A DNA stretch of 64,000 nt from Propionibacteriaceae bacterium (GTDB taxonomy: Bacteria; Actinomycetota; Actinomycetes; Propionibacteriales; Propionibacteriaceae). The notes beneath the pieces were generated by a model. The model did not search any database, was not told the origin of the DNA, and worked only from the letters and a program-made list of their open reading frames with translations. This document shows, piece after piece, positions 1 through 64,000 of this stretch. Location of the stretch: assembly GCA_031266665.1 (NCBI GenBank), contig JAISAO010000031.1:1-64000 (forward strand). The letters run 5' to 3'. The translations under genes were made by a program, and so were the position numbers. Position 1 is the stretch's first letter, and each line of letters begins with the position of its first letter.

Positions 1-84
1 TTGACCAGCATGGCCAACTATCTGCGCACCGCCGCCCAGCGCCTGCAGGAGACCGACCAGTCCCTGACCGTCACCCTCGGCTGA
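1..84 (+). CDS. C-terminal end of a small protein, possibly WXG100/ESX-like (partial)
   Basis: The window opens inside a reading frame that ends with TGA at 82-84. The 27 visible residues include the stretch MANYLRTAAQRLQETDQSL, an amphipathic helix ending in a short tail. Type VII secretion substrates of the WXG100/EspC kind often finish with a helix carrying an A..Y/L..tD pattern like this, so that is the best guess. The N-terminal half and any WxG motif lie outside the window. The next gene downstream is a small lipoprotein, which fits a cell-surface neighbourhood but proves nothing. Confidence 0.4.
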   Translation: MTSMANYLRTAAQRLQETDQSLTVTLG

Positions 85-244
85 CACCCCGTCCGGCCGA
101 CACCTGGTTCCGCCGGCCGACCCCGCCTCGAAACGAGGTTGGCCGGCGGGACTTTCCGCGATCATTCCGACGCCGCCCGTCGTCTAAGGCCATAACTGAC
201 GGCCTACGCCGGTTCGACATCGACCCGCACACGGAGCCGCCAAC

Positions 245-526
245 ATGACCCTTCCAGCCCCGGCCGCCCGCACCGTCGTGGTCGCCCTGGTGGCTGTGGT
301 CGCCCTCTGCCTGGGCGGCTGCACCCGATCCCCCAGCGACATCCCCCGCCCGACGGCCCCCGCCAGCGACGCCGCCGCCGAAACCATAATAGGTTTGCTC
401 TATGACAGGTACGGCGAGGGTTTCTCCTGCATCGACATCAGAGACTCCGAGGGGGTCGACTCGGTTGTCTACACGATGACAACGATCATTGGACTGGACA
501 AGACTGTTATACGTCGCGCTGATTGA
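245..526 (+). CDS. small putative lipoprotein, perhaps truncated by a frameshift
   Basis: A 93-residue protein starts at ATG 245. It has a type II signal peptide: a hydrophobic core (VVVALVAVVAL) and lipobox LGGC with Cys26 as the lipidation site, so it should be an outer-face lipoprotein. A Pro/Ser/Ala-rich linker and a short domain follow. I do not recognise the domain. The end looks abrupt: in the +1 frame, after about position 490, a protein-like stretch (DWTRLLYVALIEDLAIRL and on) runs to TAG at 588-590, suggesting the original protein was longer and lost its frame. Bases 375-600 are visibly less GC-rich than the surroundings, consistent with decaying or acquired DNA. Confidence 0.6.
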   Translation: MTLPAPAARTVVVALVAVVALCLGGCTRSPSDIPRPTAPASDAAAETIIGLLYDRYGEGFSCIDIRDSEGVDSVVYTMTTIIGLDKTVIRRAD

Positions 527-609
527 GGATCTTGCCATCAGGCTGGTTGACGATGGTTTGTTGTGGGATGGGTTTCTGGGGTGGTTGTAGGCGGGTTTTC
601 GTGGTCTTG

Positions 610-840
610 GTGACGAGATGGTGGTCGCCGACCGGTTGCGAGCCGACAGCCGTGGCCATGATGCTGTCCTACGTCGGGCCGGCCGTCTCCAAACAGCAGG
701 TGACGGCCGAGATGCCCCGCAACTCCAACCCCAACCTCGGCTTCCAGGGCGACCTCTATTCGACCAGCGGCGGCGTCATCTACCCGCCCGCCCTGCTGGC
801 CCTGGTGCGGGCCCACCTGGGCACGGCGGTCGATCTTGGC
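610..840 (+). pseudogene. fragment of a C39-like (papain-fold) peptidase
   Basis: In frame 1 this segment encodes TGCEPTAVAMMLSYVG followed by a VSKQQVTAEMPRNSNPN stretch, GFQGDLYST and YPPALLALV. This is the catalytic-cysteine half of the Peptidase_C39_2 family, in which GCEPTA carries the nucleophile. The similarity stops near 837, just before the end of the convergent glycosyltransferase gene at 844. The catalytic His/Asp half is absent, and no signal peptide or start is evident upstream, where the frame runs into unrelated sequence at 523-609. I therefore call it a gene fragment, presumably left by a rearrangement at the edge of the polysaccharide locus. It is not a functional peptidase. 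Confidence 0.7.
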
Positions 841-843
841 GGC

Positions 844-1878
844 TCAGGCGTCGGCCGGGATCATGCCGTCGTGGCCCAGGTAGGCCATCAGGCCATCGGA
901 CGACAGCCGCGCCGCCCGCCGCACCCGCCAGCGCGAGCCCAGGTAGCGCGGGGCCGTGACCAGGCCGAACAACCACTGCCCCAGGACCCCCAGCATCGCC
1001 CGGCGGCCCTGCTGGCGGTCGATGTCACGCATGAAGCGGGCCAGGCCCCGGGCGTACTGGGGGGCGCAGTGGACCAAGACGTCGAGCGGCGTGCTCTTGA
1101 TGATCATCGCCGCCTGGTTGCGCGCCACCATGCGCTGGGAGTAGGCCGAGCCGCGCCGCTTGGTGCTGGCCGAGCCCATGTGGTAAGCCCGGGCGGCCGG
1201 CACGCAATAAGACTCGAACCCGGCTGTCAGCGCCCGATAGCTGACATCGACGTCCTCGTAGTACATGAAGAAACGTTGGTCGAAGAAGCCGTGGGCCCGA
1301 TCCGGCAGGCCCTCGGCCAAGGAACGACTGTAGAGGCCGGCCGCCGCGTTGACGCCGAACACCTTGACCGGCGCCCGGGCCAGATCGAGCGGCGCCCGGG
1401 GCAGGTCTACCAGCAGTTGGCCATAGCCGTATTGGACGCCTTGGAGACGAAGGTTGAGGCAGATGTGGTGCGAGTCCACCACCCGGTGGTCGTAATAGTC
1501 CAGGGTCAGCCCCTGGAGGGCGCCGACCCCGGAGCGGGTCCGGGCGAAATCGACCAGGGTCGAGGCCCAGGCCGGGTCGAGGCGGGCGTCGCTGTTGACC
1601 AGGGCGAGGTATTCCACCGCCGGGTCCAAGAGGGCCTGCCGGATCAACTCGTTATTGCCCCTGGCAAAACCGTCGTTGGTTTTGGAGACGGTCAGGCGGA
1701 CGGCCGGATAACGCCGCACCACGGCCGGGGTGGCGTCGGCTGAGGCGTTGTCCCAGACGTGGACCACGGGCACGACTCCGGTCTGGGCCAGCAGCGACTC
1801 CAGACAATCGGCCACAATGTCATGGTTGTTCCAGGTGACGACCAAGAAAGCCACCTTGGCCGGCGACGGCGGCGTCAT
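844..1878 (-). CDS. family 2 glycosyltransferase, rhamnosyltransferase (WbbL)-like
   Basis: A 344-residue GT-A protein. The N-terminus has VAFLVVTWNNHDIVADCLESL, the usual GT2 nucleotide-binding start, then WDNASAD and VNSDARLDP, where the aspartates correspond to the metal/nucleotide-binding DxD-type site. FFMYYEDVDVSYR near residue 215-227 matches the ExDxxxR region of rhamnosyl/galactofuranosyl transferases. No signal peptide or clear membrane anchor is present, so it is likely a cytoplasmic or membrane-associated enzyme adding a sugar to a lipid-linked glycan. It is divergent from the lectin-transpeptidase gene at 2025 and convergent with the peptidase fragment. The family is clear; donor and acceptor are unknown. 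Confidence 0.85.
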   Translation of the reverse strand: MTPPSPAKVAFLVVTWNNHDIVADCLESLLAQTGVVPVVHVWDNASADATPAVVRRYPAVRLTVSKTNDGFARGNNELIRQALLDPAVEYLALVNSDARLDPAWASTLVDFARTRSGVGALQGLTLDYYDHRVVDSHHICLNLRLQGVQYGYGQLLVDLPRAPLDLARAPVKVFGVNAAAGLYSRSLAEGLPDRAHGFFDQRFFMYYEDVDVSYRALTAGFESYCVPAARAYHMGSASTKRRGSAYSQRMVARNQAAMIIKSTPLDVLVHCAPQYARGLARFMRDIDRQQGRRAMLGVLGQWLFGLVTAPRYLGSRWRVRRAARLSSDGLMAYLGHDGMIPADA

Positions 1879-2024
1879 GGGGTCGGGCCGGCCAGTGCTG
1901 TCATGGGCCTCAGTGTAAGGGCCGGCGCCGACCCCAGGACGGCGGACGAGCCCCCTGGAGAAAGCTTCTCAAGCGGTGATAACTTGTCCTCGATCTGCTC
2001 TCCAGCACCGGGAAAGGCGTCACC

Positions 2025-4508
2025 ATGTCCCAGTTCGTCCGTCGTCTGGTCCGTTCGACGGCTTTGGCCTTGGTCGCGTTGGCCGTCGGACTGGCCTGGG
2101 GCCAACCCGCCTGGGCCGAGCCGAGCCCGACGAGTCCGACGACCGCCGGCCCGGCGGCGAACAGCGCCGCCGCCGACCAGAACACCGACACCACCGCCGC
2201 CACGGCCGCCGACCCGACCACAGCCCAAACCGACACCCCCGCCCCGAACGCCGCCGTCCCGACCACGAGCGCCGCGCCCGACACCACCGACACCGACCCC
2301 GACCAGACAGACGCAGACGACCAGACCGACGCCGACCGGACCGACGCCGCCGGCCAAGACGCCGACGGCCAGAACACCGACGCCGTGGTCGTGCCGCCCT
2401 TGGCGGCCAACCGGGCCGCCACGCCCAACCTCGACGGCCGCACCATCGTCATCCGCACCAGCCTCTCCTCGACCCAAGTCCTCGACATCCCCAACAGCAA
2501 CACCAAACCCGGAACCCGAATCCAACTCTGGGGCTCCAACCTGACCAAAGCCCAACAATTCCGCCTGACCTGCGACACCGACAACTGGTGCGTCATCAAA
2601 AACCTCGCCACCGGACTCGTCCTCGACATCCCCAACAGCACCACCACCCCCGGCGCCCGAGTCCAACAATGGACCCCCAACGGCTCCCCCGCCCAACAAT
2701 GGCAACCCCGACCCAACACCGACGGCACCCACACCCTCGTCTCCCGCCTACGCCCCAACCTCGTCCTCGACATCCCCAACAGCAACCCCGCCAACGGAGC
2801 CCCCGTCCAAACCTGGACCGCCAACAACACCCCCGCCCAAAAATTTCACCTCATCAACCTCGACCACCAAACCCCCTCCAACCAAACCATCCCCGACGGC
2901 TACTACACCATCAACTCCGCCCTCCCCGGCGCCCCCAGCCTCGACGCCCCCACAAACGCCGCCCGAACCCAAATCTGGACCCCCAACCACACCCTCGCCC
3001 AAACCTTCCAAATCACCTGGCGCCCCGACACCGGCTACTACACCATCCGCTCCGCCGCCACCGGACAAGCCCTCACCGCCGCCAACATCACCGCCGGCGC
3101 CCCCACCACCCTCACCCCCTACCAAAACACCGTCGCCCAACAATGGGCCATCACCGACAACCCCGACCACACCCACACCATCGCCGCCCGCCAAACCGGA
3201 CTCGTCCTCGACCTACCCGCCAGCAACACCACCCCCGGAACCCGAACCCAACTCTGGACCCCCAACAACACCACCGCCCAACACTTCACCCTCACCACCA
3301 ACCTCGCCGTCAACCCCGGCTACAACCAAATCACCCCCGCCGCCGCCACCGACAAACACATCGACATCCCCATGTCCACCCGCCAGAACAACGCCCCCCT
3401 CCAGGCCTACAAAGCCAACACCAGCCTGGCCCAACGCTTCCAAATCCAACCCCAAGGCGACGCCTTCACCATCCGCGGCCTCGCCACCGGCCAACTACTG
3501 GCCGACCTCGACGGCGACGCCGTCCAACAAACCAACACCACCACCCCCCGGCCCAACCAACTATGGACCGCCGCCCAAACCATCGGCGGCGTCACCCTCA
3601 CCAACCAAGCCACCGGCCGCCTCCTCACCCTCACCACCGGCGGCATGGACGGCCACGACCTCGCCGTCCAGCCCCCCAACCACCAACCCACCCAAATCTT
3701 CAACATCCAACCCGCCTACATCATCGACCCCGGCCTCCACACCCTCACCACCAACACCGGCCAAAACATCGACCTCAAAAACGCCGCCCCCCAACCCGGC
3801 ACACCCATACAACTAGCCAACCCCAACACCGGCAACAACCAAAAATGGGCCATCACCCAAAACAACGGCTGGCTTGCCATCGTCTCCGCCCAAACCGGCC
3901 AAGCCATCGACATCAACCAATCACAAACCACCGACGGCACCAAAATCCAACAATACTACGCCAACCAAACCAAAGCCCAACAATGGCGCCTCACACCCAC
4001 CACCGACGGCTGGCTCACCCTCCAATCCGCCCTCGGCCCCTACATCGCCCAAACCACCACCGGACAAACCCTCACCACCACCAACAACCCCGACAAAGCC
4101 CTCAAACTAACCTACACACCCACCACCGCGTCGACGATCACGGCAGCCTCGGGGGAGAAATGGATAGATATCAACCTGTCCGCCCAGACCCTGTCGCTTT
4201 ATCAAGGCTCCACCCGGGTCTGGGGGCCGACCGCGATCAGTTCCGGCAAACCGGGCACGCCGTCCGACCAAGGCGTCTTCCGCATTTACCTCAAATACGC
4301 CCTGCAAACGATGAGCGGACCCGGCTACGTCCAGCCCGACGTCCCCTGGGTGTCTTATTACAACGGCGGCGAGGCCGTCCACGGGGCCTATTGGCACAAT
4401 AATTTCGGCCACACGATGTCACATGGCTGCATCAACATGCGCGTGGCCGAGGCCAAGCTGGTGTGGGACTGGGCCCCCATAGGCACCAAGGTTGTCGTCC
4501 ACAGTTGA
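2025..4508 (+). CDS. secreted ricin-type lectin / L,D-transpeptidase fusion
   Basis: An 827-residue secreted protein. ATG 2025 is preceded by GGAAAGG eight bases upstream. Residues 1-36 are a Sec signal peptide ending at an AWA site. A Thr/Asp/Ala-rich linker runs to about 134. Residues 135-698 are tandem beta-trefoil units with repeated VLDIPNSNT-type and IQLWxxNxxxAQxF/W (QxW) motifs, about four domains of the ricin-B/RICIN type. Residues 700-827 form a YkuD (L,D-transpeptidase) domain ending in HTMSHGCINM; Cys802 is the catalytic residue. Known family role: cross-linking or anchoring at meso-diaminopimelate in peptidoglycan. The lectin part probably binds a surface glycan, perhaps the one made by the neighbouring genes (inference). 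The lectin DNA has extreme C/A bias on this strand, unlike the transpeptidase part. Confidence 0.93.
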   Translation: MSQFVRRLVRSTALALVALAVGLAWGQPAWAEPSPTSPTTAGPAANSAAADQNTDTTAATAADPTTAQTDTPAPNAAVPTTSAAPDTTDTDPDQTDADDQTDADRTDAAGQDADGQNTDAVVVPPLAANRAATPNLDGRTIVIRTSLSSTQVLDIPNSNTKPGTRIQLWGSNLTKAQQFRLTCDTDNWCVIKNLATGLVLDIPNSTTTPGARVQQWTPNGSPAQQWQPRPNTDGTHTLVSRLRPNLVLDIPNSNPANGAPVQTWTANNTPAQKFHLINLDHQTPSNQTIPDGYYTINSALPGAPSLDAPTNAARTQIWTPNHTLAQTFQITWRPDTGYYTIRSAATGQALTAANITAGAPTTLTPYQNTVAQQWAITDNPDHTHTIAARQTGLVLDLPASNTTPGTRTQLWTPNNTTAQHFTLTTNLAVNPGYNQITPAAATDKHIDIPMSTRQNNAPLQAYKANTSLAQRFQIQPQGDAFTIRGLATGQLLADLDGDAVQQTNTTTPRPNQLWTAAQTIGGVTLTNQATGRLLTLTTGGMDGHDLAVQPPNHQPTQIFNIQPAYIIDPGLHTLTTNTGQNIDLKNAAPQPGTPIQLANPNTGNNQKWAITQNNGWLAIVSAQTGQAIDINQSQTTDGTKIQQYYANQTKAQQWRLTPTTDGWLTLQSALGPYIAQTTTGQTLTTTNNPDKALKLTYTPTTASTITAASGEKWIDINLSAQTLSLYQGSTRVWGPTAISSGKPGTPSDQGVFRIYLKYALQTMSGPGYVQPDVPWVSYYNGGEAVHGAYWHNNFGHTMSHGCINMRVAEAKLVWDWAPIGTKVVVHS

Positions 4509-4621
4509 GTCTGTCGACCCCGCCGCCTCCCGCGGCGGAATGACTGATCACCCAAGTCGGGAACGGTTCGGGCGGGCTGTACCCTTGGTCCGATCCGGCG
4601 GGCGGCCGAGGAGGGGGCTCA

Positions 4622-6145
4622 ATGATGAGAGCGGCGCGATCAGTGGAGGACCAGGCAGTGGAGGACCAGGCAGTGACGGACCAGGCCCAAGGCGGCGTCT
4701 ACGTGCCGCTGAGCTACGAGGTCGACTTGGACGGCCGCGCCGAGCCCAAATTCTTACGCCACTTCAACGAGTTGGTCTCCGGCGCCCTGGCCCACGGTTG
4801 GCCCGTCGTCGCCCAGGCCCGGCTGTTCGACCACTTGACGACCGCGCCGCCGGTGTCGTGGGCCGCCCAGGACCCGCTGCCGCGCACGGCGGAGCAATTG
4901 GACGGCCTCGACCGGCGAGTCATCTCGGACCAGGTCGAGGCCCAGATCTTGGAACAGACCGGCGGCACAGCCGAGGCCTGGGTCGCCTTGGGGAAAGTCG
5001 TCTTCCCCCAGTTGGAGGCCGCCGTCCACGATTGCCTCCAGGCCATCGTGGCCCAGTACGGCGGCATCAAGGCGGTCTTGATGTGGCGCTCCCTGCCCAG
5101 CGTGCGTCAGGCCGCCGACCGGCTGGGCGTCCCGGTGGTGGACCTGGAGTTGGGCTCCATCCGACGGCCGTTGTACCGCGACACCATGGCCTACTTCCAG
5201 TTCGGCCCCAAGTTCGACCCGGCGGAGTATGAGCGCCGTCTGGCCCGCTTCCAGGCCGAGACAGCCACGGCGCCCTGCCCGCTGCTGACGCGCAAGGAGA
5301 TCCTGGCCCTGTTCCTGCGCGACCGCGACCTGCGCCGCCTGAGCACCATGGACGACTACGAGCCCTTCGAGGTCGGGCTGGCCCTGGCCCCGGCGGGCGA
5401 CGTCGAGGCCCGCTCGACCGACTCCCCGCTGCGGCCCGAGTTGTTGCGCCGGGTCCAAGCCCTGGCCCCGGCCGAGACCGTCCTGGTCCGCCCCTACTAC
5501 CCCGAGCGGCCCCAGTTCGACCGTCTCCAGGTGGACCACTCGATCGACGCCGCCGAGTTCGTCCTGAGCTGCCGCCGGGTGGTGTCGTCGGTCTCGAACC
5601 TGGCCTACGAGACCATGTTGTACGGCAAGACGGCCTATATCTGGGGCCCGATGCCCTTCGCCTCGGCCGGGGTGATGACGGCCGAGCGGTTGGACGAGAG
5701 CGTGGTCGACTTGGAGCGGCTGAACTGGATCAGCTTCGGCTTCTTCGCCCCCTACGACCTGATCGGCGACCAGGACTACCTCGACTGGCGGCTGTCGCAA
5801 CCCTCGGAGACGGCGATCTACCGCCGCCACCTGGAGTATTACCTCGACCGCTGGTCGGTTCCGAGCGCCGCCTTAGAGCTGACCGGCCAAGACCGGATGG
5901 CGGCCTTCCTAGCCCCCCGCGGCTTCGGCTCCGCCGCCGCCGTCATCGGCCCGTCCCGCCGCCAGGCGGTCCAAGAGTTGGCCCGGCTGCGGACGGACAA
6001 GGCGACCCTGGAGCAACGGGCGGCCCAGGCCGACGAACGCCAGGCCCAGGCCGAGGAGCAGTTGGAGGCCGTCTGGCGGTCGAATTCCTGGCGGGTGACC
6101 AAGCCGCTGCGGGTTGTCTCCGACCGTCTGCGCCGCTCGCGCTGA
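4622..6145 (+). CDS. putative glycosyltransferase, candidate nonulosonate transferase
   Basis: A 507-residue protein starting at ATG 4622, behind a strong GAGGAGGGGG site. There is no signal peptide. The central part (VLVRPYYPERPQFDRLQVDHSI, then SNLAYETMLYGKTAYIWGP) looks like the donor half of a GT-B enzyme of the capsule/Kdo-transferase kind, in which a Ser-x-x-x-x-E/Asn pattern reads the CMP-sugar. The last 60 residues form a charged coiled coil (LARLRTDKATLEQRAAQAD) ending in SNSWRVTKPLR, a tail seen on many cell-wall glycosyltransferases. It is convergent with, and only 54 bp from, the CMP-pseudaminate synthetase gene. Transfer of Pse is therefore the leading guess, but the family assignment is weak. 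Confidence 0.6.
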   Translation: MMRAARSVEDQAVEDQAVTDQAQGGVYVPLSYEVDLDGRAEPKFLRHFNELVSGALAHGWPVVAQARLFDHLTTAPPVSWAAQDPLPRTAEQLDGLDRRVISDQVEAQILEQTGGTAEAWVALGKVVFPQLEAAVHDCLQAIVAQYGGIKAVLMWRSLPSVRQAADRLGVPVVDLELGSIRRPLYRDTMAYFQFGPKFDPAEYERRLARFQAETATAPCPLLTRKEILALFLRDRDLRRLSTMDDYEPFEVGLALAPAGDVEARSTDSPLRPELLRRVQALAPAETVLVRPYYPERPQFDRLQVDHSIDAAEFVLSCRRVVSSVSNLAYETMLYGKTAYIWGPMPFASAGVMTAERLDESVVDLERLNWISFGFFAPYDLIGDQDYLDWRLSQPSETAIYRRHLEYYLDRWSVPSAALELTGQDRMAAFLAPRGFGSAAAVIGPSRRQAVQELARLRTDKATLEQRAAQADERQAQAEEQLEAVWRSNSWRVTKPLRVVSDRLRRSR

Positions 6146-6151
6146 GCCATC

Positions 6152-6200
6152 AGTCCTGATCCACCGCTTCTCGACTGCCGACCAGCGCTGGATCAGGACT
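6152..6200. repeat. family A palindromic repeat, probable bidirectional terminator
   Basis: Two 17-base arms, AGTCCTGATCCACCGCT (6152-6168) and AGCGCTGGATCAGGACT (6184-6200), pair with one mismatch around a 15-base loop. The element fills the gap between two convergent genes; the last base of the right arm is the first base of the pseF stop codon (TCA at 6200-6202, read as TGA). The same sequence family recurs at 47669-47723, 16327-16383, 36704-36750 and, in shorter form, elsewhere. Position and stem strength fit a transcription stop for both genes, though no U-tract follows. Confidence 0.8.
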
Positions 6201-6973
6201 CAGCCGGGCCTCTCGGCCGGCCGGCCGGCGGCCGGGGCGGCCACCTGGTGGACCGGCTTCTGCGCCACTGCGGCGTTGATGGCCGCCAGTTCCGGGTGGC
6301 GGTCGAGCAGGGCGATGATGGCCTCGGCGTCGAGGCCGGCGGCCCCGTGGTCCTCGATCAAGCGGCGCAGCAGACGATAGTCGGCGGCCGTGTCGACCGT
6401 CAGGCGGTAGGCCGAGGCGTCGGCCCCACGGACGACCTGTTCGACGGTCACCCTGGGATCGGCTCCGGACCACAGGTAAGGGGTGACGTGTTCCCGTTGC
6501 CAGGGCTCGGTCGCCAACTCGGCCGCCGCCGCCAAGGCCTGGGCGCTGAAAACCTCGAAGTCGAAGCCCCGGGGATAGGTCCGCCGGACGGTGTTGGAGA
6601 GGTAGAGCCAGGGGTCGTCCCGGCTAACGAAACGGTCCACCCCGCCGGCCACCAGGGCGCCGTCGATCAGGGGGCAGTCCGAGGTCGCTCGGACCACCAG
6701 GTCGAGGTCGAAGGCGGCGGCGCAGGCGGCGAAACGCCCCAAGACGTCGTACTCGTCGCCCCGGAAACAGGGCCAGCCGCGCTGGTCGGCCAACTCGGCC
6801 ACCGGGTCGTCGGCGGTGTTGGCCGTGGTGGCCAGATAGACCGCCAGCCCGCCGGCCGCCAGGCGGTCGACGTGATGCTCCAACAGGCTGCGTCCGCCGG
6901 CCGGCAGCAGGATCTTCCCCGGCAGGCGGGTCGAGGTCGTCCGCGCCTGGGTGATGACCCCGACGCGGGTCAC
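6200..6973 (-). CDS. pseF: pseudaminic acid cytidylyltransferase, SpsF/CTP_transf_3 type
   Basis: A 257-residue cytidylyltransferase. The start is GTG at 6973, which overlaps the pseC stop as GTGA, so translation is probably coupled. The N-terminus VGVITQARTTSTRLPGKILL contains the R-x-x-S-x-R-L-P-x-K nucleotide-binding signature of CMP-sugar synthetases. VVRATSDCPLID and REHVTPYLW are further conserved blocks of the SpsF-like branch. Expected reaction: CTP + Pse to CMP-Pse, the activated donor for transfer to a surface glycan. The neighbours pseC and pseB and the nearby pseG/pseH and pseI make the Pse assignment much firmer than sequence alone. The C-terminal residues run into the family A repeat. 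Confidence 0.85.
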   Translation of the reverse strand: MTRVGVITQARTTSTRLPGKILLPAGGRSLLEHHVDRLAAGGLAVYLATTANTADDPVAELADQRGWPCFRGDEYDVLGRFAACAAAFDLDLVVRATSDCPLIDGALVAGGVDRFVSRDDPWLYLSNTVRRTYPRGFDFEVFSAQALAAAAELATEPWQREHVTPYLWSGADPRVTVEQVVRGADASAYRLTVDTAADYRLLRRLIEDHGAAGLDAEAIIALLDRHPELAAINAAVAQKPVHQVAAPAAGRPAERPG

Positions 6974-8094
6974 CGCAGGGCCTCGGCCACGGCCTCCACC
7001 ACCTGGTCGACCTGGTCGTCGCTCAGGCCGGGGTGCAGCGGCAGGGACAACTCCTGGGCGTAGAAGGCCTCGGCCTGGGGGCACAGGCCACGGCGGTAGC
7101 CCTGGTCGGCGTAGACCGGGTGCCAGTAAACCGGCAGGTAGTTGACCTGGACGCCGATGCCGTCGGCCCGCAGCCGCTCGTAGACCTGGCGGCGGCGCCC
7201 CTCCAAGACGCGCAGGGGGTAGAGATGCCACACCGGGTCGACGCCGGGGCGCAGCGGCGGCGTCGCCACCGAGGGCAGCTCGCCCAAAGCGGCGTTGTAG
7301 CGGGCGACGATTTGGCCGCGACGGCGTTTGAAGGCCGCCAGCCGGTTCAACTGGGACAGGCCCAGGGCGCAGGCGATGTCGGACAGACGGTAGTTCAGCC
7401 CGAAGGCCTGGACCTCTTGGTGCCACGGGCCCTGGTCGGCCAGGCGGAAACGTTCCGGGTCGCGCACCAGGCCGATGTTGTGGAACTCGCGCGCCCGCCG
7501 GGCCAAGGCCGGGTCGCGACATACCACCGCCCCGCCCTCGCCGGAGGTGATGTTCTTGGTGGGGAAGAAGGAGAAGGCCGTGACGTCGGCCAAGCCGCCG
7601 ACCGGGCGGCCCCGGTCCGAGCCGCCGATGGCGTGGGCGGCGTCGGCCAGCAGGACCGCCCCGACCGACTGGGCCACCGGCCGCAAGGCCTCGTAGTCGG
7701 CCGGCTGACCGGCGTAATCAACCGCCGTGATCGCCTTGGTGCGACCGGTCACCGAGGCGGCGACGGCCGCCGGGTCGATCAGGCCCGAGTCGGGCTCGAT
7801 GTCGGCGAAGACGATCTTGGCCCCGAACAGGGAGGCGGCCGAGGCTGTGGCCACGAAGGTCATCGGCGTGGTCACAACCTCGTCGCCCGGCCCCAGTCCG
7901 ATGGCGGCGTAGGCGACGTGGAGGGCGGCCGTGCCCGAAGTGGTCGTGACCACGGGCAGCCCGCCCGCCAACTGGGACAGGGCGGCCTCGAACTGGTCCA
8001 CCGCCGGGCCGGTGGTCAGCCAGTCGCCGGCCAGCACCGCCGCCACGGCGGCGACATCCTCAGCCGAGATCGACTGGCGGCCGTAGGACAACAT
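6970..8094 (-). CDS. pseC: UDP-4-amino-4,6-dideoxy-AltNAc transaminase
   Basis: A DegT/DnrJ/EryC1-family PLP aminotransferase of 374 residues. ATG 8094 is chosen because the protein then opens with the family-typical MLSYGRQSIS; a GTG at 8097 just touches the pseB stop and is the alternative. Visible signatures are TSGTAALHVAYAAIGLGPGDEV, LADAAHAIGG and SFFPTKNITSGEGG, whose Lys should bind PLP as the internal aldimine. The C-terminal GVQVNYLPVYWHPVY is typical of PseC. It converts the PseB product (UDP-4-keto-6-deoxy-L-AltNAc) to the 4-amino sugar using glutamate. It is packed between pseB and pseF with 2-4 base junctions, i.e. one operon. Confidence 0.93.
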   Translation of the reverse strand: MLSYGRQSISAEDVAAVAAVLAGDWLTTGPAVDQFEAALSQLAGGLPVVTTTSGTAALHVAYAAIGLGPGDEVVTTPMTFVATASAASLFGAKIVFADIEPDSGLIDPAAVAASVTGRTKAITAVDYAGQPADYEALRPVAQSVGAVLLADAAHAIGGSDRGRPVGGLADVTAFSFFPTKNITSGEGGAVVCRDPALARRAREFHNIGLVRDPERFRLADQGPWHQEVQAFGLNYRLSDIACALGLSQLNRLAAFKRRRGQIVARYNAALGELPSVATPPLRPGVDPVWHLYPLRVLEGRRRQVYERLRADGIGVQVNYLPVYWHPVYADQGYRRGLCPQAEAFYAQELSLPLHPGLSDDQVDQVVEAVAEALR

Positions 8095-8096
8095 CA

Positions 8097-9092
8097 CTAG
8101 GCCTGTTCCAACAAGGCGGCCAGAGCTTCGACCGAGTACCACTGGTCGTTGCTGTCGGAGCGGTAGGCGAAGCCAGCGGGCGTCGGCGTCGCCCCGGCCG
8201 GGGGGCGGTAGCCCCAGGTGCCCAGGTCCGGCTGGATGACGTAGTAGTCGCCGCCGGCCAGCATCAGCGCCCGGCGGCCCTCCTCGGGGGAGATCATCTC
8301 CTCGTGCAGCTTCTCGCCCGGCCGCAGCCCGATGTCCTCCAACTCGGCCTGAGGGGCCACGGCCTGGGCCAGGTCGACAATCTTGACCGACGGGATGCGC
8401 GGCACCAGCAACTCACCGCCCTGCATCAGGTCGAACATGTCGACCACCATGCGCACGGCCTGGGCCAGCGTGATGAGGAAACGGGTGCAGCGCAGGTCGG
8501 TGATCGGCAGCGGCAGGCCGGCGGCCGCCCGGCGGCGGAAGAAGGGGATGACGGAGCCGCGCGAGTCGATGACGTTGCCGTAGCGCACGACGGCGAAGCG
8601 GGTGGGGTAGGCGGCGGCATAGTGGTTGCCGTTGATGAACAACTTGTCGGCCGTCAGCTTGGTGGCGCCATAGAGGTTGATCGGGCTGGAGGCCTTGTCC
8701 GTCGACAGGGCCACCACTTTCCCGACCCCGGCCTCAATGGCCGACTCGACCACGTTCTGCGATCCCAGGACATTAGTTTTGACGAACTCGAAGGGGTTGT
8801 ACTCGGCCGTGTCGACCTGTTTCAAGGCGGCGGCGTGGACCACGTAGTCGATGCCGCGCATGGCCCGGGTCAGTCGCCGCTCGTCCCGGACGTCGCCGAT
8901 GAACCAGCGCAGCCGGGGGTCGTCGTCGAAGGCCTGGCGCAATTCATATTGCTTTAACTCGTCGCGCGAGTAGACCGCCAGCCGCCTCGGCCCCACCTGG
9001 TCCAAGACGTAACGCAAGAAAGCCTTGCCGAAAGAGCCGGTGCCGCCGGTGATGAGCACATTCGACCCGCTGAGCACCGACACCCCCGACAC
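8097..9092 (-). CDS. pseB: UDP-GlcNAc 4,6-dehydratase (5-inverting)
   Basis: A 331-residue SDR enzyme, the first step of pseudaminic acid synthesis. The start is set by AGGAGG five bases before GTG 9092; upstream in-frame codons lack such a site. VLITGGTGSFGKAFL near the N-terminus is the Rossmann NAD(P)-binding motif. LSTDKASSPINLYGATK carries the short-chain dehydrogenase Tyr-x-x-x-Lys and the NPINLYGATK block diagnostic of PseB/FlaA1. Length matches the family (about 330). It is the promoter-proximal gene of pseB-pseC-pseF and is divergent from the pseG-pseH fusion, so both units may share a control region at 9093-9254. Confidence 0.95.
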   Translation of the reverse strand: MSGVSVLSGSNVLITGGTGSFGKAFLRYVLDQVGPRRLAVYSRDELKQYELRQAFDDDPRLRWFIGDVRDERRLTRAMRGIDYVVHAAALKQVDTAEYNPFEFVKTNVLGSQNVVESAIEAGVGKVVALSTDKASSPINLYGATKLTADKLFINGNHYAAAYPTRFAVVRYGNVIDSRGSVIPFFRRRAAAGLPLPITDLRCTRFLITLAQAVRMVVDMFDLMQGGELLVPRIPSVKIVDLAQAVAPQAELEDIGLRPGEKLHEEMISPEEGRRALMLAGGDYYVIQPDLGTWGYRPPAGATPTPAGFAYRSDSNDQWYSVEALAALLEQA

Positions 9093-9254
9093 TGATACCT
9101 CCTGGGATCGACCAAACCGTCCCGGGGCCAAGCCCGGGGCCGGGCCAAGCCCGACTGGGGCATTCTAACGCCGACCGCCGGCCCGCCCGCGGGCCGCGCC
9201 CGGCCGGGGCGCCCGACGACCGCTACGGTTGGTCATGGTCCACCGGGAGGCGAG
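9093..9254. promoter_or_regulatory. divergent control region between pseB and the pseG-pseH fusion
   Basis: This 162-bp gap separates two outward-facing Pse genes and carries their ribosome-binding sites: AGGAGG (complement of 9098-9103) for pseB and GGGAGG (9244-9249) for pseG-pseH. The region is very GC-rich. I could not find convincing -35/-10 hexamers or an operator by eye, so promoter presence is inferred from gene orientation only. Confidence 0.45.
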
Positions 9255-10751
9255 ATGACGGCTTTGAACGTCCGGCTGCACTGCAACGGCGGCGGCCGTT
9301 ACGGGCTGGGCCACGTCATGCGTTGCGTCGCCCTGGCCCAGGAGGCCTCGGCCCGGGGCTGGCGGGTGCGGCTGGGGGGCGACCTCAGCCCCCGGGCGGT
9401 CCAGTCGGTGGCCGCCCTGTGCCCGGCGGCCGAGGTCGAGACGGTGGCCGCCGGGGCCATCGGCCCCTGGCTGGCGGCGGCCGGGGCCGACGTCCTCCAC
9501 CTCGACAGTTACTGGCTGCGCCCCGACGACCGACCCCGGGGTGGACCCTTGGTCTCCGGCCTGCGCGACGACCCCTGGGGGACGCCCGGCGACCTGACGA
9601 TCCATCCCACCCTGGGGGCGGAGACGGCGGCCGGCCCGCCGCTAGGCGGGGTCGAGTTGTTCGGCGTCGACTACGCCCTTGTCCGCCGCCAGATCTTGGA
9701 CCGCCGCCAATCGCCGACGGTGGAGCGGGAGGGCGTCCTGGTGGTCGTCGGCGGGACCGATCCCCAGGGGCTGGCCCCCAGGCTGGCCGCCGGCCTGCTG
9801 CGGCTGGCGCCGGAACTGGCCCTGACCGTGGTGGCCTCGGGGGCGGGGGCGGGTCCGTTGCGGGACCTGGCCGCCGACCACCCCCGGCTACGGCTATTGC
9901 CCTTCGTGGACGACCTGGCGGCCTGGTCCCAACGGGCCGCCCTGGTGGTGACGGCCGCCGGCACCACCGTCTGGGACCTGGCCGCCCTGGGCACGCCGCT
10001 GGCCCTGGTGGCGACGGCCGACAACCAACTGGCGGGCTATCGGGCGGCCGTCCGGGCGGGGCTGGCCCTGGGCCTAAGCCTCGATCCAGCGCCACCCGAC
10101 CACCGGGGCGAGCCACCGGACCTGTCGGCCGGCCTGGACCAGGCGGTCGCGGCCCTGACCCAGCCGGAGCGTCTGGCCCGATTGGGCGCCCGGGGGCGGG
10201 AACTGGTCGACGGGCTGGGGGCCTGGCGGGTGGTTTCGGCCTGGGAACAACTGGTCCGAACCGGGGTGAGCGGTGGACCGGAGGCCGGGCTGACGGTCCG
10301 GCCGGTCGGCCACCAGGACGCCGAGTTGTTGTTGGCCTGGCGCAATCACCCGGCCACCCGGCTGGCCTCGCGCTCGACCGGGGTGATCCCCTGGTCCCAG
10401 CACCGGGAGTGGCTGGAGGCAGTTTTAGCGGACCCGGAACAACACCGCCTGGTAATAGTCCAACGCGGCCCCCAGGCGGTCGGCACGGTCCGCTGGCGGC
10501 GCCTGGGCGCCCGCCACTGGGAGGTCTCCTTGACCGTCGCCCCGCCGTGTCGCGGCCAGGGCCTGGGGGCGGCGGTCCTGCTGGCCGGCCAGGCGGCGCT
10601 GCCCCGCCAGGGCCTGACCCGGCTTGAGGCCGTCATCCGTCACGACAATATAGCTTCACAAAAGACCTTCGCCAAGGCCGGCTATCTGCCCTTCCGGCCG
10701 GCGGACGCCGCCGGTCTCACCAGCGCCGTCGCCTGGCGCCGCCTGGACTGA
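9255..10751 (+). CDS. PseG-PseH fusion: UDP-sugar hydrolase plus GNAT N-acetyltransferase
   Basis: A 498-residue two-domain enzyme. Residues 1-335 match PseG, a GT-B-fold hydrolase: GRYGLGHVMRCVALAQEA is its glycine-rich signature, with VVVGGTDPQGLAPRL and VTAAGTTVWDLAALGTP further on. It removes UDP from UDP-2,4-diacetamido-2,4,6-trideoxy-altropyranose. Residues about 345-498 are a GNAT domain (LTVRPVGHQDAELLLAWRN start, CRGQGLGAAVLLAG acetyl-CoA loop, ending like PseH), expected to N-acetylate the 4-amino group. PseH acts before PseG, so the fusion would channel two consecutive steps. ATG 9255 follows GGGAGG. In Campylobacter and Helicobacter these are separate proteins. Neither domain shows a break. 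Confidence 0.9.
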   Translation: MTALNVRLHCNGGGRYGLGHVMRCVALAQEASARGWRVRLGGDLSPRAVQSVAALCPAAEVETVAAGAIGPWLAAAGADVLHLDSYWLRPDDRPRGGPLVSGLRDDPWGTPGDLTIHPTLGAETAAGPPLGGVELFGVDYALVRRQILDRRQSPTVEREGVLVVVGGTDPQGLAPRLAAGLLRLAPELALTVVASGAGAGPLRDLAADHPRLRLLPFVDDLAAWSQRAALVVTAAGTTVWDLAALGTPLALVATADNQLAGYRAAVRAGLALGLSLDPAPPDHRGEPPDLSAGLDQAVAALTQPERLARLGARGRELVDGLGAWRVVSAWEQLVRTGVSGGPEAGLTVRPVGHQDAELLLAWRNHPATRLASRSTGVIPWSQHREWLEAVLADPEQHRLVIVQRGPQAVGTVRWRRLGARHWEVSLTVAPPCRGQGLGAAVLLAGQAALPRQGLTRLEAVIRHDNIASQKTFAKAGYLPFRPADAAGLTSAVAWRRLD

Positions 10752-10961
10752 GATCCGGGCTGATCGGCCTGACCGGTGACACATCGGACGAGTTTTGGGG
10801 TCGAGGCGCGCGACACTCGCTCAGGCCAGATCCAGCAATGATCTCCGTGACGAGTGGCCCTAGTGGATGGCGTGGTGACTCGAGGACGGAGTGAACCTTC
10901 GTTGAGCGTCGTCGACGCCGCCAGCGCGCCCGGGTGGGGCCGCCCAGCGGTGGAACTGGGC
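10752..10961. repeat. degenerate family A repeat material between convergent Pse genes
   Basis: This gap lies between the ends of pseG-pseH and pseI. Its right end reads GTGGGGCCGCCCAGCGGTGG then GGGCTCAG, a copy of the family A right half with an internal deletion. Upstream, GGAGTGAACCT and CAGCGCGCCCGGGTGGGG also occur before the family A copy near 36660-36710. The TGA stop of pseI (complement of 10962-10964) falls inside the terminal GGGCTCAG. The left end (TGAGATCCGGGCTGATC from 10749) resembles a second, decayed half. No gene is visible here; a terminator role is possible. Confidence 0.6.
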
Positions 10962-12053
10962 TCAGACCAGGTCCCAGGTCAGCGGCGTGCCGGCGGCGAC
11001 GGCGCGGCGGAAACGCCGCCCCAACACCAGGCCGAGTTGGTCCGGGTCCAGCCCGCCGGACGGACGAATTGAACGCACATTGTCGGCCGTGACCTCGTCC
11101 CCGGCGGCCACAGCCGTGGTCACGAACAAGGAGCGGCGCAGTCCCCAGACGGCCGCCTCGGCCTCGGAGGGGCCGAAACCGGCCGGCGCCCGGCTGGACA
11201 GGCGGGCTTGCTCGACCGCCTCCACCAACTGGGCCAACTCCGCTGGCGAGGCCGAGAAGGCCGAGTCGACGGCGCCGTCGTGACGGTCCAAGGTGACGTG
11301 TTTCTCGACGCAGACCGCCCCCAGGGCGGCCGCCGCCACCGCCACACCGATGCCCAAGCTGTGGTCCGACAGTCCGACCGGGCAGTCGAAGGCCCGGGAC
11401 AACAGCTCCAGGTTGGCCAGGCGGACATCCTGCGGCCGGGCCGGGTAGGCGGCCTGGCAGACCAGCAAGACCAATTCAGCCGTGCCGGCTTGGCGCAGGG
11501 CCGTCACCGCCTGGTCGATCTCGGCCAGGGAGGCCATCCCGGTCGACACCATGACCGGCTTGCCGGTGCGGGCGATCTCGCGCAGCAGCGGCCGATCAAC
11601 CAGCTCGGCCGAGGCGACCTTGTACAGCGGGCAGTCCAACTCCTCCAGGAAGGCCACGGCGCTGGGGTCGAAGGGGCTGGAGAAGGCCACCAGGCCGAGC
11701 TGATGGGCCCGCTGGAACAACGGTCGATGCCATTCCCAGGGCGTCTGGGCCTCGGAATAGAGATCGTGCAGGTTGCGCCCGCCCCACAGCTCGTGGTCGT
11801 CGCGCAGCCGGAAGGCGGGAGCCGAGCAGTCGATGGTGATGGTGTCGGCGGTGTAGGTCTGGAGTTTGACCGCCGACGCCCCGGCGACGGCCACGGCCTC
11901 GACGATGCCCAGGGCGCGCTCCAGCGAGCCGCCGTGGTTGCCCGACAGCTCGCCCACCACGAATAGCGGCGCCCCGGCGGCGATCGTCCGGCCCTGGACC
12001 TCGATCGCCCGGCCGGCCCCGCTGGGGACGGCGGCGGGCGCCGCCGAGGTCAT
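10962..12053 (-). CDS. pseI: pseudaminic acid synthase (NeuB family)
   Basis: A 363-residue sialic-acid-synthase-family enzyme. FVVGELSGNHGGSLERAL and GASAVKLQTYTADTITID are the NeuB-family active-site start; FSSPFDPSAVAFLEELD, VSTGMASLAEID and GLSDHSLGIGVAVAAAALGA follow the TIM-barrel order. From about residue 300 there is a C-terminal SAF (antifreeze-like) domain, as in NeuB/PseI. It condenses the PseG product with phosphoenolpyruvate to give Pse. ATG 12053 directly follows the TAG stop of the upstream GT2 gene, so it belongs to the four-gene minus-strand unit GT4, coiled-coil protein, GT2, pseI. Choice of Pse over legionaminate or sialate rests on the neighbouring pseB/C/G/H/F. Confidence 0.93.
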   Translation of the reverse strand: MTSAAPAAVPSGAGRAIEVQGRTIAAGAPLFVVGELSGNHGGSLERALGIVEAVAVAGASAVKLQTYTADTITIDCSAPAFRLRDDHELWGGRNLHDLYSEAQTPWEWHRPLFQRAHQLGLVAFSSPFDPSAVAFLEELDCPLYKVASAELVDRPLLREIARTGKPVMVSTGMASLAEIDQAVTALRQAGTAELVLLVCQAAYPARPQDVRLANLELLSRAFDCPVGLSDHSLGIGVAVAAAALGAVCVEKHVTLDRHDGAVDSAFSASPAELAQLVEAVEQARLSSRAPAGFGPSEAEAAVWGLRRSLFVTTAVAAGDEVTADNVRSIRPSGGLDPDQLGLVLGRRFRRAVAAGTPLTWDLV

Positions 12054-13208
12054 CTAGGCCGCCCGGGTGGGGTAGACGTAACGGTCCCGCCGGTTGGGGA
12101 CCTGGGCCAACTGGTCGGCCGTGTCCCCCCGGTCGAAGATGTCGACCGTCTCCGGGCCCCGGTCGAACAGTCGGGCCAGCCCGGCCAGGACCGGTTCGCC
12201 GGCCGCCAGGGGCCAGTCCAGCTCGAAGCCCAGATAGTCGATCTGGACCCGGTCGCAGCCTTGGGGGGCGACCCGGCAATGGGGCCTGACGAGCGAGGCC
12301 GGGCGGGGCAGCCAGGACACCTCCAGGCTGTAGCCCAGGCGGAGGCCGGCCTCGGCCAGGAGGGCCTGGCGGGCCTGGTCCCACAGCCGGCGGCTGATCC
12401 CAGTGGCCTCGAAGGCCGCCACCTCCTGGCGGAAGCCGGGGTGGCGCTGGTCGATGACGGCCTCGTTGGCCGGCACCGTCGTCATACCATCGGCCAACAG
12501 CCCGGCCGCCCGGTTGGAGCCGCCGCCGGCGTGGTAGACGAAGCCGCCCGGGGCCAGACAGGCGCGCTGGCCCAGGGCCCGGCTGCGGCAGCTCCAGTCG
12601 ACCTCCTCGCAGTAGCCCCGGCCGAAGATCGGGTCCATCAGCCCGACCAGGCGGATGGCCTCGGCCGGGATCAGCATGAAGAAAGAGATACCGGTCGGGA
12701 TGTCGACCAGGACGGGTCCCAGAGTGTCGGCCAGGGTCTGCGACACCCAGTCGACCGTCGCCTGGTCGGTCAAGAAGTGGTCCGGGTCGCGGTTGGGCAA
12801 GGAGTAGATCGAGGCGTTACAAGACAGGGCCGTGACCGAGCCCACCCGATCACCGCCGGCCCGCCAGGCCTGGACCAGGGCGGTGACGGCGTTACGGGGG
12901 TAGATCACGTCGGAGTTGGAGACGATGGCGCAGTCGTAGTCGCGGGCCAGAGCCGTTTTCAGACCCAGGTTGACATTGCGCGGGATGCCCAGGTTGCGCG
13001 GGCTGCGGTAGTAGTCGATACCCCGCTCCCGGCACAGCGCGGCCAACTCTTGGCTCCAGCCCGGCTCGGGCGAGCAGTCGTCCAAAACGATGACGTCGAG
13101 CTCCAGCCCGTCGCGGTCCAGCCGGGCGGCCGAGTCCAGCGTGCGGGTGAAGAAGTCCCGGCCGTTATAAGCCGTCAGGCACAACAGCGCCCGGGTCGTC
13201 CGGGTCAT
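12054..13208 (-). CDS. family 2 glycosyltransferase
   Basis: A 384-residue GT2 protein. ALLCLTAYNGRDFFTRTL opens the GT-A fold; VIVLDDCSPEPGW and CAIVSNSDVIYPRNAV give the nucleotide-binding and DxD-like (SNSD) positions. GYCEEVDWSCRSRALG matches the later ED-x-D/W region. About 120 residues follow the catalytic domain and are not recognised. ATG 13208 overlaps the stop of the coiled-coil gene by four bases, and the stop abuts the pseI start, so it is translated with the Pse synthase. It may act on the same glycan, but donor and acceptor are not readable. Confidence 0.83.
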   Translation of the reverse strand: MTRTTRALLCLTAYNGRDFFTRTLDSAARLDRDGLELDVIVLDDCSPEPGWSQELAALCRERGIDYYRSPRNLGIPRNVNLGLKTALARDYDCAIVSNSDVIYPRNAVTALVQAWRAGGDRVGSVTALSCNASIYSLPNRDPDHFLTDQATVDWVSQTLADTLGPVLVDIPTGISFFMLIPAEAIRLVGLMDPIFGRGYCEEVDWSCRSRALGQRACLAPGGFVYHAGGGSNRAAGLLADGMTTVPANEAVIDQRHPGFRQEVAAFEATGISRRLWDQARQALLAEAGLRLGYSLEVSWLPRPASLVRPHCRVAPQGCDRVQIDYLGFELDWPLAAGEPVLAGLARLFDRGPETVDIFDRGDTADQLAQVPNRRDRYVYPTRAA

Positions 13209-13597
13209 CGGCCCAGCACCCGTCGGGCCAAGGCCCGGCCGCGACGCCGGACCAGTCGCAGCGCCCGGACGGCCGAGTCCCCCAGGCCGTCGAACTGGCC
13301 CCGTAGGCCCTTGGCCTGGGCCAGTTCGGCCCGCAGGCGCAACAACTCGTCCCCGCTCTGGTTCAGCCGGGCGGTCAAGTCGATCACCCGGGCGTTGGCG
13401 ATCTCCAAATCGATCAGGGCCTGTTCCAAGCTGAGCTGGTCCAGGCTCGGCCCCGGCTCGGCCACGTCTGACCGGTCCGCCGCCGGCGGGGCCGCAGCCG
13501 GATCGGCCACCGGCTCCACCGGCTCCACCGGCTCCAGCGGGGTCGGTTGGGCCTGGGTGGCTGGGGGTTTCGTCTTAGTCGGCTTAGTCGGTGACAT
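13205..13597 (-). CDS. small Pro-rich coiled-coil protein in the GT operon
   Basis: A 130-residue protein starting at ATG 13597, with AGGAGG five bases upstream, lying inside the end of the GT4 gene (14-base overlap). The N-terminal third is Pro/Thr/Lys-rich with a short EPVEPVEPV repeat. Residues about 50-100 are a heptad-like coiled coil (LDQLSLEQALIDLEIANA, then LRLRAELAQAKGL). The C-terminus is strongly basic (RLVRRRGRALARRVLGR). It has no signal peptide or membrane segment. The coil plus basic tail resembles the extreme C-termini of several wall glycosyltransferases, such as the one at 4622-6145. It may therefore be a detached tether or scaffold for the enzymes encoded on either side. 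Function unknown. Confidence 0.7.
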   Translation of the reverse strand: MSPTKPTKTKPPATQAQPTPLEPVEPVEPVADPAAAPPAADRSDVAEPGPSLDQLSLEQALIDLEIANARVIDLTARLNQSGDELLRLRAELAQAKGLRGQFDGLGDSAVRALRLVRRRGRALARRVLGR

Positions 13598-15548
13598 GGC
13601 GTCCTCCTGTTCGGTTGTCGCTCGGGTCTGGCCGCAGCGATGGGCGCGACAACGAGTCGAGATAGGCCGCGATCAAACGGTCGGCGTAGCGCCGCCAGGT
13701 CAGACGCGCCGCGGCGGCCCGGACCGCCTCCACCTGGCGGCGGGCCAGCTCCGGTTGGGACAGGGCCGTGATGGCGTCGGCCAGGGCGGCGGGCGTCCAG
13801 TCGGCCGCCGTCACCGGGATGTCGCCCAGCAGTTCGGCCAGGGGACCGAAGCCGACGAAGACGGTCGGGGTGTCGAAGACGGCCGCCTCGAAGGGCACCA
13901 GTCCGAAGCCCTCGGCCGAGGTCGGATAGCAGACGACCTGGGCGTGGCTCAGCAGCCAGTCGCGCTCCGCCTCCGTGACGTCGGCCAGCGTCAGCGGCCC
14001 CGGACCGGTCATGGCCGCCCGGGCCTCCGACTGGCGGCTCGACCCGAGGGGCACGATGGCCCCGGCCAGGACCAGTTCGAGGTCCGATCCCCGGCGGCGC
14101 AGCTCCTGCCAGGCCCGGATCGCCAGATCGCGGTTCTTGTGGGCGTAGTCCGCCCCCAGCACCACGATGAAGGGGCGGGCCGCCCAGCCGGCGGCCAGCA
14201 GGTCGGGCGGGGGGGTCGGGTCGGCGGTCGGCCGGAGGTGGTCGGCCCCATTCTCGATCACGTAGACAGCCTGATCGGCTATCGGCAGCCGGGCGCGGCG
14301 GATCATGGCGGCGGTGTCGTGGGAGATGGCCACCACGGCGTCGACCTGGCCCACCGCCTGGCGCAGATGGCGGCGGTAGCCGAGATATTCCGCCGGCTGG
14401 CCGAAGTAATGACCATTGTCGTAGGCGATGAGGTCTTGAATGGTGATGAAAACCCTCCGCCCCAGTTGTCGCCAGCGCTCCAGCGGCAGGCGGCCGGAGG
14501 GCTGGAAGGGCCGGTGGACGATGTCGACGGCGGTCAGGGAGGGGAATTGGCCGCCCCGCTCGTCGATCACCGTGATCTTGGGGTGGCCCAAAACCGGCCG
14601 GGCGTAATCCGGGATCCGGCCCTCGGTGGTGCCGACGTAGAGCCGGCTGATCCTGGGGTCGTCCGCCAGGGCTTGGAGTTGGCCCAGCGTCGCCACCTGG
14701 GTGCCCATCTGGTAGCGGCCCAGCGCCGAGCCGTCGAAGGCCACCGTCAAACCCTCGACGCCCGCCCGCAGGAAAGCCAGCACCTGGCCCACGGGGGCGG
14801 TCTCGGAAACGTGTTCCTGGTCGTAGAGGCCGGGGAACTCCGGGGCGTGCCGGGCCTCCAGCCAGGCCCGGGGGGCCTCGACGTCGATCGGGTCCGGCCG
14901 GTCGCCGGGCTGGGCCGGGCGGGTCAGATAGGTCGTCGGGTCGAGCAGGTTGGCGAAGCCGCGGCGTCTGGCCCGCAGGGCGAAATCGGTCACGGCCAGC
15001 GCCGGGTCCGCCACCGTCGGGTCCAGCCCGCCCACCGCCCGCAGGGCGACGCCCGCCACCAGCACCGCGCCGCCGGCCGGCGCCGGCAGCGGCACCGCCG
15101 GCTGGGGCGGCAGGGCGCGCAGGGCCCGGGTGAGGGTGATCTCGTTGTGGCCGTTGGGGGCCAGGGGGACGGGGGCGTTGCGGTCGGGGAAGCTCAGGTA
15201 GGAGGCGCTGTTGGACAGGAACGACACCGTGGCCACCCGCCGGTCGTCCCCCACTGCCGCCAGGGCCGGCCCGAAGGGGTCCAGCGGCGCCACCACCGGG
15301 CTCCAGGCCACCAGCACGGCCTCGGCCCCGTCGGCCACCAGTTGGTCGACCGCTTGGGCCAGCGGGGCCGTCGTGGTCGCCACCTTGTAGGGCTCGGGCC
15401 AGTCCAGCACCGTGCCCGGGCCGATCAGAGCGACGACGGCCACATCGTTGTCGCATAGGGCCTTGACCGAGGCGGTCCAGCGCTCCGGCTGGCCGCCGAC
15501 GCAAAGCAGGGCCTGAAAGGGGGGCCCAAGCACCGTCTCGCCAGTCAC
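13584..15548 (-). CDS. large GT4 (group 1) glycosyltransferase with degenerate N-terminal domain
   Basis: GTG 15548 is used because GGAGG lies six bases upstream; this gives 654 residues. The C-terminal about 330 residues are a GT-B group 1 enzyme: VFITIQDLIAYDNGHYFG, VDAVVAISHDTAAMI, FIVVLGADYAHKNRDLAI and CYPTSAEGFGLVPFEAA, whose EGFGLVPFE is the E-x7-E donor-binding motif. The first 280 residues look like a decayed GT2-type domain (FQALLCVGGQPERWTASV, later AVGGLDPTVADPALA), probably no longer catalytic. First gene of the minus-strand unit ending in pseI. Likely a cytoplasmic enzyme building the Pse-containing glycan; substrate unknown. Confidence 0.85.
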   Translation of the reverse strand: MTGETVLGPPFQALLCVGGQPERWTASVKALCDNDVAVVALIGPGTVLDWPEPYKVATTTAPLAQAVDQLVADGAEAVLVAWSPVVAPLDPFGPALAAVGDDRRVATVSFLSNSASYLSFPDRNAPVPLAPNGHNEITLTRALRALPPQPAVPLPAPAGGAVLVAGVALRAVGGLDPTVADPALAVTDFALRARRRGFANLLDPTTYLTRPAQPGDRPDPIDVEAPRAWLEARHAPEFPGLYDQEHVSETAPVGQVLAFLRAGVEGLTVAFDGSALGRYQMGTQVATLGQLQALADDPRISRLYVGTTEGRIPDYARPVLGHPKITVIDERGGQFPSLTAVDIVHRPFQPSGRLPLERWRQLGRRVFITIQDLIAYDNGHYFGQPAEYLGYRRHLRQAVGQVDAVVAISHDTAAMIRRARLPIADQAVYVIENGADHLRPTADPTPPPDLLAAGWAARPFIVVLGADYAHKNRDLAIRAWQELRRRGSDLELVLAGAIVPLGSSRQSEARAAMTGPGPLTLADVTEAERDWLLSHAQVVCYPTSAEGFGLVPFEAAVFDTPTVFVGFGPLAELLGDIPVTAADWTPAALADAITALSQPELARRQVEAVRAAAARLTWRRYADRLIAAYLDSLSRPSLRPDPSDNRTGGRHVTD

Positions 15549-15845
15549 AGCCAGCCTCCGTCGGGTAACATCAGCCGACTTTATCACGCGGCTTGCCTGG
15601 ACCGGCCGAACCCAAGTCAACTTGTCCCAATGAGTCTCAATGGCTCTGTCCCGCTAGCCCGATGGCCCGATGGCCCTGTCCCCATAGTCTCGTCTCGGCG
15701 GCGGTCGGCGGCTCGGCCGTCCGGAGCGAGCCGCCCCCTCGTCCGGAGCGGACCGCCCCTCGGCCGCCCCCTCGGATGGCCGCCGGCCCCCGCCCGGGAA
15801 GTCGTCAGAGCCCGAACCCGGCGGCGGGGTCGCCATAATGGGGGC

Positions 15846-17867
15846 GTGACAAGGACGGGCGCCGTTGGCGGGACCGGCCGCCCCTGGTGGCTGCTGCCGG
15901 CCGGCCTGGGAGTGGTCGCCGCGGCCTCGCTGTTGTTGTCCGGCCAGGCCTTCTTCGCCTTCGACGACTGGGTGGTGATCGATTTGGTCTATCGCCGCCC
16001 CTTCCCCGGCGAGTTGTTGCTGCGGCCCTGGTGGGATCACCTGATGCCGGGCATGGTGGTGTCGACCTGGCTGCTCTACCGCCTGTTCGGGCTGGCCTGG
16101 CCGGCCGTCATGGTCGTCATGGCCTTGGCCGCCACGGCCCTGGCCGGGGCCATGATCACGTTGGCGGACACGGCTTTCGGCCGTGGCCGGGCCAGTGTGG
16201 CGGTCGGGGTGGCGGGGGCGTTGAGCTTCCCGGTGCTGTCCCAGTCGTTGTGGTTCCAGGCCACCCTCAACCCCGTCATCCCGGTGATGGCCGGCCTGTG
16301 GATGTTGGCCTGCGCCAGCCGTTGGGCTCAGCCCAGATCCACCGCTTCTCGACCACCGCGCGAACCCATCCGGGCTCAGAGCCGAGCCCCCGGCTGGCTG
16401 CTGGGGGCTGCCGGGGCCTACGCCGTGGCCCTGAACTTCGTCGAGACCTCGCTGCTGTTCGCCCCCCTGGCCGTCCTCTGGTCGGTCCTGGTGTTGGACC
16501 GCGACCTGGACTGGCGGCGGCGCTGGCGCTCCTTCTGGGGCCGCTGGCCGCTGTGGGCGATGCTGGCGGGGCTGTCGCTGATTCACCTCTACTTCTACCT
16601 GGGCGGGGAGTTCGGGGCCGAGGCCGCCGGGCTAGACCTGGGCGGCACCGCCCAGTTCCTGCTCCACGGGATCGTCTTGGGGGCGCTGCCCTCCTGGTTC
16701 GGTCTGACCCTGGACCTGCCGCCCTGGTCGGCCTGGGCCGGATGGGTGGTCGGCGGGGCCATCACCGTGGCGCTGGCGGCGCTGGCCTGGCTGACCTGTC
16801 GGACGCCTCAAGGCGAGAGCGGCGGCCGGTTCCGACAGGCCGACCGGGACCGGCCTACCCTCGTGAACGGCGGCCAGGTCCGACAGGCCTCCCGGGCCGA
16901 CGGGGGCCGGGAGGCGCCCGGGGACGGCCCGGCCGGGCGGAGCCCCGGGGCCGGGCGGACGGGATCGGCCGGACGTGTGCCGGGCGGCCGCCGGGCGGCC
17001 CGCGGCTTATGGGCCTTCCTGGGGCTGACGCTGCTGCTGGAACTGGCGCCGGTGGCCCTGGGCCGGGCCGGCGTCATGGGTCTGGCGGCGGCTCAGAACC
17101 AGCGCTACCTGTTGGTCGCGACAACCTTGGGACTGCTCGGCCTGCTCGGCCTGTGGCGCCAGTTCTCCTGGCCGCCGACCGGGCGACGAGCGGTCGGACT
17201 GGTCGTCGTTCTGGGCTGCCTGGCCTGGGCCAGCGCCCTGGGCTGCTCACTTGTGCCTCAACTGGCCAATCCTGAGCCAGAGATCGGGGCACCCCGGGAC
17301 AAGTACTCCGGCTCGCTCAACGCCCGCAAGTGGATCGAACAGCTGGACCAGACCTGGCCGGGCGACGACGTCGCCTGGGTCGACGTCCGCTACCACCAGG
17401 GCTGGTTCGTCAGCGCGGCGGACGCCTGGTACCCGTACAACCTGTCCAGCGCCATATTGGGGACGCTGCGCCCCTGGCTGACCTGGACGACAGACCCGGC
17501 CGGGGCCTACTTCGTGGACGAGACCGGTCGGGCCGCCCCGGTGGCGCTGGAGCGCCGCCAGCCCCAGGACCTGGCCCTATGCCTCGCCCCGGGGAGGCCG
17601 CTGCGACTGGATCTGTCCCCGACCGCCGACCAGTTGGTCTTCGACTACACGGCCGACCAGGCCGGCGAGCTGGCGACCCAGGCGGAGTTGGCCTCGGGCA
17701 CAGTCGAGGAGGCCGACGGTTTGCCGGGCGGCCCGGCCATCGCCTTGGGCCAGCACAGCCTGTTGCTCCGATTGCGCCACCCGGAGCAGGTGGTGGCCGT
17801 GACCATCACCGCGACGGCGCCGTTGTGCCTGTCCCAGGTGGCCTCGGCCGAGATCGTGCCGGGCTAG
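15846..17867 (+). CDS. polytopic membrane protein of the glycan locus, GT-C-like
   Basis: A 673-residue protein from GTG 15846. About ten hydrophobic segments lie in residues 15-460 (e.g. WWLLPAGLGVVAAASLLL, then later VGLVVVLGCLAWASALGC), followed by an extracytoplasmic C-terminal domain of about 215 residues with WVDVRYHQGWFVSAADAW. FFAFDDWVVIDL after the first helix resembles the acidic first loop of GT-C mannosyl/arabinosyltransferase-like proteins, so a lipid-linked sugar transferase is a reasonable guess. Two hydrophilic, Arg/Gly/Pro-rich cytoplasmic loops are unusual: residues 161-180 are encoded by a family A repeat, and about 320-380 contain a short duplicated GGxxRQA stretch. Function not established. 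Confidence 0.75.
   Translation: MTRTGAVGGTGRPWWLLPAGLGVVAAASLLLSGQAFFAFDDWVVIDLVYRRPFPGELLLRPWWDHLMPGMVVSTWLLYRLFGLAWPAVMVVMALAATALAGAMITLADTAFGRGRASVAVGVAGALSFPVLSQSLWFQATLNPVIPVMAGLWMLACASRWAQPRSTASRPPREPIRAQSRAPGWLLGAAGAYAVALNFVETSLLFAPLAVLWSVLVLDRDLDWRRRWRSFWGRWPLWAMLAGLSLIHLYFYLGGEFGAEAAGLDLGGTAQFLLHGIVLGALPSWFGLTLDLPPWSAWAGWVVGGAITVALAALAWLTCRTPQGESGGRFRQADRDRPTLVNGGQVRQASRADGGREAPGDGPAGRSPGAGRTGSAGRVPGGRRAARGLWAFLGLTLLLELAPVALGRAGVMGLAAAQNQRYLLVATTLGLLGLLGLWRQFSWPPTGRRAVGLVVVLGCLAWASALGCSLVPQLANPEPEIGAPRDKYSGSLNARKWIEQLDQTWPGDDVAWVDVRYHQGWFVSAADAWYPYNLSSAILGTLRPWLTWTTDPAGAYFVDETGRAAPVALERRQPQDLALCLAPGRPLRLDLSPTADQLVFDYTADQAGELATQAELASGTVEEADGLPGGPAIALGQHSLLLRLRHPEQVVAVTITATAPLCLSQVASAEIVPG
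16327..16383. repeat. family A repeat inserted in frame within a membrane-protein gene
   Basis: The 57 bases contain CAGCCCAGATCCACCGCTTC, then TCGACCACCGCGCGAACCCA and TCCGGGCTCAG. This matches the family A copy at 47665-47723 nearly base for base through the core. It keeps the reading frame and encodes a hydrophilic Arg/Pro/Ser-rich loop (AQPRSTASRPPREP) between two membrane helices. This shows that the repeat can enter coding sequence when a non-structured loop tolerates it. Confidence 0.75.
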
Positions 17868-17878
17868 TGTCGTGTTAG
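17864..17878. repeat. solo end of the family C CTAG element
   Basis: CTAGTGTCGTGTTAG here is identical to one end of the 106-bp element at 36467-36572 (complement of 36558-36572). The TAG stop of the membrane-protein gene (17865-17867) is formed by the CTAG. No second end is recognisable nearby, so it is probably a remnant or a deletion scar. Confidence 0.5.
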
Positions 17879-17987
17879 AGGCGTGGGTCGACGACGGGCC
17901 GGCCGGCCTGTGACATCCTGGGACGGCGCGGCCGCCGGTCGGGCCGTGACGCCGTGACCCGGTGAATCTAGGGTGAAGGGAGTTGAT

Positions 17988-19149
17988 GTGAGCCTCGCCC
18001 CGGTGTGGTCGCCCAACCCGCTGGTCCGAGGCGACCAGACCAGCTCCTTGCGCGGGACCTTCCAGCCCAAGGCCAACGCCCTCAACGCCTTGCGCCTGGC
18101 CCTGGCCACCGGGGTCATCTTGCAACACGCCTACGCCCTCTCCGGCCACAGCTTCCCGACCCCTTGGCTGGCCGTCCTGATCGGCAACAGTTTCGTGGAC
18201 GGCTTCTTCGCCATCTCCGGCTTCCTGATCGTCAGCAGTTGGCTGCGCCGGCCCAAAGTCTGGCCCTTCCTCAAAGCCCGGTTGGCCCGCATCTTCCCGG
18301 CTTACTGGGTCTGCCTGGTGGTCACCGCCTGCCTGATCGTGCCCCCTGTCGCTGGCCGCCAGCGGCGCCCCCTGGGCCGCCTTCCTCAAGTCGGGCGCCC
18401 CCTGGCACTACATCTGGAGCAATTTCACCCTCAAGATCAATGCCTTGGGCATGCCGGGCGTCTGGGAGACGGCGCCCTTCCCCGGGGTGGTCAACGGCTC
18501 GCTCTGGACGCTCTACTACGAGTTCGGCTGCTACCTGTTGGTCCTGGTCTTGGGGGTGACCACGATCCTGCGCCGCCGCCACGCCATCGCCATCTTGTTC
18601 GTCGTTTCTTGGCTGGGCAACCTCTACGTCCACCTGGCCCAGGTGGCGAACTACGACGCCCAACAGGTCGCCCGTTTCAGTTTGACCTTCCTCTCCGGCG
18701 CCCTGATCCACCGTTACGGCCACCGTCTGCGGGCCTCCTGGAGCCTGGTCGGGATCTGCCTGGTGGTGGTCTGGCTGGCGGCGGTCTACTCGCCCAGCTA
18801 CCGTTTGGCGGCCTCTGTCTTCCTGGCCTACGCCCTGCTGGCGGCCGGCAGCCTGCTGCGCCAGCCCTGGCTCAACCTCGGCAACGACATCTCCTACGGC
18901 GTCTACATCTACGCCTTCCCCTTCCAGCAGTTGCTGGTGACCGCCGGTTTCGCCGCCGCCGGCCCGCTGGTCTTCTTCGTCGTCGCGGCCTATCTGACCC
19001 TGCCGGCCGCCCTGGCCAGTTGGTTCCTGGTGGAGAAACCGATCTTGAGCCGCGTCCGCCGGGGCGGCCTGCGCGACCCGGACCGCCCGCTCTCGCCGGC
19101 GGCCAGTCCCCAGGCGGCGACCGCTCCCCCAGCCACGACCAGCCCATAG
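17988..19149 (+). pseudogene. acyltransferase family 3 (O-acyltransferase) with a frameshift in a C run
   Basis: GTG 17988 follows AAGGGAG by five bases. The first part has the Acyltransf_3 start ANALNALRLALATGVILQHA and GFFAISGFLIVSSWLRR. At 18342-18346 a run of five C bases breaks the frame. Removing one C restores IVPLSLAASGAPWAAFLK and continues through NGSLWTLYYEFGCYLLVLVL, ISYGVYIYAFPFQQLLV and a basic tail to TAG 19149. Both halves align with the intact paralogue at 27692-28834, so the gene was one protein of about 386 residues with around ten membrane helices that O-acylates a surface glycan. As written it encodes only the first 120 residues. The cause could be mutation, phase variation or a base-calling error. 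Confidence 0.88.
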
Positions 19150-19156
19150 GCGACGC

Positions 19157-20005
19157 TCAGCCCCGGGGTGGCTGGGCGGCCATGATGGCCTCGATCTTGC
19201 TGGCGTCGCCGTAGACCAGGGGCGAGTCGTAAGGCCGGTCGGGAAAGGCGCCGTAATCGAGCCGCAGCTTGAGGCCGTGGTCGGCGATGAACCGTTCCAC
19301 CCGGGCGCCCAGGGCCTCCGGGCGCCCGGAGCAGGTGTTGATGACGCCGCTGACGGCGGTCTGGCTGGCGGCGGCCGCGATCTGGCGGGCCAACTGGTCC
19401 AAGCCGATGAAGTCGTATTGGTTCCGGCCCGAGTTGAAGGGGAAGGTCTGGTCCCCCCGGGCGGCGGCCTGGAGCAGCTTGGCGAAGATCGAGCTACCCC
19501 TGGCGTCGTCGCCCACGATGTAGAAGGCCCGCAACCAGAACAGGTCGAAACCGCCGGCGGCGGCCTTCAACAACATTGATTGGCGTAGGGCGTTCTTGGC
19601 CACGCCGTACTGGGACAGCGGCGCGCAGGGGGTCGCCTGGTCGATGACGCCCTCGTGATAACCGACCTCGTGCATCGAGCCCATGACGGCGACACGGCGA
19701 CAGCCGGCGGCGGCCATCCGCCCCAGGAAGCGGCTGTGGGCCGACAGATGGCCCATGTGGGCCGGCGAGTCGTGGACGAAACCGTCGCTCCAGGCCAGGT
19801 GGACCAAGACCTCCGGACGGCCCAGCCGCTCGAAGACGTCCGGGTCGTCGGCCAGGATGTCGGCCGGGATCGGCCGCGCCCCGGGGTCCAGGCCGTCGCT
19901 CCTCAAGTCGGTCGCCACCACCTCGTGGCCTAGGGCCAACAACTCGGCCACGACCGGGCGGCCGATATAGCCGCCGGCCCCGGTCACCAGCACCGGCCCG
20001 CTCAC
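19157..20005 (-). CDS. NAD-dependent sugar epimerase/dehydratase
   Basis: A 282-residue extended SDR protein from GTG 20005. VLVTGAGGYIGRPVVAEL is the Rossmann GxxGxxG motif; LVHLAWSDG and the later QYGVAKNALRQSML contain the Tyr-x-x-x-Lys pair (YGVAK), with GSMHEVGYHEG supplying the preceding active-site Ser region. FNSGRNQYDFIGLDQLARQI is the usual substrate-domain segment. It probably edits a nucleotide-linked sugar for the glycan (epimerase or 4,6-dehydratase-type reductase); the exact substrate cannot be told. It converges on the broken acyltransferase (7-base gap), and its upstream region holds a perfect palindrome and a MITE-like element. Confidence 0.85.
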   Translation of the reverse strand: MSGPVLVTGAGGYIGRPVVAELLALGHEVVATDLRSDGLDPGARPIPADILADDPDVFERLGRPEVLVHLAWSDGFVHDSPAHMGHLSAHSRFLGRMAAAGCRRVAVMGSMHEVGYHEGVIDQATPCAPLSQYGVAKNALRQSMLLKAAAGGFDLFWLRAFYIVGDDARGSSIFAKLLQAAARGDQTFPFNSGRNQYDFIGLDQLARQIAAAASQTAVSGVINTCSGRPEALGARVERFIADHGLKLRLDYGAFPDRPYDSPLVYGDASKIEAIMAAQPPRG

Positions 20006-20034
20006 GCCGACCGGCTTCCACCCAATGTCAACAC

Positions 20035-20056
20035 GGCGGCAGTCTAGACTGCCGCC
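20035..20056. promoter_or_regulatory. perfect 22-bp palindrome upstream of the epimerase gene
   Basis: GGCGGCAGTC and its exact complement GACTGCCGCC flank a central TA, giving an uninterrupted 22-base palindrome centred on TCTAGA. It lies 30 bases upstream of the epimerase start and 4 bases before the MITE-like element. It could be a repressor operator or an end-to-end scar of a CTAG-targeting element. A related CTAGACTGCC occurs at 23098-23107 beside the element B remnant, favouring the second idea. Confidence 0.5.
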
Positions 20057-20060
20057 GCCC

Positions 20061-20223
20061 CTAGATGGTTAATTCCAAGCCATGGGCTCGTCCTCGCGCT
20101 CAGACGACGCGCTGGCGGCGTCCTCGTCGGTCGGCGATGCGACACATCGCCTCTCTCCTCTTCCTTGCCGGCCCGCCGTCTGAGCGCGAATCCATCGCCC
20201 AGCCCTTGGAATTAACCATCTAG
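20061..20223. mobile_element. MITE-like element, family B (163 bp, full copy 1)
   Basis: Both ends read CTAGATGGTTAATTCCAAG as inverted repeats, and imperfect pairing continues for about 45 bases (both arms reach CGCGCTCAGACG). The middle contains GTCGGCGATGCGACACATCG and no reading frame for a transposase. The inverted second copy at 33873-34035 has the same length. CTAG at both edges fits insertion at CTAG with TA duplication, the habit of IS630/Tc1-type elements, so a non-autonomous MITE is the best description. It separates the epimerase gene from the next GT2 gene. Confidence 0.8.
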
Positions 20224-20283
20224 GCGGTGGACCGTCGGCGAGCCGCCCAGCCGGGGTCTGAGGCGGGTAGGGTCTGTCGGGTG

Positions 20284-21882
20284 ATGAATCCGCTCGGCCG
20301 ACTGCTGCCGCGTGAGACCGGACGGGGGCGGGCGGCCCGACGGCTGGCCGCCGGCCTCAGCCTGATCCCGGACGAGACCCGGACGCGCGACCTGGCCCGT
20401 TACGCCCGCCAGGTCGAGCCCGGCCTGTTCGCCCCCCCGCTGACGGTCGCGCCCGATCCCGGGGAGCCCTGGTTCAGCCTCGTCATACCCTGTTTCAACA
20501 CCGCCGACCGCTATCTGGAGCCGCTGATCGACTGTCTGCTGGCCCAGAGTTTCGGCGCTTGGGAGGCGGTCTTGGCCGACGCCTCGACCGAGCCCGAGCG
20601 GCGGGCCGCTTTGGCGGCCGCCAGCCGGCGCGACCCCCGTCTGATCCACCTGGAGTTGACAGACAACGGCGGCATCTCGGCCAACAGCAACGCCGCTTTG
20701 GCGGTGGCGCGCGGGCGCCATGTCGTCTTCGTCGACCACGACGACCTGCTGAGCCCCCAGGCCTTGAACGAGTTGGCCAGTCGGATCGCCGCCGACCCCG
20801 AGACCGACATCCTCTACAGCGACGAGGACTTGGTGTCCGACGACGGTCGGACGCGCCGCTCGCCCTTCTTCAAGCCGGCCTGGTCGCCGGAGATGTTCTT
20901 GGAGGTCAACTACACCAACCACCTCTCGGCCATCCGGCGCCACTTGGTGGAGGCCGTCGGCGGCTTGCGGCCCGAGTTCGACGGCGCCCAGGACTACGAC
21001 CTGCTGCTGCGCCTCCACTCCCTGCCTGGCGACCGTCTGGCCGCCGTCAACCAGGGCCGCCGCCAACTCAAGGTCGCCCATGTGCCCAAGATCTTGTACC
21101 ACTGGCGCCAGACCCGGACCTCGACCGCCCGCCGCTTCGCCGCCAAGCCCTACGCCCTGGAGGCCGGCCGCCGCGCCCTGACCGAGCACCTGGAACGGCT
21201 CGGCCTGGCCACGGCCGGGGTGGAGGGCGTGACCGGCCGGCCCGGCTGGTACAACCCGCGGCCCCGCCTCAGCGGTCTGGCCCAAGTCGTGGTGCTCCCG
21301 CCGGAGACCTCGGCCAAGCCCTTGGACGATGACCCGGCCGAGGCCATCCGCCGCCACACCGACTGTCAATTCGTCCAACCCGAGTTCATCGCCTTGCCCC
21401 ATCGTCGCGCCTTGGCCGACTGGCGGCCGGCGGCGGAGGCCGTGGCGGTGGCCCTGGTGCGGGGCGATCAGCGACCGGCCGACCCTCATTGGCTGGACGA
21501 GTTGGCGGGGGTCTTGGCCCTGCCCGGCGTGGCCCTGGTTGGGCCGCTCCTGACCCGGGCCGACGGGCGGGTGGTCAGCGCCGGACTGCTGCGCCATGAC
21601 GGCCAATTGGTCTCCCCCGGCCGCGGCCGGCCCCACACCGGCGGCACGGCCATGGGGCCGGTCGACACGGTGCGCGATGTCGACGCCCTCAGCGCGGCCG
21701 TGGTGGTGACCCGGCCGGACGACTTGGGACTGGTCGGCCGCTGGCTGACCGAGCCGCCCTCGGACGGCCGTCGGGCGGTCATGTGGGGCCACCAACGCTT
21801 CGTCCAACGGCCGCTGCCGGCGGCCGACGGCTGGCTCAACCCCAATTTCGACTGCTTCGGCCGACACCCCGGACGGTTCTGA
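20284..21882 (+). CDS. family 2 glycosyltransferase with C-terminal extension
   Basis: ATG 20284 (GTG 20281 is equally possible) gives 532 residues. The GT-A domain spans roughly 75-310: FSLVIPCFNTADRYLEPL, then LADASTEPE, NGGISANSNAALAVARG and VFVDHDDLLSPQAL, where DHDD is the DxD metal site, and ILYSDEDLV. This arrangement is typical of O-antigen/rhamnan GT2 enzymes. About 190 residues follow, including ALVGPLLTRADGRVVSAG, a second GT2-like tail. The TGA stop is embedded in a left-half family A repeat (TGAGCCCAGATCC). Likely a cytoplasmic polymer-building transferase; specificity unknown. Confidence 0.87.
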   Translation: MNPLGRLLPRETGRGRAARRLAAGLSLIPDETRTRDLARYARQVEPGLFAPPLTVAPDPGEPWFSLVIPCFNTADRYLEPLIDCLLAQSFGAWEAVLADASTEPERRAALAAASRRDPRLIHLELTDNGGISANSNAALAVARGRHVVFVDHDDLLSPQALNELASRIAADPETDILYSDEDLVSDDGRTRRSPFFKPAWSPEMFLEVNYTNHLSAIRRHLVEAVGGLRPEFDGAQDYDLLLRLHSLPGDRLAAVNQGRRQLKVAHVPKILYHWRQTRTSTARRFAAKPYALEAGRRALTEHLERLGLATAGVEGVTGRPGWYNPRPRLSGLAQVVVLPPETSAKPLDDDPAEAIRRHTDCQFVQPEFIALPHRRALADWRPAAEAVAVALVRGDQRPADPHWLDELAGVLALPGVALVGPLLTRADGRVVSAGLLRHDGQLVSPGRGRPHTGGTAMGPVDTVRDVDALSAAVVVTRPDDLGLVGRWLTEPPSDGRRAVMWGHQRFVQRPLPAADGWLNPNFDCFGRHPGRF

Positions 21883-21916
21883 GCCCAGATCCGCCGGCCG
21901 TCGGGGTGGATCAGTC
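21880..21916. repeat. partial family A repeat at the end of the GT2 gene
   Basis: TGAGCCCAGATCCGCCGG, followed by GTGGATCAGTC, matches the family A left arm and part of the right arm. The stop codon of the upstream gene is the first three bases. It separates that gene from the convergent galE gene and may end both transcripts. Confidence 0.55.
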
Positions 21917-21929
21917 GACCGTCAAGCCG

Positions 21930-22940
21930 TCAGTCGACCGTCCAGCCGTCCGCCCGGCACTGCCAGCGCCAGGAGTCGGCGCACATCTCGTCCAGGCCGC
22001 GCCTGGCCCGGAAGCCGAGCCCGGCGGCGGCCTTGGAGGGGTCGGCGTAAACGCTGGGCAGGTCGCCGGCCCGCCGGGGCGCCACCACGGTGGGCAGTTC
22101 CCGCCCGCAGGCCCGTTGGTAGGCCGCCACCACCTGGCGCACGCTGGAGCCGGCGCCGGTGCCCAGGTTGTAGGTCTCGACCCCGGGGCGGTCCAGCCGC
22201 TCCAGGGCCAAGCGGTGGCCCAGGGCCAGGTCCATGACGTGGATGTAGTCGCGCACCCCGGTGCCGTCCGGGGTGTCGTAGTCGTCGCCGAAAACTCGCA
22301 CCCTGGGCAGCCGGCCGGCCGCCACCTGGGCCACGAAGGGCACCAGGTTGTTGGGGATGCCGTTCGGGTCCTCCCCGATCACCCCCGAGGGATGGGCCCC
22401 GATGGGGTTGAAGTAGCGCAACAACATGACCGACCAGTCGGGCTCGGCCGCCACCAGATCGCGCAAGATTTGTTCGATCATGACCTTGGTCCAGCCGTAG
22501 GGGTTGGTCGCCCCGACCGGATAATCCTCGCGATAGGGCACGGGGTTGTCGGCCCGGTAGACCGTGGCCGAAGAACTGAAGACCAGTTTCTTCACCCCGG
22601 CCGCCGTCATGGCCTCCAACAAGTTAATGGTGGCAGTAAGGTTGTTGTGATAGTAGGCCAGCGGCCGGGCGACCGACTCGCCCACGGCCTTGAGCCCGGC
22701 GAAGTGGATCACGCCGTCGATCCGGTGCTGGGCGAAGACCGCCTCCAGCCCCGCTCGGTCCAGTAGGTCGATCTGGAGCGATGTCACCGGGCGACCGACG
22801 ATGTGGCCCACCCGGTCGGCCACATCGGGGTGGGAGTTGACATAGTTGTCGATCAGAACGACCTCGTGGCCGGCCTGGACCAATTCGACCGCCGTGTGAC
22901 TGCCGATGAAACCGGTGCCGCCCGTCAACAGGACCACCAT
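21930..22940 (-). CDS. galE: UDP-glucose 4-epimerase
   Basis: A 336-residue extended SDR. ATG 22940 follows a GGGGAGGGGGG tract. VVLLTGGTGFIGSHTAVEL is the NAD-binding motif, with LIDNYVNSHPDV and VIHFAGLKAVGES typical of GalE. SSSATVY and the YGWTKVMIEQIL segment carry the catalytic Ser and Tyr-x-x-x-Lys. LRYFNPIGAHPSGVIGEDP and RDYIHVMDLA are diagnostic for UDP-galactose 4-epimerase. It interconverts UDP-Glc and UDP-Gal and would feed UDP-Gal to the mutase encoded at 34037. It sits in reverse orientation between two plus-strand GT genes. Confidence 0.95.
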   Translation of the reverse strand: MVVLLTGGTGFIGSHTAVELVQAGHEVVLIDNYVNSHPDVADRVGHIVGRPVTSLQIDLLDRAGLEAVFAQHRIDGVIHFAGLKAVGESVARPLAYYHNNLTATINLLEAMTAAGVKKLVFSSSATVYRADNPVPYREDYPVGATNPYGWTKVMIEQILRDLVAAEPDWSVMLLRYFNPIGAHPSGVIGEDPNGIPNNLVPFVAQVAAGRLPRVRVFGDDYDTPDGTGVRDYIHVMDLALGHRLALERLDRPGVETYNLGTGAGSSVRQVVAAYQRACGRELPTVVAPRRAGDLPSVYADPSKAAAGLGFRARRGLDEMCADSWRWQCRADGWTVD

Positions 22941-23031
22941 GACGTCCCCCCTCCCCGTCACCCCCGGCCGCCGCGACGGCGACCGCGCCCAACCTAACAC
23001 CAGTCCCGAGCGCCGCCCGGGACTCCCCCGC

Positions 23032-23101
23032 CCGACGAGGACGCCGTCCGGCGCGTCGTCTGGGCGTGAGGCGAGCCCATGGCCTGGAATCAACCATCTA
23101 G
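23032..23101. mobile_element. one-ended remnant of the family B element
   Basis: CGACGAGGACGCCG, then GGCGCGTCGTCTGGGCGTGA and CCATGG.CTGGAATCAACCAT with CTAG repeat the right half of the element at 33873-34035 with few changes. The left half is missing. It lies immediately upstream of the GT2/DUF2304 pair and within the divergent region shared with galE, so it may have altered that promoter region. Confidence 0.75.
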
Positions 23102-23110
23102 ACTGCCCCC

Positions 23111-23851
23111 GTGTCGGATCAGTCCCAGGACAGGCTCCTGGTCGTCATCCCGGCCTGGAATGAGGAGGCCACCTTGGCCACCGTCATCGCCGAGACCCGC
23201 CGGGCGCTACCCCACGCTGATATTTTAGTTGTCAATGACTGTTCTGATGACCATACCGGGGCGGTGGCCCGCCAGGCCGGTGTGGCGGTGGCCGACCTGC
23301 CGGTCAACCTGGGTGTCGGCGGGGCCATGCGGACGGGCTACAAATACGCCTGGCGCCAGGGCTACGACTACGCCGTCCAACTAGACGCCGACGGCCAACA
23401 CGACCCGAGCGAGATCCCGGCCCTGTGGCGGTCCGCCCTGGACGGGGCCGACATCGTCATCGGGGCCCGTTTCGCCGGCAAGGGCGATTACCGGGCGCGG
23501 GGGCCTAGGCAGTGGTCGATGAAGTTCTTGTCGGCCGTTTTGAGCCGGGTGGTCGGCGTCCGGCTGACCGACGCCACCTCCGGCTTCAAACTGTGCCGCC
23601 GCCGGGCCATCAAGTTGTTCTCGCTCGACTACCCGGCGGAGTATCTGGGCGACACCGTCGAGGCCCTGGCCATCGCCGGGCGGGCCGGCCTGAGGGTGGC
23701 CCAGGTGCCGGTGGCGATGCGGCCCCGGGCCGGCGGCGTCCCCTCGCACGGCCCCCTCAAGTCGGCCGTCTTCTTGGCCCGGGCCGTCATCGCCTTGGCC
23801 ATCGGCTTGTCCCGGCCGGTCCCCCGGGGCTGGGATCGGACGGCGGCATGA
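23111..23851 (+). CDS. GT2 of the dolichyl/undecaprenyl-phosphate sugar synthase type
   Basis: A 246-residue DPM1-like protein from GTG 23111. LLVVIPAWNEEATLATVI, VNDCSDDHTGA, NLGVGGAMRTGYKYAWRQG and VQLDADGQHDPSEIPAL (DAD metal site), then TDATSGFKLCRRRAI, are the standard blocks of this family. There are no C-terminal transmembrane helices; instead the gene overlaps the next one (ATGA), which encodes a two- to three-helix DUF2304 protein. The pair recurs in many bacterial polysaccharide loci. Expected role: transfer of a sugar from a nucleotide donor to polyprenyl phosphate on the cytoplasmic face. The sugar is unknown. Confidence 0.87.
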   Translation: MSDQSQDRLLVVIPAWNEEATLATVIAETRRALPHADILVVNDCSDDHTGAVARQAGVAVADLPVNLGVGGAMRTGYKYAWRQGYDYAVQLDADGQHDPSEIPALWRSALDGADIVIGARFAGKGDYRARGPRQWSMKFLSAVLSRVVGVRLTDATSGFKLCRRRAIKLFSLDYPAEYLGDTVEALAIAGRAGLRVAQVPVAMRPRAGGVPSHGPLKSAVFLARAVIALAIGLSRPVPRGWDRTAA

Positions 23852-24348
23852 CCGGTTATTGGTTCGCCGTCGCCCTGGGCGTCTTGCTGCTGGTGGTTCT
23901 GATCCAGTTGTTACGCCATCGCCGGGTGCGCGAGAAGTACGCCGTCTTGTGGATCGTGGTCGGCCTGGGCGTGGCCGTGGTGGCGGCCTTCCCCCAGGTG
24001 GCGGTCGCCCTGGCCCGACTGGTCGGCGTCGAGGTGCCGTCCAACCTGGTGATTGTGCTGGCCATCTTCGTCCTGCTGGTGGTCTGCCTCCAGTTATCGG
24101 TGGCCGTGTCCCAGTTGGAGGAGCGCACCCGAATCCTGACCGAGGAGATCGCCCTGCTGGGCGCCCGGACGGCCGACCAGTCGGCCGGCGACCGGGACGA
24201 CGATCCCATCGGCCCCGATCAACCCGACGCCGCCAACCGATCCAACCGCCCAGACGCTAGCGAGCCGGCCGCTCCCGACCTCCCCACCGCTCCCGACCTC
24301 CCCGCCGTCCCCGGGCGGCCCGCCGCCACCGGCTCGGCAACGCCGTGA
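23848..24348 (+). CDS. DUF2304 membrane protein, partner of the preceding GT2
   Basis: A 166-residue protein; ATG 23848 overlaps the GT2 stop by four bases. Three hydrophobic segments (YWFAVALGVLLLVVLIQLL, YAVLWIVVGLGVAVVAAF, LVIVLAIFVLLVVCLQL) with REKYAVLW after the first one are the DUF2304 signature. A short coiled coil (VSQLEERTRILTEEIALL) follows, then an Asp/Pro-rich tail with repeated LPTAPDLPAVP-type units. DUF2304 proteins commonly accompany DPM1-like transferases and may anchor them or help flip the lipid-linked sugar (known association, role inferred). Confidence 0.85.
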   Translation: MTGYWFAVALGVLLLVVLIQLLRHRRVREKYAVLWIVVGLGVAVVAAFPQVAVALARLVGVEVPSNLVIVLAIFVLLVVCLQLSVAVSQLEERTRILTEEIALLGARTADQSAGDRDDDPIGPDQPDAANRSNRPDASEPAAPDLPTAPDLPAVPGRPAATGSATP

Positions 24349-24380
24349 CGGCAGCGGACGGACGGTAAGTTCGACCCGAC

Positions 24381-25649
24381 ATGACCACGTCCGACAACAC
24401 CGCCCGACCGGCCATCGGACGGCGCACCAGTTTGCTGGTGGCGGTCTTCGGCGGCTGGTCGGCGCTGGTCGGCTTCATCTGCGTCACCTGGGCGGTCCGG
24501 CTTCTACCCCAAGCCGAGGGGGTCAGCTTCCAGTTCTTCTGGGCCGCCCTGTTCGCCGCCTTCGGCGTCCTCAACGGCCTCAGCCTGGAGATGGTGCGGG
24601 CCGTGTCGGCGGCCCACCCGGACGACCGGACGCCCCCGGGCCGGTTCGGCCGGGTCGGCCCCATCGCCGGGTCCGCCTGCCTGCTGGTCGCCGTGGTCGG
24701 CGCCGCCACCCTGCCCGCCTGGCACCCTCTCCTGAACCCGCCGCCGACCCCCAACGGGTGGGCCTTCGCCGGGGCGGTGGTGGCCGGCGCCGCCGGCTTC
24801 GCCGTCCACGCCACCGTCACCGGCGCCATGATGGGGGCGCGACGCTGGGGCCTCTACTTCCTGTTCAGCGGCACGGAGTCGACCCTGCGCCTCGGCCTCG
24901 TCGCCGCCTGCGCCCTGTCCGGGCGGGGCCTGGTCGACTTCGCCTGGGCCGTCGCCGGGGCCGAATTCGCCTGCCTGGTCATCCTGGCCCTGTCCCCCCC
25001 GGCCCGCCAGACCCTCCGGCTCCGCCTGGACGCCCACGGCGGCGTCGTCTGGCGGCGACTGCTGGGCGCCCTCGGCGGCCAGGGCGCCAGCGCCCTGCTG
25101 GTGGTCGGCTTCCCCCTGCTCCTGAGCCTGACCACGCCGACCGCCGTCATGGCCGCCTCGGGAGCCCTGCTCTACTCCCTCATCTTGACCCGCACGCCGC
25201 TGATGGTGCCGCTCAACGTCTTCCAGGGTGTGGCGGTGGCCTACTTCACACGGAGCGCCCACCGGAGCCGCCCAGCCCGGCGCCTGCTCGGACTGGTGGC
25301 CCTGATCGGGGTCGTCGGCGCCGGCCTGGCCTGGTTGGTCGGCCCTTGGCTGCTGCGTGTCATCTCCGGCGGCTACGAGCTGTCCGGGTTGGTCTTGGCC
25401 GGCTTGACCCTGGGCGCCACCAGCGTGGCCCTGCTGACGCTGACCGGTGTGCTCTGCCAATCGGCCGCCTCCTACGGGGCCTATCTGACCGGCTGGCTGA
25501 CAGCCGTCGTCGCCACCGTCATCGTCCTGGTCCTCCCCGGACCGGTCGCCGCCCGGGCCGTCGTCGGCCTCGTCGTCGGCCCCTTGCTGGGGGCCGCCGT
25601 CCACCTCTTCCGCCTGCTGCGCGCCGGGCGCCCGGCGACGGCGACGTAG
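24381..25649 (+). CDS. polysaccharide flippase-like (Wzx/MATE-type) membrane protein
   Basis: A 422-residue protein with about twelve hydrophobic segments evenly spread from residue 15 to 415 (e.g. SLLVAVFGGWSALVGFI, LVLAGLTLGATSVALLTLTG). Length and spacing fit the Wzx/polysaccharide-biosynthesis flippase group, which moves lipid-linked glycan across the membrane. Sequence motifs are too weak to be certain. It is 32 bases after the GT2/DUF2304 pair and before the GT8 gene on the same strand, so co-expression is likely. The locus also has an ABC exporter (30654-32863), so there may be two export routes for two glycans. Confidence 0.65.
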   Translation: MTTSDNTARPAIGRRTSLLVAVFGGWSALVGFICVTWAVRLLPQAEGVSFQFFWAALFAAFGVLNGLSLEMVRAVSAAHPDDRTPPGRFGRVGPIAGSACLLVAVVGAATLPAWHPLLNPPPTPNGWAFAGAVVAGAAGFAVHATVTGAMMGARRWGLYFLFSGTESTLRLGLVAACALSGRGLVDFAWAVAGAEFACLVILALSPPARQTLRLRLDAHGGVVWRRLLGALGGQGASALLVVGFPLLLSLTTPTAVMAASGALLYSLILTRTPLMVPLNVFQGVAVAYFTRSAHRSRPARRLLGLVALIGVVGAGLAWLVGPWLLRVISGGYELSGLVLAGLTLGATSVALLTLTGVLCQSAASYGAYLTGWLTAVVATVIVLVLPGPVAARAVVGLVVGPLLGAAVHLFRLLRAGRPATAT

Positions 25650-25696
25650 GGACGTAGGATCGAGCCGATCCTCTTCCGCTGACGAAAGGCCAGCCC

Positions 25697-26725
25697 ATGA
25701 GCCGCCCCGGCGTCGCCCTCGACGTCCTCTACGCCTGCCGCGACAACTACGCCATGACCCTGGGCGTGTCGGTCGAATCGCTCTGCGCCAACAATCAGGC
25801 CATCGACCGTCTGACCGTCTTCGTGCTGGACGATGAGATCGGCCAGCCGAACCAGGACCGCCTGCGGGCGGTCGGCGCCAAGTATGGGCGCGACGTCGTT
25901 TTCATCGACACGGCCGGGTTCAAGGCCCGCTTGATCGAGCTGGGCGTGGAGCCCCACAAGGGGACTTACACGACTTACTTCAAACTCCTGGCCGTCAACA
26001 CACTGCCGGCCGGCGCGGACCGGGTCCTCTACCTGGACTGCGACACGATCATCGTCGGCTCGCTCGCCCGGCTGGGCGAACTGGCCCTGGACCAGGCGGC
26101 CTGCTCCGCCACCTACGACTGTCTGCTGAACGACTACAAGACGATGATCGGGCTGGCCCCGAACGACCACTACTACAACTGCGGCGTCATTCTGATCGAC
26201 CGGGCCGAGTGGCGCCGCCAGGGCTACGAGGAGCGCGTCCTGAACCACCTGACCGCTGTGCGCCAGCGCTACCACATCGTCGACCAGGACATCATGAACG
26301 TGTTGTTCCACGACCAGTTCCACTACCTCGACCTGCGCTACGACATCAATCCCAGCTTCGAGATCTACGGGGTCGAGAACACGTTGAAGCTGTACCGCCT
26401 GAGTCCGCCGGCCTACAACTCGGCCGCCGAGGTCAAGGCCGAACTGGCCCAACCGGTGGTCTACCACTGCATGGGCGCCATGACCGGACGGCCCTGGGAG
26501 AAGGGCAACGCCCACCCTTGGAACGACTTGTTCGACCATTACAAGGCCCTGACCCCCTGGGCCGCGACGCCCAAGTCGACACCCCGTCTGTCGGCCCTGT
26601 TCCGGATCCAACGGGCGCTCTACAAAGCCCTCCCCCGGTCCCTCTATCTGCCCATCCACCGGGCGGTGCAACACCTCTGGCTGTCTCGCAACGACGCCGG
26701 CACGCGCCTGGCCGACGCCGAGTGA
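25697..26725 (+). CDS. family 8 glycosyltransferase (galactosyl/glucosyltransferase)
   Basis: A 342-residue GT8 protein from ATG 25697. LDVLYACRDNYAMTLGVSV is the donor-binding N-terminus, and YLDCDTIIVGSL around residue 112-123 contains the DxD (DCD) manganese site. YYNCGVILIDRAEWRRQG and VDQDIMNVLF are the later conserved blocks, and HCMGAMTGRPWEKG replaces the usual H-x-x-G-x-x-K-P-W. Likely adds a hexose from a UDP donor with retention of configuration. A family B mini-element starts 13 bases after the stop. Confidence 0.92.
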   Translation: MSRPGVALDVLYACRDNYAMTLGVSVESLCANNQAIDRLTVFVLDDEIGQPNQDRLRAVGAKYGRDVVFIDTAGFKARLIELGVEPHKGTYTTYFKLLAVNTLPAGADRVLYLDCDTIIVGSLARLGELALDQAACSATYDCLLNDYKTMIGLAPNDHYYNCGVILIDRAEWRRQGYEERVLNHLTAVRQRYHIVDQDIMNVLFHDQFHYLDLRYDINPSFEIYGVENTLKLYRLSPPAYNSAAEVKAELAQPVVYHCMGAMTGRPWEKGNAHPWNDLFDHYKALTPWAATPKSTPRLSALFRIQRALYKALPRSLYLPIHRAVQHLWLSRNDAGTRLADAE

Positions 26726-26738
26726 CGCCCCCTAGCGT

Positions 26739-26802
26739 CTAGATGGTTGGTTCCAAGCCATGGGCTCGTCTTCACGCCCAGCCCTTGGAATCAACCATCT
26801 AG
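26739..26802. mobile_element. 64-bp deletion derivative of the family B MITE
   Basis: The two terminal repeats are nearly back to back: CTAGATGGTTGGTTCCAAGC at the left, and CCCTTGGAATCAACCATCTA then G at the right. The roughly 100 bases of internal sequence are gone. CTAGCGT stands on both sides (26732-26738 and overlapping 26799-26805), possibly a target duplication. As RNA it would form a stable hairpin between convergent genes and could stop both transcripts. Confidence 0.8.
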
Positions 26803-26804
26803 CG

Positions 26805-27695
26805 TCACTCGGCGGTGGGGCCGAAGATGTGGCGCAGGACTACCTTGAGGCCCGCCCCTTGGCGGGTCTTGAGGGCGGCAGGGAGTTGGGCGGCGGCGTC
26901 CAGGCGGGAGAGAACGCGCCAGCGGGCGGCTCGGGCCGCCCGGGGCCAGCCCTTGGCCCGCATGAGACCTTCGGCCAGCGCGAAATAGCGCCGGTCGCCC
27001 GAGAAGCGCCGCCCGTCGATCAGGCTGGTCGAGGAGGCGCTGGCGGAATGGCGGCGATAGCGGAACTGGACCTCGGGCAGGTAGAGCAGGCTGCCGCCGT
27101 CGGCGATGATGTCGACCACCAGGGCCAGGTCTTGGACGATGGGGAAGTCGTCGCGGAAATCGTGGTTCTCCAGGACGCGGCGGTGGAAGACCAGGCTGGG
27201 CCAGTAGAGCCAGTTGCCGCGCAGCAGATTGGCCGCCGCCGCCTCGCCGGCCATCAGCAGCGGGGCCGTGGCCCGGGGCCGGACCAGACGGGCCTTGACC
27301 GTGTCCCGCAAGGTCGTCACGACCCGGTCGGTCTGGTCGATGACATCGGCTTGGGTCTCGATGATGTCCGCTTGGGGGTGGGCGGCCGCGGCGGCCCGGA
27401 CGGTGGCCAAGAAGCCGGGCAACATGATGTCGTCGCAGCCGAAGAAGACGATGTGGTCGGCCTGGGACAGGCTAAAACAACGCCGATAGTTGTCTGTGAT
27501 CCCGAGGTTGGTCTCGTTGCGCAGATAGCGGACACGCTCGTCGCCCAGGGCGGCGACCCGCTCCCCCACGGGGATGGGATAGCAGTCGTCCACCACCGTC
27601 AGCCGCCAGTTGGGGTCGGTTTGGGCGCGCACACTGTCGATCGCCGCCATCAGCCGGTCGGGGTCGCCCCAGAAGGGGATCATGACGTCGATCAT
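26805..27695 (-). CDS. family 2 glycosyltransferase
   Basis: A 296-residue GT2. ATG 27695 overlaps the acyltransferase stop as ATGA. IDVMIPFWGDPDRLMAAI opens the fold; LTVVDDCYP and NLGITDNYRRCFSL follow, then IVFFGCDDIMLPGF, where GCDD is the DxD site. WPSLVFHRRVLE and VQDLALVVDI are the acceptor-side region. The stop lies just past the mini-MITE. A 29-codon remnant of a closely related gene start sits upstream of the acyltransferase (28831-28917), so this cassette has been duplicated and trimmed. Confidence 0.88.
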   Translation of the reverse strand: MIDVMIPFWGDPDRLMAAIDSVRAQTDPNWRLTVVDDCYPIPVGERVAALGDERVRYLRNETNLGITDNYRRCFSLSQADHIVFFGCDDIMLPGFLATVRAAAAAHPQADIIETQADVIDQTDRVVTTLRDTVKARLVRPRATAPLLMAGEAAAANLLRGNWLYWPSLVFHRRVLENHDFRDDFPIVQDLALVVDIIADGGSLLYLPEVQFRYRRHSASASSTSLIDGRRFSGDRRYFALAEGLMRAKGWPRAARAARWRVLSRLDAAAQLPAALKTRQGAGLKVVLRHIFGPTAE

Positions 27696-28834
27696 GGGAC
27701 CGCGCCCGGGGCCGTGATCGGGCGGCGGCGGCGCAGCCACGGATAGGCCGTCTGGCCGCGCGCCCGGCGCATGGCCGGTTTCTCCACCAGTAGCCAACTG
27801 GCCACGGCGAAGGGCACCGTGCCGATGAGGGCGAGGATCATGTAGGGGACGAGGCCGAGCCGATAGGCGCCGGCCAGGGCCAGCAGTTGCTCCGTGATCC
27901 AGCCGTAGATGTAGACGCCGTAGGAGATGTCCTCCCGGAGGATCAGCCGGGGGGCCGGCACGGCCATGGCCAGCCACAAGATGATGTAGCCCAGGAAGGG
28001 CGAGGCGGCCTGGATGCCCCATCGGGTCGAGACGGCGATCAGGCCGGCCGAGGCACCGGCGCTGAGGACCGCTCCGACGAGGTTGTAGACCAGTCGATCG
28101 CGGAAGGCCCACAAGACGGCGCCGGCCAAGAAGCTGGGCAGGAGTTTGAGGAAGAAGCGCAGATCGAAGTTGTCCTGGGCCAGGGCCATGACCCGGTCCA
28201 CTTGGGAGTAGACCAAGACGGAGCCGAGGAACAAGACCGGGGCGACGACCCGGGGACGGCGCCTGAGCCAGGCCAAGGAGAAGACCACGCCGACCGCGAG
28301 ATAACAAAGGAACTCGTAGTAGAGGGTCCACAGCGAGCCGTTCCAGGCCCCCGGATAGGGCACGCCGGCCAGCGTGCCGGCCACGTCGTAAGTGCCGATG
28401 CGGAGGGTGAAGTTATTGGCCAGGTAGGCCAGGGGCGTGGTCGGCGTGTGGAAGTAGCCGTCCAGCGTGTGGTGGGCCAAGACATAGGCCAAGGGGGCGA
28501 ACAGCCCGACCGTGACCAGGAGGTTGACGGCGAAACCGGGGTAGAGGCGGGCGATCCGATTGGTCAGGTACTGGCCGAAGCCCTTGGCCATCCGCGATCC
28601 CGTGATGAGGTAGCCAGAGACGATGAAGAAGCCGATGACGGCCCAGCCGCCGAGGTTCTCGCCCGCCGGATGGGGACCCTCGCCGGCGCCGGCCAGATAC
28701 CAGGCGTGGCAGACGATGACGAGGGCGGCCAGGATGAGTCGCATGAGGTTCAAGCTGTTGGCCCTCGGATTGAACGGCACACCGGGCCAGATCGCCTGGC
28801 GGCGGGACGGGACGAGGCTGGCGGTCAGCGTCAT
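27692..28834 (-). CDS. acyltransferase family 3 O-acyltransferase
   Basis: A 380-residue integral membrane protein. RANSLNLMRLILAALVIVCH carries the family His, and NLGGWAVIGFFIVSGYLITGS, LYPGFAVNLLVTV, NGSLWTLYYEFLCYLAVGVVF and ISYGVYIYGWITEQLL are standard Acyltransf_3 blocks, with about ten helices. It should transfer an acyl (often acetyl) group to a sugar of the surface glycan at the membrane. ATG 28834 overlaps the stop of the GT2 remnant; its own stop overlaps the GT2 start. It is the intact paralogue of the frameshifted gene at 17988-19149. Confidence 0.93.
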   Translation of the reverse strand: MTLTASLVPSRRQAIWPGVPFNPRANSLNLMRLILAALVIVCHAWYLAGAGEGPHPAGENLGGWAVIGFFIVSGYLITGSRMAKGFGQYLTNRIARLYPGFAVNLLVTVGLFAPLAYVLAHHTLDGYFHTPTTPLAYLANNFTLRIGTYDVAGTLAGVPYPGAWNGSLWTLYYEFLCYLAVGVVFSLAWLRRRPRVVAPVLFLGSVLVYSQVDRVMALAQDNFDLRFFLKLLPSFLAGAVLWAFRDRLVYNLVGAVLSAGASAGLIAVSTRWGIQAASPFLGYIILWLAMAVPAPRLILREDISYGVYIYGWITEQLLALAGAYRLGLVPYMILALIGTVPFAVASWLLVEKPAMRRARGQTAYPWLRRRRPITAPGAVP

Positions 28835-28917
28835 GACGCGGTCCGCCCGATGAGGTAACGAACCGCCCAGACGAGCCGGTCAGGATCGCCCTGGAAAAGA
28901 ATCATGACGTCGATTAT
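28831..28917 (-). pseudogene. 29-codon remnant of a GT2 gene start
   Basis: On the minus strand these bases read IIDVMILFQGDPDRLV then WAVRYLIGRTAS and TGA. The first 15 residues copy the start of the GT2 gene at 26805-27695 (MIDVMIPFWGDPDRLM), with the ATG changed to ATA. The TGA overlaps the acyltransferase ATG as ATGA, imitating a normal operon junction. It therefore looks like what is left of a tandem duplication of the GT2-acyltransferase pair after most of the upstream GT2 was deleted. No function is expected. Confidence 0.75.
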
Positions 28918-28923
28918 CGCCGC

Positions 28924-30546
28924 CTACCGGTCCAGCCCATCAGCGGGCGCGCCCGACCCGTCCAGTTCCGACTCGTCCGGTTCCGACCCCTCCGGTCCGG
29001 CCGGCCGGAGTCCCGCAGTCGGGTCAAGGGGCCGGTCGGCCGACTGGCGGCGGGCGATGAACCAGAGCGAGGCCGCCAGGGCGAAGCCGACCGAGCCCAA
29101 GACCCAGGTCAGCATGGGCGAGGGGCCGCCCGCTCGCCACCACTCGACGTTCTGGTTCAGATCGATGGCGAAGACATCGACGCCGGTGACATAACGCCGG
29201 ATGAGGTCGTGCAGGGCGACGGCCTGGGCCACCACCACCCCGGCCCACATCAGCCAGGTCTGGGTCGGACTGAGCGAATCGGCCCCCCGGCCGTCCGGCC
29301 GCAACAGGGCCACCCCCACGAACACCGCCATCAACGGGGCCAGATAACGGGTTTGGACGTTCTCTCCCACCAGGTTGAGCGATTGCTGCCAGATCCACAG
29401 CGGCAGGACCATGATGGCGGCGGCGAAACCGGCCAGCATCAGATTCTTCCGCCAACCGCTGCTCCCCAGCCCCACCAGGACCAGGGCCACGGTCACGACC
29501 AGGGCGGGGAAATAAGCCAGCGGCTCCAGCGGCACGTCGAGCCAGCCCAGGCTCGGCGTCATCCCCCAGAAGCCGCCCAAGAAGAGGGGGAAGTTGATCA
29601 CATTGCTGGCCAGCACCGCCCCGGGCGACCGCTCCATGGCCTCGCCCAAGCCGCCCAGAGAGCCGCTCTGGGCGCCGCTGAGGAAGCCGACCAGGCCGAT
29701 GACGGCCGTCAGGGCCAGCACCGCCCAGGCCTGGGGCCGCCGCCGCCAGCGGGACCAGTTGAGGAAGCCGACCGATCCCGCCACCAAGACCAGATAGGCC
29801 CCGCAGTCCGCCCTGGCCCCGGCGGCCATAACAGCCCCGACCAGGCCGATGGCGGCCAGGCCGAGCCACCGCCATCGGGACCGCTGCCAGTCGGCCTGGG
29901 CCCAAGCGGTCAGGGCCAGCCAGGACACCACCAGGCCGGCGATGCCCCAGGCGCTGGGGTTGATCGAGGTCCAGTAGTACCACACCAACGGCACAGCGCT
30001 TCCCAGGACGGTGTAAATCTGGAGTCGGCGTTGTTCCGGGGGCGAGAGGGCGAACAAAGCCCCCAACAACCCCAGAATCAAGGCGATGTTGGCCCAGCGC
30101 ATCACCAAGACCGACCAGCTCAGATCGTCTCCGGCCAACAGGTGCATCACCCGGTAGTACAGCCCGGGATACTCACCCTGGTTGAGCCGGTCGGTGGTGT
30201 AAACGGCCTGGTCCAAGGCGGCGGCGGAACAGGCGGCGGACTGCTCGGGCTGGAAGGCGTAACAGTGATGGGCGGGCGTGCCGCCGGGGGCCTCGACCTC
30301 AATCTCGCCATCGACGTCAACCGTCGGGCAGACCCCGGCCTCGGGCCCCAGACACCAAACGCTGGCCAGATGGAAGTCATCGTCGGGCGAGCCGCCGGTG
30401 GGCGAGGCCACGATCCAGGCGAAGGCCGTCAGGGCCAGCCCGACCACGACCATCAAGGCCAGTCCCCCAGCCCGCCAGCGGCCGGGCCGCCACCGGCCGC
30501 GCGACCCGCCCCCCGGTCCGTTCGGGCGGCCGGCTATCCGTTCCAT
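28924..30546 (-). CDS. DUF2142-type polytopic membrane protein
   Basis: A 540-residue protein starting at ATG 30546. It has one N-terminal helix (LALMVVVGLALTAFAWIV), then GGSPDDDFHLASVWC, a periplasmic loop with four to five Cys, and about eleven further helices. SPDDxxHLASIWC and NQGEYPGLYYRVMHLL are the pattern of DUF2142 proteins, predicted GT-C-like membrane proteins of polysaccharide loci. The paired Cys in the first loop could form disulfides. A Pro/Ser/Glu-rich cytoplasmic tail ends the protein. It is divergent from the wzm gene. A role in polymerising or decorating the lipid-linked glycan outside the membrane is inferred. Confidence 0.75.
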   Translation of the reverse strand: MERIAGRPNGPGGGSRGRWRPGRWRAGGLALMVVVGLALTAFAWIVASPTGGSPDDDFHLASVWCLGPEAGVCPTVDVDGEIEVEAPGGTPAHHCYAFQPEQSAACSAAALDQAVYTTDRLNQGEYPGLYYRVMHLLAGDDLSWSVLVMRWANIALILGLLGALFALSPPEQRRLQIYTVLGSAVPLVWYYWTSINPSAWGIAGLVVSWLALTAWAQADWQRSRWRWLGLAAIGLVGAVMAAGARADCGAYLVLVAGSVGFLNWSRWRRRPQAWAVLALTAVIGLVGFLSGAQSGSLGGLGEAMERSPGAVLASNVINFPLFLGGFWGMTPSLGWLDVPLEPLAYFPALVVTVALVLVGLGSSGWRKNLMLAGFAAAIMVLPLWIWQQSLNLVGENVQTRYLAPLMAVFVGVALLRPDGRGADSLSPTQTWLMWAGVVVAQAVALHDLIRRYVTGVDVFAIDLNQNVEWWRAGGPSPMLTWVLGSVGFALAASLWFIARRQSADRPLDPTAGLRPAGPEGSEPDESELDGSGAPADGLDR

Positions 30547-30653
30547 GGCCCCTCACCCTAGACGGTCGCTTTCTGGGCGCCGGTTGTTCCCCGCCCGCCG
30601 CCTGGGACGGCCGGTCTAAGATGTGGCCAGCACAGCGAGCAGGAGAGTGGAAC

Positions 30654-31562
30654 TTGGCCAGTCCGGCGGCGGATCGCTTGGCCCGTCTGGCCGACGAGCC
30701 TCTGCGCGACATCAACCCGGCCTCCGGCTTCTGGAGCGGCGCCGGCCGCAACCTGGTCGAGATCTGGCGCCGTCGCGAGCTGGTCCGCTTCCTCTTCCAG
30801 CGCGAGATCCGGTCGCGTTACAAGGACTCCGCCCTGGGCGTCGTCTGGAGCCTGATCCGGCCCATCGTCACCTTGCTGGTCTACTACCTGGTGATCGGCG
30901 CGTTCATCGGCGCCCGCCGCGCCATCCCCGATTTCGCGGTCTACGTCTACATCGGTTTGACCTTGTGGGGGCTGTTCAACGAGTCCGTCACCTTCGGCAC
31001 CGCCTCCGTGGTGGCCAACGCCGGCATCATCAAGAAGATCCACCTGCCGCGCGAGGTCTTCCCGCTGGCCAGCGTCGGTTCGGCCCTGTTCAACTTCGGC
31101 GTCCAGTGCGTCATCCTGCTGGCCGCCGTCTTCGTCCTGGGGGGCGGCGTCAACCCCTCCGGCCTGGGCTATGTGCCGCTCGGCGTGCTGGTCGTCCTGG
31201 TCTGGGGCACGGCCTTGGCCATATTGCTCTCAGCCTTGAATGTCTATTTGCGCGATGTCCAGTTCTTGGTCGAGGTCGCCTTGATGGTCGGCTTCTGGGC
31301 CTCGCCCATCGTCTACTCCTGGAAGCAGGTGGCCGAGTCCCTGGTCAACCATCCCTGGGTGGCCGAGGTCTACGCCTCCAACCCGGTCACCCTGGCCGTC
31401 TTCGGCCTGCAGCGGGCGCTGTGGTCGGGCGGGGTCGACATGCCCTGCCCCAGCCACCTGGCGGCCCGGCTGCTGATCGTTCTGGCGGTCGGCCTGGTGG
31501 CCCTGTTCTTGGCCCAGCGGGTGTTCGACCGCCTACAGCGCGACTTCGCCCAGGAGCTGTGA
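30654..31562 (+). CDS. wzm: ABC-2 polysaccharide exporter, permease
   Basis: TTG 30654 is preferred because AGGAGAG lies six bases upstream; ATG 30621 has no such site. The protein (302 residues) is an ABC-2 permease: an amphipathic FLFQREIRSRYKDSALGVVW cytoplasmic entry, then six hydrophobic segments (VTLLVYYLVIGAFIGA, VILLAAVFVLGGGV, LLIVLAVGLVALFLAQRVF). KKIHLPREVFPLASV and YLRDVQFLVEVAL are hallmarks of Wzm/TagG/RfbA-type exporters. It should form a channel with the ATPase encoded next (TGATG overlap) to export a lipid-linked glycan. Confidence 0.92.
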   Translation: MASPAADRLARLADEPLRDINPASGFWSGAGRNLVEIWRRRELVRFLFQREIRSRYKDSALGVVWSLIRPIVTLLVYYLVIGAFIGARRAIPDFAVYVYIGLTLWGLFNESVTFGTASVVANAGIIKKIHLPREVFPLASVGSALFNFGVQCVILLAAVFVLGGGVNPSGLGYVPLGVLVVLVWGTALAILLSALNVYLRDVQFLVEVALMVGFWASPIVYSWKQVAESLVNHPWVAEVYASNPVTLAVFGLQRALWSGGVDMPCPSHLAARLLIVLAVGLVALFLAQRVFDRLQRDFAQEL

Positions 31563-32863
31563 TGGCTCTCACAGCGGTGGTGGCCCAGAACCTGGTCAAG
31601 AGTTTCACCATCCGCAAACAGAAGTCGCTCAAGGAGAACATCGTCAACGCCCGCCGGGGGCGGGCCTTCGCCGAGCGTTTCCGCGCCCTGGACGACATCT
31701 CCTTCCAGATCACGGCGGGCGAGTCGGTCGGGCTGGTGGGACCCAACGGCTCGGGCAAGTCGACCCTGCTCAAGATCGTCGGCGGCATCCTGGCGCCGAA
31801 CCAGGGCCGGGTCCAGGTTCGCGGCCGGCTGGCGGCCCTGCTGGAGTTGGGGGCCGGCTTCCACCCCGACCTGTCGGGGCGGGACAATATTTACCTCAAC
31901 GCCTCCCTGTTGGGCCTGTCGCGGGCCGAGACCGAGCGTTATTTCGCCGACATCGTCGACTTCTCCGGCATCCCGGACTTCATCGACACCCAGGTCAAGT
32001 TCTACTCCTCCGGCATGTACGTCCGGCTGGCCTTCGCCGTGGCGGTCCACGTCGACCCCGACATTTTGCTGGTGGACGAGGTTCTGGCCGTCGGCGACGA
32101 GCCCTTCCAGGCCAAGTGCATGGACAAGATTCGCCAGTTCAAGCAGGAGGGGCGGACCATTGTCTTCGTCAGCCACTCCACCGCCCAGGTGACGGCCGTC
32201 TGCGACCGGGCCATCGTCTTGGAGCACGGCCGGATTGTCGAGGACGACACCCCGCTGATCGCCCTGGGCCGGTTGCGCCAGGCCTATCAGGGCCAGATCG
32301 AGGCCACCCGCCAGGCCGACGCCGGATCGGGCGACGGCCGCGCCACCATCGCCTCGGTCCGCCTGTCCAGCCCCGGGTCCTACGACTACGCCGGTTTCGA
32401 CGTCGTCGGCCGCCCCGGGCTGACCTTGGAGGCGCGTTGCGAGATCGACTTCGACCAGCCCGTCCCCGGCTGGTCGGCCGACCTGTCGATCGAGACCACG
32501 CTGGGCGACCCCCGTTTGCTGACCGACTCGCGCGACTGCCTGAAGATGGACCTGCCGGCGGCGGCCGGCCGCCAGGGGCTGGTCTGGCGACTGCCCGACC
32601 TGAGGCTGGGCGAGGGCGATTACGTGGTCAACCTGGCGGTCCGCGACCAGGCCGGCGTCCGTTTGGACGTCCGCTCCCGGGCGGCCATGTTCGCCATCCG
32701 CCGGGCCGATCTATCACGCGGCCCGGTCTATTCCGAGGCCACCCTCGAACTGGTGGCGCCCCAACCCGCCCCGCCGGCTCCCGCGACCGCTTCCCAGGCG
32801 GGGGCCGCAGACGGTTCGAGCCCGGCGGCCGAGCCCGAAGAGAGGGCCGGCGGCCGCCCGTGA
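31562..32863 (+). CDS. wzt: ABC polysaccharide exporter, ATPase with C-terminal glycan-binding domain
   Basis: A 433-residue protein from ATG 31562, overlapping the wzm stop by one base. The ATPase domain (about 1-245) has Walker A GPNGSGKST at 60-68, FHPDLSGRDNIYLNASLLGL (the TagH/Wzt-specific block), signature YSSGMYVRLAFAVAV, Walker B ILLVDEVLAVGD and switch His in FVSHS. Residues about 280-410 form a beta-rich Wzt_C-like domain (FDVVGRPGLTLEARCEIDF, LPDLRLGEGDYVVNLAV). In known Wzt proteins this domain recognises the finished O-antigen end. An Ala/Pro-rich tail follows. The gene overlaps the next GT2 start (GTGA). Confidence 0.94.
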   Translation: MALTAVVAQNLVKSFTIRKQKSLKENIVNARRGRAFAERFRALDDISFQITAGESVGLVGPNGSGKSTLLKIVGGILAPNQGRVQVRGRLAALLELGAGFHPDLSGRDNIYLNASLLGLSRAETERYFADIVDFSGIPDFIDTQVKFYSSGMYVRLAFAVAVHVDPDILLVDEVLAVGDEPFQAKCMDKIRQFKQEGRTIVFVSHSTAQVTAVCDRAIVLEHGRIVEDDTPLIALGRLRQAYQGQIEATRQADAGSGDGRATIASVRLSSPGSYDYAGFDVVGRPGLTLEARCEIDFDQPVPGWSADLSIETTLGDPRLLTDSRDCLKMDLPAAAGRQGLVWRLPDLRLGEGDYVVNLAVRDQAGVRLDVRSRAAMFAIRRADLSRGPVYSEATLELVAPQPAPPAPATASQAGAADGSSPAAEPEERAGGRP

Positions 32864-33876
32864 CCGACCCGCTGGTCTCCATCATCGTGCCGGTCTACAA
32901 CGGCGGCGCCCAGTTGGCGCGCTGCCTGACCACGATCTTGGCCCAGACCCACGCCGCCATCGAGCTGTTGCTGATCGACGACGGCTCGACCGACGGCTCG
33001 GGCGCGGTCTGCGATCAGTTCGCCGACCGCGACCGGCGGGTGCGCGTCCGCCACCAGGCCAACGGCGGCATCGGCCGGGCCCAGAACGCCGGCCTCGACG
33101 CCATGACCGGCGACTACGTCACCTTCTGCGACGACGACGACTTGATGAGCCCCCGACTGGTGGAGCGACTGCTGGCCGGATTGGTGGACTCGCGGGCCGA
33201 TATGAGCCAATGCCGCTGGGCCAATATCGGCGCCTCCCAGGCCTGGGAGCGTTACCGCCGCGAGGCCGCCAGCCCGGCGCCGCCCGGCCGGGTGGTGGCC
33301 TTCGGCCAGCCGGCCGTGAAATACCAGACCATTTTCTCCAAGGCCAGTCGGCTGCGCCGCCGCGACGGCGAGTTCCAGTATTTCAACGAGGCCAACTGGG
33401 GGAAGCTCTACCGCAGTGGGCTGTGGGACGGCCTGCGTTTCCCCGAGGGTGTGGTCGCCCAAGACGTCTATGTGGCCACGGAGCTTTATCTCCGAATGGA
33501 CCGCGCCGCCGCCCGGGACGACGTCTTGTATTACTGGCTGCAACACGCCGCCAGCCAAACCCACAGCTCGGCCCGCAGCCGCAGCTTCAGCTACCACCGG
33601 GAGACCCTGGACTGCGCCTTCCACAATATCGCCGTGGGCCGGGCGGCCGGCCTTTTCACCCTCCGCTCCCACTGCCAATTGGTCTTCGAGCAGGACCTGA
33701 TCGCCCCCGCCGCCAGCAGCGCCGCCGAACGCGACCTGGCCCGGGACTACCGCCAGCGCTGCCGCCAGGCCCTGGCCGCCCTGACCCGGCGCCAGCGCCT
33801 ACAGGTGCGCGCCGCCGCCGGCTGGCGCTCCTGGGAGACCCTGGTCTACAACCAGACCGTCCACCGGCGCCGCTAG
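32860..33876 (+). CDS. family 2 glycosyltransferase
   Basis: A 338-residue GT2. GTG 32860 overlaps the wzt stop, so it is the third gene of the export operon. LVSIIVPVYNGGAQLARCL, LLLIDDGSTDGSGAVCDQFA, NGGIGRAQNAGLDAMTGDYV and FCDDDDLMSPRL are textbook GT2 blocks with the DxD site in DDDD. About 150 residues follow the catalytic domain. The TAG stop is part of the CTAG at the left edge of the family B element, so the last codon and stop were defined by that insertion. Substrate unknown. Confidence 0.92.
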   Translation: MTDPLVSIIVPVYNGGAQLARCLTTILAQTHAAIELLLIDDGSTDGSGAVCDQFADRDRRVRVRHQANGGIGRAQNAGLDAMTGDYVTFCDDDDLMSPRLVERLLAGLVDSRADMSQCRWANIGASQAWERYRREAASPAPPGRVVAFGQPAVKYQTIFSKASRLRRRDGEFQYFNEANWGKLYRSGLWDGLRFPEGVVAQDVYVATELYLRMDRAAARDDVLYYWLQHAASQTHSSARSRSFSYHRETLDCAFHNIAVGRAAGLFTLRSHCQLVFEQDLIAPAASSAAERDLARDYRQRCRQALAALTRRQRLQVRAAAGWRSWETLVYNQTVHRRR

Positions 33877-34035
33877 ATGGTTAATTCCAAGGGCTGGGCG
33901 ATGGATTCGCGCTCAGACGGCGGGCCGGCCAGGAAGAGGAGAGAGGCGATGTGTCGCATCGCCGACCGACGAGGACGCCGCCGGCGCGTCGTCTGGGCGT
34001 GAGGATGAGCCCATGGCTTGGAATTAACCATCTAG
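33873..34035. mobile_element. MITE-like element, family B (163 bp, full copy 2, inverted)
   Basis: This is the reverse complement of the copy at 20061-20223, with the same 163-base length and the same CTAGATGGTTAATTCCAAG ends. The inner sequence (GATGTGTCGCATCGCCGACC) is also shared. The two copies lie about 13.8 kb apart in opposite orientation, bracketing most of the export half of the glycan locus. Recombination between them could invert that segment (inference). It lies between the convergent GT2 and glf genes. Confidence 0.82.
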
Positions 34036-34036
34036 T

Positions 34037-36432
<2,396 letters not shown>

Positions 36433-36746
36433 GCCGCCACTCTAACCCAGCCCCGAGCCCTCAGCCCTAGTGGTCTGTCGCACCTAAAATGTCGGACTCG
36501 CGGCACCGGACAACGCCGCCCCACACCTCGTCGGGCGTCTCCGCGTCAGTAACTTCCCTAACACGACACTAGGCCACCGTCGGTGGCCGAACGGCGCCCG
36601 TCCGGCCAAGACCAGAGCCTGGTTGGCGGTGTCATAACGGGATCGGGCCACGACCGCCAGCGGGAGTGAACCTGGGATCAGCCCAGAGCCGCCGTCAGCG
36701 CGCCCGGATGGGGTCGCTCAATGATCGAGCAGCGGTGGACCGGGGC
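36433..36746. other. 314-bp gene-free region rich in repeats
   Basis: No convincing gene is present. The region holds the family C element (36467-36572), the sequence GGAGTGAACCTGGGATCAGC near 36664 that also precedes the decayed copy at 10890, and the inverted family A copy at 36704-36750. It separates the start of dgt (upstream side) from the end of the L,D-transpeptidase gene, so it should contain the dgt promoter. I could not identify that promoter. Confidence 0.6.
36467..36572. mobile_element. 106-bp CTAG-bounded MITE-like element, family C
   Basis: The element runs from CTAGTGGTCTGTCGCACC to the complement of CTAGTGTCGTGTTAGGGAAG. The inverted terminal similarity is short (CTAGTG plus scattered matches). 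The second end recurs alone at 17864-17878. CTAG at both edges again suggests an IS630/Tc1-like insertion with TA duplication. No coding capacity. Confidence 0.55.
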
Positions 36747-36750
36747 TCAG
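36704..36750. repeat. family A repeat, inverted, at the end of the L,D-transpeptidase gene
   Basis: ATGGGGTCGCTCAATGATCG, then AGCAGCGGTGGACCGGGGCTCA, is the complement of the 47665-47710 copy with about five changes. The TGA stop of the transpeptidase gene (36747-36749) lies in the terminal GGGCTCAG, exactly as in pseI. Confidence 0.72.
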
Positions 36751-39347
36751 TCGTGGACCACCACTTTGGTGCCGATGGGGGCCCAGTCGTAGATCCATTT
36801 GGCGGCGTAGCCGGGCATGTTGACGCAGCCGTGCGACACTCGCATCCCCCAGGTCCCCTGCCAGGTGTTCCAATCGGCCTCGTGGAAGGCGATGTCGGCG
36901 TTGAAATAGCTCACCCAGGTCACGGGGGTGGCGTACTCATAGCGACCCTCGACCTGGCCTGTGCCGCCGCGCATGGTCTGCTTGTCAAGTTTGAACCAGA
37001 TGTAGAAGGTGCCGTCGGTGGTCTCGTACTGGCCGCCCCGGCCGATCGAGACGGTGAAGGAGTTGACCTCGGTGGTGCCCTCGTAGGCCGTCACTCTGAA
37101 AGTAGACTTGTTGACGTCGATCCACTTGGCGCCGCCCGGCTGGTCGAAGTTGGTCGGCGGCAGGCGGGTCTCCTCGCCGGCCGGCTGCTCGACCAGCGGC
37201 ACCGTGTAGACCAACTCCCGGCCCTCGGCCAGCGCCTGGCCCAGCTCGGCCATCACCCCCGTCATGTCGGACACGACGTAGCCCTCCCGGCCCCATTCGA
37301 TGCCCAGCACTGTGTCCGGATTGTTCGGGTCGAGGACGTTGACCGTCGGCTCCATCGGGGTGCCGACATGTTGGTTCAGGGTCGCTTCCAGCTCCGCCTG
37401 GGCGGTGGCGGCGTCAAAGCCGACGTCATAGCCCTCGGCGGTGGGGGTGACGGTGGTCCAGCGGGCGATCTCGGCCGGGGTCAGGTCGTAGTGGCGCTCG
37501 GCCCAGCCGCTCAGCCCGTTGGTGAGGCTGACTTTGACCGCCAGGCGGGCGTTGGCGGCGGCGGCGGCCTGGGCGGCGGCAGCCTCGCTGTGGACCGGCG
37601 GCGCGTCCAGGGTCTCGACCTCGATCGACTCCGTCTCCGGCTGTCCGGCGGCCTGACGTTCCAACTCGTCCACCACCGCGGTGGCGTCGGCCCGTTGCCC
37701 GGTCTTCCCCGGGGAGACCACGAATTGGCCGGCCTCGGCCTGGTAGACCACGCTGGGCTCGACCGTCTCCTCGTCCGGATTGACGAATTGCTGGTCGAGG
37801 TAACGCTCCAAATCGTCCTGGCCGACGATCAGGCTGGCTGGGGCGGGCTTGACCTCCCAGGGGTTGAAGGCCACCCAGGGACGGTCATCATTGCCTTGGG
37901 CCAAGACGGCCGCGACCGTCGCCGGGAAGTCGATCTGGACGCCGAGGTCGTCGGCCGTGGCCTCGACCCGACGGCCGTCGTGGGTCAGGATCAGACTCAG
38001 CCCAGACTGGAGGGAGGCCAGCGTTTGGGTCAGCTGGCTGGCGTCCTGGCCGCTGACATCTTGGCCCAGCACGGTCACACCCGGTTTGGCCCGGGTGCCG
38101 AAGTAGTTCAGGCCGAAGGCGGTGGAGCCGACCAAGACCACCAGGACCACGGCCAGCGCCGTCAACCCGATGACGCGCCGCCGCTTGGGCCGCCGCCCGG
38201 GGTCTTTCCCCCGGGAGCGGCGGGGAACGCCCCGCCGACCCGGCGTCGGGCCTGTCGGCGGGGGCGGGCCGTCCGCTGAGGGCGAGTCGTTTGGGGAGGG
38301 CTGACTGTCCTGAGGGGACTGTCCGTCCTGAGGGAACTGGTCGTTTTGAGAGGACTGGCCGTCCTGAGGGAACTGGCCATCCTGCGAAGACAAGTCGTCC
38401 TGAAAGAGCTGGCCATCCTGGGGAGACGAGTCGCCCGGCGCGGGCGAGTCGCCCTGGGAAGACGGGTCGCCCTGGGAAGACGGGTCGCTTTGAGAGAGCG
38501 GGTCGCCCGGCGCGGGCGGGCCGACGACGCTCGTCGGCCCCTCTCCCCCGATCACCTCGGGAACGGCCGACCCGGCGGCTTGTGGGGCCTCCGAGTCCCA
38601 GGGAAGACTCTCTCCGGCCGGCGGCTCCGGGACTCCGACGGCTGGCGCCTCCCCGGACGGCCCGGACTCCTCGGCCGCTGCCTCAGCCCCACCCGGCGGC
38701 GTCTCAGCCGTCGGGACAACGGTCTGGTCGGACGACGGCAACGGCGCGGCCGGATCGGCCGCGGGCGGAGCGGCCGGCGCCACAGCCGGAGCGGGGAATG
38801 GTGGCACGGCTGGCTCGGGGTGCGGCGGGGCGGGCGGGACCACGGCCGGAGCGGACAGCGGGGCGGCCGCAGCCGAGGCTTGGTCTAAGAACGACGGCGC
38901 GGCCTGGCCGAAGTGGTCGAGCGGCGGCGGCGACACGGCCTGATCGAAAGACGGCGCGGGCGGGACCACAGCGGACGGGACAACAGTCTGGCCGGGAGAC
39001 GGCCTGGCGGCCTGATCGGCCGGCGGCCTGGCCCACACCGGCACTCTCGACTGGGCGGGGAGGGCGGCCCCGAAGCTCTCAGGAGCGGTCGCCCCAGCGG
39101 TCGCGTGAGCCGAGCCGTCGCTCTGGGGGGCCGAGCCGCCGGTCTGACCGTCGCTCTGGGGGGCCGAATCGCCGGCCGCGGGGAGATGGGCCGAGAAGAT
39201 GGGCGCCGACCCGGATCGGCCGGCCGCGACCGGGGGGAGCGGGGTCGCGGGGTGGCCGCCGACCGGGAAAGACCCGGTCCGGCTATAGTCGTCAGGCACA
39301 GCCTCGGCTGGCTCGACGCCGGCCGCCTGAACGTCATCGCGGTCCAA
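36747..39347 (-). CDS. membrane-anchored L,D-transpeptidase with PG-binding domains
   Basis: TTG 39347 is chosen because AAGGAGG lies eight bases upstream; the protein then has 866 residues. Residues 1-390 are an extended Pro/Ala/Gln/Asp-rich cytoplasmic region with near-repeats (QDGQFPQDGQSSQND). A basic stretch and one helix (GLTALAVVLVVLVGSTAF, about 393-415) anchor it. The outer part has PG_binding_4/VanW-like domains (DDLGVQIDFPATVAAVL, later PGKTGQRADATAVVDEL), then YkuD at about 735-866 with MRVSHGCVNMPGYAAKW; Cys841 is catalytic. It should make 3-3 peptidoglycan cross-links. Its last segment, DWAPIGTKVVVHD, nearly equals that of the lectin fusion at 2025-4508. Confidence 0.93.
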   Translation of the reverse strand: MDRDDVQAAGVEPAEAVPDDYSRTGSFPVGGHPATPLPPVAAGRSGSAPIFSAHLPAAGDSAPQSDGQTGGSAPQSDGSAHATAGATAPESFGAALPAQSRVPVWARPPADQAARPSPGQTVVPSAVVPPAPSFDQAVSPPPLDHFGQAAPSFLDQASAAAAPLSAPAVVPPAPPHPEPAVPPFPAPAVAPAAPPAADPAAPLPSSDQTVVPTAETPPGGAEAAAEESGPSGEAPAVGVPEPPAGESLPWDSEAPQAAGSAVPEVIGGEGPTSVVGPPAPGDPLSQSDPSSQGDPSSQGDSPAPGDSSPQDGQLFQDDLSSQDGQFPQDGQSSQNDQFPQDGQSPQDSQPSPNDSPSADGPPPPTGPTPGRRGVPRRSRGKDPGRRPKRRRVIGLTALAVVLVVLVGSTAFGLNYFGTRAKPGVTVLGQDVSGQDASQLTQTLASLQSGLSLILTHDGRRVEATADDLGVQIDFPATVAAVLAQGNDDRPWVAFNPWEVKPAPASLIVGQDDLERYLDQQFVNPDEETVEPSVVYQAEAGQFVVSPGKTGQRADATAVVDELERQAAGQPETESIEVETLDAPPVHSEAAAAQAAAAANARLAVKVSLTNGLSGWAERHYDLTPAEIARWTTVTPTAEGYDVGFDAATAQAELEATLNQHVGTPMEPTVNVLDPNNPDTVLGIEWGREGYVVSDMTGVMAELGQALAEGRELVYTVPLVEQPAGEETRLPPTNFDQPGGAKWIDVNKSTFRVTAYEGTTEVNSFTVSIGRGGQYETTDGTFYIWFKLDKQTMRGGTGQVEGRYEYATPVTWVSYFNADIAFHEADWNTWQGTWGMRVSHGCVNMPGYAAKWIYDWAPIGTKVVVHD

Positions 39348-39503
39348 CGACCACACCTCCTTCACAGCGGTTACCCATTGTACCGAACAGATCTGACAAC
39401 CCACTAAGATCGCGCGCCCGTCGGCCCGGGCCGGCGGGCGCCGCTGGAGCTCGAACGGCCGGGCCGGTTGATTCCGGGCGGCTGAGATGGCATCGTTCCG
39501 TCC

Positions 39504-41597
39504 ATGGCTTCACTGGCGAACGCATCAGACCTGTCCCCGATCCGCAATGTCGTCCTGGTCGGCTCCAGCGGCTCGGGCAAAACCACCTTGTTCGAGCATC
39601 TGCTCAAGTCGCGCCTGGCGGGCTACCGGGGCGAGAAGGCCGACCCGGAGCGAATGGCGGCCCTGGCCGTGGCCTCGATCTCAGTCGGCTCGACCACGGT
39701 GACCCTGCTCGACGCCCCCGGCCACCCCGACTTCGTGGGCGAGCTGCGGGCCGGCCTGCGGGCGGCGGACGGGGCCGTCTTCGTGGTCTCGGCCTCGGAC
39801 GGCGTCGACGCCGTGACCGAGACCCTGTGGCGGGAGTGCGAACAGGTGGGGATGCCCCGGGCCATCGCCTTGTCCAAGCTGGACGACGGCCGCACCAGCT
39901 TCGCCGAGGCCCTGGACGGCCTGCAACAGGCCTGGGGCCAGGCGGTGCAGCCGGCCTACGTCCCCATCATCGAGGGCGAGACCATCCGGGGCAACCTGTC
40001 ACTGGTCTCCCAGGCGGTCCACGACTACGCCTCCGGCCAGCGGCGGCGGCGCGAGGCCCGAGCCGACGAGCTGGCCACCATCGCCGATTACCGCAGCTCC
40101 TTGATCGAGGGCATCATCCAGGAGTCCGAGGACGACGAGCTGATGGACCGCTATCTGGAGGGCGACAACCTCAAGGCGGACGAGCTGGTGGCCGACCTGA
40201 CGCGGGCCGTCTACAAGGGCCATTTCTACCCGGTGGTGCCGATCAACTCCTTGGACGACGTCGGCTTGGAGGAGTTGTTGACGGTGGTCAAGAACTCCTT
40301 CCCCGTGCCCAGCCGGCGCCGTTTGACCGTCGCCACAGTCAATCGCGGCGTGGTGGACGAGGTCACGGTCGAAACCGGGGACCCGGCCGGGCCGCTGCTG
40401 GCCCAGGTCATCCGCTCCACCTCGGACCAGTTCGCCGGCCGCCTCTCCTTGGTACGGGTCTACTCCGGCGTCCTCAAAACCGACGACGTCATCACCGTCT
40501 CGGGCCACCGCGGCCTCTTCGGCGGCCAGGCCGACCCGGCCCACCCCGACCACGACGACAACGAGAAAGTCGGCCCGCTGTCGCTGCCGGACGGCCTGGA
40601 GACTAGGCCCGTGGCCCAGGTCGAGGCCGGCCAGATCGCCTTCGTGGGCAAGCTGGCCCGGGCCGAGACCTCGGACACCTTGGCCCCCCGTGACAAACCG
40701 TCCCTGATCCGGCCCTGGAACCTGCCCGAGCCCTTGCTGCCGGTGGCGGTGGTGGCGGCCAGCCGCAACGACGAGGACAAGCTGCCGGCGGCCCTGGCCC
40801 GGTTGGCCCTGGAGGACTCCGCCGTTAGGATCGAGCGGACCGAGACCGATCAGACGGTGCTCTGGACCATGGGCCAGGCCCACGCCGACCTGTTGCTCAA
40901 CCGCTTGCGCCAGCGTTACGGCGTCAACGTCGCCCAGCAGCCGATCAAGGTGGCCTACCGCGAGACCTTCGTCGCCCCGGCGGCGGCCGAGTACACCCAC
41001 AAGAAACAATCCGGCGGCCACGGCCAGTACGGCCGGGTCTCCTTGGAGATCGAGCCGCAGCCTCGGGGCGAGGGCTTCGTCTTCGCGGACCGGGTGGTCG
41101 GCGGGTCCGTCCCGCGCCAGTTCATCCCCTCGGTCGAGAAGGGGGTGCGAGCCCAATTGGACAAGGGGATCATCGCCGGCTACCCGGTGGTCGACCTCAA
41201 GGTGTCGCTGGTGGACGGCAAGCACCACCCGGTCGACTCCTCCGACATGGCCTTCCAACTGGCCGGCTCGATGGCCCTTCGGGCCGCCGCCAAACCCGGC
41301 TTGGTGGCCCTGCTGGAGCCGATCGATCTGGTCACCATCGTGGTGGGCGAGCAGTACTTGGGCGCGGTCATGACCGACATCTCGGGGCGCCGGGGCCAGA
41401 TGCTGGGCTCGGACTCGGACGGCGAGCACCGGGCCGTCATCCGCGCCCTCATACCCCAATCCGAGTTGTCGAAGTACGCCATCGACCTGCGCGGCCTGGC
41501 CCAGGGCTCGGGCTCCTTCGCCCGGACCTTCCACGGCTACGAGCTACTGCCGCCCCAACTGGCCGAAGCCGTCGTCGCCGCCAGCAAGGAGAAGTAG
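39504..41597 (+). CDS. elongation factor G-like protein EF-G2
   Basis: A 697-residue translational GTPase. The P-loop is VLVGSSGSGKTTLFEHLL, the G3 motif DAPGHPDFVGEL, and the G4 position reads SKLD instead of NKxD. Domains II to V are present in EF-G order, with RQRYGVNVAQQPIKVAYRET, THKKQSGGHGQYGRVSLEIEP and a domain V with GRRGQMLGSDSDG. The T-H-K-K-Q-S-G-G-x-G-Q-Y/F block is shared with EF-G. The switch I region is shorter than in canonical EF-G (which would carry the RGITI block); this is the pattern of actinobacterial EF-G2, a paralogue of unclear role. ATG 39504 has no good ribosome-binding site. Confidence 0.92.
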   Translation: MASLANASDLSPIRNVVLVGSSGSGKTTLFEHLLKSRLAGYRGEKADPERMAALAVASISVGSTTVTLLDAPGHPDFVGELRAGLRAADGAVFVVSASDGVDAVTETLWRECEQVGMPRAIALSKLDDGRTSFAEALDGLQQAWGQAVQPAYVPIIEGETIRGNLSLVSQAVHDYASGQRRRREARADELATIADYRSSLIEGIIQESEDDELMDRYLEGDNLKADELVADLTRAVYKGHFYPVVPINSLDDVGLEELLTVVKNSFPVPSRRRLTVATVNRGVVDEVTVETGDPAGPLLAQVIRSTSDQFAGRLSLVRVYSGVLKTDDVITVSGHRGLFGGQADPAHPDHDDNEKVGPLSLPDGLETRPVAQVEAGQIAFVGKLARAETSDTLAPRDKPSLIRPWNLPEPLLPVAVVAASRNDEDKLPAALARLALEDSAVRIERTETDQTVLWTMGQAHADLLLNRLRQRYGVNVAQQPIKVAYRETFVAPAAAEYTHKKQSGGHGQYGRVSLEIEPQPRGEGFVFADRVVGGSVPRQFIPSVEKGVRAQLDKGIIAGYPVVDLKVSLVDGKHHPVDSSDMAFQLAGSMALRAAAKPGLVALLEPIDLVTIVVGEQYLGAVMTDISGRRGQMLGSDSDGEHRAVIRALIPQSELSKYAIDLRGLAQGSGSFARTFHGYELLPPQLAEAVVAASKEK

Positions 41598-41634
41598 CGC
41601 CGCAGGGCGCCTCCCCGCCCCCAGACTCATCGTC

Positions 41635-41655
41635 ATCCCGGACTCGATCCGGGAT
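41635..41655. repeat. short perfect hairpin palindrome after the EF-G2 gene
   Basis: ATCCCGGA and TCCGGGAT form a perfect 8-bp stem around CTCGA, embedded in CGTCATCCCGGACTCGATCC. This kind of CATCCCGGA palindrome is scattered in many bacterial genomes. A weaker relative with ATCGAGTTA repeats is at 44333-44372. It lies 37 bases after the EF-G2 stop and could end its transcript. Confidence 0.55.
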
Positions 41656-41694
41656 CTCGTCCCATGCCTGAGATCAGGGCTTAGGCTGACCGGC

Positions 41695-42438
41695 GTGACG
41701 GAGTTGACGACGGAGCTGACCGAGGCGGGGCCGGTCGACTGGCCCCGCGCGCCGGCCAGCTTCGTGCGCCGGGGCGGGCGGATGACATCCGCCCAGCGGC
41801 GTTGGCTGGAACAGTCGGGAGCGCGCTATCTCCTGCCGGTCTCAAACTGGCCCCGCTCCACCGTCATAGCGCCCCAGCCCCCGCTCGACCAGACGGCGGT
41901 CTTCGGCCGGCAGGCCGACCTGGTGGTGGAGTTGGGCTCGGGCCAGGGCGAGGCCTTGGCCCAGGCCGCCGCCCGACACCCGGAGGTCAACTACCTCGGC
42001 TTCGAGGTCTTCGCCGCCGCCCTGGCCATGACCGTGGGCCGCTTGGCGGCCGCCGGGGCGGACCACGTCCGGCTGGTGGCCGGCGACGGGCTGCAGGGGC
42101 TGCGCCACCTGTTGGGGGAGGCCTCCTGTCAGGAGATCTGGGTCTTCTTCCCCGACCCCTGGCCCAAGGCGCGGCAGCGCAAACGCCGTCTGGTGGCGCC
42201 GCCGCTGATCGACTTGGCGGCCAGCCGCCTGCGGCTGGGCGGCGTCCTCCGCTTGGCCACCGACTGGACCGACTACGCCGCCGCCATGACCGCCCTGCTG
42301 GACTGTGACCAGCGCTTCCGCCGGCTCGACCAAGGCCGCTTCGCCGACCGCCCGACGACCAAGTATGAGGCCCGAGGCCTGCGCCAGGGCCGCCTGATCA
42401 CGGACCTGACCTTCGTCCGACACGATCCAGCCGACTGA
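41695..42438 (+). CDS. trmB: tRNA (guanine-N7-)-methyltransferase
   Basis: A 247-residue class I methyltransferase from GTG 41695. VVELGSGQGEALAQAAARHP is the S-adenosylmethionine site, NYLGFEVFAAALA motif II, and EIWVFFPDPWPKARQRKRR the TrmB-specific block (FPDPWPK..H/Q.KRRL). LRLATDWTDYAAAM and RPTTKYEARGLRQG complete the family pattern. It methylates G46 of tRNA to m7G. It is four bases upstream of truA, so two tRNA-modification genes form a pair. Confidence 0.95.
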   Translation: MTELTTELTEAGPVDWPRAPASFVRRGGRMTSAQRRWLEQSGARYLLPVSNWPRSTVIAPQPPLDQTAVFGRQADLVVELGSGQGEALAQAAARHPEVNYLGFEVFAAALAMTVGRLAAAGADHVRLVAGDGLQGLRHLLGEASCQEIWVFFPDPWPKARQRKRRLVAPPLIDLAASRLRLGGVLRLATDWTDYAAAMTALLDCDQRFRRLDQGRFADRPTTKYEARGLRQGRLITDLTFVRHDPAD

Positions 42439-42442
42439 CCCC

Positions 42443-43477
42443 ATGACGACCGACCCCGAGCCGACCAACCCCATGACAACCGACCCCGAGCCGACCGGCC
42501 AGGGGCGCCCGGGGGACGACTCCTCCGCCCGGCCGACCGGGGCGGTGTCCGAGCCGACGGCCCCGCCCGGGGGCGTCCCACCGGCCAGCGCCGCCGCATC
42601 GCCGGGCCAGACGCTCCCAGACCCCGACTGGGGTCCACCCCCGGGGCGGCGGCGGCTGCGCCTCGACCTGGCCTACGACGGCACGGATTTCGCCGGCTGG
42701 GCCAAGCAGCCCGGGCTGAGGACGGTCGAGGGCGAGTTGGAAACCCGCCTGACCCGGTTACTGCGCCTGGCGGAGCCCGTCGCCCTGACCGTCGCCGGGC
42801 GGACCGACGCCGGGGTCCACGCCCGGGGCCAGGTCTGCCACGTCGATCTGCCGGAGACGGTCGTCTCCAGTCGGGGCCAGACCTGGGACAGCGCCGAGGC
42901 GCTGCGCCGCTGGCTGCCCCGCGGCCTGCCGGACGACATCGCCCTGCGTGATGTCACGGTCGCCCCGCCGGGCTTCGACGCCCGCTTCGCCGCCCGCTGG
43001 CGGCGCTACGTCTACCGCTTGGCGGACCAGCCGCTGGCCCGCGACCCCCTGGAGCGCCGCTACGTCGCCCCCACGCCGGCCCTGGACGTGGCCGCCATGG
43101 CCCAGGCCGCTGTGGTCTTGGTCGGCCTGCACGACTTCACGGCCCTGTGCCGCGCCCGCCCCGGGGCCAGCGCCGTCCGCCGCCTGCTGCTGGTCGAGCC
43201 GCGGCGGGTCGGCCCCGGCCGGGTCGATGTCACGGTCGCCGCCGACGCCTTCTGCCACTCCATGGTCCGTTCCCTGGTGGGGGCGCTCTGCGCCGTCGGC
43301 CAGGGCCGCCGCGATGCCGCTTGGCTGGCCGGGCTGTTGGACCGCCGCCAGCGGGCGGGCGAGGTGACGGTCATGCCGGCCCTGGGCCTGACCCTGGAGG
43401 AGGTCCGCTACCCCGCCGCCGCCGACCTGGCCCGCCGCCAGGCCGAGGCCCGCCAGGTCCGTCGACCGCCGGTCTGA
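42443..43477 (+). CDS. truA: tRNA pseudouridine(38-40) synthase
   Basis: A 344-residue protein. The catalytic domain begins about residue 70 with RLRLDLAYDGTDFAGWAKQP; AGRTDAGVHARGQVCH contains the catalytic Asp. RRYVYRLADQP and DAFCHSMVRSLVGALCAVGQG are TruA blocks. It isomerises U38-40 in tRNA anticodon arms. The first 68 residues are an unusual Pro/Asp-rich leader beginning with two 30-base tandem repeats (MTTDPEPTNP, MTTDPEPTGQ). The start may really be further in; no clear ribosome-binding site decides it. The stop is followed by family A-like sequence (TGATCCACC). Confidence 0.93.
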   Translation: MTTDPEPTNPMTTDPEPTGQGRPGDDSSARPTGAVSEPTAPPGGVPPASAAASPGQTLPDPDWGPPPGRRRLRLDLAYDGTDFAGWAKQPGLRTVEGELETRLTRLLRLAEPVALTVAGRTDAGVHARGQVCHVDLPETVVSSRGQTWDSAEALRRWLPRGLPDDIALRDVTVAPPGFDARFAARWRRYVYRLADQPLARDPLERRYVAPTPALDVAAMAQAAVVLVGLHDFTALCRARPGASAVRRLLLVEPRRVGPGRVDVTVAADAFCHSMVRSLVGALCAVGQGRRDAAWLAGLLDRRQRAGEVTVMPALGLTLEEVRYPAAADLARRQAEARQVRRPPV

Positions 43478-43664
43478 TCCACCATTGCCCGACTCCCCGT
43501 CCGGGCGTGGCGGCAGAGACGAAGACCACGCTCAACGGCTGTCCGGTCCACTCGCGCGCCGCCCCACCCCCGTCACACCCGTCTGGCGTCGCCCGCCCCG
43601 TCGACCAGCGGTGCCAGGTCGACCAGCGGTGGAGTTGGGCTCGGTCTCGCGTACAGTTGGGGCT
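43478..43664. repeat. decayed repeat material between truA and the O-methyltransferase gene
   Basis: This 187-bp gap has TGATCCACC at its left edge and TCGACCAGCGGTG twice at the right (about 43600 and 43618), the latter followed by GAGTTGGGCTCGG as in family A. CACACCCGTCTGGCGTCGCC matches CACACCCGTCTGACGCCGCC at 63533-63552. No gene is credible here; the promoter of the methyltransferase may be at the right end. Confidence 0.5.
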
Positions 43665-44318
43665 GTGACACCCGCCGCCCGCATCGCCTCGTGGTCCTAC
43701 GCCGAGCAGTTCATCCCCGAGTCCGAGGCCGCCCGCCAGGCCCGGGCCGCCGCCCAAGAACTGGGCCTCGTCCCCATCAGCCCCGGGGCCGCCCAGACGT
43801 TGACGCTCCTGGCCCGCTTGAGCCGGGCCAAAGTCGTGGTCGAGGTCGGCGCCGGCGTCGGCGTGGCCTCCTTCGCCCTACTCCGGGGGATGGACGCCAA
43901 TGGCACGCTGACCAGCATCGACTCCGAGAACGACCGCCTCCAGGTGGCCCGCGCCATCGCCAAGCGCAACAACCTCAAGGCCCAGCGCCAACGCCTCATC
44001 GCCGGGCGGCCGTTGGAGGTCCTGGGCAAGCTGACCGACGCGGCCTACGACCTGGTCCACCTCGACGTCGATCCGCTGGAGTCCGGCGAACACATCGAAC
44101 AGGCCCTGCGGGTGTTGCGCCCGGGCGGCCTCCTGACCCTCTACCACGCCCTGCTGGACGACCGCGTGGCCCAGCCGTCGAACCTGGACGACGACACCTT
44201 GATCGTGCGTGAGACTCTGGAGGCGGTGCGTGAGCTGCCCGGCCTGACCAGTCTGCTACTGCCGGTCGGGGACGGCCTGCTGGTGACGGTCAAAGACCCT
44301 CCGGCCGACCCGGCCTAG
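43665..44318 (+). CDS. O-methyltransferase family 3 protein
   Basis: GTG 43665 gives 217 residues; reading further upstream would run through repeat debris. IASWSYAEQFIPESEAARQARAA is the typical N-terminal helix of actinobacterial O-methyltransferases (Methyltransf_3). VVVEVGAGVGVASFALLRGM is the S-adenosylmethionine motif, LTSIDSENDR motif II, and YDLVHLDVDPLESGEHIEQA the later metal/substrate region (Asp-x-Asp in place of D-A-D-K). It is likely soluble. The substrate is unknown; proteins of this type are often encoded near sigE/anti-sigma genes in other actinomycetes, which I do not see here. Confidence 0.85.
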   Translation: MTPAARIASWSYAEQFIPESEAARQARAAAQELGLVPISPGAAQTLTLLARLSRAKVVVEVGAGVGVASFALLRGMDANGTLTSIDSENDRLQVARAIAKRNNLKAQRQRLIAGRPLEVLGKLTDAAYDLVHLDVDPLESGEHIEQALRVLRPGGLLTLYHALLDDRVAQPSNLDDDTLIVRETLEAVRELPGLTSLLLPVGDGLLVTVKDPPADPA

Positions 44319-44332
44319 CCGACCCCTGCCCA

Positions 44333-44375
44333 GATCCCGTATCGAGTTAATCGAGTCCCGGATCGAGTTAGACGA
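44333..44375. repeat. ATCGAGTTA direct repeats upstream of the glgC end
   Basis: GATCCCGTATCGAGTTAATC, then GAGTCCCGGATCGAGTTAGA, contains two direct copies of ATCGAGTTA 20 bases apart. GATCCCG and CCCGGATC suggest a decayed relative of the 41635 palindrome. It lies between the convergent O-methyltransferase and glgC genes. Confidence 0.4.
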
Positions 44376-44417
44376 CGCGGGCCGACTCGGACCTGTTCGC
44401 GAACCATCGGCGCGGTC

Positions 44418-45659
44418 TTAGATCGGCTCGGTCCTATCCGAGAAGACACGCCGGTTCTTCGGCACCACGGTGACGCCTTGGGCTGAGACATACAGCCCCC
44501 TGGCCTCGTCCTGGCCCCGGTCCTTGCCCACCTCGACGCCCGGCTCGATGACACTGTTCTTGTCGATGATGGCGCGGTAGATCATGGCCCGCCGGCCGAT
44601 GTCGACGCCGTCGAACAACATCGACTCCTCGACCCGGGCCCAACTGTGGACGCGCGTCCCAGGGCTCAGGACGCTGCGGTAGACGTCGCCGCCGGAGATG
44701 ATGCAGCCGTGGGAGACGATCGACTCCTCGGCCGACCCCCGGTTGACGAACTTCGCCCCCGGAAACTGAGCCTGCTGGGTCAAAATGGGCCAACGCCGGT
44801 TGTAGAGGTTGAACTCCGGGTCGATCGACACCAGGTCCATCTGGGCCAGGTGGTAGGCGTCGATGGTGCCGACGTCGCGCCAGTAGTTGCGGTCCTTGTC
44901 GGTCGCCCCGGGGACGATGTTGGCCGAGAAGTCGTAGACCTGGGCCTGGCCGTCGCCGACGTAATCCGGGATCATGTTCCCGCCCATGTCGTGTTGTGAC
45001 TGGGGGTCGGCGGCGTCGGCCGTCAAACGCTCGACGAACTCCTTGGTGGTGAAGATGTAGTTGCCCATGGAGGCGTAGGACTCGTCCGGCGAGTCGGGCA
45101 GCCCCGGCGGGTCGGCCGGCTTCTCCAGGAAACGGGCGATCCTCCCGTCGGCGTCGGCGTCGATGACGCCGAAGGCCGAGGCCTGCCAACGAGGCACCCG
45201 GATGCCGGCGATGGTGGCCGCCCGGCCGCAGTCGATGTGGACCTGGAGCATCTGGTCGATGTCCATCCGATAAATATTGTCCGCCCCGAAGACCACCACA
45301 TAATCGGGTTGCTCGTCGCGCACCAGGTTGAGCGACTGGTAGATGGCGTCGGCCGACCCCTGGTACCACATCTTGCCGGTGCGTTGTTGGGCCGGCACCG
45401 TCATGACATATTGTCCCAACAACGAGGGCATGCGCCAGGTCTGGGAGATGTGCCGGTCTAGGGAATGCGACTTGTACTGGGTCAAAACGGTGATCTTCCT
45501 GAAACCGGAGTTGACCAAGTTGGACATGACGAAGTCGATCAGCCGGTAGGTGCCGCCGAAAGGCACGGCGGGCTTGGCCCGGTCGGCCGTCAGCGGCATG
45601 AGGCGTTTACCCTCGCCGCCGGCCAAAACGATCGCCAGGATGTTGGGACGCGCAACCAT
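44418..45659 (-). CDS. glgC: glucose-1-phosphate adenylyltransferase
   Basis: A 413-residue nucleotidyltransferase. [23 protein letters not shown] at the N-terminus is the pyrophosphorylase motif; [32 protein letters not shown] and [13 protein letters not shown] are GlgC blocks, and IARFLEKP carries the glucose-1-phosphate-binding Lys. The C-terminus is a left-handed beta-helix (hexapeptide-like [19 protein letters not shown]). It makes ADP-glucose from ATP and glucose-1-phosphate, the committed step of glycogen synthesis. It is divergent from glgA, which uses its product. Confidence 0.97.
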
Positions 45660-45912
45660 GCGTAAAACCTACGACCATTCCGGGGCTGGGGCAACGCCTG
45701 GCCGCCCCAGTCTCAAGATCAAGTCCGGTCCGGGCCTGTCCGACCGGGGGGCCGGCCCGGCGTCCGGCCCCCTTTCCCACCCCGTTCACCCCGCCCGAAC
45801 CCGATTTCGGCCCGCTCCGCCATCCTCCGCCCCGCTCCACACCGGCCGAACCCGGTTCCGCCCGCCCGGACCCGACTTCGGCCGGCCGACCAGCCCGGGA
45901 TACGATCCCGTC
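45660..45912. promoter_or_regulatory. divergent glgC-glgA control region with three direct repeats
   Basis: The region contains three degenerate 24-base units: CCGCCCGAACCCGATTTCGG at 45791, CCGGCCGAACCCGGTTCCGC at 45842 and CCGCCCGGACCCGACTTCGG at 45862. The last two are phased 20 bases apart, about two helical turns. They could bind a regulator of glycogen genes, or simply be a local duplication. Convincing -10/-35 elements were not seen. Confidence 0.45.
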
Positions 45913-47106
45913 ATGGCTCTGCGCGTCTCCATTTTGACCCGGGAATACCCACCTCTGATCTACGGCGGCGCCGGCGTCCATGTGGGCCAGCTAGTCGCAC
46001 AGCTCCGGCCGATCACGGCGGCGGTCGACGTCCAATGTCTGGGTGAGCCGCGCCCGGGGGCCACGGCCCACCTTGAGGACTTCCCCCCCGGCGCCAACCC
46101 CGCCTTCCGCGTCCTGGGGGCCGACGTGGCCATGGCCGCGGCCGTGCCCCCGGTCGACGTCATCCACTCCCACACCTGGTACGCCAATCTGGCCGGGCAC
46201 CTGGCCGGCCTCTACCGCCACCTGCCCCACATCGTCACCGCCCATTCGCTGGAGCCCCTGAGGCCGTGGAAGCGCGAACAGTTGGGCGGCGGCTACGAGT
46301 TGTCGCTGTGGGCCGAGCGGACCGCTTTCGCCGGCGCGGCGGCGGTCATCGCGGTCTCGGCCGGGATGCGCCGCGACATCCTTCAGACCTACCCCGGCCT
46401 CGACCCCGAACAGGTCCAGGTGGTCCACAACGGCGTCGACACGACCGAGTTCCAGCCCGACCCGGACAACTCCCAGCTCTTGGCCTGGGGCCTCGACCCG
46501 GACCGGCCGCTGGTCGTCTTCGTCGGCCGGATCACCCGCCAGAAGGGCCTGGTCCACCTGGTCCGGGCGGCCGAGCAGTTCGACCGGGAGACCCAACTCC
46601 TGCTCCTGGCCGGCGCCCCCGACACCCCTGAGATCGGCGCCCAGTTCGCCGCCGCCTTCGACCATCTCAAAACTGCCGGCCGGACGGTCGTCTGGGTGCC
46701 GGAGATGGTCCCCCGCCGCCTGGTCCGCCAAGCCTTGACCCAGGCCACGGTCTTCGCCTGCCCCTCCGTCTACGAGCCCCTGGGCATCGTCAACCTGGAG
46801 GCCATGGCCTGCGCCACCGCCGTGGTGGCCTCGGCCGTCGGCGGCATCCCCGAGGTGGTGGTGGACCAGACCACGGGGCTGCTGGTCCCCTACGACCCCG
46901 CCCGGGCCGACGACCCGGACCAGGTCCAAGCCTTCGAGACCGGTTTGGCCGAGGCCGTCAACACCTTGACCCGCCAGCCGGAACGGGCCCAGGCCATGGG
47001 CCAGGCCGGCCGTCAGCGCTGCATCGACCATTTCGACTGGGCGGCCATCGCCCGCCAGACCGTCGCCGTCTATCAACAAGCCATCGAAACTTTCCAGTCG
47101 CGCTAG
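45913..47106 (+). CDS. glgA: glycogen synthase, GT4 type
   Basis: A 397-residue GT-B enzyme from ATG 45913. VSILTREYPPLIYGGAGVHV is the N-terminal donor/acceptor loop, VIHSHTWYANLAGHLAG and VTAHSLEPLRPWKREQLGGGY follow, and VFVGRITRQKGLVHLV opens the C-terminal Rossmann domain. CPSVYEPLGIVNLEAMAC contains the E-x7-E catalytic region. This shorter (about 390-residue) GT4 form is the actinobacterial GlgA/GlgM group, which uses ADP-glucose (or makes maltose-1-phosphate). The divergent glgC supports ADP-glucose use. Confidence 0.93.
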   Translation: MALRVSILTREYPPLIYGGAGVHVGQLVAQLRPITAAVDVQCLGEPRPGATAHLEDFPPGANPAFRVLGADVAMAAAVPPVDVIHSHTWYANLAGHLAGLYRHLPHIVTAHSLEPLRPWKREQLGGGYELSLWAERTAFAGAAAVIAVSAGMRRDILQTYPGLDPEQVQVVHNGVDTTEFQPDPDNSQLLAWGLDPDRPLVVFVGRITRQKGLVHLVRAAEQFDRETQLLLLAGAPDTPEIGAQFAAAFDHLKTAGRTVVWVPEMVPRRLVRQALTQATVFACPSVYEPLGIVNLEAMACATAVVASAVGGIPEVVVDQTTGLLVPYDPARADDPDQVQAFETGLAEAVNTLTRQPERAQAMGQAGRQRCIDHFDWAAIARQTVAVYQQAIETFQSR

Positions 47107-47276
47107 CCACGGCTGGCCGGGCGGGAGCCGCCGGGGCGGGGCGGAGACGGCCGACGACACCGCCGGGGAGGGCGTCAGAAGCCTCCCCAGGCGGTATCAG
47201 TGGTTGGACGGGGAGATGGGGCGGCGCCGTCGCCGGGCTGGGGTCTCGGCGGGCTGGGGCCGCGGCGGATAGAGTC

Positions 47277-47450
47277 TCAGCCGGGGGCGACGACCTCTTT
47301 GAGGGCGTCGTAGAGGCCGGTGGCCTCGGCCTGGTTCATCTCGACCACCAAACGGCCGCCGCCGTCAACGGGCAGACGGAGCAGGATGCCGCGACCCTCC
47401 TTCGTCACCTCAATCGGTCCGTCACCGGTTCGGGGCTTCATCGCTGCCAT
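47277..47450 (-). CDS. DUF3117 protein, 57 residues
   Basis: A short gene from ATG 47450 to TGA (complement of 47277-47279). It encodes MAAMKPRTGDGPIEVTKEG, followed by RGILLRLPVDGGGRLVVEMN and a short acidic helix. The MAAMKPRTGDGP-EVTKEGRG start is nearly invariant in DUF3117, a family restricted to Actinobacteria, so it supports the taxonomic guess. Function is unknown. The protein is soluble and probably folds as a small beta-sheet domain. It stands alone, downstream of glgA in the opposite direction. Confidence 0.95.
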   Translation of the reverse strand: MAAMKPRTGDGPIEVTKEGRGILLRLPVDGGGRLVVEMNQAEATGLYDALKEVVAPG

Positions 47451-47668
47451 GGCTCGCCTTCACCTCAATACTTGTCGGGCACTTGAACGGCACCCATTAT
47501 TCCAGTCGGAGGCCCGCTTGACCAAGGCGCGTGCCGCAATCGTTTGGTCATTCGCTCCTAAGAGGGGGTCTCGACGGGGGGATCTCAGCCTCGGCGGGCC
47601 GCTCAATCCGCAGACGCCGGAGTCGGATCGGACCCGCCGGCCGGGCCGTCCCACTGACGGGCGGGCTG

Positions 47669-47723
47669 AGCCCTGATCCACCGCTGCTCGACCACCGAGC
47701 GACCCCATCGCTGGATCAGGGCT
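47669..47723. repeat. family A palindrome at the end of the DivIVA-domain gene
   Basis: Arms AGCCCTGATCCACCGCT (47669-47685) and ATCGCTGGATCAGGGCT (47707-47723) pair at 15 of 17 positions; the innermost 12 bases are perfect. The loop TGCTCGACCACCGAGCG has its own CTCG/CGAG pairing. The stop codon of the minus-strand gene (47716-47718) lies in the right arm. This is the best-preserved family member and can serve as the reference copy. Confidence 0.8.
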
Positions 47724-48216
47724 GAACTGCGGGATCGGCCGCGACGACGGCCGACAGCGGCGTCCGGTCGTCAGCCTCGGCCGACTCCCCAGACTCGTCG
47801 TCGGCCCCGCCAACCTGGGCGGCCGGCCCGGAGCCGGGAACCACTGGGGCAAGGTCCGTCGAGCCGGCGGCCACGGACCCGGAGACCGTCAAACCAGCAG
47901 CCGTCGAAGCGGGGGCTGTTGAAGCGGGGACCGTGGGGTCGGGGGTCGCCGGGTCGGCGCCGGTCTGGCCCTCCCACTGCTCCAGCCGGGCCTTGACCCG
48001 GTCCATGAACTCGTCCACCTGGTCCATGGCGTACCCCCGGGGCACGACCGCGAAGCCGAGGTTGTCGATGTCCTGGGCGGCCAAGGGGCCCTCGGGCCAT
48101 TGGGGCTGGGGCCGGTCGGAGGCGGCGGGGCCGAATTGGCCCAGCCGGCCGGAGGCGGCCATGGCCGCGATACCGATCACAACCACGGCCACAGCGGCGA
48201 TGAACCATTCCATCAT
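47716..48216 (-). CDS. DivIVA-domain membrane-anchored protein
   Basis: A 166-residue protein from ATG 48216, overlapping the stop of the LOG-family gene (ATGA). Residues 3-21 are one membrane helix (WFIAAVAVVVIGIAAMA). Residues about 48-80 carry GFAVVPRGYAMDQVDEFMDRVK, the short DivIVA-domain motif (F-x-x-x-x-x-GY-x-x-x-V-x-x-F). The rest is Ala/Pro/Thr/Ser-rich with tandem STAPAST and VPG units and an acidic patch. Proteins of this kind in actinomycetes are thought to act at the cell pole or septum (family knowledge; role here inferred). The last residues are encoded by the family A repeat. Confidence 0.85.
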   Translation of the reverse strand: MMEWFIAAVAVVVIGIAAMAASGRLGQFGPAASDRPQPQWPEGPLAAQDIDNLGFAVVPRGYAMDQVDEFMDRVKARLEQWEGQTGADPATPDPTVPASTAPASTAAGLTVSGSVAAGSTDLAPVVPGSGPAAQVGGADDESGESAEADDRTPLSAVVAADPAVQP

Positions 48217-48977
48217 CTGTCCTTCGCATTGTCGGGGTGGGTCAGGGGGCCGAGGGCGGCCACAACCTCGTCCACGGCGTCGACCACGATCAGCCGCTCC
48301 AGGTCGGCCGGGACGATGTAGCCGTGGGACAGCACCGTCTGGCGCATCCACTCGATCAGCCCGGCCCAGTAGGACCGGCCGACCAAGACAATGGGGAAGC
48401 CCTTGATCTTGCCGGTCTGACGCAGGCAGAGGGCCTCGAACAGCTCGTCGAAGGTGCCCCAGCCGCCGGGTAGGACGACGAAGCCCTGGGCGTACTTCAA
48501 GAACATCGTCTTGCGGACGAAGAAGTAACGGAAATTGATGCCCAAGGTGACGTATTCGTTGATCGATTGCTCGAAGGGCAGGTCGATGCCCAGGCCGACC
48601 GACTGTCCGCCGGCGTCGCGCGCCCCCTGGTTGGCCGCCGTCATGGCTCCCGGGCCGCCGCCGGTGATGACGGCGTAGCCGGCCTCGGCCAGACGCCGCC
48701 CCAGTTGCCGGGCCAGGGCGTACTCCGGGGCCTCGGCCGGCGTCCGGGCCGAGCCGAAGACGCTGACGGCCGGCCCCAGTCCGGCCAGGGTCTCGAAGCC
48801 GAGGACGAACTCCGATTGGATGCGCATCACCCGCCAGGGGTCCTCCTGCAGCCAGTCGGGGTCCGGCGGGCGGGACAGCAGTTGTTCGTCGAAGGTGGCC
48901 AGGTCGGCCTCCGTGGTGCGCCGGATGACGGCCCCTTGGGCTCGGGTGCGGTACCTGGCGTCGGTCACGAAAGTCAA
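48213..48977 (-). CDS. LOG family (TIGR00730) protein
   Basis: About 254 residues if TTG 48977 is used, which has AGGTG at a suitable distance; GTG 48968 is the alternative. VSVFGSARTPAEAPEYAL, VITGGGPGAMTAANQGARDAG, FFVRKTMFLKYAQGFVVLPGG and GWGTFDELFE are the conserved LOG blocks; PGGxGTxxE holds the catalytic Arg/Glu environment of cytokinin riboside 5'-monophosphate phosphoribohydrolases. In actinomycetes this paralogue is often encoded next to dapE, as it is here. The physiological substrate in bacteria is uncertain. Confidence 0.9.
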   Translation of the reverse strand: MTFVTDARYRTRAQGAVIRRTTEADLATFDEQLLSRPPDPDWLQEDPWRVMRIQSEFVLGFETLAGLGPAVSVFGSARTPAEAPEYALARQLGRRLAEAGYAVITGGGPGAMTAANQGARDAGGQSVGLGIDLPFEQSINEYVTLGINFRYFFVRKTMFLKYAQGFVVLPGGWGTFDELFEALCLRQTGKIKGFPIVLVGRSYWAGLIEWMRQTVLSHGYIVPADLERLIVVDAVDEVVAALGPLTHPDNAKDR

Positions 48978-49036
48978 GACTAGAGCACCTGGGCTATCAG
49001 ATCCCCAGCCAATGGGCCTCAGGCCAGCCAATGTGG

Positions 49037-49131
49037 ATCAGCTACCCGCGACCGGTCGGCCGCCCGTGGGGCGGGGAACACTACCCCACGGGCTGTCGGC
49101 CCGACTGTGATCGGGCGTTCGTTCCCCATCA
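49037..49131. repeat. family D hairpin repeat, copy 1
   Basis: The copy starts ATCAGCTACCCGCGACCGGT and contains a perfect stem GCCCGTGGGG / CCCCACGGGC around a 12-base loop (GCCCGTGGGG begins at about 49062). It continues TGTCGGCCCGACTG to GTTCCCCATC. It fills the space between dapE (stop at 49136) and the start of the LOG gene, so it could be a terminator for dapE. The second copy is at 52835-52927. Confidence 0.75.
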
Positions 49132-49135
49132 AGGC

Positions 49136-50206
49136 TCAGGCCAGCCAGTCGGCCAGCACCCGGCGGCAGACCACCAGGTCGTCCAGCGGGCAGCGCTCGT
49201 CCGGGCGGTGGGCCAGTTCGGGGTCGCCCGGGCCGAAATTGACCGCCGGCAGGCCCAGGGCGGCGAAGCGGGCCACATCGGTCCAGCCCAGCTTGGGGGC
49301 GGGCTCGGCCCCGCTGGCGGCCACTAGTTCGGCCGCCAGGGGTTGGTCCAGGCCGGGCGGGGCGGGCTCGGCGGCGTCCAACACGACCAGTTCATAGCCG
49401 CCGAACAGGGCCTCCAGCACGTCCGTCGCCTGCGCCACGGTCTTGTCGGGGGCGAAACGGTAGTTGACCACTAGCTCGGCCTGGTCGGGGACGATGTTAT
49501 TCGTCTTGCCGCCGGCCACGCGGACGGCGTTCAGCCCCTCCCGGTACTCCAGCCCGTCGACGCTGATGCGGGGCGGCTGGAAGGTCTGCAAGATGACCAA
49601 CGCCCGGGCCAGGTCGTGGATGGCATTGTGGCCCAGCCAACTCCGGGCGGTGTGGGCGGCCGCTCCGGCGGTCCGCAGGGCGACCCGCAAGGTGCCCTGG
49701 CAGCCGGCCTCGATCCGGGCGGCAGTCGGCTCCAACAAAACCGCCATGTCCCCCAGCAGGGCCGTCGGGTCGGCTCGGGCCAGCCGGCCTAGGCCATTGC
49801 GGGAGGCCTCGACCTCCTCCTGGTCGTAGAACAGCCAGGTCAGATCGAACCGGGGCTCGGCCAAACTGGCGGCCAGGGACAGTTGCACCGCCAGGCCGCC
49901 CTTCATATCCACGCTCCCCCGCCCCCACAAAGTGGGCCGCCCGCCCTCGTCCGTCCAACGCGAGGGCAGGTTGTCGGCCACCGGCACGGTGTCGAGGTGG
50001 CCGGCCAAGACCACCCGCTGGCCCCGCCCCAGCTCGGTCCGCGCCATCACCGTGTCGCCCAACCGGGAGACGACCAGATGGGGCGCCTCGGCCAAGGCGG
50101 CCTCAACCGCGTCGGCCAACCCGGCCTCGTGCCCAGAGACCGACTCGACATCCACCAAGGCCTGGAACAAGTCGTCCAGCCCGGCCGCCAGCTCCAACTT
50201 CACCAC
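49136..50206 (-). CDS. dapE: succinyl-diaminopimelate desuccinylase
   Basis: A 356-residue M20-family metallopeptidase from GTG 50206. VVLAGHLDTVPVADN has the first His-x-Asp zinc ligands; LWGRGSVDMKGGLAVQL carries the bridging Asp, FYDQEEVEASRNGL the catalytic Glu-Glu, and the C-terminal LPAVNFGPGDPELAHRPDE the last His. The GRGSVDMKGGLA block and gene neighbourhood point to DapE of the lysine/meso-diaminopimelate pathway, consistent with the DAP-type wall that the L,D-transpeptidases require. Other M20 amidohydrolases are less likely. Confidence 0.92.
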   Translation of the reverse strand: MVKLELAAGLDDLFQALVDVESVSGHEAGLADAVEAALAEAPHLVVSRLGDTVMARTELGRGQRVVLAGHLDTVPVADNLPSRWTDEGGRPTLWGRGSVDMKGGLAVQLSLAASLAEPRFDLTWLFYDQEEVEASRNGLGRLARADPTALLGDMAVLLEPTAARIEAGCQGTLRVALRTAGAAAHTARSWLGHNAIHDLARALVILQTFQPPRISVDGLEYREGLNAVRVAGGKTNNIVPDQAELVVNYRFAPDKTVAQATDVLEALFGGYELVVLDAAEPAPPGLDQPLAAELVAASGAEPAPKLGWTDVARFAALGLPAVNFGPGDPELAHRPDERCPLDDLVVCRRVLADWLA

Positions 50207-50311
50207 GCCCTCACCCTAACCGCTCGACCACCTTCGGCCCACCGCCCCCGACCGGGCCAAGGGCGGCGCCTGGCCGCCCCGCCTGGGACAGCCGGGATAC
50301 AGTGGCCGCTC

Positions 50312-51382
50312 GTGACGTTGGACCCGCGCGATCCGGCCATGGGCGCGCAGCTGGTGGCGGCCCGGGCCGCGGGCCGGCTGCCCACCCCGGGACTACCGCC
50401 TCAGACCGAGGCTCGGGCCGTCTGGGTCGGCTGCGGCGAGAGCTACGCCGTCTGGCGGCTGGAGGCCGGCGGCGTCAGTCTGTCAGCCCGGTTGCCCTTC
50501 CGCCCCCCGGAGCAGATGCCACGGCCCATGGCGGCGGAGTTCGCCGCCCTGCGGCTGGTGCCCGAGAAGGTGGGGACGCGCGGCCTGGCGCTGGCGGACG
50601 ACGACCACAACCCCTTCGGCCAGCGCTATCTGCTGACCACCTGGACGCCGGGTCGGGTCAAACCGGTGGAGCGCTGGGGCGCGACCGACTTCGAGCGTCT
50701 GGCCGTCCAACTGGCCCGCCTGCACGCCCTCCGCCGCCCCCAGGCCGGCTTGGTGGACCAACCGATCACGCCGGACCGGGTAAACCAACCGACCGTGATC
50801 GCGCCGAACCCAGTGAACCAACCGGTCCCGGCCGCGCCGGACCTAGTGGCCGACTTCGACGCCAGCCTGGCCTGGTGGCGGGACCACCATCCGGCCGCCC
50901 TGGCCCAGCCGGAATGGTCCCGCCTGGCCCAGCTGACGCGGCGCTTCGTCGCCGCCCGGGCCGAGGCCGGGGGACGGCCGCGCCAGTTCAGTTTGATCCA
51001 TGGCGACCTGGAGGCCACCAATGTCGTCTTCGCGGCCGATGACTGGCCCCGCCTGATCGACTGGGAGTGGGCCGAGTACGGCGATCCGGCCCGTGACCTG
51101 GCCTACGTCGGCGGCCGGGCCGCCGCCGGCCCCTGGTACGTGCCCATGGACCAGACTCAGATTGTGGCTTTCGTCACCAGCTACGTCCGGGCCGCCGCCG
51201 CCCGGGGCGTCGACCACGACTTGGACCGCCTGCTGGCCCGCCGCGACGCCTGGGAGGCTTATAACCATTTCTTCTGCGGCCTGCACCGCGACCAGCGCCA
51301 GGCCGCCCAGCCCCAGACCTACCCCGAGGCCGACCTGCGCGCCCTGCGCCAAGGACTGGCCCGGCTGGTGGCCGGAGCCTGA
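50312..51382 (+). CDS. APH/choline-kinase-family phosphotransferase
   Basis: GTG 50312 gives 356 residues. The C-lobe has FSLIHGDLEATNVVF (Brenner motif, catalytic Asp in HGD) and LIDWEWAEYGDPARDLAYV (metal-binding Asp). The N-lobe is divergent: AVWVGCGESYAVWRLEAGG resembles the nucleotide loop. An insert around 145-175 repeats VNQP-type units (VDQPITPDRVNQPT and on). The target small molecule is unknown; antibiotic resistance should not be assumed. After the TGA stop the same frame continues for 23 codons (HPEADPQIILRLMTEDDD) to TAG 51449-51451. Confidence 0.85.
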   Translation: MTLDPRDPAMGAQLVAARAAGRLPTPGLPPQTEARAVWVGCGESYAVWRLEAGGVSLSARLPFRPPEQMPRPMAAEFAALRLVPEKVGTRGLALADDDHNPFGQRYLLTTWTPGRVKPVERWGATDFERLAVQLARLHALRRPQAGLVDQPITPDRVNQPTVIAPNPVNQPVPAAPDLVADFDASLAWWRDHHPAALAQPEWSRLAQLTRRFVAARAEAGGRPRQFSLIHGDLEATNVVFAADDWPRLIDWEWAEYGDPARDLAYVGGRAAAGPWYVPMDQTQIVAFVTSYVRAAAARGVDHDLDRLLARRDAWEAYNHFFCGLHRDQRQAAQPQTYPEADLRALRQGLARLVAGA

Positions 51383-51616
51383 CCCGCCGGACGCCACCCC
51401 GAGGCCGACCCCCAGATCATCCTCCGGCTGATGACCGAGGACGACGACTAGAGTCACCCCGTCTGACCACGGCACCGGCCAACCGGTCCGGCCGCCCAAC
51501 TGGTGGCCGACGTTCATCCGGTCCGCCTCGACCGCCCCACGCCCAACTTCGGAAATCTGGGACGGGGAAGGCCTTCGACGGTCGGTGGCCGCGAGCCGGT
51601 AAAGGGCGGGGCGCCC

Positions 51617-52933
51617 TCACCAGATCGGGTCGGTCGCGGCCTCCTCGGCCGCTTGGAGGACTCGCAAGACGTTGCCCCCGGTCAACTGGGCCAGGTCACC
51701 CGCCGACCAGCCCCGCTCGGCCAGGGCGGCCAGCAAGCGCGGGTAGCCGGAGACATCCTCCAGGCCCTCGGGGAAGTACAGGTAGCCGTCGTAGTCGCCG
51801 CCCAGACCGACATGGTCGATCCCGGCCACCTGGCGGATGTGCTCGAGGTGGGGCACGACGTCGGCCAACGTCACCCGGGGGCGCGGGTGGTCGCGTTCGT
51901 AGGCCCGCAGAGCGGCGAATAAAGCCGGCTCCCCGGCCTGGGCCCGGTTGCGCGCGGCAGTCTCCTGGTAGGTCTGGCCCGGCCGAGGAGCCGGCTTCCA
52001 GAAGCCCCCGCCGGACGAGCCCTCACCAGACGGACTCTCGGACGACGCCGCCGCTCGGGCCGCCGCCGTCCATTCGGCCACGGCCGCCGAGACGAAGTCG
52101 GGCACGAAGGTGACCTGGACGACGCCGCCGCCGGCCGCCACGGCCGCCAACACGTCGTCCGTCACGTTGCGCGGGTGCGGGTTGACGGCGTGGGCCGACG
52201 AATGGGAGAACACGACCGGGGCCGTGCTGACGGACAGGGCCGCCCGCTGGGTGTCGGCCGAAGTGTGGGAGAGGTCGACCAGGAGGCCGATCCGGTTGAG
52301 TTCGGCCACGATGGCCCGCCCCTCGTCGGTCAACCCGCCGTGAGCCGGGGCGGCCGTGGCCGAGTCTGCCCAAGCCGTGTTGTCGTTGTGGGTCAGGGTG
52401 ACGTAGCGCACGCCCAGCCGGGCCAGGCCGCGCAGGACGCCCAGGGAGCCGGCCAGCGAGTGGCCGCCCTCCAGGCCGATCAGCGACGCGATTTCGCCCT
52501 TGGCCCAGGCCGCCCTGACGTCGGACGCCGTCCGAGCCAGGCGGAGCCGTCCGGGGTAGGCCGCCACCAGTCGGTGAATGGCGTCGATCTGTTCCAGCGT
52601 GGCCACAACGGCCTCGGGCTCGGACAGCCCGGACGGCACCCAGGCCGACCAGAACTGGGCCCCAACCCCGCCGGCCGCCAACCGGTCCAGATCCGTGTGG
52701 TACGGCGTCGGCCGGTCCAGGCCCTCGACGCCGTAGCCGGCCTCATTACGCAGGACGGAGGGCAGGTCGTTGTGGCCGTCGAAGACGGGATAGTGGGCCA
52801 AGGCCTCCGCCACGGCGGGCGGGTAGGCGGAGAAATCAGCTACCCGCGACCGGTCGGCCGCCCGTGGGGCGGGGAACACGACCCCTGGGCTGTCGGCCCG
52901 ACTGCGGTCGGGCGTTTGTTCCACATCAGGCAT
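51617..52933 (-). CDS. membrane dipeptidase (peptidase M19)
   Basis: A 438-residue enzyme from ATG 52933. YPVFDGHNDLPSVLRNE has the first zinc ligands (H-x-D). IASLIGLEGGHSLAGSLG holds the bridging Glu, VRYVTLTHNDNTAWADS and GLLVDLSHTSADT the next His, HSSAHAVNPHPRNVTDD the last, and IDHVGLGGDYDG the substrate Asp. It cleaves dipeptides, including those with C-terminal D-residues (family knowledge). There is no signal peptide, so it probably acts in the cytoplasm on imported peptides. Residues about 3-33 are encoded by a family D repeat and precede the conserved fold. Last gene of the peptide operon, eight bases after the broken binding protein. Confidence 0.92.
   Translation of the reverse strand: MPDVEQTPDRSRADSPGVVFPAPRAADRSRVADFSAYPPAVAEALAHYPVFDGHNDLPSVLRNEAGYGVEGLDRPTPYHTDLDRLAAGGVGAQFWSAWVPSGLSEPEAVVATLEQIDAIHRLVAAYPGRLRLARTASDVRAAWAKGEIASLIGLEGGHSLAGSLGVLRGLARLGVRYVTLTHNDNTAWADSATAAPAHGGLTDEGRAIVAELNRIGLLVDLSHTSADTQRAALSVSTAPVVFSHSSAHAVNPHPRNVTDDVLAAVAAGGGVVQVTFVPDFVSAAVAEWTAAARAAASSESPSGEGSSGGGFWKPAPRPGQTYQETAARNRAQAGEPALFAALRAYERDHPRPRVTLADVVPHLEHIRQVAGIDHVGLGGDYDGYLYFPEGLEDVSGYPRLLAALAERGWSAGDLAQLTGGNVLRVLQAAEEAATDPIW
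52835..52927. repeat. family D repeat, copy 2, inside the dipeptidase 5' end
   Basis: ATCAGCTACCCGCGACCGGT, then CGGCCGCCCGTGGGGCGGGG and CTGTCGGCCCGACTG, match copy 1 at 49037-49131 with few differences; the stem arm CCCCACGGGC is altered to CCCCTGGGC. Read on the minus strand it supplies roughly 31 codons near the start of the dipeptidase (EQTPDRSRADSPGVVFPAP). Confidence 0.75.
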
Positions 52934-52941
52934 GACGGATT

Positions 52942-54572
52942 CTAACTCTTCGTGATGGCGTAGTAGGGCGTGCCGGCGATCGGCCCGAGCACGACACCGG
53001 TCACAGTGGTGGCGTGGATCGTGGTCTGGTAGGTGTACCAGAGCGGGATGGCCGGGAGGTCGCGGAACAGCACCGACTGGGCCTGATTGAAATACTGATT
53101 GGCGGCGTCCAGAGTGGTCTGGCCCCTCCCTTGGGCCAAGAGGTCCTCGAATTCCGGCGAGTAGTAGCCAGCCTGCGTGGTCGAGCCGGCCGCGGCCGAG
53201 TAGGTGGTAGCCAACATATCGTCCAGCCCTGGGTTGAACGGGATGTTGGCGGCCCTCCAGGGCCCGTCGAGGTCGTGGTCTCGGATCAGTCCCAGCAACT
53301 CGGCGAAGGTCGTGACGGGGCCGGGCACGGCGTTGAGGCCGAGGTTCTGGCGTATTTGGTTGGCGACCGCCTCGACCCATTCCTGTGGGACCCGTCGGCG
53401 TTGTAGTAGATGGTGAGGGTCTCACGGGGATAGCCACCGGCTTCCGCCAGCAGCCGCCGGGCCAAGGCGGGGTCGAAGTCGAGCACATCGACCCCCGGAA
53501 TGGCGTCGGACCAGCCGTCCAGGCCCTGCTGGGTGAAGTCCCGGGCCGGCGCGGCCAGGCCGATGAAGATAGTGTCGATGATGGCTTGGCGGTCGATGCT
53601 GTGGGAGATGGCTTGGCGCACCTTGAGGCCGGCCTCGGAGCCCCAGAAGTCGTCCCACAGGGGGAAGGCCAGGGTCTGGGTCGGCCCACCGGGCCCGACC
53701 ACGAAACGGTCGCCGAAGTCGGCGGCGGCCGTCAACAGTCCGCCGCCCGAGGCCGAACCGATGTCGAGGTTGTCCCCCAGAACATCCTGGTAGACCGTGT
53801 CCAGGCTGGTGTAGAAACGGATGTAGAGGCCGTCATTGCGGGGCTGGCGCGTGCCCGTGTAATTGGGGTTGGGGTCCAGGTAGGCCCCGTCGGAAATGTC
53901 GATCTTGTCTCGCAACTGGTAGGGCCCGTTGCCGATCGGGCGGTCGGCGAAGCTGGCCGGATCGTCGAAGAAGGCCTGGGGCAAGGGCACGAAAACGCCG
54001 TCGGTCAGCTGGCCGATGAAGGAGATGGTCGGCGCGGTCAACTCGATCGTGAAGGTGCGCTCGTCGACCACGGCCAGACCGGACAGAGTCTGAGCCGCCG
54101 GCTCGGCCCCCTCCTGGACCGGGTGAACCGCGTCGTAGCCCTTGATCGGCGCGTAATTGGAGGCTGATTTCTGGGCGTTGGGCCCGTAGGCGCCCCAATT
54201 CCAGGCGTCGACGAAGCTGGCCGCCGTGACGGTCTCGCCGTTGGCGAACAGTTGGCCCTGTTTGATGGTGACGGTGAAGTGGACGGCGTCGTCGGTCTTG
54301 ATCGACTCCGCCACCTCGAAGACGACCGCCCCGTCGGTGTCGACCCGGACCAGGCCGTCGAAGATGTTACGGGCGATGACCTCGCGATTGGACTCGGTGA
54401 TGTCGGCCGGGTAGAACGGGCCTTCGGGCACGGTGCCGGCGATCGAGACCAAGCCGGCGCCAGCGGTCGCGCTGGGGTCGTTCGAGGTGTCGGTCGAGCC
54501 GCAGGCGGCCAGAGCCAGTGCCAGGCCGCTGGCGACCAGGACGACTAGCCGCCGGGTGTGACGGGTGGACAT
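52942..54572 (-). pseudogene. oligopeptide ABC transporter substrate-binding lipoprotein, frameshifted
   Basis: ATG 54572 follows GAAGGAG. The N-terminus is a lipoprotein signal (LVVLVASGLALALAAC, lipobox LAAC, Cys24), then an SBP_bac_5 domain with FVDAWNWGAYGPNAQKSASN and RQAISHSIDRQAIIDTIF. Near 53382-53387 the frame breaks after YYNADGSH: one missing A restores HKEWVEAVANQIRQNLGLNA and the rest, VPGPVTTFAELL to TPYYAITKS and TAG at 52942. The intact paralogue at 61401-63071 aligns throughout, so the original had about 543 residues. As written the protein lacks its C-terminal third. Mutation or a base-calling error are both possible. Confidence 0.9.
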
Positions 54573-54612
54573 GATGCTCCTTCGTTGGATTGTGGTTCGA
54601 CGCCGGGCGGCG

Positions 54613-56310
54613 TCAGGCGGTCGGGGTGTCGGCCAAGGCCTGGCCCAGAATGGACAGTGGCAGGGGGCCCAGCCGGAGAGCCTGGCTGTGGAAGCGCTTG
54701 AGATCGAACGCCTCGCCTTCGATCCGAGCCCGTCGCCGGGCCTCCTGGAGCAGTTCGATCCACCGCCGTTGGCCGATCTTGTAGCTCGGGGCCTGGCCGG
54801 GCCAGCCCAGGTAGCGGTCGAGTTCGGCTTGGAGGAAGGCCTCGTCCCAGCGCACGTTGGCGCGCAGGAAGTCCCAGGCCTTGACGGCCTCCCAGACGCC
54901 ACCGCCCCAGCGCCGCGGCGCCGGCAATCGGAGGTGGACACCGATGTCGAGCACAACCCGGGCCGCCCTCATGCGCTGGCCGTCGAGCAGGCCGAGGAGG
55001 TCGCCCGGGTCGTCGACGAAGCCGAACTCATGCATCAGCCGCTCGGCGTACAAGGCCCAGCCCTCGCCGTGGGCGGAGGTGCGAGCGCCGTGGCGGCGCC
55101 ACAGGTTGAGCTCGGCCCGGTTGTGGATGGCCAAGCCGTTCTGGAGGTGGTGGCCGGGCACGGCCTCGTGGTAGACGGTCGTCTTCTCGCGCCAGGTGTT
55201 GAACTCGGTCAGGCCGGGCGGCACCGACCACCAGACCCGGCCCGGTCGGCTGAAATCGTCACTGGGGGCCGAGTAGTGGACGCCGCCGGAGCTGTCGGGG
55301 TCGATCCTGGCCTCTAGGCGACAAAGGGGCGCGGGGATGTCGAAGTGGGTCCCGTCGAGGGCGGCGATGGCCTGGTCGGCCGTCTCCTGGACCCAGTCGC
55401 GCAGAGCGTCAAGGCCGAGGAGTTTACGGGCCGGGTCCCGGTCGAGGACGGCCACGGCCTGGTCGACCGACGCCCCTGGCCCGGCGATGGCCCAGGCGGC
55501 CGCCTCTTGTTCGGCCGTGGTCTGGGCCAGTTCCTCCAGGCCCCAGGCGTAGGTCTCGTCGAGGTCGAGTTGGATCCCGCTGAAGTAGGGCAGCCAGAGG
55601 GCGTAGCGCTCCCGCCCGAAGGCGTCGTCCGAGCGCGCCCGGGGTCCCAGTTCGTCGGCCAGGAAGCGGGCCATGTCGTCATAGGCCTGGCGGGCCGCCG
55701 CGGCCGCCCGCTCGAGGTCGGCCGCCAGGGCCGGCGGCGGAGCAGCCCCATCCGGCCGGGCGGCGGCGACGAAGGCGACGAAGAAGCCATCCGGTTCGGC
55801 CAGGCCTTCGGCCCGGCGCAGCGCCGCGTCGACCTGGCGCGAGGCCGGGGCCAAGCCCCGCTCGGCCGACGCCCGTAGGCTGGATCGGTAGCCGGCCAGG
55901 GCGTCGGGCAGGCCGGCCAAGCGGATGGCGATGGCGGCCCAGTCCTCCAGCGTGACCGTCGGCACGAGATCGAAGACGGCCCGCAGCCCAGTCAAAGGCG
56001 AGGTGATCGGGTTGAGCTGGGCGGCCCACTCGCCGGCCGCCTGCAGGGCCGACTCGACGGCGCAGCGCTCCTTGATGGCGGCCAAAGTGACCCGGTCGGT
56101 GGCGTCGGCCGGTTCGAGGCGGCGCAGGGCCGCCAGCGTCCGCTGGCGCAGGTCTTCCCGGGCGGTCCAGCCGTCGGGCGAGTAGTCCGGCAGACCCGGC
56201 GCGCCGGACAGGCCGGCCTGGACGGCGAAGACGGGGTCGAGGTCGGCCAGGGCGGTGACGTGGTCGTCGGCCACTCGGTCGATGGGGCTGGACGGGCGGG
56301 GCTCGGTCAT
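54613..56310 (-). CDS. DUF885 metallopeptidase
   Basis: A 565-residue protein from ATG 56310 (GGAAG upstream). The mostly helical DUF885 family is a group of predicted zinc carboxypeptidase-like enzymes. TTVYHEAVPGHHLQNGLAI (about residue 380) has the HExxH-like H-E-x-x-x-G-H-H zinc motif, followed by TSAHGEGWALYAERLMHEFG with the third ligand Glu; both are diagnostic. No signal peptide, so it is cytoplasmic. Its position between the transporter ATPase gene and the second binding protein gene suggests that it trims imported peptides. Confidence 0.92.
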   Translation of the reverse strand: MTEPRPSSPIDRVADDHVTALADLDPVFAVQAGLSGAPGLPDYSPDGWTAREDLRQRTLAALRRLEPADATDRVTLAAIKERCAVESALQAAGEWAAQLNPITSPLTGLRAVFDLVPTVTLEDWAAIAIRLAGLPDALAGYRSSLRASAERGLAPASRQVDAALRRAEGLAEPDGFFVAFVAAARPDGAAPPPALAADLERAAAAARQAYDDMARFLADELGPRARSDDAFGRERYALWLPYFSGIQLDLDETYAWGLEELAQTTAEQEAAAWAIAGPGASVDQAVAVLDRDPARKLLGLDALRDWVQETADQAIAALDGTHFDIPAPLCRLEARIDPDSSGGVHYSAPSDDFSRPGRVWWSVPPGLTEFNTWREKTTVYHEAVPGHHLQNGLAIHNRAELNLWRRHGARTSAHGEGWALYAERLMHEFGFVDDPGDLLGLLDGQRMRAARVVLDIGVHLRLPAPRRWGGGVWEAVKAWDFLRANVRWDEAFLQAELDRYLGWPGQAPSYKIGQRRWIELLQEARRRARIEGEAFDLKRFHSQALRLGPLPLSILGQALADTPTA

Positions 56311-56340
56311 GGCGCTTCCGTTCTGGTTCGGCGGTCTGGG

Positions 56341-57981
56341 TCAGAAGAGGGATTGGCCGGGGACGGCGGCCAGCAGGTCTTTGGTGTAGGCGTCTTGGGG
56401 GTGGGCGAAGACCGTTGTGACCAGGCCCGCCTCCACTATGCGGCCCCGCTTGATGACGGCGACCGTGTCGGCGATCTCGGCCACCACGGCCAGGTCGTGG
56501 GTGATGAAGAGCAGGGACAGGCCGAGCCGTCGGCGTAGTTGGGCCAAGGTGTCGAGGATCTGGGCTTGGACGATGACGTCGAGGGCCGAGACGGCCTCGT
56601 CGCAGATCAGGACCGCCGGGTCGAGGGCGAGGGCCCGGGCGATGGCGACACGCTGACGCTGACCGCCGGACAGCTCACCCGGGTAGCGGCCGGCGAACGA
56701 CTCGGGCAGGTCGACCCAGGCCAATAGCTCTTTGACGCGCTGACGGCGGGCGGCGGCGTCGCCCAGGCCGTGGATGATGAGCGGTTCGGCCAAGGTGCGG
56801 GCGACCGTGAACTGGGGGTCGAGCGAGGCGTAGGGGTCTTGGAAGACGACCTGGAGGCCCAGGCAGTCTTGGCGCCGACGGGCCGCCCGGTCCAACCTCG
56901 GCGGCGGGCTGGGCTGGTCGCCGGACCGGTCGACCGATCGGTCGCCCAGCCGGATCGTGCCGGAGGTCGGCTTCTCCAGGCCCAGGATGAGCTTGGCCAC
57001 GGTCGACTTGCCCGACCCGGACTCCCCCACCAAAGCCAGGCACTCGCCCCGGTGCAGCGTCAGATCGACGCCGCCGACGGCCCGCAGACGGCGCTGGGAG
57101 TGGCGGGCGTGACGGACCCGGAAATCCTTCACCAGACCGGCGGTCTCGAGCACGACCTCATCGGCCAACGGCGGGATCTGACGGTATTGGGCGGCGGACA
57201 GCTTGGGCACGGCCTGGAGCAATTGGCGGGTGTACGAGTGGCCGGCGTACTGGACGACATCCTCGGTCGGCCCCGAGTCGACGACCCGGCCGTGGCGCAT
57301 GACGACGACCCGGTCCGAGCGGTCGGCCACCAGACCCAGGTCGTGAGTGATGAGGACGAGCGAGGCGCCAAGGCTGCTCGTCAACGACGCCAGCAGGTCG
57401 AGGACGTGTTTTTGGACCACGACGTCGAGGGCGGAGGTCGGCTCGTCGGCCACGATCACCTGGGGCCGGGCCAAGACGGCCAAGGCGATCAGGATTCGCT
57501 GGCGCATGCCGCCGGACAGTTGGTGGGGGTACTGGCGCAGGACCCGCTCGGCGTCGGCCAGCCCGACCTCGTGCAGCCGCTGGCTGGCCAATTCGCGCCA
57601 GGAGACGTCCCGGTCGAGGCCGTGGGCCTGGATGGTCTGCCGAAAATGGCGCCCGATCGACTGAACCTCGTTGAGGGAGGTCATGGGGTCCTGGGGGATG
57701 TAGCCGACCCGGGCGCCCCGGATGTGGCGCCAGGCCCGGGGGCTTAGCCCGGTCAGCTCGGTCTCGCCCAGGCGGATCGTCCCCGCCACGGCGGCCGTGT
57801 TCGGCAACAGGCCCATGACGGCGTTGGCCAGGGTCGTCTTGCCCGAGCCGGACTCGCCGACGATGGCGAGAGTCTCCTCGCTGTGAAGGACGAGGTCGGC
57901 CCGGCGCACGGCCTGGGGGGCCGGCCCGCCGCCCGAGGTGGCGTAGGCGACCTGTAGTCCTTCGATCTGGAGCAGTCTCAT
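56341..57981 (-). CDS. dipeptide/oligopeptide ABC transporter ATPase with two nucleotide-binding domains
   Basis: A 546-residue DppD-DppF-type fusion from ATG 57981, overlapping the permease stop (ATGA). The first half has Walker A GESGSGKTT, signature LSGGMRQRILIALA and Walker B VIVADEPTSALD. The second has GESGSGKST, LSGGQRQRVAIARALA and VLICDEAVSALD; note Ala for the usual Pro in the last motif. Each domain has a switch-His ITHDL. Fused pairs such as YejF/GsiA serve one transporter, so one gene can replace oppD and oppF. It powers uptake through the two permeases encoded next. Confidence 0.95.
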   Translation of the reverse strand: MRLLQIEGLQVAYATSGGGPAPQAVRRADLVLHSEETLAIVGESGSGKTTLANAVMGLLPNTAAVAGTIRLGETELTGLSPRAWRHIRGARVGYIPQDPMTSLNEVQSIGRHFRQTIQAHGLDRDVSWRELASQRLHEVGLADAERVLRQYPHQLSGGMRQRILIALAVLARPQVIVADEPTSALDVVVQKHVLDLLASLTSSLGASLVLITHDLGLVADRSDRVVVMRHGRVVDSGPTEDVVQYAGHSYTRQLLQAVPKLSAAQYRQIPPLADEVVLETAGLVKDFRVRHARHSQRRLRAVGGVDLTLHRGECLALVGESGSGKSTVAKLILGLEKPTSGTIRLGDRSVDRSGDQPSPPPRLDRAARRRQDCLGLQVVFQDPYASLDPQFTVARTLAEPLIIHGLGDAAARRQRVKELLAWVDLPESFAGRYPGELSGGQRQRVAIARALALDPAVLICDEAVSALDVIVQAQILDTLAQLRRRLGLSLLFITHDLAVVAEIADTVAVIKRGRIVEAGLVTTVFAHPQDAYTKDLLAAVPGQSLF

Positions 57982-58949
57982 CTGAGGTCGCCCTTGGCTC
58001 CGAAGGCGCCGCGCACGACATCGCCCAACAACAAGAAATTGAACACCGTCATTGTCAGCGCCCCGGCCGGCCATAACAGGATGGCCGGGTTGACCTTGAG
58101 GACGGTCTGGCCGTCGGCAATCGCCTTGCCCCAGCTACGGACCTCGAAGGGCAGGCCGATGTTGAGGAAGGACAAGGTGGCCTCGGCCGCGATCAGCCCG
58201 CCGATGGCCATCGTCACGACGACGATGATGGGAGCCAGGATATTGGGCAGGACGTGGGCCACGACCAGTCGCGGCCGCGAGGCCCCCAACGTCCTGGTGG
58301 CGGCGATGAAGTCCTTGGTCATGACTTCGATGGTGGCGGCGCGGGCGATCCTGGCCGTGCTGGTCCAGCCGAAGACGGCCAGGATAGCGGTCAGGGAGAA
58401 GACGTTGCGCTGGGACACCACCTGCATGGCGACGATGGCGCCGAGAATGAGCGGGATGGCGAAAAAGATGTCGGTGATCCGAGAGACGACGGCGTCGACC
58501 CAGCCGCCGAAGAAGCCGGCCATGACGCCCATGGTCGTGCCGACGGCGGTGACGGCGAGGGCGGCCAACAGGCCGACCGAGACGGAGGCCCGGGCGCCGT
58601 AGACAATACCGGTGTAGATGTCGCAACCTTGGAAGTCGGCCCCGAGGGGGAACTCGGGGCTCATCGGGGCTTGCGAGTCGGCCAACAGGCAGTGTAAGGG
58701 ATCTTTGTCGGTGAAGAGGCTGGGCCAGGCGGCCACGACGAAGATGAAAGTCGTCAAGGCGACCGAGAACCAAAAGACGGGATTGCGCCTCAGCCGCCGC
58801 CAGGCCTCGCCCATCGGCGTCCGGGGCAGTCGTCCGGCCGCTTCGGGCTCGGCCTGACCGGTCTCCTCGGGGGCGACGAAGCGGCGTCGGCGTTCGAGCC
58901 GGTCGAGGTCGGGCTCCACGATCAGCAGTTCGGAGTCAGGCGGCGCCAT
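57978..58949 (-). CDS. peptide ABC transporter permease, DppC type
   Basis: A 323-residue permease from ATG 58949. A cytoplasmic N-terminal tail with an OppC_N-like segment (GEAWRRLRRNPVFWFSVAL) is followed by six helices. The EAA loop region is ATIEVMTKDFIAATRTLGAS, with AHVLPNILAPIIVVVTMAIG and AEATLSFLNIGLP after it, typical of DppC. PLGADFQGCDIYTGIVYGAR is the periplasmic D-x-x-G-x-D-x-x-S-x-x-x-G-A-R variant. It pairs with DppB upstream (14-base overlap). Confidence 0.94.
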   Translation of the reverse strand: MAPPDSELLIVEPDLDRLERRRRFVAPEETGQAEPEAAGRLPRTPMGEAWRRLRRNPVFWFSVALTTFIFVVAAWPSLFTDKDPLHCLLADSQAPMSPEFPLGADFQGCDIYTGIVYGARASVSVGLLAALAVTAVGTTMGVMAGFFGGWVDAVVSRITDIFFAIPLILGAIVAMQVVSQRNVFSLTAILAVFGWTSTARIARAATIEVMTKDFIAATRTLGASRPRLVVAHVLPNILAPIIVVVTMAIGGLIAAEATLSFLNIGLPFEVRSWGKAIADGQTVLKVNPAILLWPAGALTMTVFNFLLLGDVVRGAFGAKGDLR

Positions 58950-59877
58950 AGCGGACCTTCGGGTTGAGGACGGCGTAGAGGAGGTCGACGATCAGGTTGA
59001 CCACGACGAAGACGGCCACCAGGACGATGACCAGGGACACGGTCGGGGCCGACTCGCCTCGGATGATGTTCTGGTAGACCTGCTGGCCGTAGCCGGGGAT
59101 GTTGAAGACGGCCTCGGTGATGATGGCCCCGCCCAACAGGGAGCCGAACTCGGTGCCGATGACGGTCACGATGGGGATGAGGGCGTTGCGCAGGACGTGG
59201 CTGAGCGTGATCCGCCACTCGGGCAGGCCGCGGGCGCGGGCGGCCGTGACGTGATCGGCCCGCATCACCTCGGAGACGCCCGAGCGGGTGAAGCGGATCA
59301 GGAAGGCGAGCGAGCCGAGGGCCAACACGGCGGCCGGGACGATCAGCTCCGACCAGCCGGCCTGGGCCGAGACGGTCGGCTTGACGATCCCCCAGCGGAC
59401 GCCCAGGAAGTACTGGACGACGTAGCCGGAGACGAAGGTCGGCAGGCCGATCAGCAACATAGTCACCAGCATGGCGGCCCCGTCGAAAAGGCCGCCGCGG
59501 CGCCGGCCGGCGATCAGTCCGACGCCGACGCCGACGATGGACTGGATGGCCACGCTGACGACGGCCAGCCGGAAGGTGACGGGGAAGGCCCGGCCGATGA
59601 TCTCCGTCACCGGCCGGCCGGCGAAGGTCGTGCCGAGGTCGCCCTGGAAGACGCCCTGGAGGTAGAGCAGGTACTGGACGATGAAGGGCCTGTCCAGGTT
59701 GTACTGCTGGCGGATGCGGGCGATCGTGGCCTCGTCCAACTGGCTGGCCGAGTTGGAGCCGACCAGGGCGGCCACCGGGTCGCCGGGCATGGCGTAGACC
59801 ATGGCATAGAGCAACAAAGTGGCCGCCAGCATGACGATGACCGCCTGCCCGGCGCGGGCGAGGGCGTAGCGGGCCAT
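58936..59877 (-). CDS. peptide ABC transporter permease, DppB type
   Basis: A 313-residue permease starting at ATG 59877 after GGGGGAGG. YALARAGQAVIVMLAATLLL opens the first helix; VYAMPGDPVAALVG and YLLYLQGVFQGDLGTTFAG are family hallmarks, and HVTAARARGLPEWRITLSHV with RNALIPIVTVIGTEFGSLL is the DppB EAA region. Together with the DppC-type gene it forms the membrane channel of the peptide importer. Confidence 0.95.
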   Translation of the reverse strand: MARYALARAGQAVIVMLAATLLLYAMVYAMPGDPVAALVGSNSASQLDEATIARIRQQYNLDRPFIVQYLLYLQGVFQGDLGTTFAGRPVTEIIGRAFPVTFRLAVVSVAIQSIVGVGVGLIAGRRRGGLFDGAAMLVTMLLIGLPTFVSGYVVQYFLGVRWGIVKPTVSAQAGWSELIVPAAVLALGSLAFLIRFTRSGVSEVMRADHVTAARARGLPEWRITLSHVLRNALIPIVTVIGTEFGSLLGGAIITEAVFNIPGYGQQVYQNIIRGESAPTVSLVIVLVAVFVVVNLIVDLLYAVLNPKVRYGAA

Positions 59878-59889
59878 GGCCTCCCCCGC

Positions 59890-61404
59890 TCAGGCGATCA
59901 AGCCGGTGACGAAACGCTCGATGTCGGCCAACTCTTGTCGGCGACTGGCCTCGTCCAGGTAGATCATGTGGCCCGACTCGTAGTGGACGACCTCGACGCG
60001 GTCGAGTTCGGCTGGGGGCAGCTCGAGTTGGGCCAGGTCGGTCTCGGCCCCCCAGTAGGGCGTGCAGACGTCGTAGTAGCCGAGGTGGTACTGCACCCGC
60101 AGGTGGGCGTTGACGCGCAGGACCTCCGACAGCGCCCCCAGCGAGTTGAAGCCGGCGAAGCTGTCCTTGGGGCCGCGCCAGGGGCGGACCCGGTGGCTGA
60201 TCAGTTCGTAGGGCAGGTCGTTGCGGTAGCCCAACTGGTGGCGGAGATAGTGATTTATCCCCGCCCCGAAGGCCCCTCGGATGGCCTGATCGGTTGGATC
60301 GTGCTGGGCCACCTCGCCGGCCTGGTCGGGGTTCCAACCGGTGAAACGGCCGTCGATCTCACCCACGGTCAAACCTCGCTCGCGCAACAGTTCGGCGTAG
60401 AAGCGACGCTTGTCGACCTTGAGGTTGACCCGGTCGAGGTACTGCGGGCTGAGGCCGGTCAAGGCGGCCAGCCGGACGATGGCGGCCTGGCGCCGATCCC
60501 CGGGCAGCCGGTGGCCGGCGGCCAGGACGCCCAGCAGGTCGCCGGTGGCGTAGTCCTGCGCCTCCTGGACGACCTCGGCCAAGCTACGGCCAAGGTGGAA
60601 GCCGTGGTAATGGGCGACGGCGGCGTAGGTGGGCAGGAAGGCCGGGGTGGACAGCAGGGCGCCGGGCCCGAAACGCATGAAGTCGCCCCCGCCCAAGGTG
60701 GACGAGATCAGAATCAGGCCGCGTAGGTAAAGACCCCATTGGCGGGCTAATTCGGCGGCCACCTTGGCGCCGCGCAAGACGCCGTAGGACTCGCCGGCCA
60801 AGAACAAGGGCGAGGCCCAGCGGTCGTGGCGGCTGGTCCAGAGCCGGATGATGTGGGTGACTTGTTGAACGTCCTCGTCGACCCCATGGTAGAGGTCGGC
60901 CCGCACCCCCTCGGCGGCCCGCGAGTAGCCGGTGTCGACCGGGTCGATGAGGACGAGGTCGGCGTACCTGAGCGGCGTCTCCAGGTTGTCGAGCAGGCGG
61001 TAGGGCGGGGCGAAGGGCCGGTCGCCGGACGAGTTGTCGATTCGACGCGGGCCGACCAGTCCCAAGTGGAGCCAGGCGGAGGAGGCCCCGGGGCCGCCGT
61101 TGAAGACGAAGATGACGGGCCGGGCCAGGCGCTCTGACTCGGCCACCTCGGCCAGATAGGCGGTGTGGAAGATGCGGGCCGTGACCTCGGGCGGACGGGC
61201 GACCCCGGCGCTGGGCGCGTCCTCGAGCAGGTCGAGGTAGCCGGCCTCGGCCGTGTAGGCCAGGCCGCCCGGCAGTCGGTGATGGGTGACGGCCAGTTCC
61301 AGCCGCTCGGCCGCGTTCCGGTCGGGCGCGGAGACTGACGCGGTGGCTGCGGGCACGGTGGGGCCGGCCGACGCCGCCCCCACCGCCGTCAGCGCGCCGG
61401 TCAT
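59890..61404 (-). CDS. S10-like serine carboxypeptidase (cytoplasmic)
   Basis: A 504-residue alpha/beta-hydrolase of the peptidase S10 type; ATG 61404 overlaps the binding protein stop (ATGA). VIFVFNGGPGASSAWLHLG (GGPG 103-106, oxyanion region), LVLIDPVDTGYSRA, and FLAGESYGVLRGAKVA with nucleophile Ser206 are clear; YYDVCTPYWGAE carries the Asp region and HYESGHMIYLDEAS the His. There is no signal peptide; bacterial cytosolic S10 homologues exist. It would release C-terminal residues from imported peptides. It sits between the binding protein and the permeases, an unusual place for a peptidase. Confidence 0.92.
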   Translation of the reverse strand: MTGALTAVGAASAGPTVPAATASVSAPDRNAAERLELAVTHHRLPGGLAYTAEAGYLDLLEDAPSAGVARPPEVTARIFHTAYLAEVAESERLARPVIFVFNGGPGASSAWLHLGLVGPRRIDNSSGDRPFAPPYRLLDNLETPLRYADLVLIDPVDTGYSRAAEGVRADLYHGVDEDVQQVTHIIRLWTSRHDRWASPLFLAGESYGVLRGAKVAAELARQWGLYLRGLILISSTLGGGDFMRFGPGALLSTPAFLPTYAAVAHYHGFHLGRSLAEVVQEAQDYATGDLLGVLAAGHRLPGDRRQAAIVRLAALTGLSPQYLDRVNLKVDKRRFYAELLRERGLTVGEIDGRFTGWNPDQAGEVAQHDPTDQAIRGAFGAGINHYLRHQLGYRNDLPYELISHRVRPWRGPKDSFAGFNSLGALSEVLRVNAHLRVQYHLGYYDVCTPYWGAETDLAQLELPPAELDRVEVVHYESGHMIYLDEASRRQELADIERFVTGLIA

Positions 61405-63071
61405 GCGACGACCCGCTCGTACAAGTGACTGGTGGTGGCCCCGGCCGGCCCGATGATGACTCCGGTCACTCGAGTCGAGTGGATGGTCGACGAGTAGGAG
61501 TACCACAACGGGATGGCCGGCAAGTCGCGGAAGAGGATTTCCTGGGCCTGGTTGAAATAGGTCACGGCTTGTTCGGCCGTCAGCGCCGAGCGGCCCTGGG
61601 CCAGTAAGGACTCGTACTCGTCGCTGCTCCAACCGGATTGGCTCGAAGCCCCGCCCGTCTTGGAATATACATTGCGCAACATATCATCCAGGCTGGGGTT
61701 GAACGGAATCTCCGAGGCCCGCCAGGGGCCTGTCAACTCGTGGGCGTCACGCTGCTCTAGAAACTGGGGGAAGGTCGTGATGGGACCCGGGACGGCGTTT
61801 AGGCCAAGGTTCTCGCGTAGCTGGTTGGCGACCGCCTCGATCCAGGCCTTGTGGGCCCCATCGGCATTGTAGTAGAGCTTGAGCTCGTCGTAGGGGTAGC
61901 CGCCGGCTTGCCCCAAGAGCCACTTGGCCAACTCGACGTCGTAGTCCAAGACCTCGTTGCCCGGGATCGAGTCCGACCAGCCGTCGAGCCCGATCTGGGT
62001 GTATTCCTTGGCCGGTGAGCCCAGACCGGCGAAGATGGTGTCGACGATGGCCTGACGGTCGATGGCGTGGGAGATGGCTTGGCGGACCAGCAGACCGTCG
62101 GCCGAACCCCAGAACTCATCGTAAAGGGGGAAGGTCAGCGTCTGAGTCGGCCCGCCGGGGCCGGTCACGAAACGGTCGCCGAAATCCGCCCGGGCGGTCA
62201 GCAACCCGGCCCCTGAGGCCGATCCGACATCAAGATTATCAGCCAAAACATCCTGGTAGACCGCGTCGGGGTCGGTGTAGTAACGGTAGTAGAGACCTGT
62301 GTTGTGGACTTGGCGGACGCCCGTGTAATTCGGATTGACTTCGACGTAGGTCCCGGTCGACTGGTCGATCTCACCCCGTATCTGGTAAGGCCCATTGCCG
62401 AACGGATGTTCCTTCCAAGCCTCGACGTCGTCGAAGAAGGCCCGGGGCAGAGGGGAAAAGACGACCGAGGTCAGGTGGGCCCGGAAACCGGACCAGGCCT
62501 CGGTCAACTCGATGGTGAAGGTCAGTTCGTCGACCAGCTTGAGGCCGCTCAGCTCGCGGGCGCTGGCCGTGGCGTCGGCCGCGGTCGGATGGACGGCGTC
62601 GTAGCCCTTGATGACCGCCAGGTCGCCGGCCGCCTTCTGGACGTTCTCGATCCGAGCCCCCCAGTTCCAGGCGTCGACGAAGCTGGCGGCCGTCACGGCT
62701 GAACCGTCGGCGAACAACTGACCCTGCTTGACCTGGACCGTCCAGGTGACGGCGTCGTCGGTCTCGACCGACTCGGCCACGGCGTTGACCACCTGGCCGG
62801 TGGTCTCGTCGACCCGGACCAGGCCCTCGAACAGGACGAAGACGAGCGTCTTGCGACCCTGTTCCTCCGTGTCGGTCGGTATCAGCGGCCCGTCGGGCGG
62901 GCTGGCCGAGACGGAGATGGGGTCGTAGGCGTCGGCGGCGTCGGCGGGCTGATCGGACGAGTCGTCGGCGCAGCCGGTCAGGCCGGCCCCGAGGGCGAGG
63001 ACGGTCGTCAGGGCGATGGTCTTGAGACGAAGGCGGCCGGGCAGCGGCAGCCCCCGGGTGGTAGTTTGCAT
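61401..63071 (-). CDS. oligopeptide ABC transporter substrate-binding lipoprotein
   Basis: A 556-residue SBP_bac_5 protein; ATG 63071 follows AGGAG by six bases. Signal KTIALTTVLALGAGLTGC has lipobox LTGC with Cys34 lipidated. FVDAWNWGARIENVQKAAGD, ARELSGLKLVDELTFTIEL, RQAISHAIDRQAIVDTIF and DLPAIPLWYSY follow family order. It captures peptides outside the membrane for the permease encoded downstream. First gene of the operon; a paralogue of the frameshifted 52942-54572 gene. Confidence 0.95.
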   Translation of the reverse strand: MQTTTRGLPLPGRLRLKTIALTTVLALGAGLTGCADDSSDQPADAADAYDPISVSASPPDGPLIPTDTEEQGRKTLVFVLFEGLVRVDETTGQVVNAVAESVETDDAVTWTVQVKQGQLFADGSAVTAASFVDAWNWGARIENVQKAAGDLAVIKGYDAVHPTAADATASARELSGLKLVDELTFTIELTEAWSGFRAHLTSVVFSPLPRAFFDDVEAWKEHPFGNGPYQIRGEIDQSTGTYVEVNPNYTGVRQVHNTGLYYRYYTDPDAVYQDVLADNLDVGSASGAGLLTARADFGDRFVTGPGGPTQTLTFPLYDEFWGSADGLLVRQAISHAIDRQAIVDTIFAGLGSPAKEYTQIGLDGWSDSIPGNEVLDYDVELAKWLLGQAGGYPYDELKLYYNADGAHKAWIEAVANQLRENLGLNAVPGPITTFPQFLEQRDAHELTGPWRASEIPFNPSLDDMLRNVYSKTGGASSQSGWSSDEYESLLAQGRSALTAEQAVTYFNQAQEILFRDLPAIPLWYSYSSTIHSTRVTGVIIGPAGATTSHLYERVVA

Positions 63072-63586
63072 GATGTTCTCCTGGGCGTGGACGCCGACTG
63101 ACTGATGGTGTGGATGGGTGATGCCTCCCGCGAATCTCGCTGCGACGAGTTCGTTCGAACGTCGGTTCGATGTGGTCTACGCCCAGGGGGACGCCTCCAG
63201 GAGCGGGAGACCCGAGGCGGACCGGGGTGGGCGGCCTGCGAGCCGCCCGTGGTTGGATCCCCTGGACGTCAGAAACAACAAGAACGCCGGGCGGACAGCG
63301 GCACGCCGCCAACGCCCGGCACCGACCGCTCGAGGCGATGGCAGGGGATGTCAGACCAGACGGCCGGCCGCAGCCGTAGAACATTAGTCATGTTGAACTC
63401 CATCCCTGACGAGGTGAGACTGAACCTAGCAGGTGGATACGTACGTATGCAAATGTACACGTTAATCCCCGACAGCCTAAGCAAACACATCAACGGACGT
63501 CCAGTCCGTCTTGACGCCGCCAACACCGCCATCACACCCGTCTGACGCCGCCTGCCACGAGGATCATCGGTGGATCTGGGCTCAGC
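63072..63586. promoter_or_regulatory. 515-bp upstream region of the peptide operon
   Basis: No gene is credible in this region. Bases about 63375-63500 form an AT-richer island in GC-rich surroundings. On the minus strand TTGCAT (complement of 63447-63452) and TAGGTT (complement of 63423-63428), 18 bases apart, could be -35/-10 for the operon, leaving an mRNA leader of about 350 bases. AACAT and ATGTT (63380-63394) form a small inverted repeat that might be an operator. The right end holds family A-like sequence (GGTGGATCTGGGCTCAG, about 63569-63585). All assignments are by eye. Confidence 0.4.
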
Positions 63587-64000
63587 TCATCCGTCGTCTA
63601 GGGCCGCACCCAGCCGGGCCAAGGTCTTACCCAAGCCGATGGCGACGGCAGGGCTGAAACTGGCCAGGCCGCAGGCCGGGGTCAGGGTCAGACGGCCTAC
63701 CGCCGGATCGACCGCCAACTCGTCCAGCAAGCGGCGGACCACCGGCAGTAGGGCGTCGAGGCTGAGGTCGGCCGGCCGGTCGGTGGCGGCCACCCCCAGC
63801 CAGAGGCGCCCGCCGTCTTGGTGGTAGGCGGCCAGGCGGTCGCGGGCCGGCCGGTCGAGTTTGGTCACGTCCAGGCTGACGCTGGTGAAACCGGCGGCCG
63901 GTAGCAGGTCGAGGTCCAGCCCCGGGGCGCAGCAGTGCAGGACGGTCTCGGCCAGCGGCCCCGCCGCAGAGCCCAGCCCGGCGTAGGCCGCCGCCAACTG
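63587..64000 (-). CDS. MetE-like (cobalamin-independent methionine synthase family) protein, C-terminal part
   Basis: The window ends inside this gene; 137 C-terminal residues are visible. VLHCCAPGLDLDLLPAAGF has the His-x-Cys-type zinc ligands of the MetE C-terminal barrel, and LTLTPACGLASFSPAVAIG the later Cys ligand. SLDVTKLD lies between. In actinomycetes a short MetE-C-like protein annotated as methionine synthase is common. Whether this is a true methionine synthase or a related methyltransferase cannot be told without the N-terminal part. Confidence 0.8.
   Translation of the reverse strand, partial: QLAAAYAGLGSAAGPLAETVLHCCAPGLDLDLLPAAGFTSVSLDVTKLDRPARDRLAAYHQDGGRLWLGVAATDRPADLSLDALLPVVRRLLDELAVDPAVGRLTLTPACGLASFSPAVAIGLGKTLARLGAALDDG

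Follow-up and report, generated by a model that had tools for sequence, protein, structure and literature searches.

In K. pneumoniae/Raoultella O12 the protein WbbB, a retaining Kdo chain terminator, combines GT99, GT102 and GT103 modules and is accompanied by an ABC exporter. Pseudaminate (Pse) is present in some actinobacterial teichulosonic acids, and the canonical route to CMP-Pse5Ac7Ac runs through PseB, PseC, PseH, PseG, PseI and PseF. As described in PMC12887879, enzymes of the GT99, GT107, GT118 and GT140 families use CMP-Kdo or CMP-Pse, and KpsS1, of family GT118, transfers Pse with retention and is a relative of both WbbB GT99 and KpsC. Coiled-coil terminators are described in PMC11231755, and walls with teichulosonic acid have been published for Kribbella (PMC6113628) and Streptomyces (PMC7831098), the available portions of both papers naming teichulosonic acid and Kdn only. 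Among the matches listed from the open-licence literature, no GT99-type enzyme was found in an actinobacterium, and Pse was tied only to GT118. Here we describe an actinobacterial locus, contained in a 64-kb window (the whole stretch of DNA that was analysed), in which Pse pathway genes lie next to a GT99-like gene.

Pseudaminate pathway genes

A sequence-only reading had recognized six Pse activities at 6200–12053, and every step of the route is indeed covered, but by five genes, PseG and PseH being fused; the scores for PseG and PseH are far below their cut-offs, and the PseF family is not matched. In profile searches, two of the five proteins score above the curated equivalog cut-offs and far beyond chance: PseB, the inverting UDP-GlcNAc 4,6-dehydratase (8097–9083, minus strand; TIGR03589, 446.7 bits, cut-off 407.75), and the pseudaminic acid synthase PseI (10962–12053, minus strand; TIGR03586, 406.9 bits, cut-off 340.25), which reaches 249.5 bits against a cut-off of 399.65 for the N-acetylneuraminate synthase family and is the sole NeuB-family match in the genome. 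The aminotransferase PseC (6970–8094, minus strand), likewise far beyond chance, is narrowly under its cut-off (TIGR03588, 407.3 of 423.5 bits), with the next family 155 bits lower at 252; its nearest solved structures are of the ArnB type, and 2fn6, labelled aminotransferase and presumably H. pylori PseC, comes lower at 166 bits. The PseG-PseH fusion (hydrolase plus N-acetyltransferase; 9255–10751, plus strand) has TIGR03590 and TIGR03585 as the best families of its two domains, both well under cut-off (85.2 of 153.55 and 38.3 of 93.1 bits), and matches PDB entries weakly (1vhs, E 0.0004; PseH 4xpk, E 0.004). The remaining gene (6200–6973, minus strand) encodes a CTP_transf_3 cytidylyltransferase (PF02348, 56.6 bits, cut-off 22.6), which we take by name to be of the SpsF type and which is the single PF02348 match genome-wide at E 0.001. 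The PseF model TIGR03584 did not hit it in the profile search, its only NCBIfam matches are weak ones to Kdo cytidylyltransferases (28.4 of 193 bits), and its nearest structure is 6oew, labelled cytidylyltransferase; the CMP-Pse step is assigned to it by gene context.

Among solved structures, PseB is closest to the H. pylori UDP-GlcNAc C6 dehydratase (PDB 2gn4, 334 bits, E 7.6e-99) and scores 116.5 bits against WlaL, presumably a retaining enzyme, so that the grouping of PseB with retaining enzymes, which the earlier reading had named as contrary to its proposal, is not seen. The structure nearest to PseI is the pseudaminic acid synthase 8h2c (220.7 bits), with SpsE at 143 and sialate synthases at 124.6 or less. 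Because PseB is nearest to the H. pylori dehydratase, pseudaminate is the best-supported product of the locus. A legionaminate product was rejected, the locus dehydratase and aminotransferase scoring 56.9 of 475 bits for LegB and 170.8 of 420 bits for LegC, both under cut-off, against 446.7 for PseB and 407.3 for PseC. The comparison with Pse, legionaminate and sialate profiles proposed in the earlier reading thus bears out PseB and PseI, with low scores for LegB and LegC, but leaves PseC, PseG and PseH under cut-off. Those three scores and the unmatched PseF model would suit another 5,7-diamino nonulosonate, either a Pse epimer or legionaminate, being made instead of Pse itself, and PMC12053666 reports extra enzymes in Acinetobacter that turn Pse into its 8-epimer; set against the LegB and LegC scores, and against nearest solved structures that come from the H. 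pylori C6 dehydratase and from a pseudaminic acid synthase, this appears improbable.

The tight gene packing noted before holds for PseB, PseC and the cytidylyltransferase, whose genes touch or overlap at their ends on the minus strand, and likewise for the GT2-PseI junction upstream of PseI, but not for the PseG-PseH fusion, which lies on the opposite (plus) strand, separated from its neighbours by roughly 171 and 210 bp. The pathway genes are open frames with local codon bias. A neighbouring acyltransferase gene is broken across frames.

Pse had been expected to be unusual for this group, and it is not: among 196 genomes sampled from the order, 48 have a PseI above the curated cut-off, and a phylum sample of 386, which overlaps with the first, has 13. 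The Pse pathway is thus frequent in this order and as such ordinary. Nine of the 12 relatives' loci have a PseB or PseC homologue near the synthase (eight each), one of the nine, L036, having a synthase under the PseI cut-off, and in locus L034 (genome G163) the genes for PseI, PseB, PseC, a cytidylyltransferase and a PseG-PseH fusion adjoin one another. From a reading of start sequences, nine of the 12 loci also have an acyl-carrier/ligase/reductase trio, which does not appear in the gene calls of the window. A search of the genome for flagellin at E 0.01 was negative; a flagellar use of Pse was therefore rejected, and a surface glycan, as already supposed in the earlier reading, is the likely target. 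Within the genus, three of 19 genomes, the present one included, have PseG-like matches with E values of 1e-50 or better, and the match in G166 contains one stop codon. This patchiness, the interrupted G166 copy and the split acyltransferase gene would be compatible with a decayed import, of either the pathway or the GT99-like gene, that yields no product, but the open, locally biased frames with touching or overlapping ends, and PseB and PseI scores above the equivalog cut-offs, make decay very improbable.

A GT99-like gene beside the pathway

At 4622–6145 on the plus strand lies a gene for a GT99-like protein (PF21912, PDB 5fa0) that corresponds to the N-terminal module of WbbB, carries a predicted C-terminal helix and is a putative CMP-pseudaminate transferase. 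The gene had escaped the sequence-only reading. Its start was chosen by the GAGGAGG-like stretch preceding it, and the protein was searched as 4643–6145 (500 residues). It belongs to PF21912 (52.1 bits, cut-off 27), and its residues 121–402 match the WbbB structures 5fa0 and 8csb–8csf at E ~2e-15. GT99 was found in one of 396 genomes of the phylum.

Catalytic residues for comparison were taken from PMC9587256 and located, in the 500-residue numbering, in an alignment of five rows (A1), namely the window protein and its Rhizobium, Citrobacter, phage and Subdoligranulum counterparts. The columns of the nucleophile, D253, and the base, E169, are common to four of the five rows, including the window protein; the Subdoligranulum row departs from this, with Ile in the Asp column (an Asp follows two columns later) and Asp in place of the Glu. 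The phmmer pairwise alignment to WbbB places the window Asp two positions off. Where the (K/R)xHP motif has its His, described as absolutely conserved (PMC9587256), the window protein has Tyr (R-P-Y-Y), and the Gln of QxxxD is absent from it (A-P-A-G-D); both residues are present in the Rhizobium, Citrobacter and phage rows, and the Subdoligranulum row has the Gln but, like the window protein, not the His. The loss of both residues would fit an altered or even inactive enzyme; this naturally occurring Tyr could also gauge how essential the histidine is. An AlphaFold model built on a two-sequence alignment is poor (mean pLDDT 34.5) and has the C-terminal helix at 438–499, with pLDDT of 65–70 for residues 451–480; a crude heptad score did not single this helix out.

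A scan of genome contigs with the GT99-like protein as query gave zero matches, and scans of viral contigs yielded a single relative, L044, which turned up a second time as L049. Four Caulobacteraceae loci from a scan with alignment A5 were rejected, as the match spans only 37–38 residues of a roughly 200-residue protein that resembles a SixA-type histidine phosphatase. The Subdoligranulum plasmid provides a second Gram-positive case, in which the GT99-like homologue adjoins a cytidylyltransferase that scores highest with the PseF family (59.4 bits, cut-off 205.7) and is followed, as the next gene, by a homologue (57% identity, E 1.9e-114) of the NAD epimerase encoded at 19157–20005 (minus strand) in the window. 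At E 1e-40, this epimerase has homologues in one genome out of the 196 sampled from the order.

Donor sugar, neighbouring genes and proposed function

Searches of the genome, which is 94% complete, found no Kdo-8-P synthase, no second PF02348-family cytidylyltransferase and no PF05159 protein, PF05159 being the family that we take to hold KpsC and KpsS. Kdo as donor was set aside as unlikely since no Kdo-8-P synthase was found in this 94% complete genome, the weak Kdo-cytidylyltransferase matches of 6200–6973 calling for caution. Pse would be the donor by exclusion, because there is one NeuB-family match and one PF02348 match, with neither Kdo-8-P synthase nor PF05159.

The minus strand immediately upstream of PseI, beyond the range of the earlier reading, carries the glycosyltransferase genes of 12054–15548. 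The GT2 enzyme at 12054–13208 (minus strand; PF00535) matches residues 477–712 of the Citrobacter WbbB-like protein, its middle module, with 34% identity over 250 amino acids (E 1e-24), against 3e-4 or weaker for the other GT2s in the window. At 13584–15548 (minus strand) a two-part glycosyltransferase with a C-terminal GT4 (PF00534/PF13692) has an N-terminal part weakly like 12054–13208 (phmmer 1e-5) and gives 0.18 with the WbbB-like middle module, both in a five-sequence set. On the Citrobacter plasmid the WbbB-like protein is encoded after an ABC permease and an ATPase. The window holds a Wzm-type ABC-2 permease (30678–31562, plus strand; PF01061, 56.2 bits) and a Wzt-type ATPase with a C-terminal extension (31577–32863, plus strand; PF00005), which matches the ABC transporter 8dku in the PDB over residues 28–270 (E 4.7e-64) and reaches 27.5 bits for Wzt_C (PF14524), under the cut-off of 30.4; no PDB relative of the extension was found. 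The UDP-galactopyranose mutase Glf (34037–35191, minus strand; PF03275, 257.9 bits) is 65% identical to a Glf near PseI in the same-genus G166, where two PF04464 proteins are encoded near the Pse genes. A classical teichoic polymer was rejected for the present genome, as no PF04464 was found in it.

On the basis of these data we lean, with modest confidence, towards a locus that makes CMP-Pse and in which the GT99-like enzyme would cap a surface polysaccharide with Pse, the Wzt/Wzm pair acting in export. The genes at 6200–12053 would convert UDP-GlcNAc to CMP-pseudaminic acid (5,7-diacyl), and Pse would go onto a surface polysaccharide built by the same locus. The 4622–6145 enzyme would most likely take Pse from CMP-Pse and add it to the chain in a retaining double displacement, with Asp as nucleophile and Glu as base, the reaction that WbbB carries out with Kdo; Pse at the non-reducing end would form a chain cap, and the capped chains would be recognized by Wzt and exported by Wzt/Wzm. 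Counting against this proposal, the GT99-like gene and PseB-C are on opposite strands, and Wzt lies 25 kb from the GT99-like gene.

Alternatively, Pse could sit in a side branch or within the repeat unit, placed there by some other transferase (such as one of the unassigned, GT2 or GT4 proteins), with a different role for the GT99-like protein. None of the 12 relatives' Pse-type loci has a homologue of the GT99-like gene, of 12054–13208 or of 13584–15548 at E 1e-8, so that Pse in general does not depend on the GT99-like gene; moreover, several unassigned proteins and glycosyltransferases are encoded within 844–33876, and the GT99-like protein has Tyr for His. Against this stand the CMP-Kdo or CMP-Pse donors of GT99, GT107, GT118 and GT140 (PMC12887879) and a genome in which no other PF02348 protein was found, and we consider the alternative unlikely, if well worth keeping in mind.

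A more ambitious form of the capping proposal, which we offer tentatively and regard as doubtful in its entirety, is a Gram-positive WbbB strategy based on a nine-carbon sugar, whereby a GT99-derived retaining transferase with Tyr for the catalytic HP His would cap a wall glycan with Pse and the C-terminal domain of Wzt would admit only Pse-capped chains to export. The window protein, and perhaps also the more divergent Subdoligranulum one, would then represent a nonulosonate-using branch next to GT99. If the GT99-like enzyme does use CMP-Pse, the covalent-intermediate transferase group would extend from Gram-negative Kdo to actinobacterial nonulosonate, a new Pse transferase would be to hand for the synthesis of Pse glycans, and it could be tested whether Gram-positive walls, too, rely on chain capping to gate export by length.

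Comparison with known systems

The locus follows the canonical Pse pathway in its order of activities, with PseB and PseI passing their cut-offs and PseC nearly so, and departs from it in the PseG-PseH fusion, the CTP_transf_3 cytidylyltransferase and a genome in which flagellin was not found. It shares with L034 of G163 the same fusion and the same set of five pathway genes, and differs from the 12 relatives' Pse loci that were read in the GT99-like, 12054–13208 and 13584–15548 genes, homologues of which those loci lack at E 1e-8. As with the teichulosonic acids of Kribbella and Streptomyces cited above, the proposed product would be an actinobacterial polymer with a nonulosonate; the Streptomyces example differs in being a Kdn polymer. 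The published description of KpsS1 (GT118), a relative of WbbB GT99 and KpsC, places the likely base within a YE motif (PMC12887879), whereas the window protein, which would use the same donor, keeps the Glu at the WbbB position. The WbbB system has in common with the window a GT99-like module, a GT2 matching the WbbB-like middle part, an extended Wzt and a predicted C-terminal helix; here, with no Kdo-8-P synthase found and the HP His replaced by Tyr, these elements are encoded by separate genes in an actinobacterial host.

Pseudaminic acid pathway and its distribution

The pathway for pseudaminic acid (Pse) that the sequence-only reading placed at 6200-12053 is real. On the minus strand, PseB (8097-9083; 446.7 bits, cut-off 407.75) and PseI (10962-12053; 406.9 bits, cut-off 340.25) exceed the cut-offs of their NCBIfam models; PseC (6970-8094, minus strand; 407.3 bits) falls below its cut-off of 423.5, as do both parts of a PseG-PseH fusion (9255-10751, plus strand; PseG 85.2 bits, cut-off 153.55; PseH 38.3 bits, cut-off 93.1). 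The cytidylyltransferase (6200-6973, minus strand) has no match to the PseF model, its sole NCBIfam matches being weak ones to Kdo families (28.4 of 193 bits). The ends of the PseB, PseC and cytidylyltransferase genes touch or overlap, and a GT2 gene ends immediately before the start of PseI. Among solved structures, PseB is nearest to the H. pylori UDP-GlcNAc C6 dehydratase (334 bits), followed by CapE and related enzymes (at most 225 bits) and WlaL (116.5 bits); PseB therefore does not show the grouping with retaining enzymes that would have refuted the earlier reading. The same comparison is less clean for PseC, where ArnB-type aminotransferases (223 bits) outrank 2fn6 (166 bits), which we take to be H. 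pylori PseC. The nearest structure to PseI is pseudaminic acid synthase 8h2c (220.7 bits), ahead of SpsE (143) and sialate synthases (at most 124.6), and the PseH part finds weak relatives only, with PseH ranked second.

Pse had also been thought unusual for the group, which the genome counts do not bear out. Of 196 genomes sampled from the order, 48 have a PseI above the curated cut-off and 62 more have a match below it; in a phylum sample that overlaps with the former, the figures are 13 of 386 and 108. Within the genus, 3 of 19 genomes, that of the window counted, have a PseG-like match (E 1e-50 or better), and the PseG-like match of G166, a genome of the same genus, contains a stop codon. 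The pathway is therefore ordinary for the order, though patchy. Twelve relatives' loci of 20 kb each were compared, of which L036 was picked for a weaker PseI and the other 11 for one above the cut-off; BLAST detected a PseB homologue in 8, a PseC homologue in 8 and either or both in 9, and one, L034 of genome G163, has the PseG-PseH fusion. As regards wall polymers, the available text of one paper describes that of Kribbella as mainly a teichuronic or teichulosonic acid (PMC6113628), and excerpts of another report a Kdn-galactose teichulosonic acid in the wall of Streptomyces coelicolor (PMC7831098).

Several other features accompany these loci. Judged by their start sequences, a small acyl-carrier-like protein, an AMP-ligase and a short-chain reductase lie near PseI in nine of the 12 (L026-L033, L035), the families being confirmed for L031; the trio, through which the sugar may receive an unusual acyl group, was not seen in L034, in L036 or among the 51 genes called in the window (GC about 70%) by a simple codon model made for the present analysis, and the L025 gene call is incomplete. 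Two proteins recur beside the Pse genes and are candidate Pse-handling or transfer enzymes: one of about 276 residues (L031:15471-16301), the other of about 490-625 (L031:13640-15478). Look-alikes occur in L026, L027, L029, L032, L033 and L035; the four proteins scanned, from L031 and L027, had no Pfam match at E 0.01. In L025, from G166, two CDP-glycerol glycerophosphotransferase-family proteins and Glf are encoded close to PseI, a teichoic-acid-like setting unlike that of the window.

A GT99-like enzyme and its likely donor

Converging on the cytidylyltransferase gene is a gene absent from the sequence-only reading (4622-6145, plus strand), the product of which matches the GT99 N-terminal domain (PF21912; 52.1 bits, cut-off 27) and, over residues 121-402, solved WbbB structures (E about 2e-15). 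According to the available portion of PMC9587256, WbbB caps chains with beta-Kdo via an Asp-sugar intermediate; that paper describes Asp232, Glu158 and His265 as absolutely conserved. We aligned the window protein with sequences from Subdoligranulum, Rhizobium, Citrobacter and an Agrobacterium phage, 24-30% identical to it. The E169 and D253 columns are common to the window, Rhizobium, Citrobacter and phage rows; in the window protein Ala replaces the Gln of QxxxD and Tyr replaces the His (R-P-Y-Y-P). In the Subdoligranulum row the Gln is retained, the Glu column holds Asp, the Asp column holds Ile (an Asp follows two columns later), and the His is missing. Since the phmmer pairwise alignment to WbbB offsets the window Asp by two places, the assignment of D253 as putative nucleophile depends on the multiple alignment. 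The adjacent gene (2025-4508), with strong GC and AT skew, encodes a protein in which an L,D-transpeptidase domain is combined with seven ricin-type lectin stretches; one might guess that it is anchored to the wall and serves as a lectin for the glycan made here.

The likely donor is CMP-Pse, because characterised members of GT99, GT107, GT140 and GT118 use CMP-Kdo or CMP-Pse, KpsS1 (GT118) being a retaining Pse transferase (both from excerpts of PMC12887879), and because the draft genome (3.28 Mb, 94% complete) has one NeuB-family and one PF02348 match, with no Kdo-8-P synthase found at E 0.01 and no PF05159 protein found, although genes may be missing from a draft assembly.

Rarity and genomic context of GT99-like genes

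Among the 196 order genomes, a query with the single protein matched two: that of the window and one more, whose match (72 residues, 19 bits) was discounted. PF21912 at E 1e-5 occurs in one of 396 genomes of the phylum, again that of the window, and GT99-like matches were found in four of 72,556 plasmid and one of 50,697 phage records.

On the Subdoligranulum plasmid, the homologue is preceded by a cytidylyltransferase gene with PseF as best family (59.4 of 205.7 bits) and followed by a gene 57% identical to window 19157-20005, the protein of which matches six plasmid records, five in other genera (including Bacteroides and Lactiplantibacillus), and one of the 196 order genomes at E 1e-40. Some 24 kb away on this plasmid is a PseB-like match (38%); the other Pse proteins have no match there at E 1e-6. 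On the Citrobacter plasmid, the homologue forms the N-terminal module of a larger protein (1188 residues), whose gene immediately follows those of an ABC permease and ATPase. The middle module of this protein resembles the product of the gene that precedes PseI, window 12054-13208, with 34% identity across 250 residues (E 1e-24); three other window GT2 genes reach 3e-4 to 1e-3 only. Window 13584-15548 shows no more than a weak relationship. In Agrobacterium phage Rivra (L042) the GT99-like gene (17734-19191) adjoins an annotated methyltransferase, and in an IMG/VR contig (L044) one lies near sequence reading like an acyltransferase; that such phage genes alter the host surface glycan is a guess.

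Proposed assembly and capping of the glycan

That an actinobacterial genome pairs a Pse pathway with a GT99-like enzyme is not reported among the matches listed in the open-licence literature, and the pairing is worth an enzyme assay; the pathway alone is ordinary for the order. We propose that the genes at 6200-12053 make CMP-Pse, that 12054-15548 and other glycosyltransferases would assemble a chain which, given the Glf gene in the window, may include galactofuranose, that the 4622-6145 protein would add Pse, and that Wzm/Wzt (30678-32863) would export the chain. Neither flagellin nor a CDP-glycerol polymerase was found in the genome. A membrane acyltransferase-3 gene (17973-19149) is apparently split over two reading frames, by sequencing error or decay; of the two pieces scanned, PF01757 matches the C-terminal one (from 18445) only. 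Just past the window, which takes the first 64 kb of the 95 kb contig, lie small and large nickel-iron hydrogenase subunits (G000:C86 65180-68155, i.e. L037:1180-4155).

Capping is the least certain step, because the Wzt extension scores 27.5 bits against Wzt_C (cut-off 30.4) and has no relative among solved structures, and the terminal helix of the GT99-like protein is visible only in a poor structure model. In Klebsiella O3, O5 and O12, as described in the available sections of PMC11231755, export is limited to capped chains because the carbohydrate-binding module of Wzt reads the cap, and the terminators carry a coiled-coil ruler.
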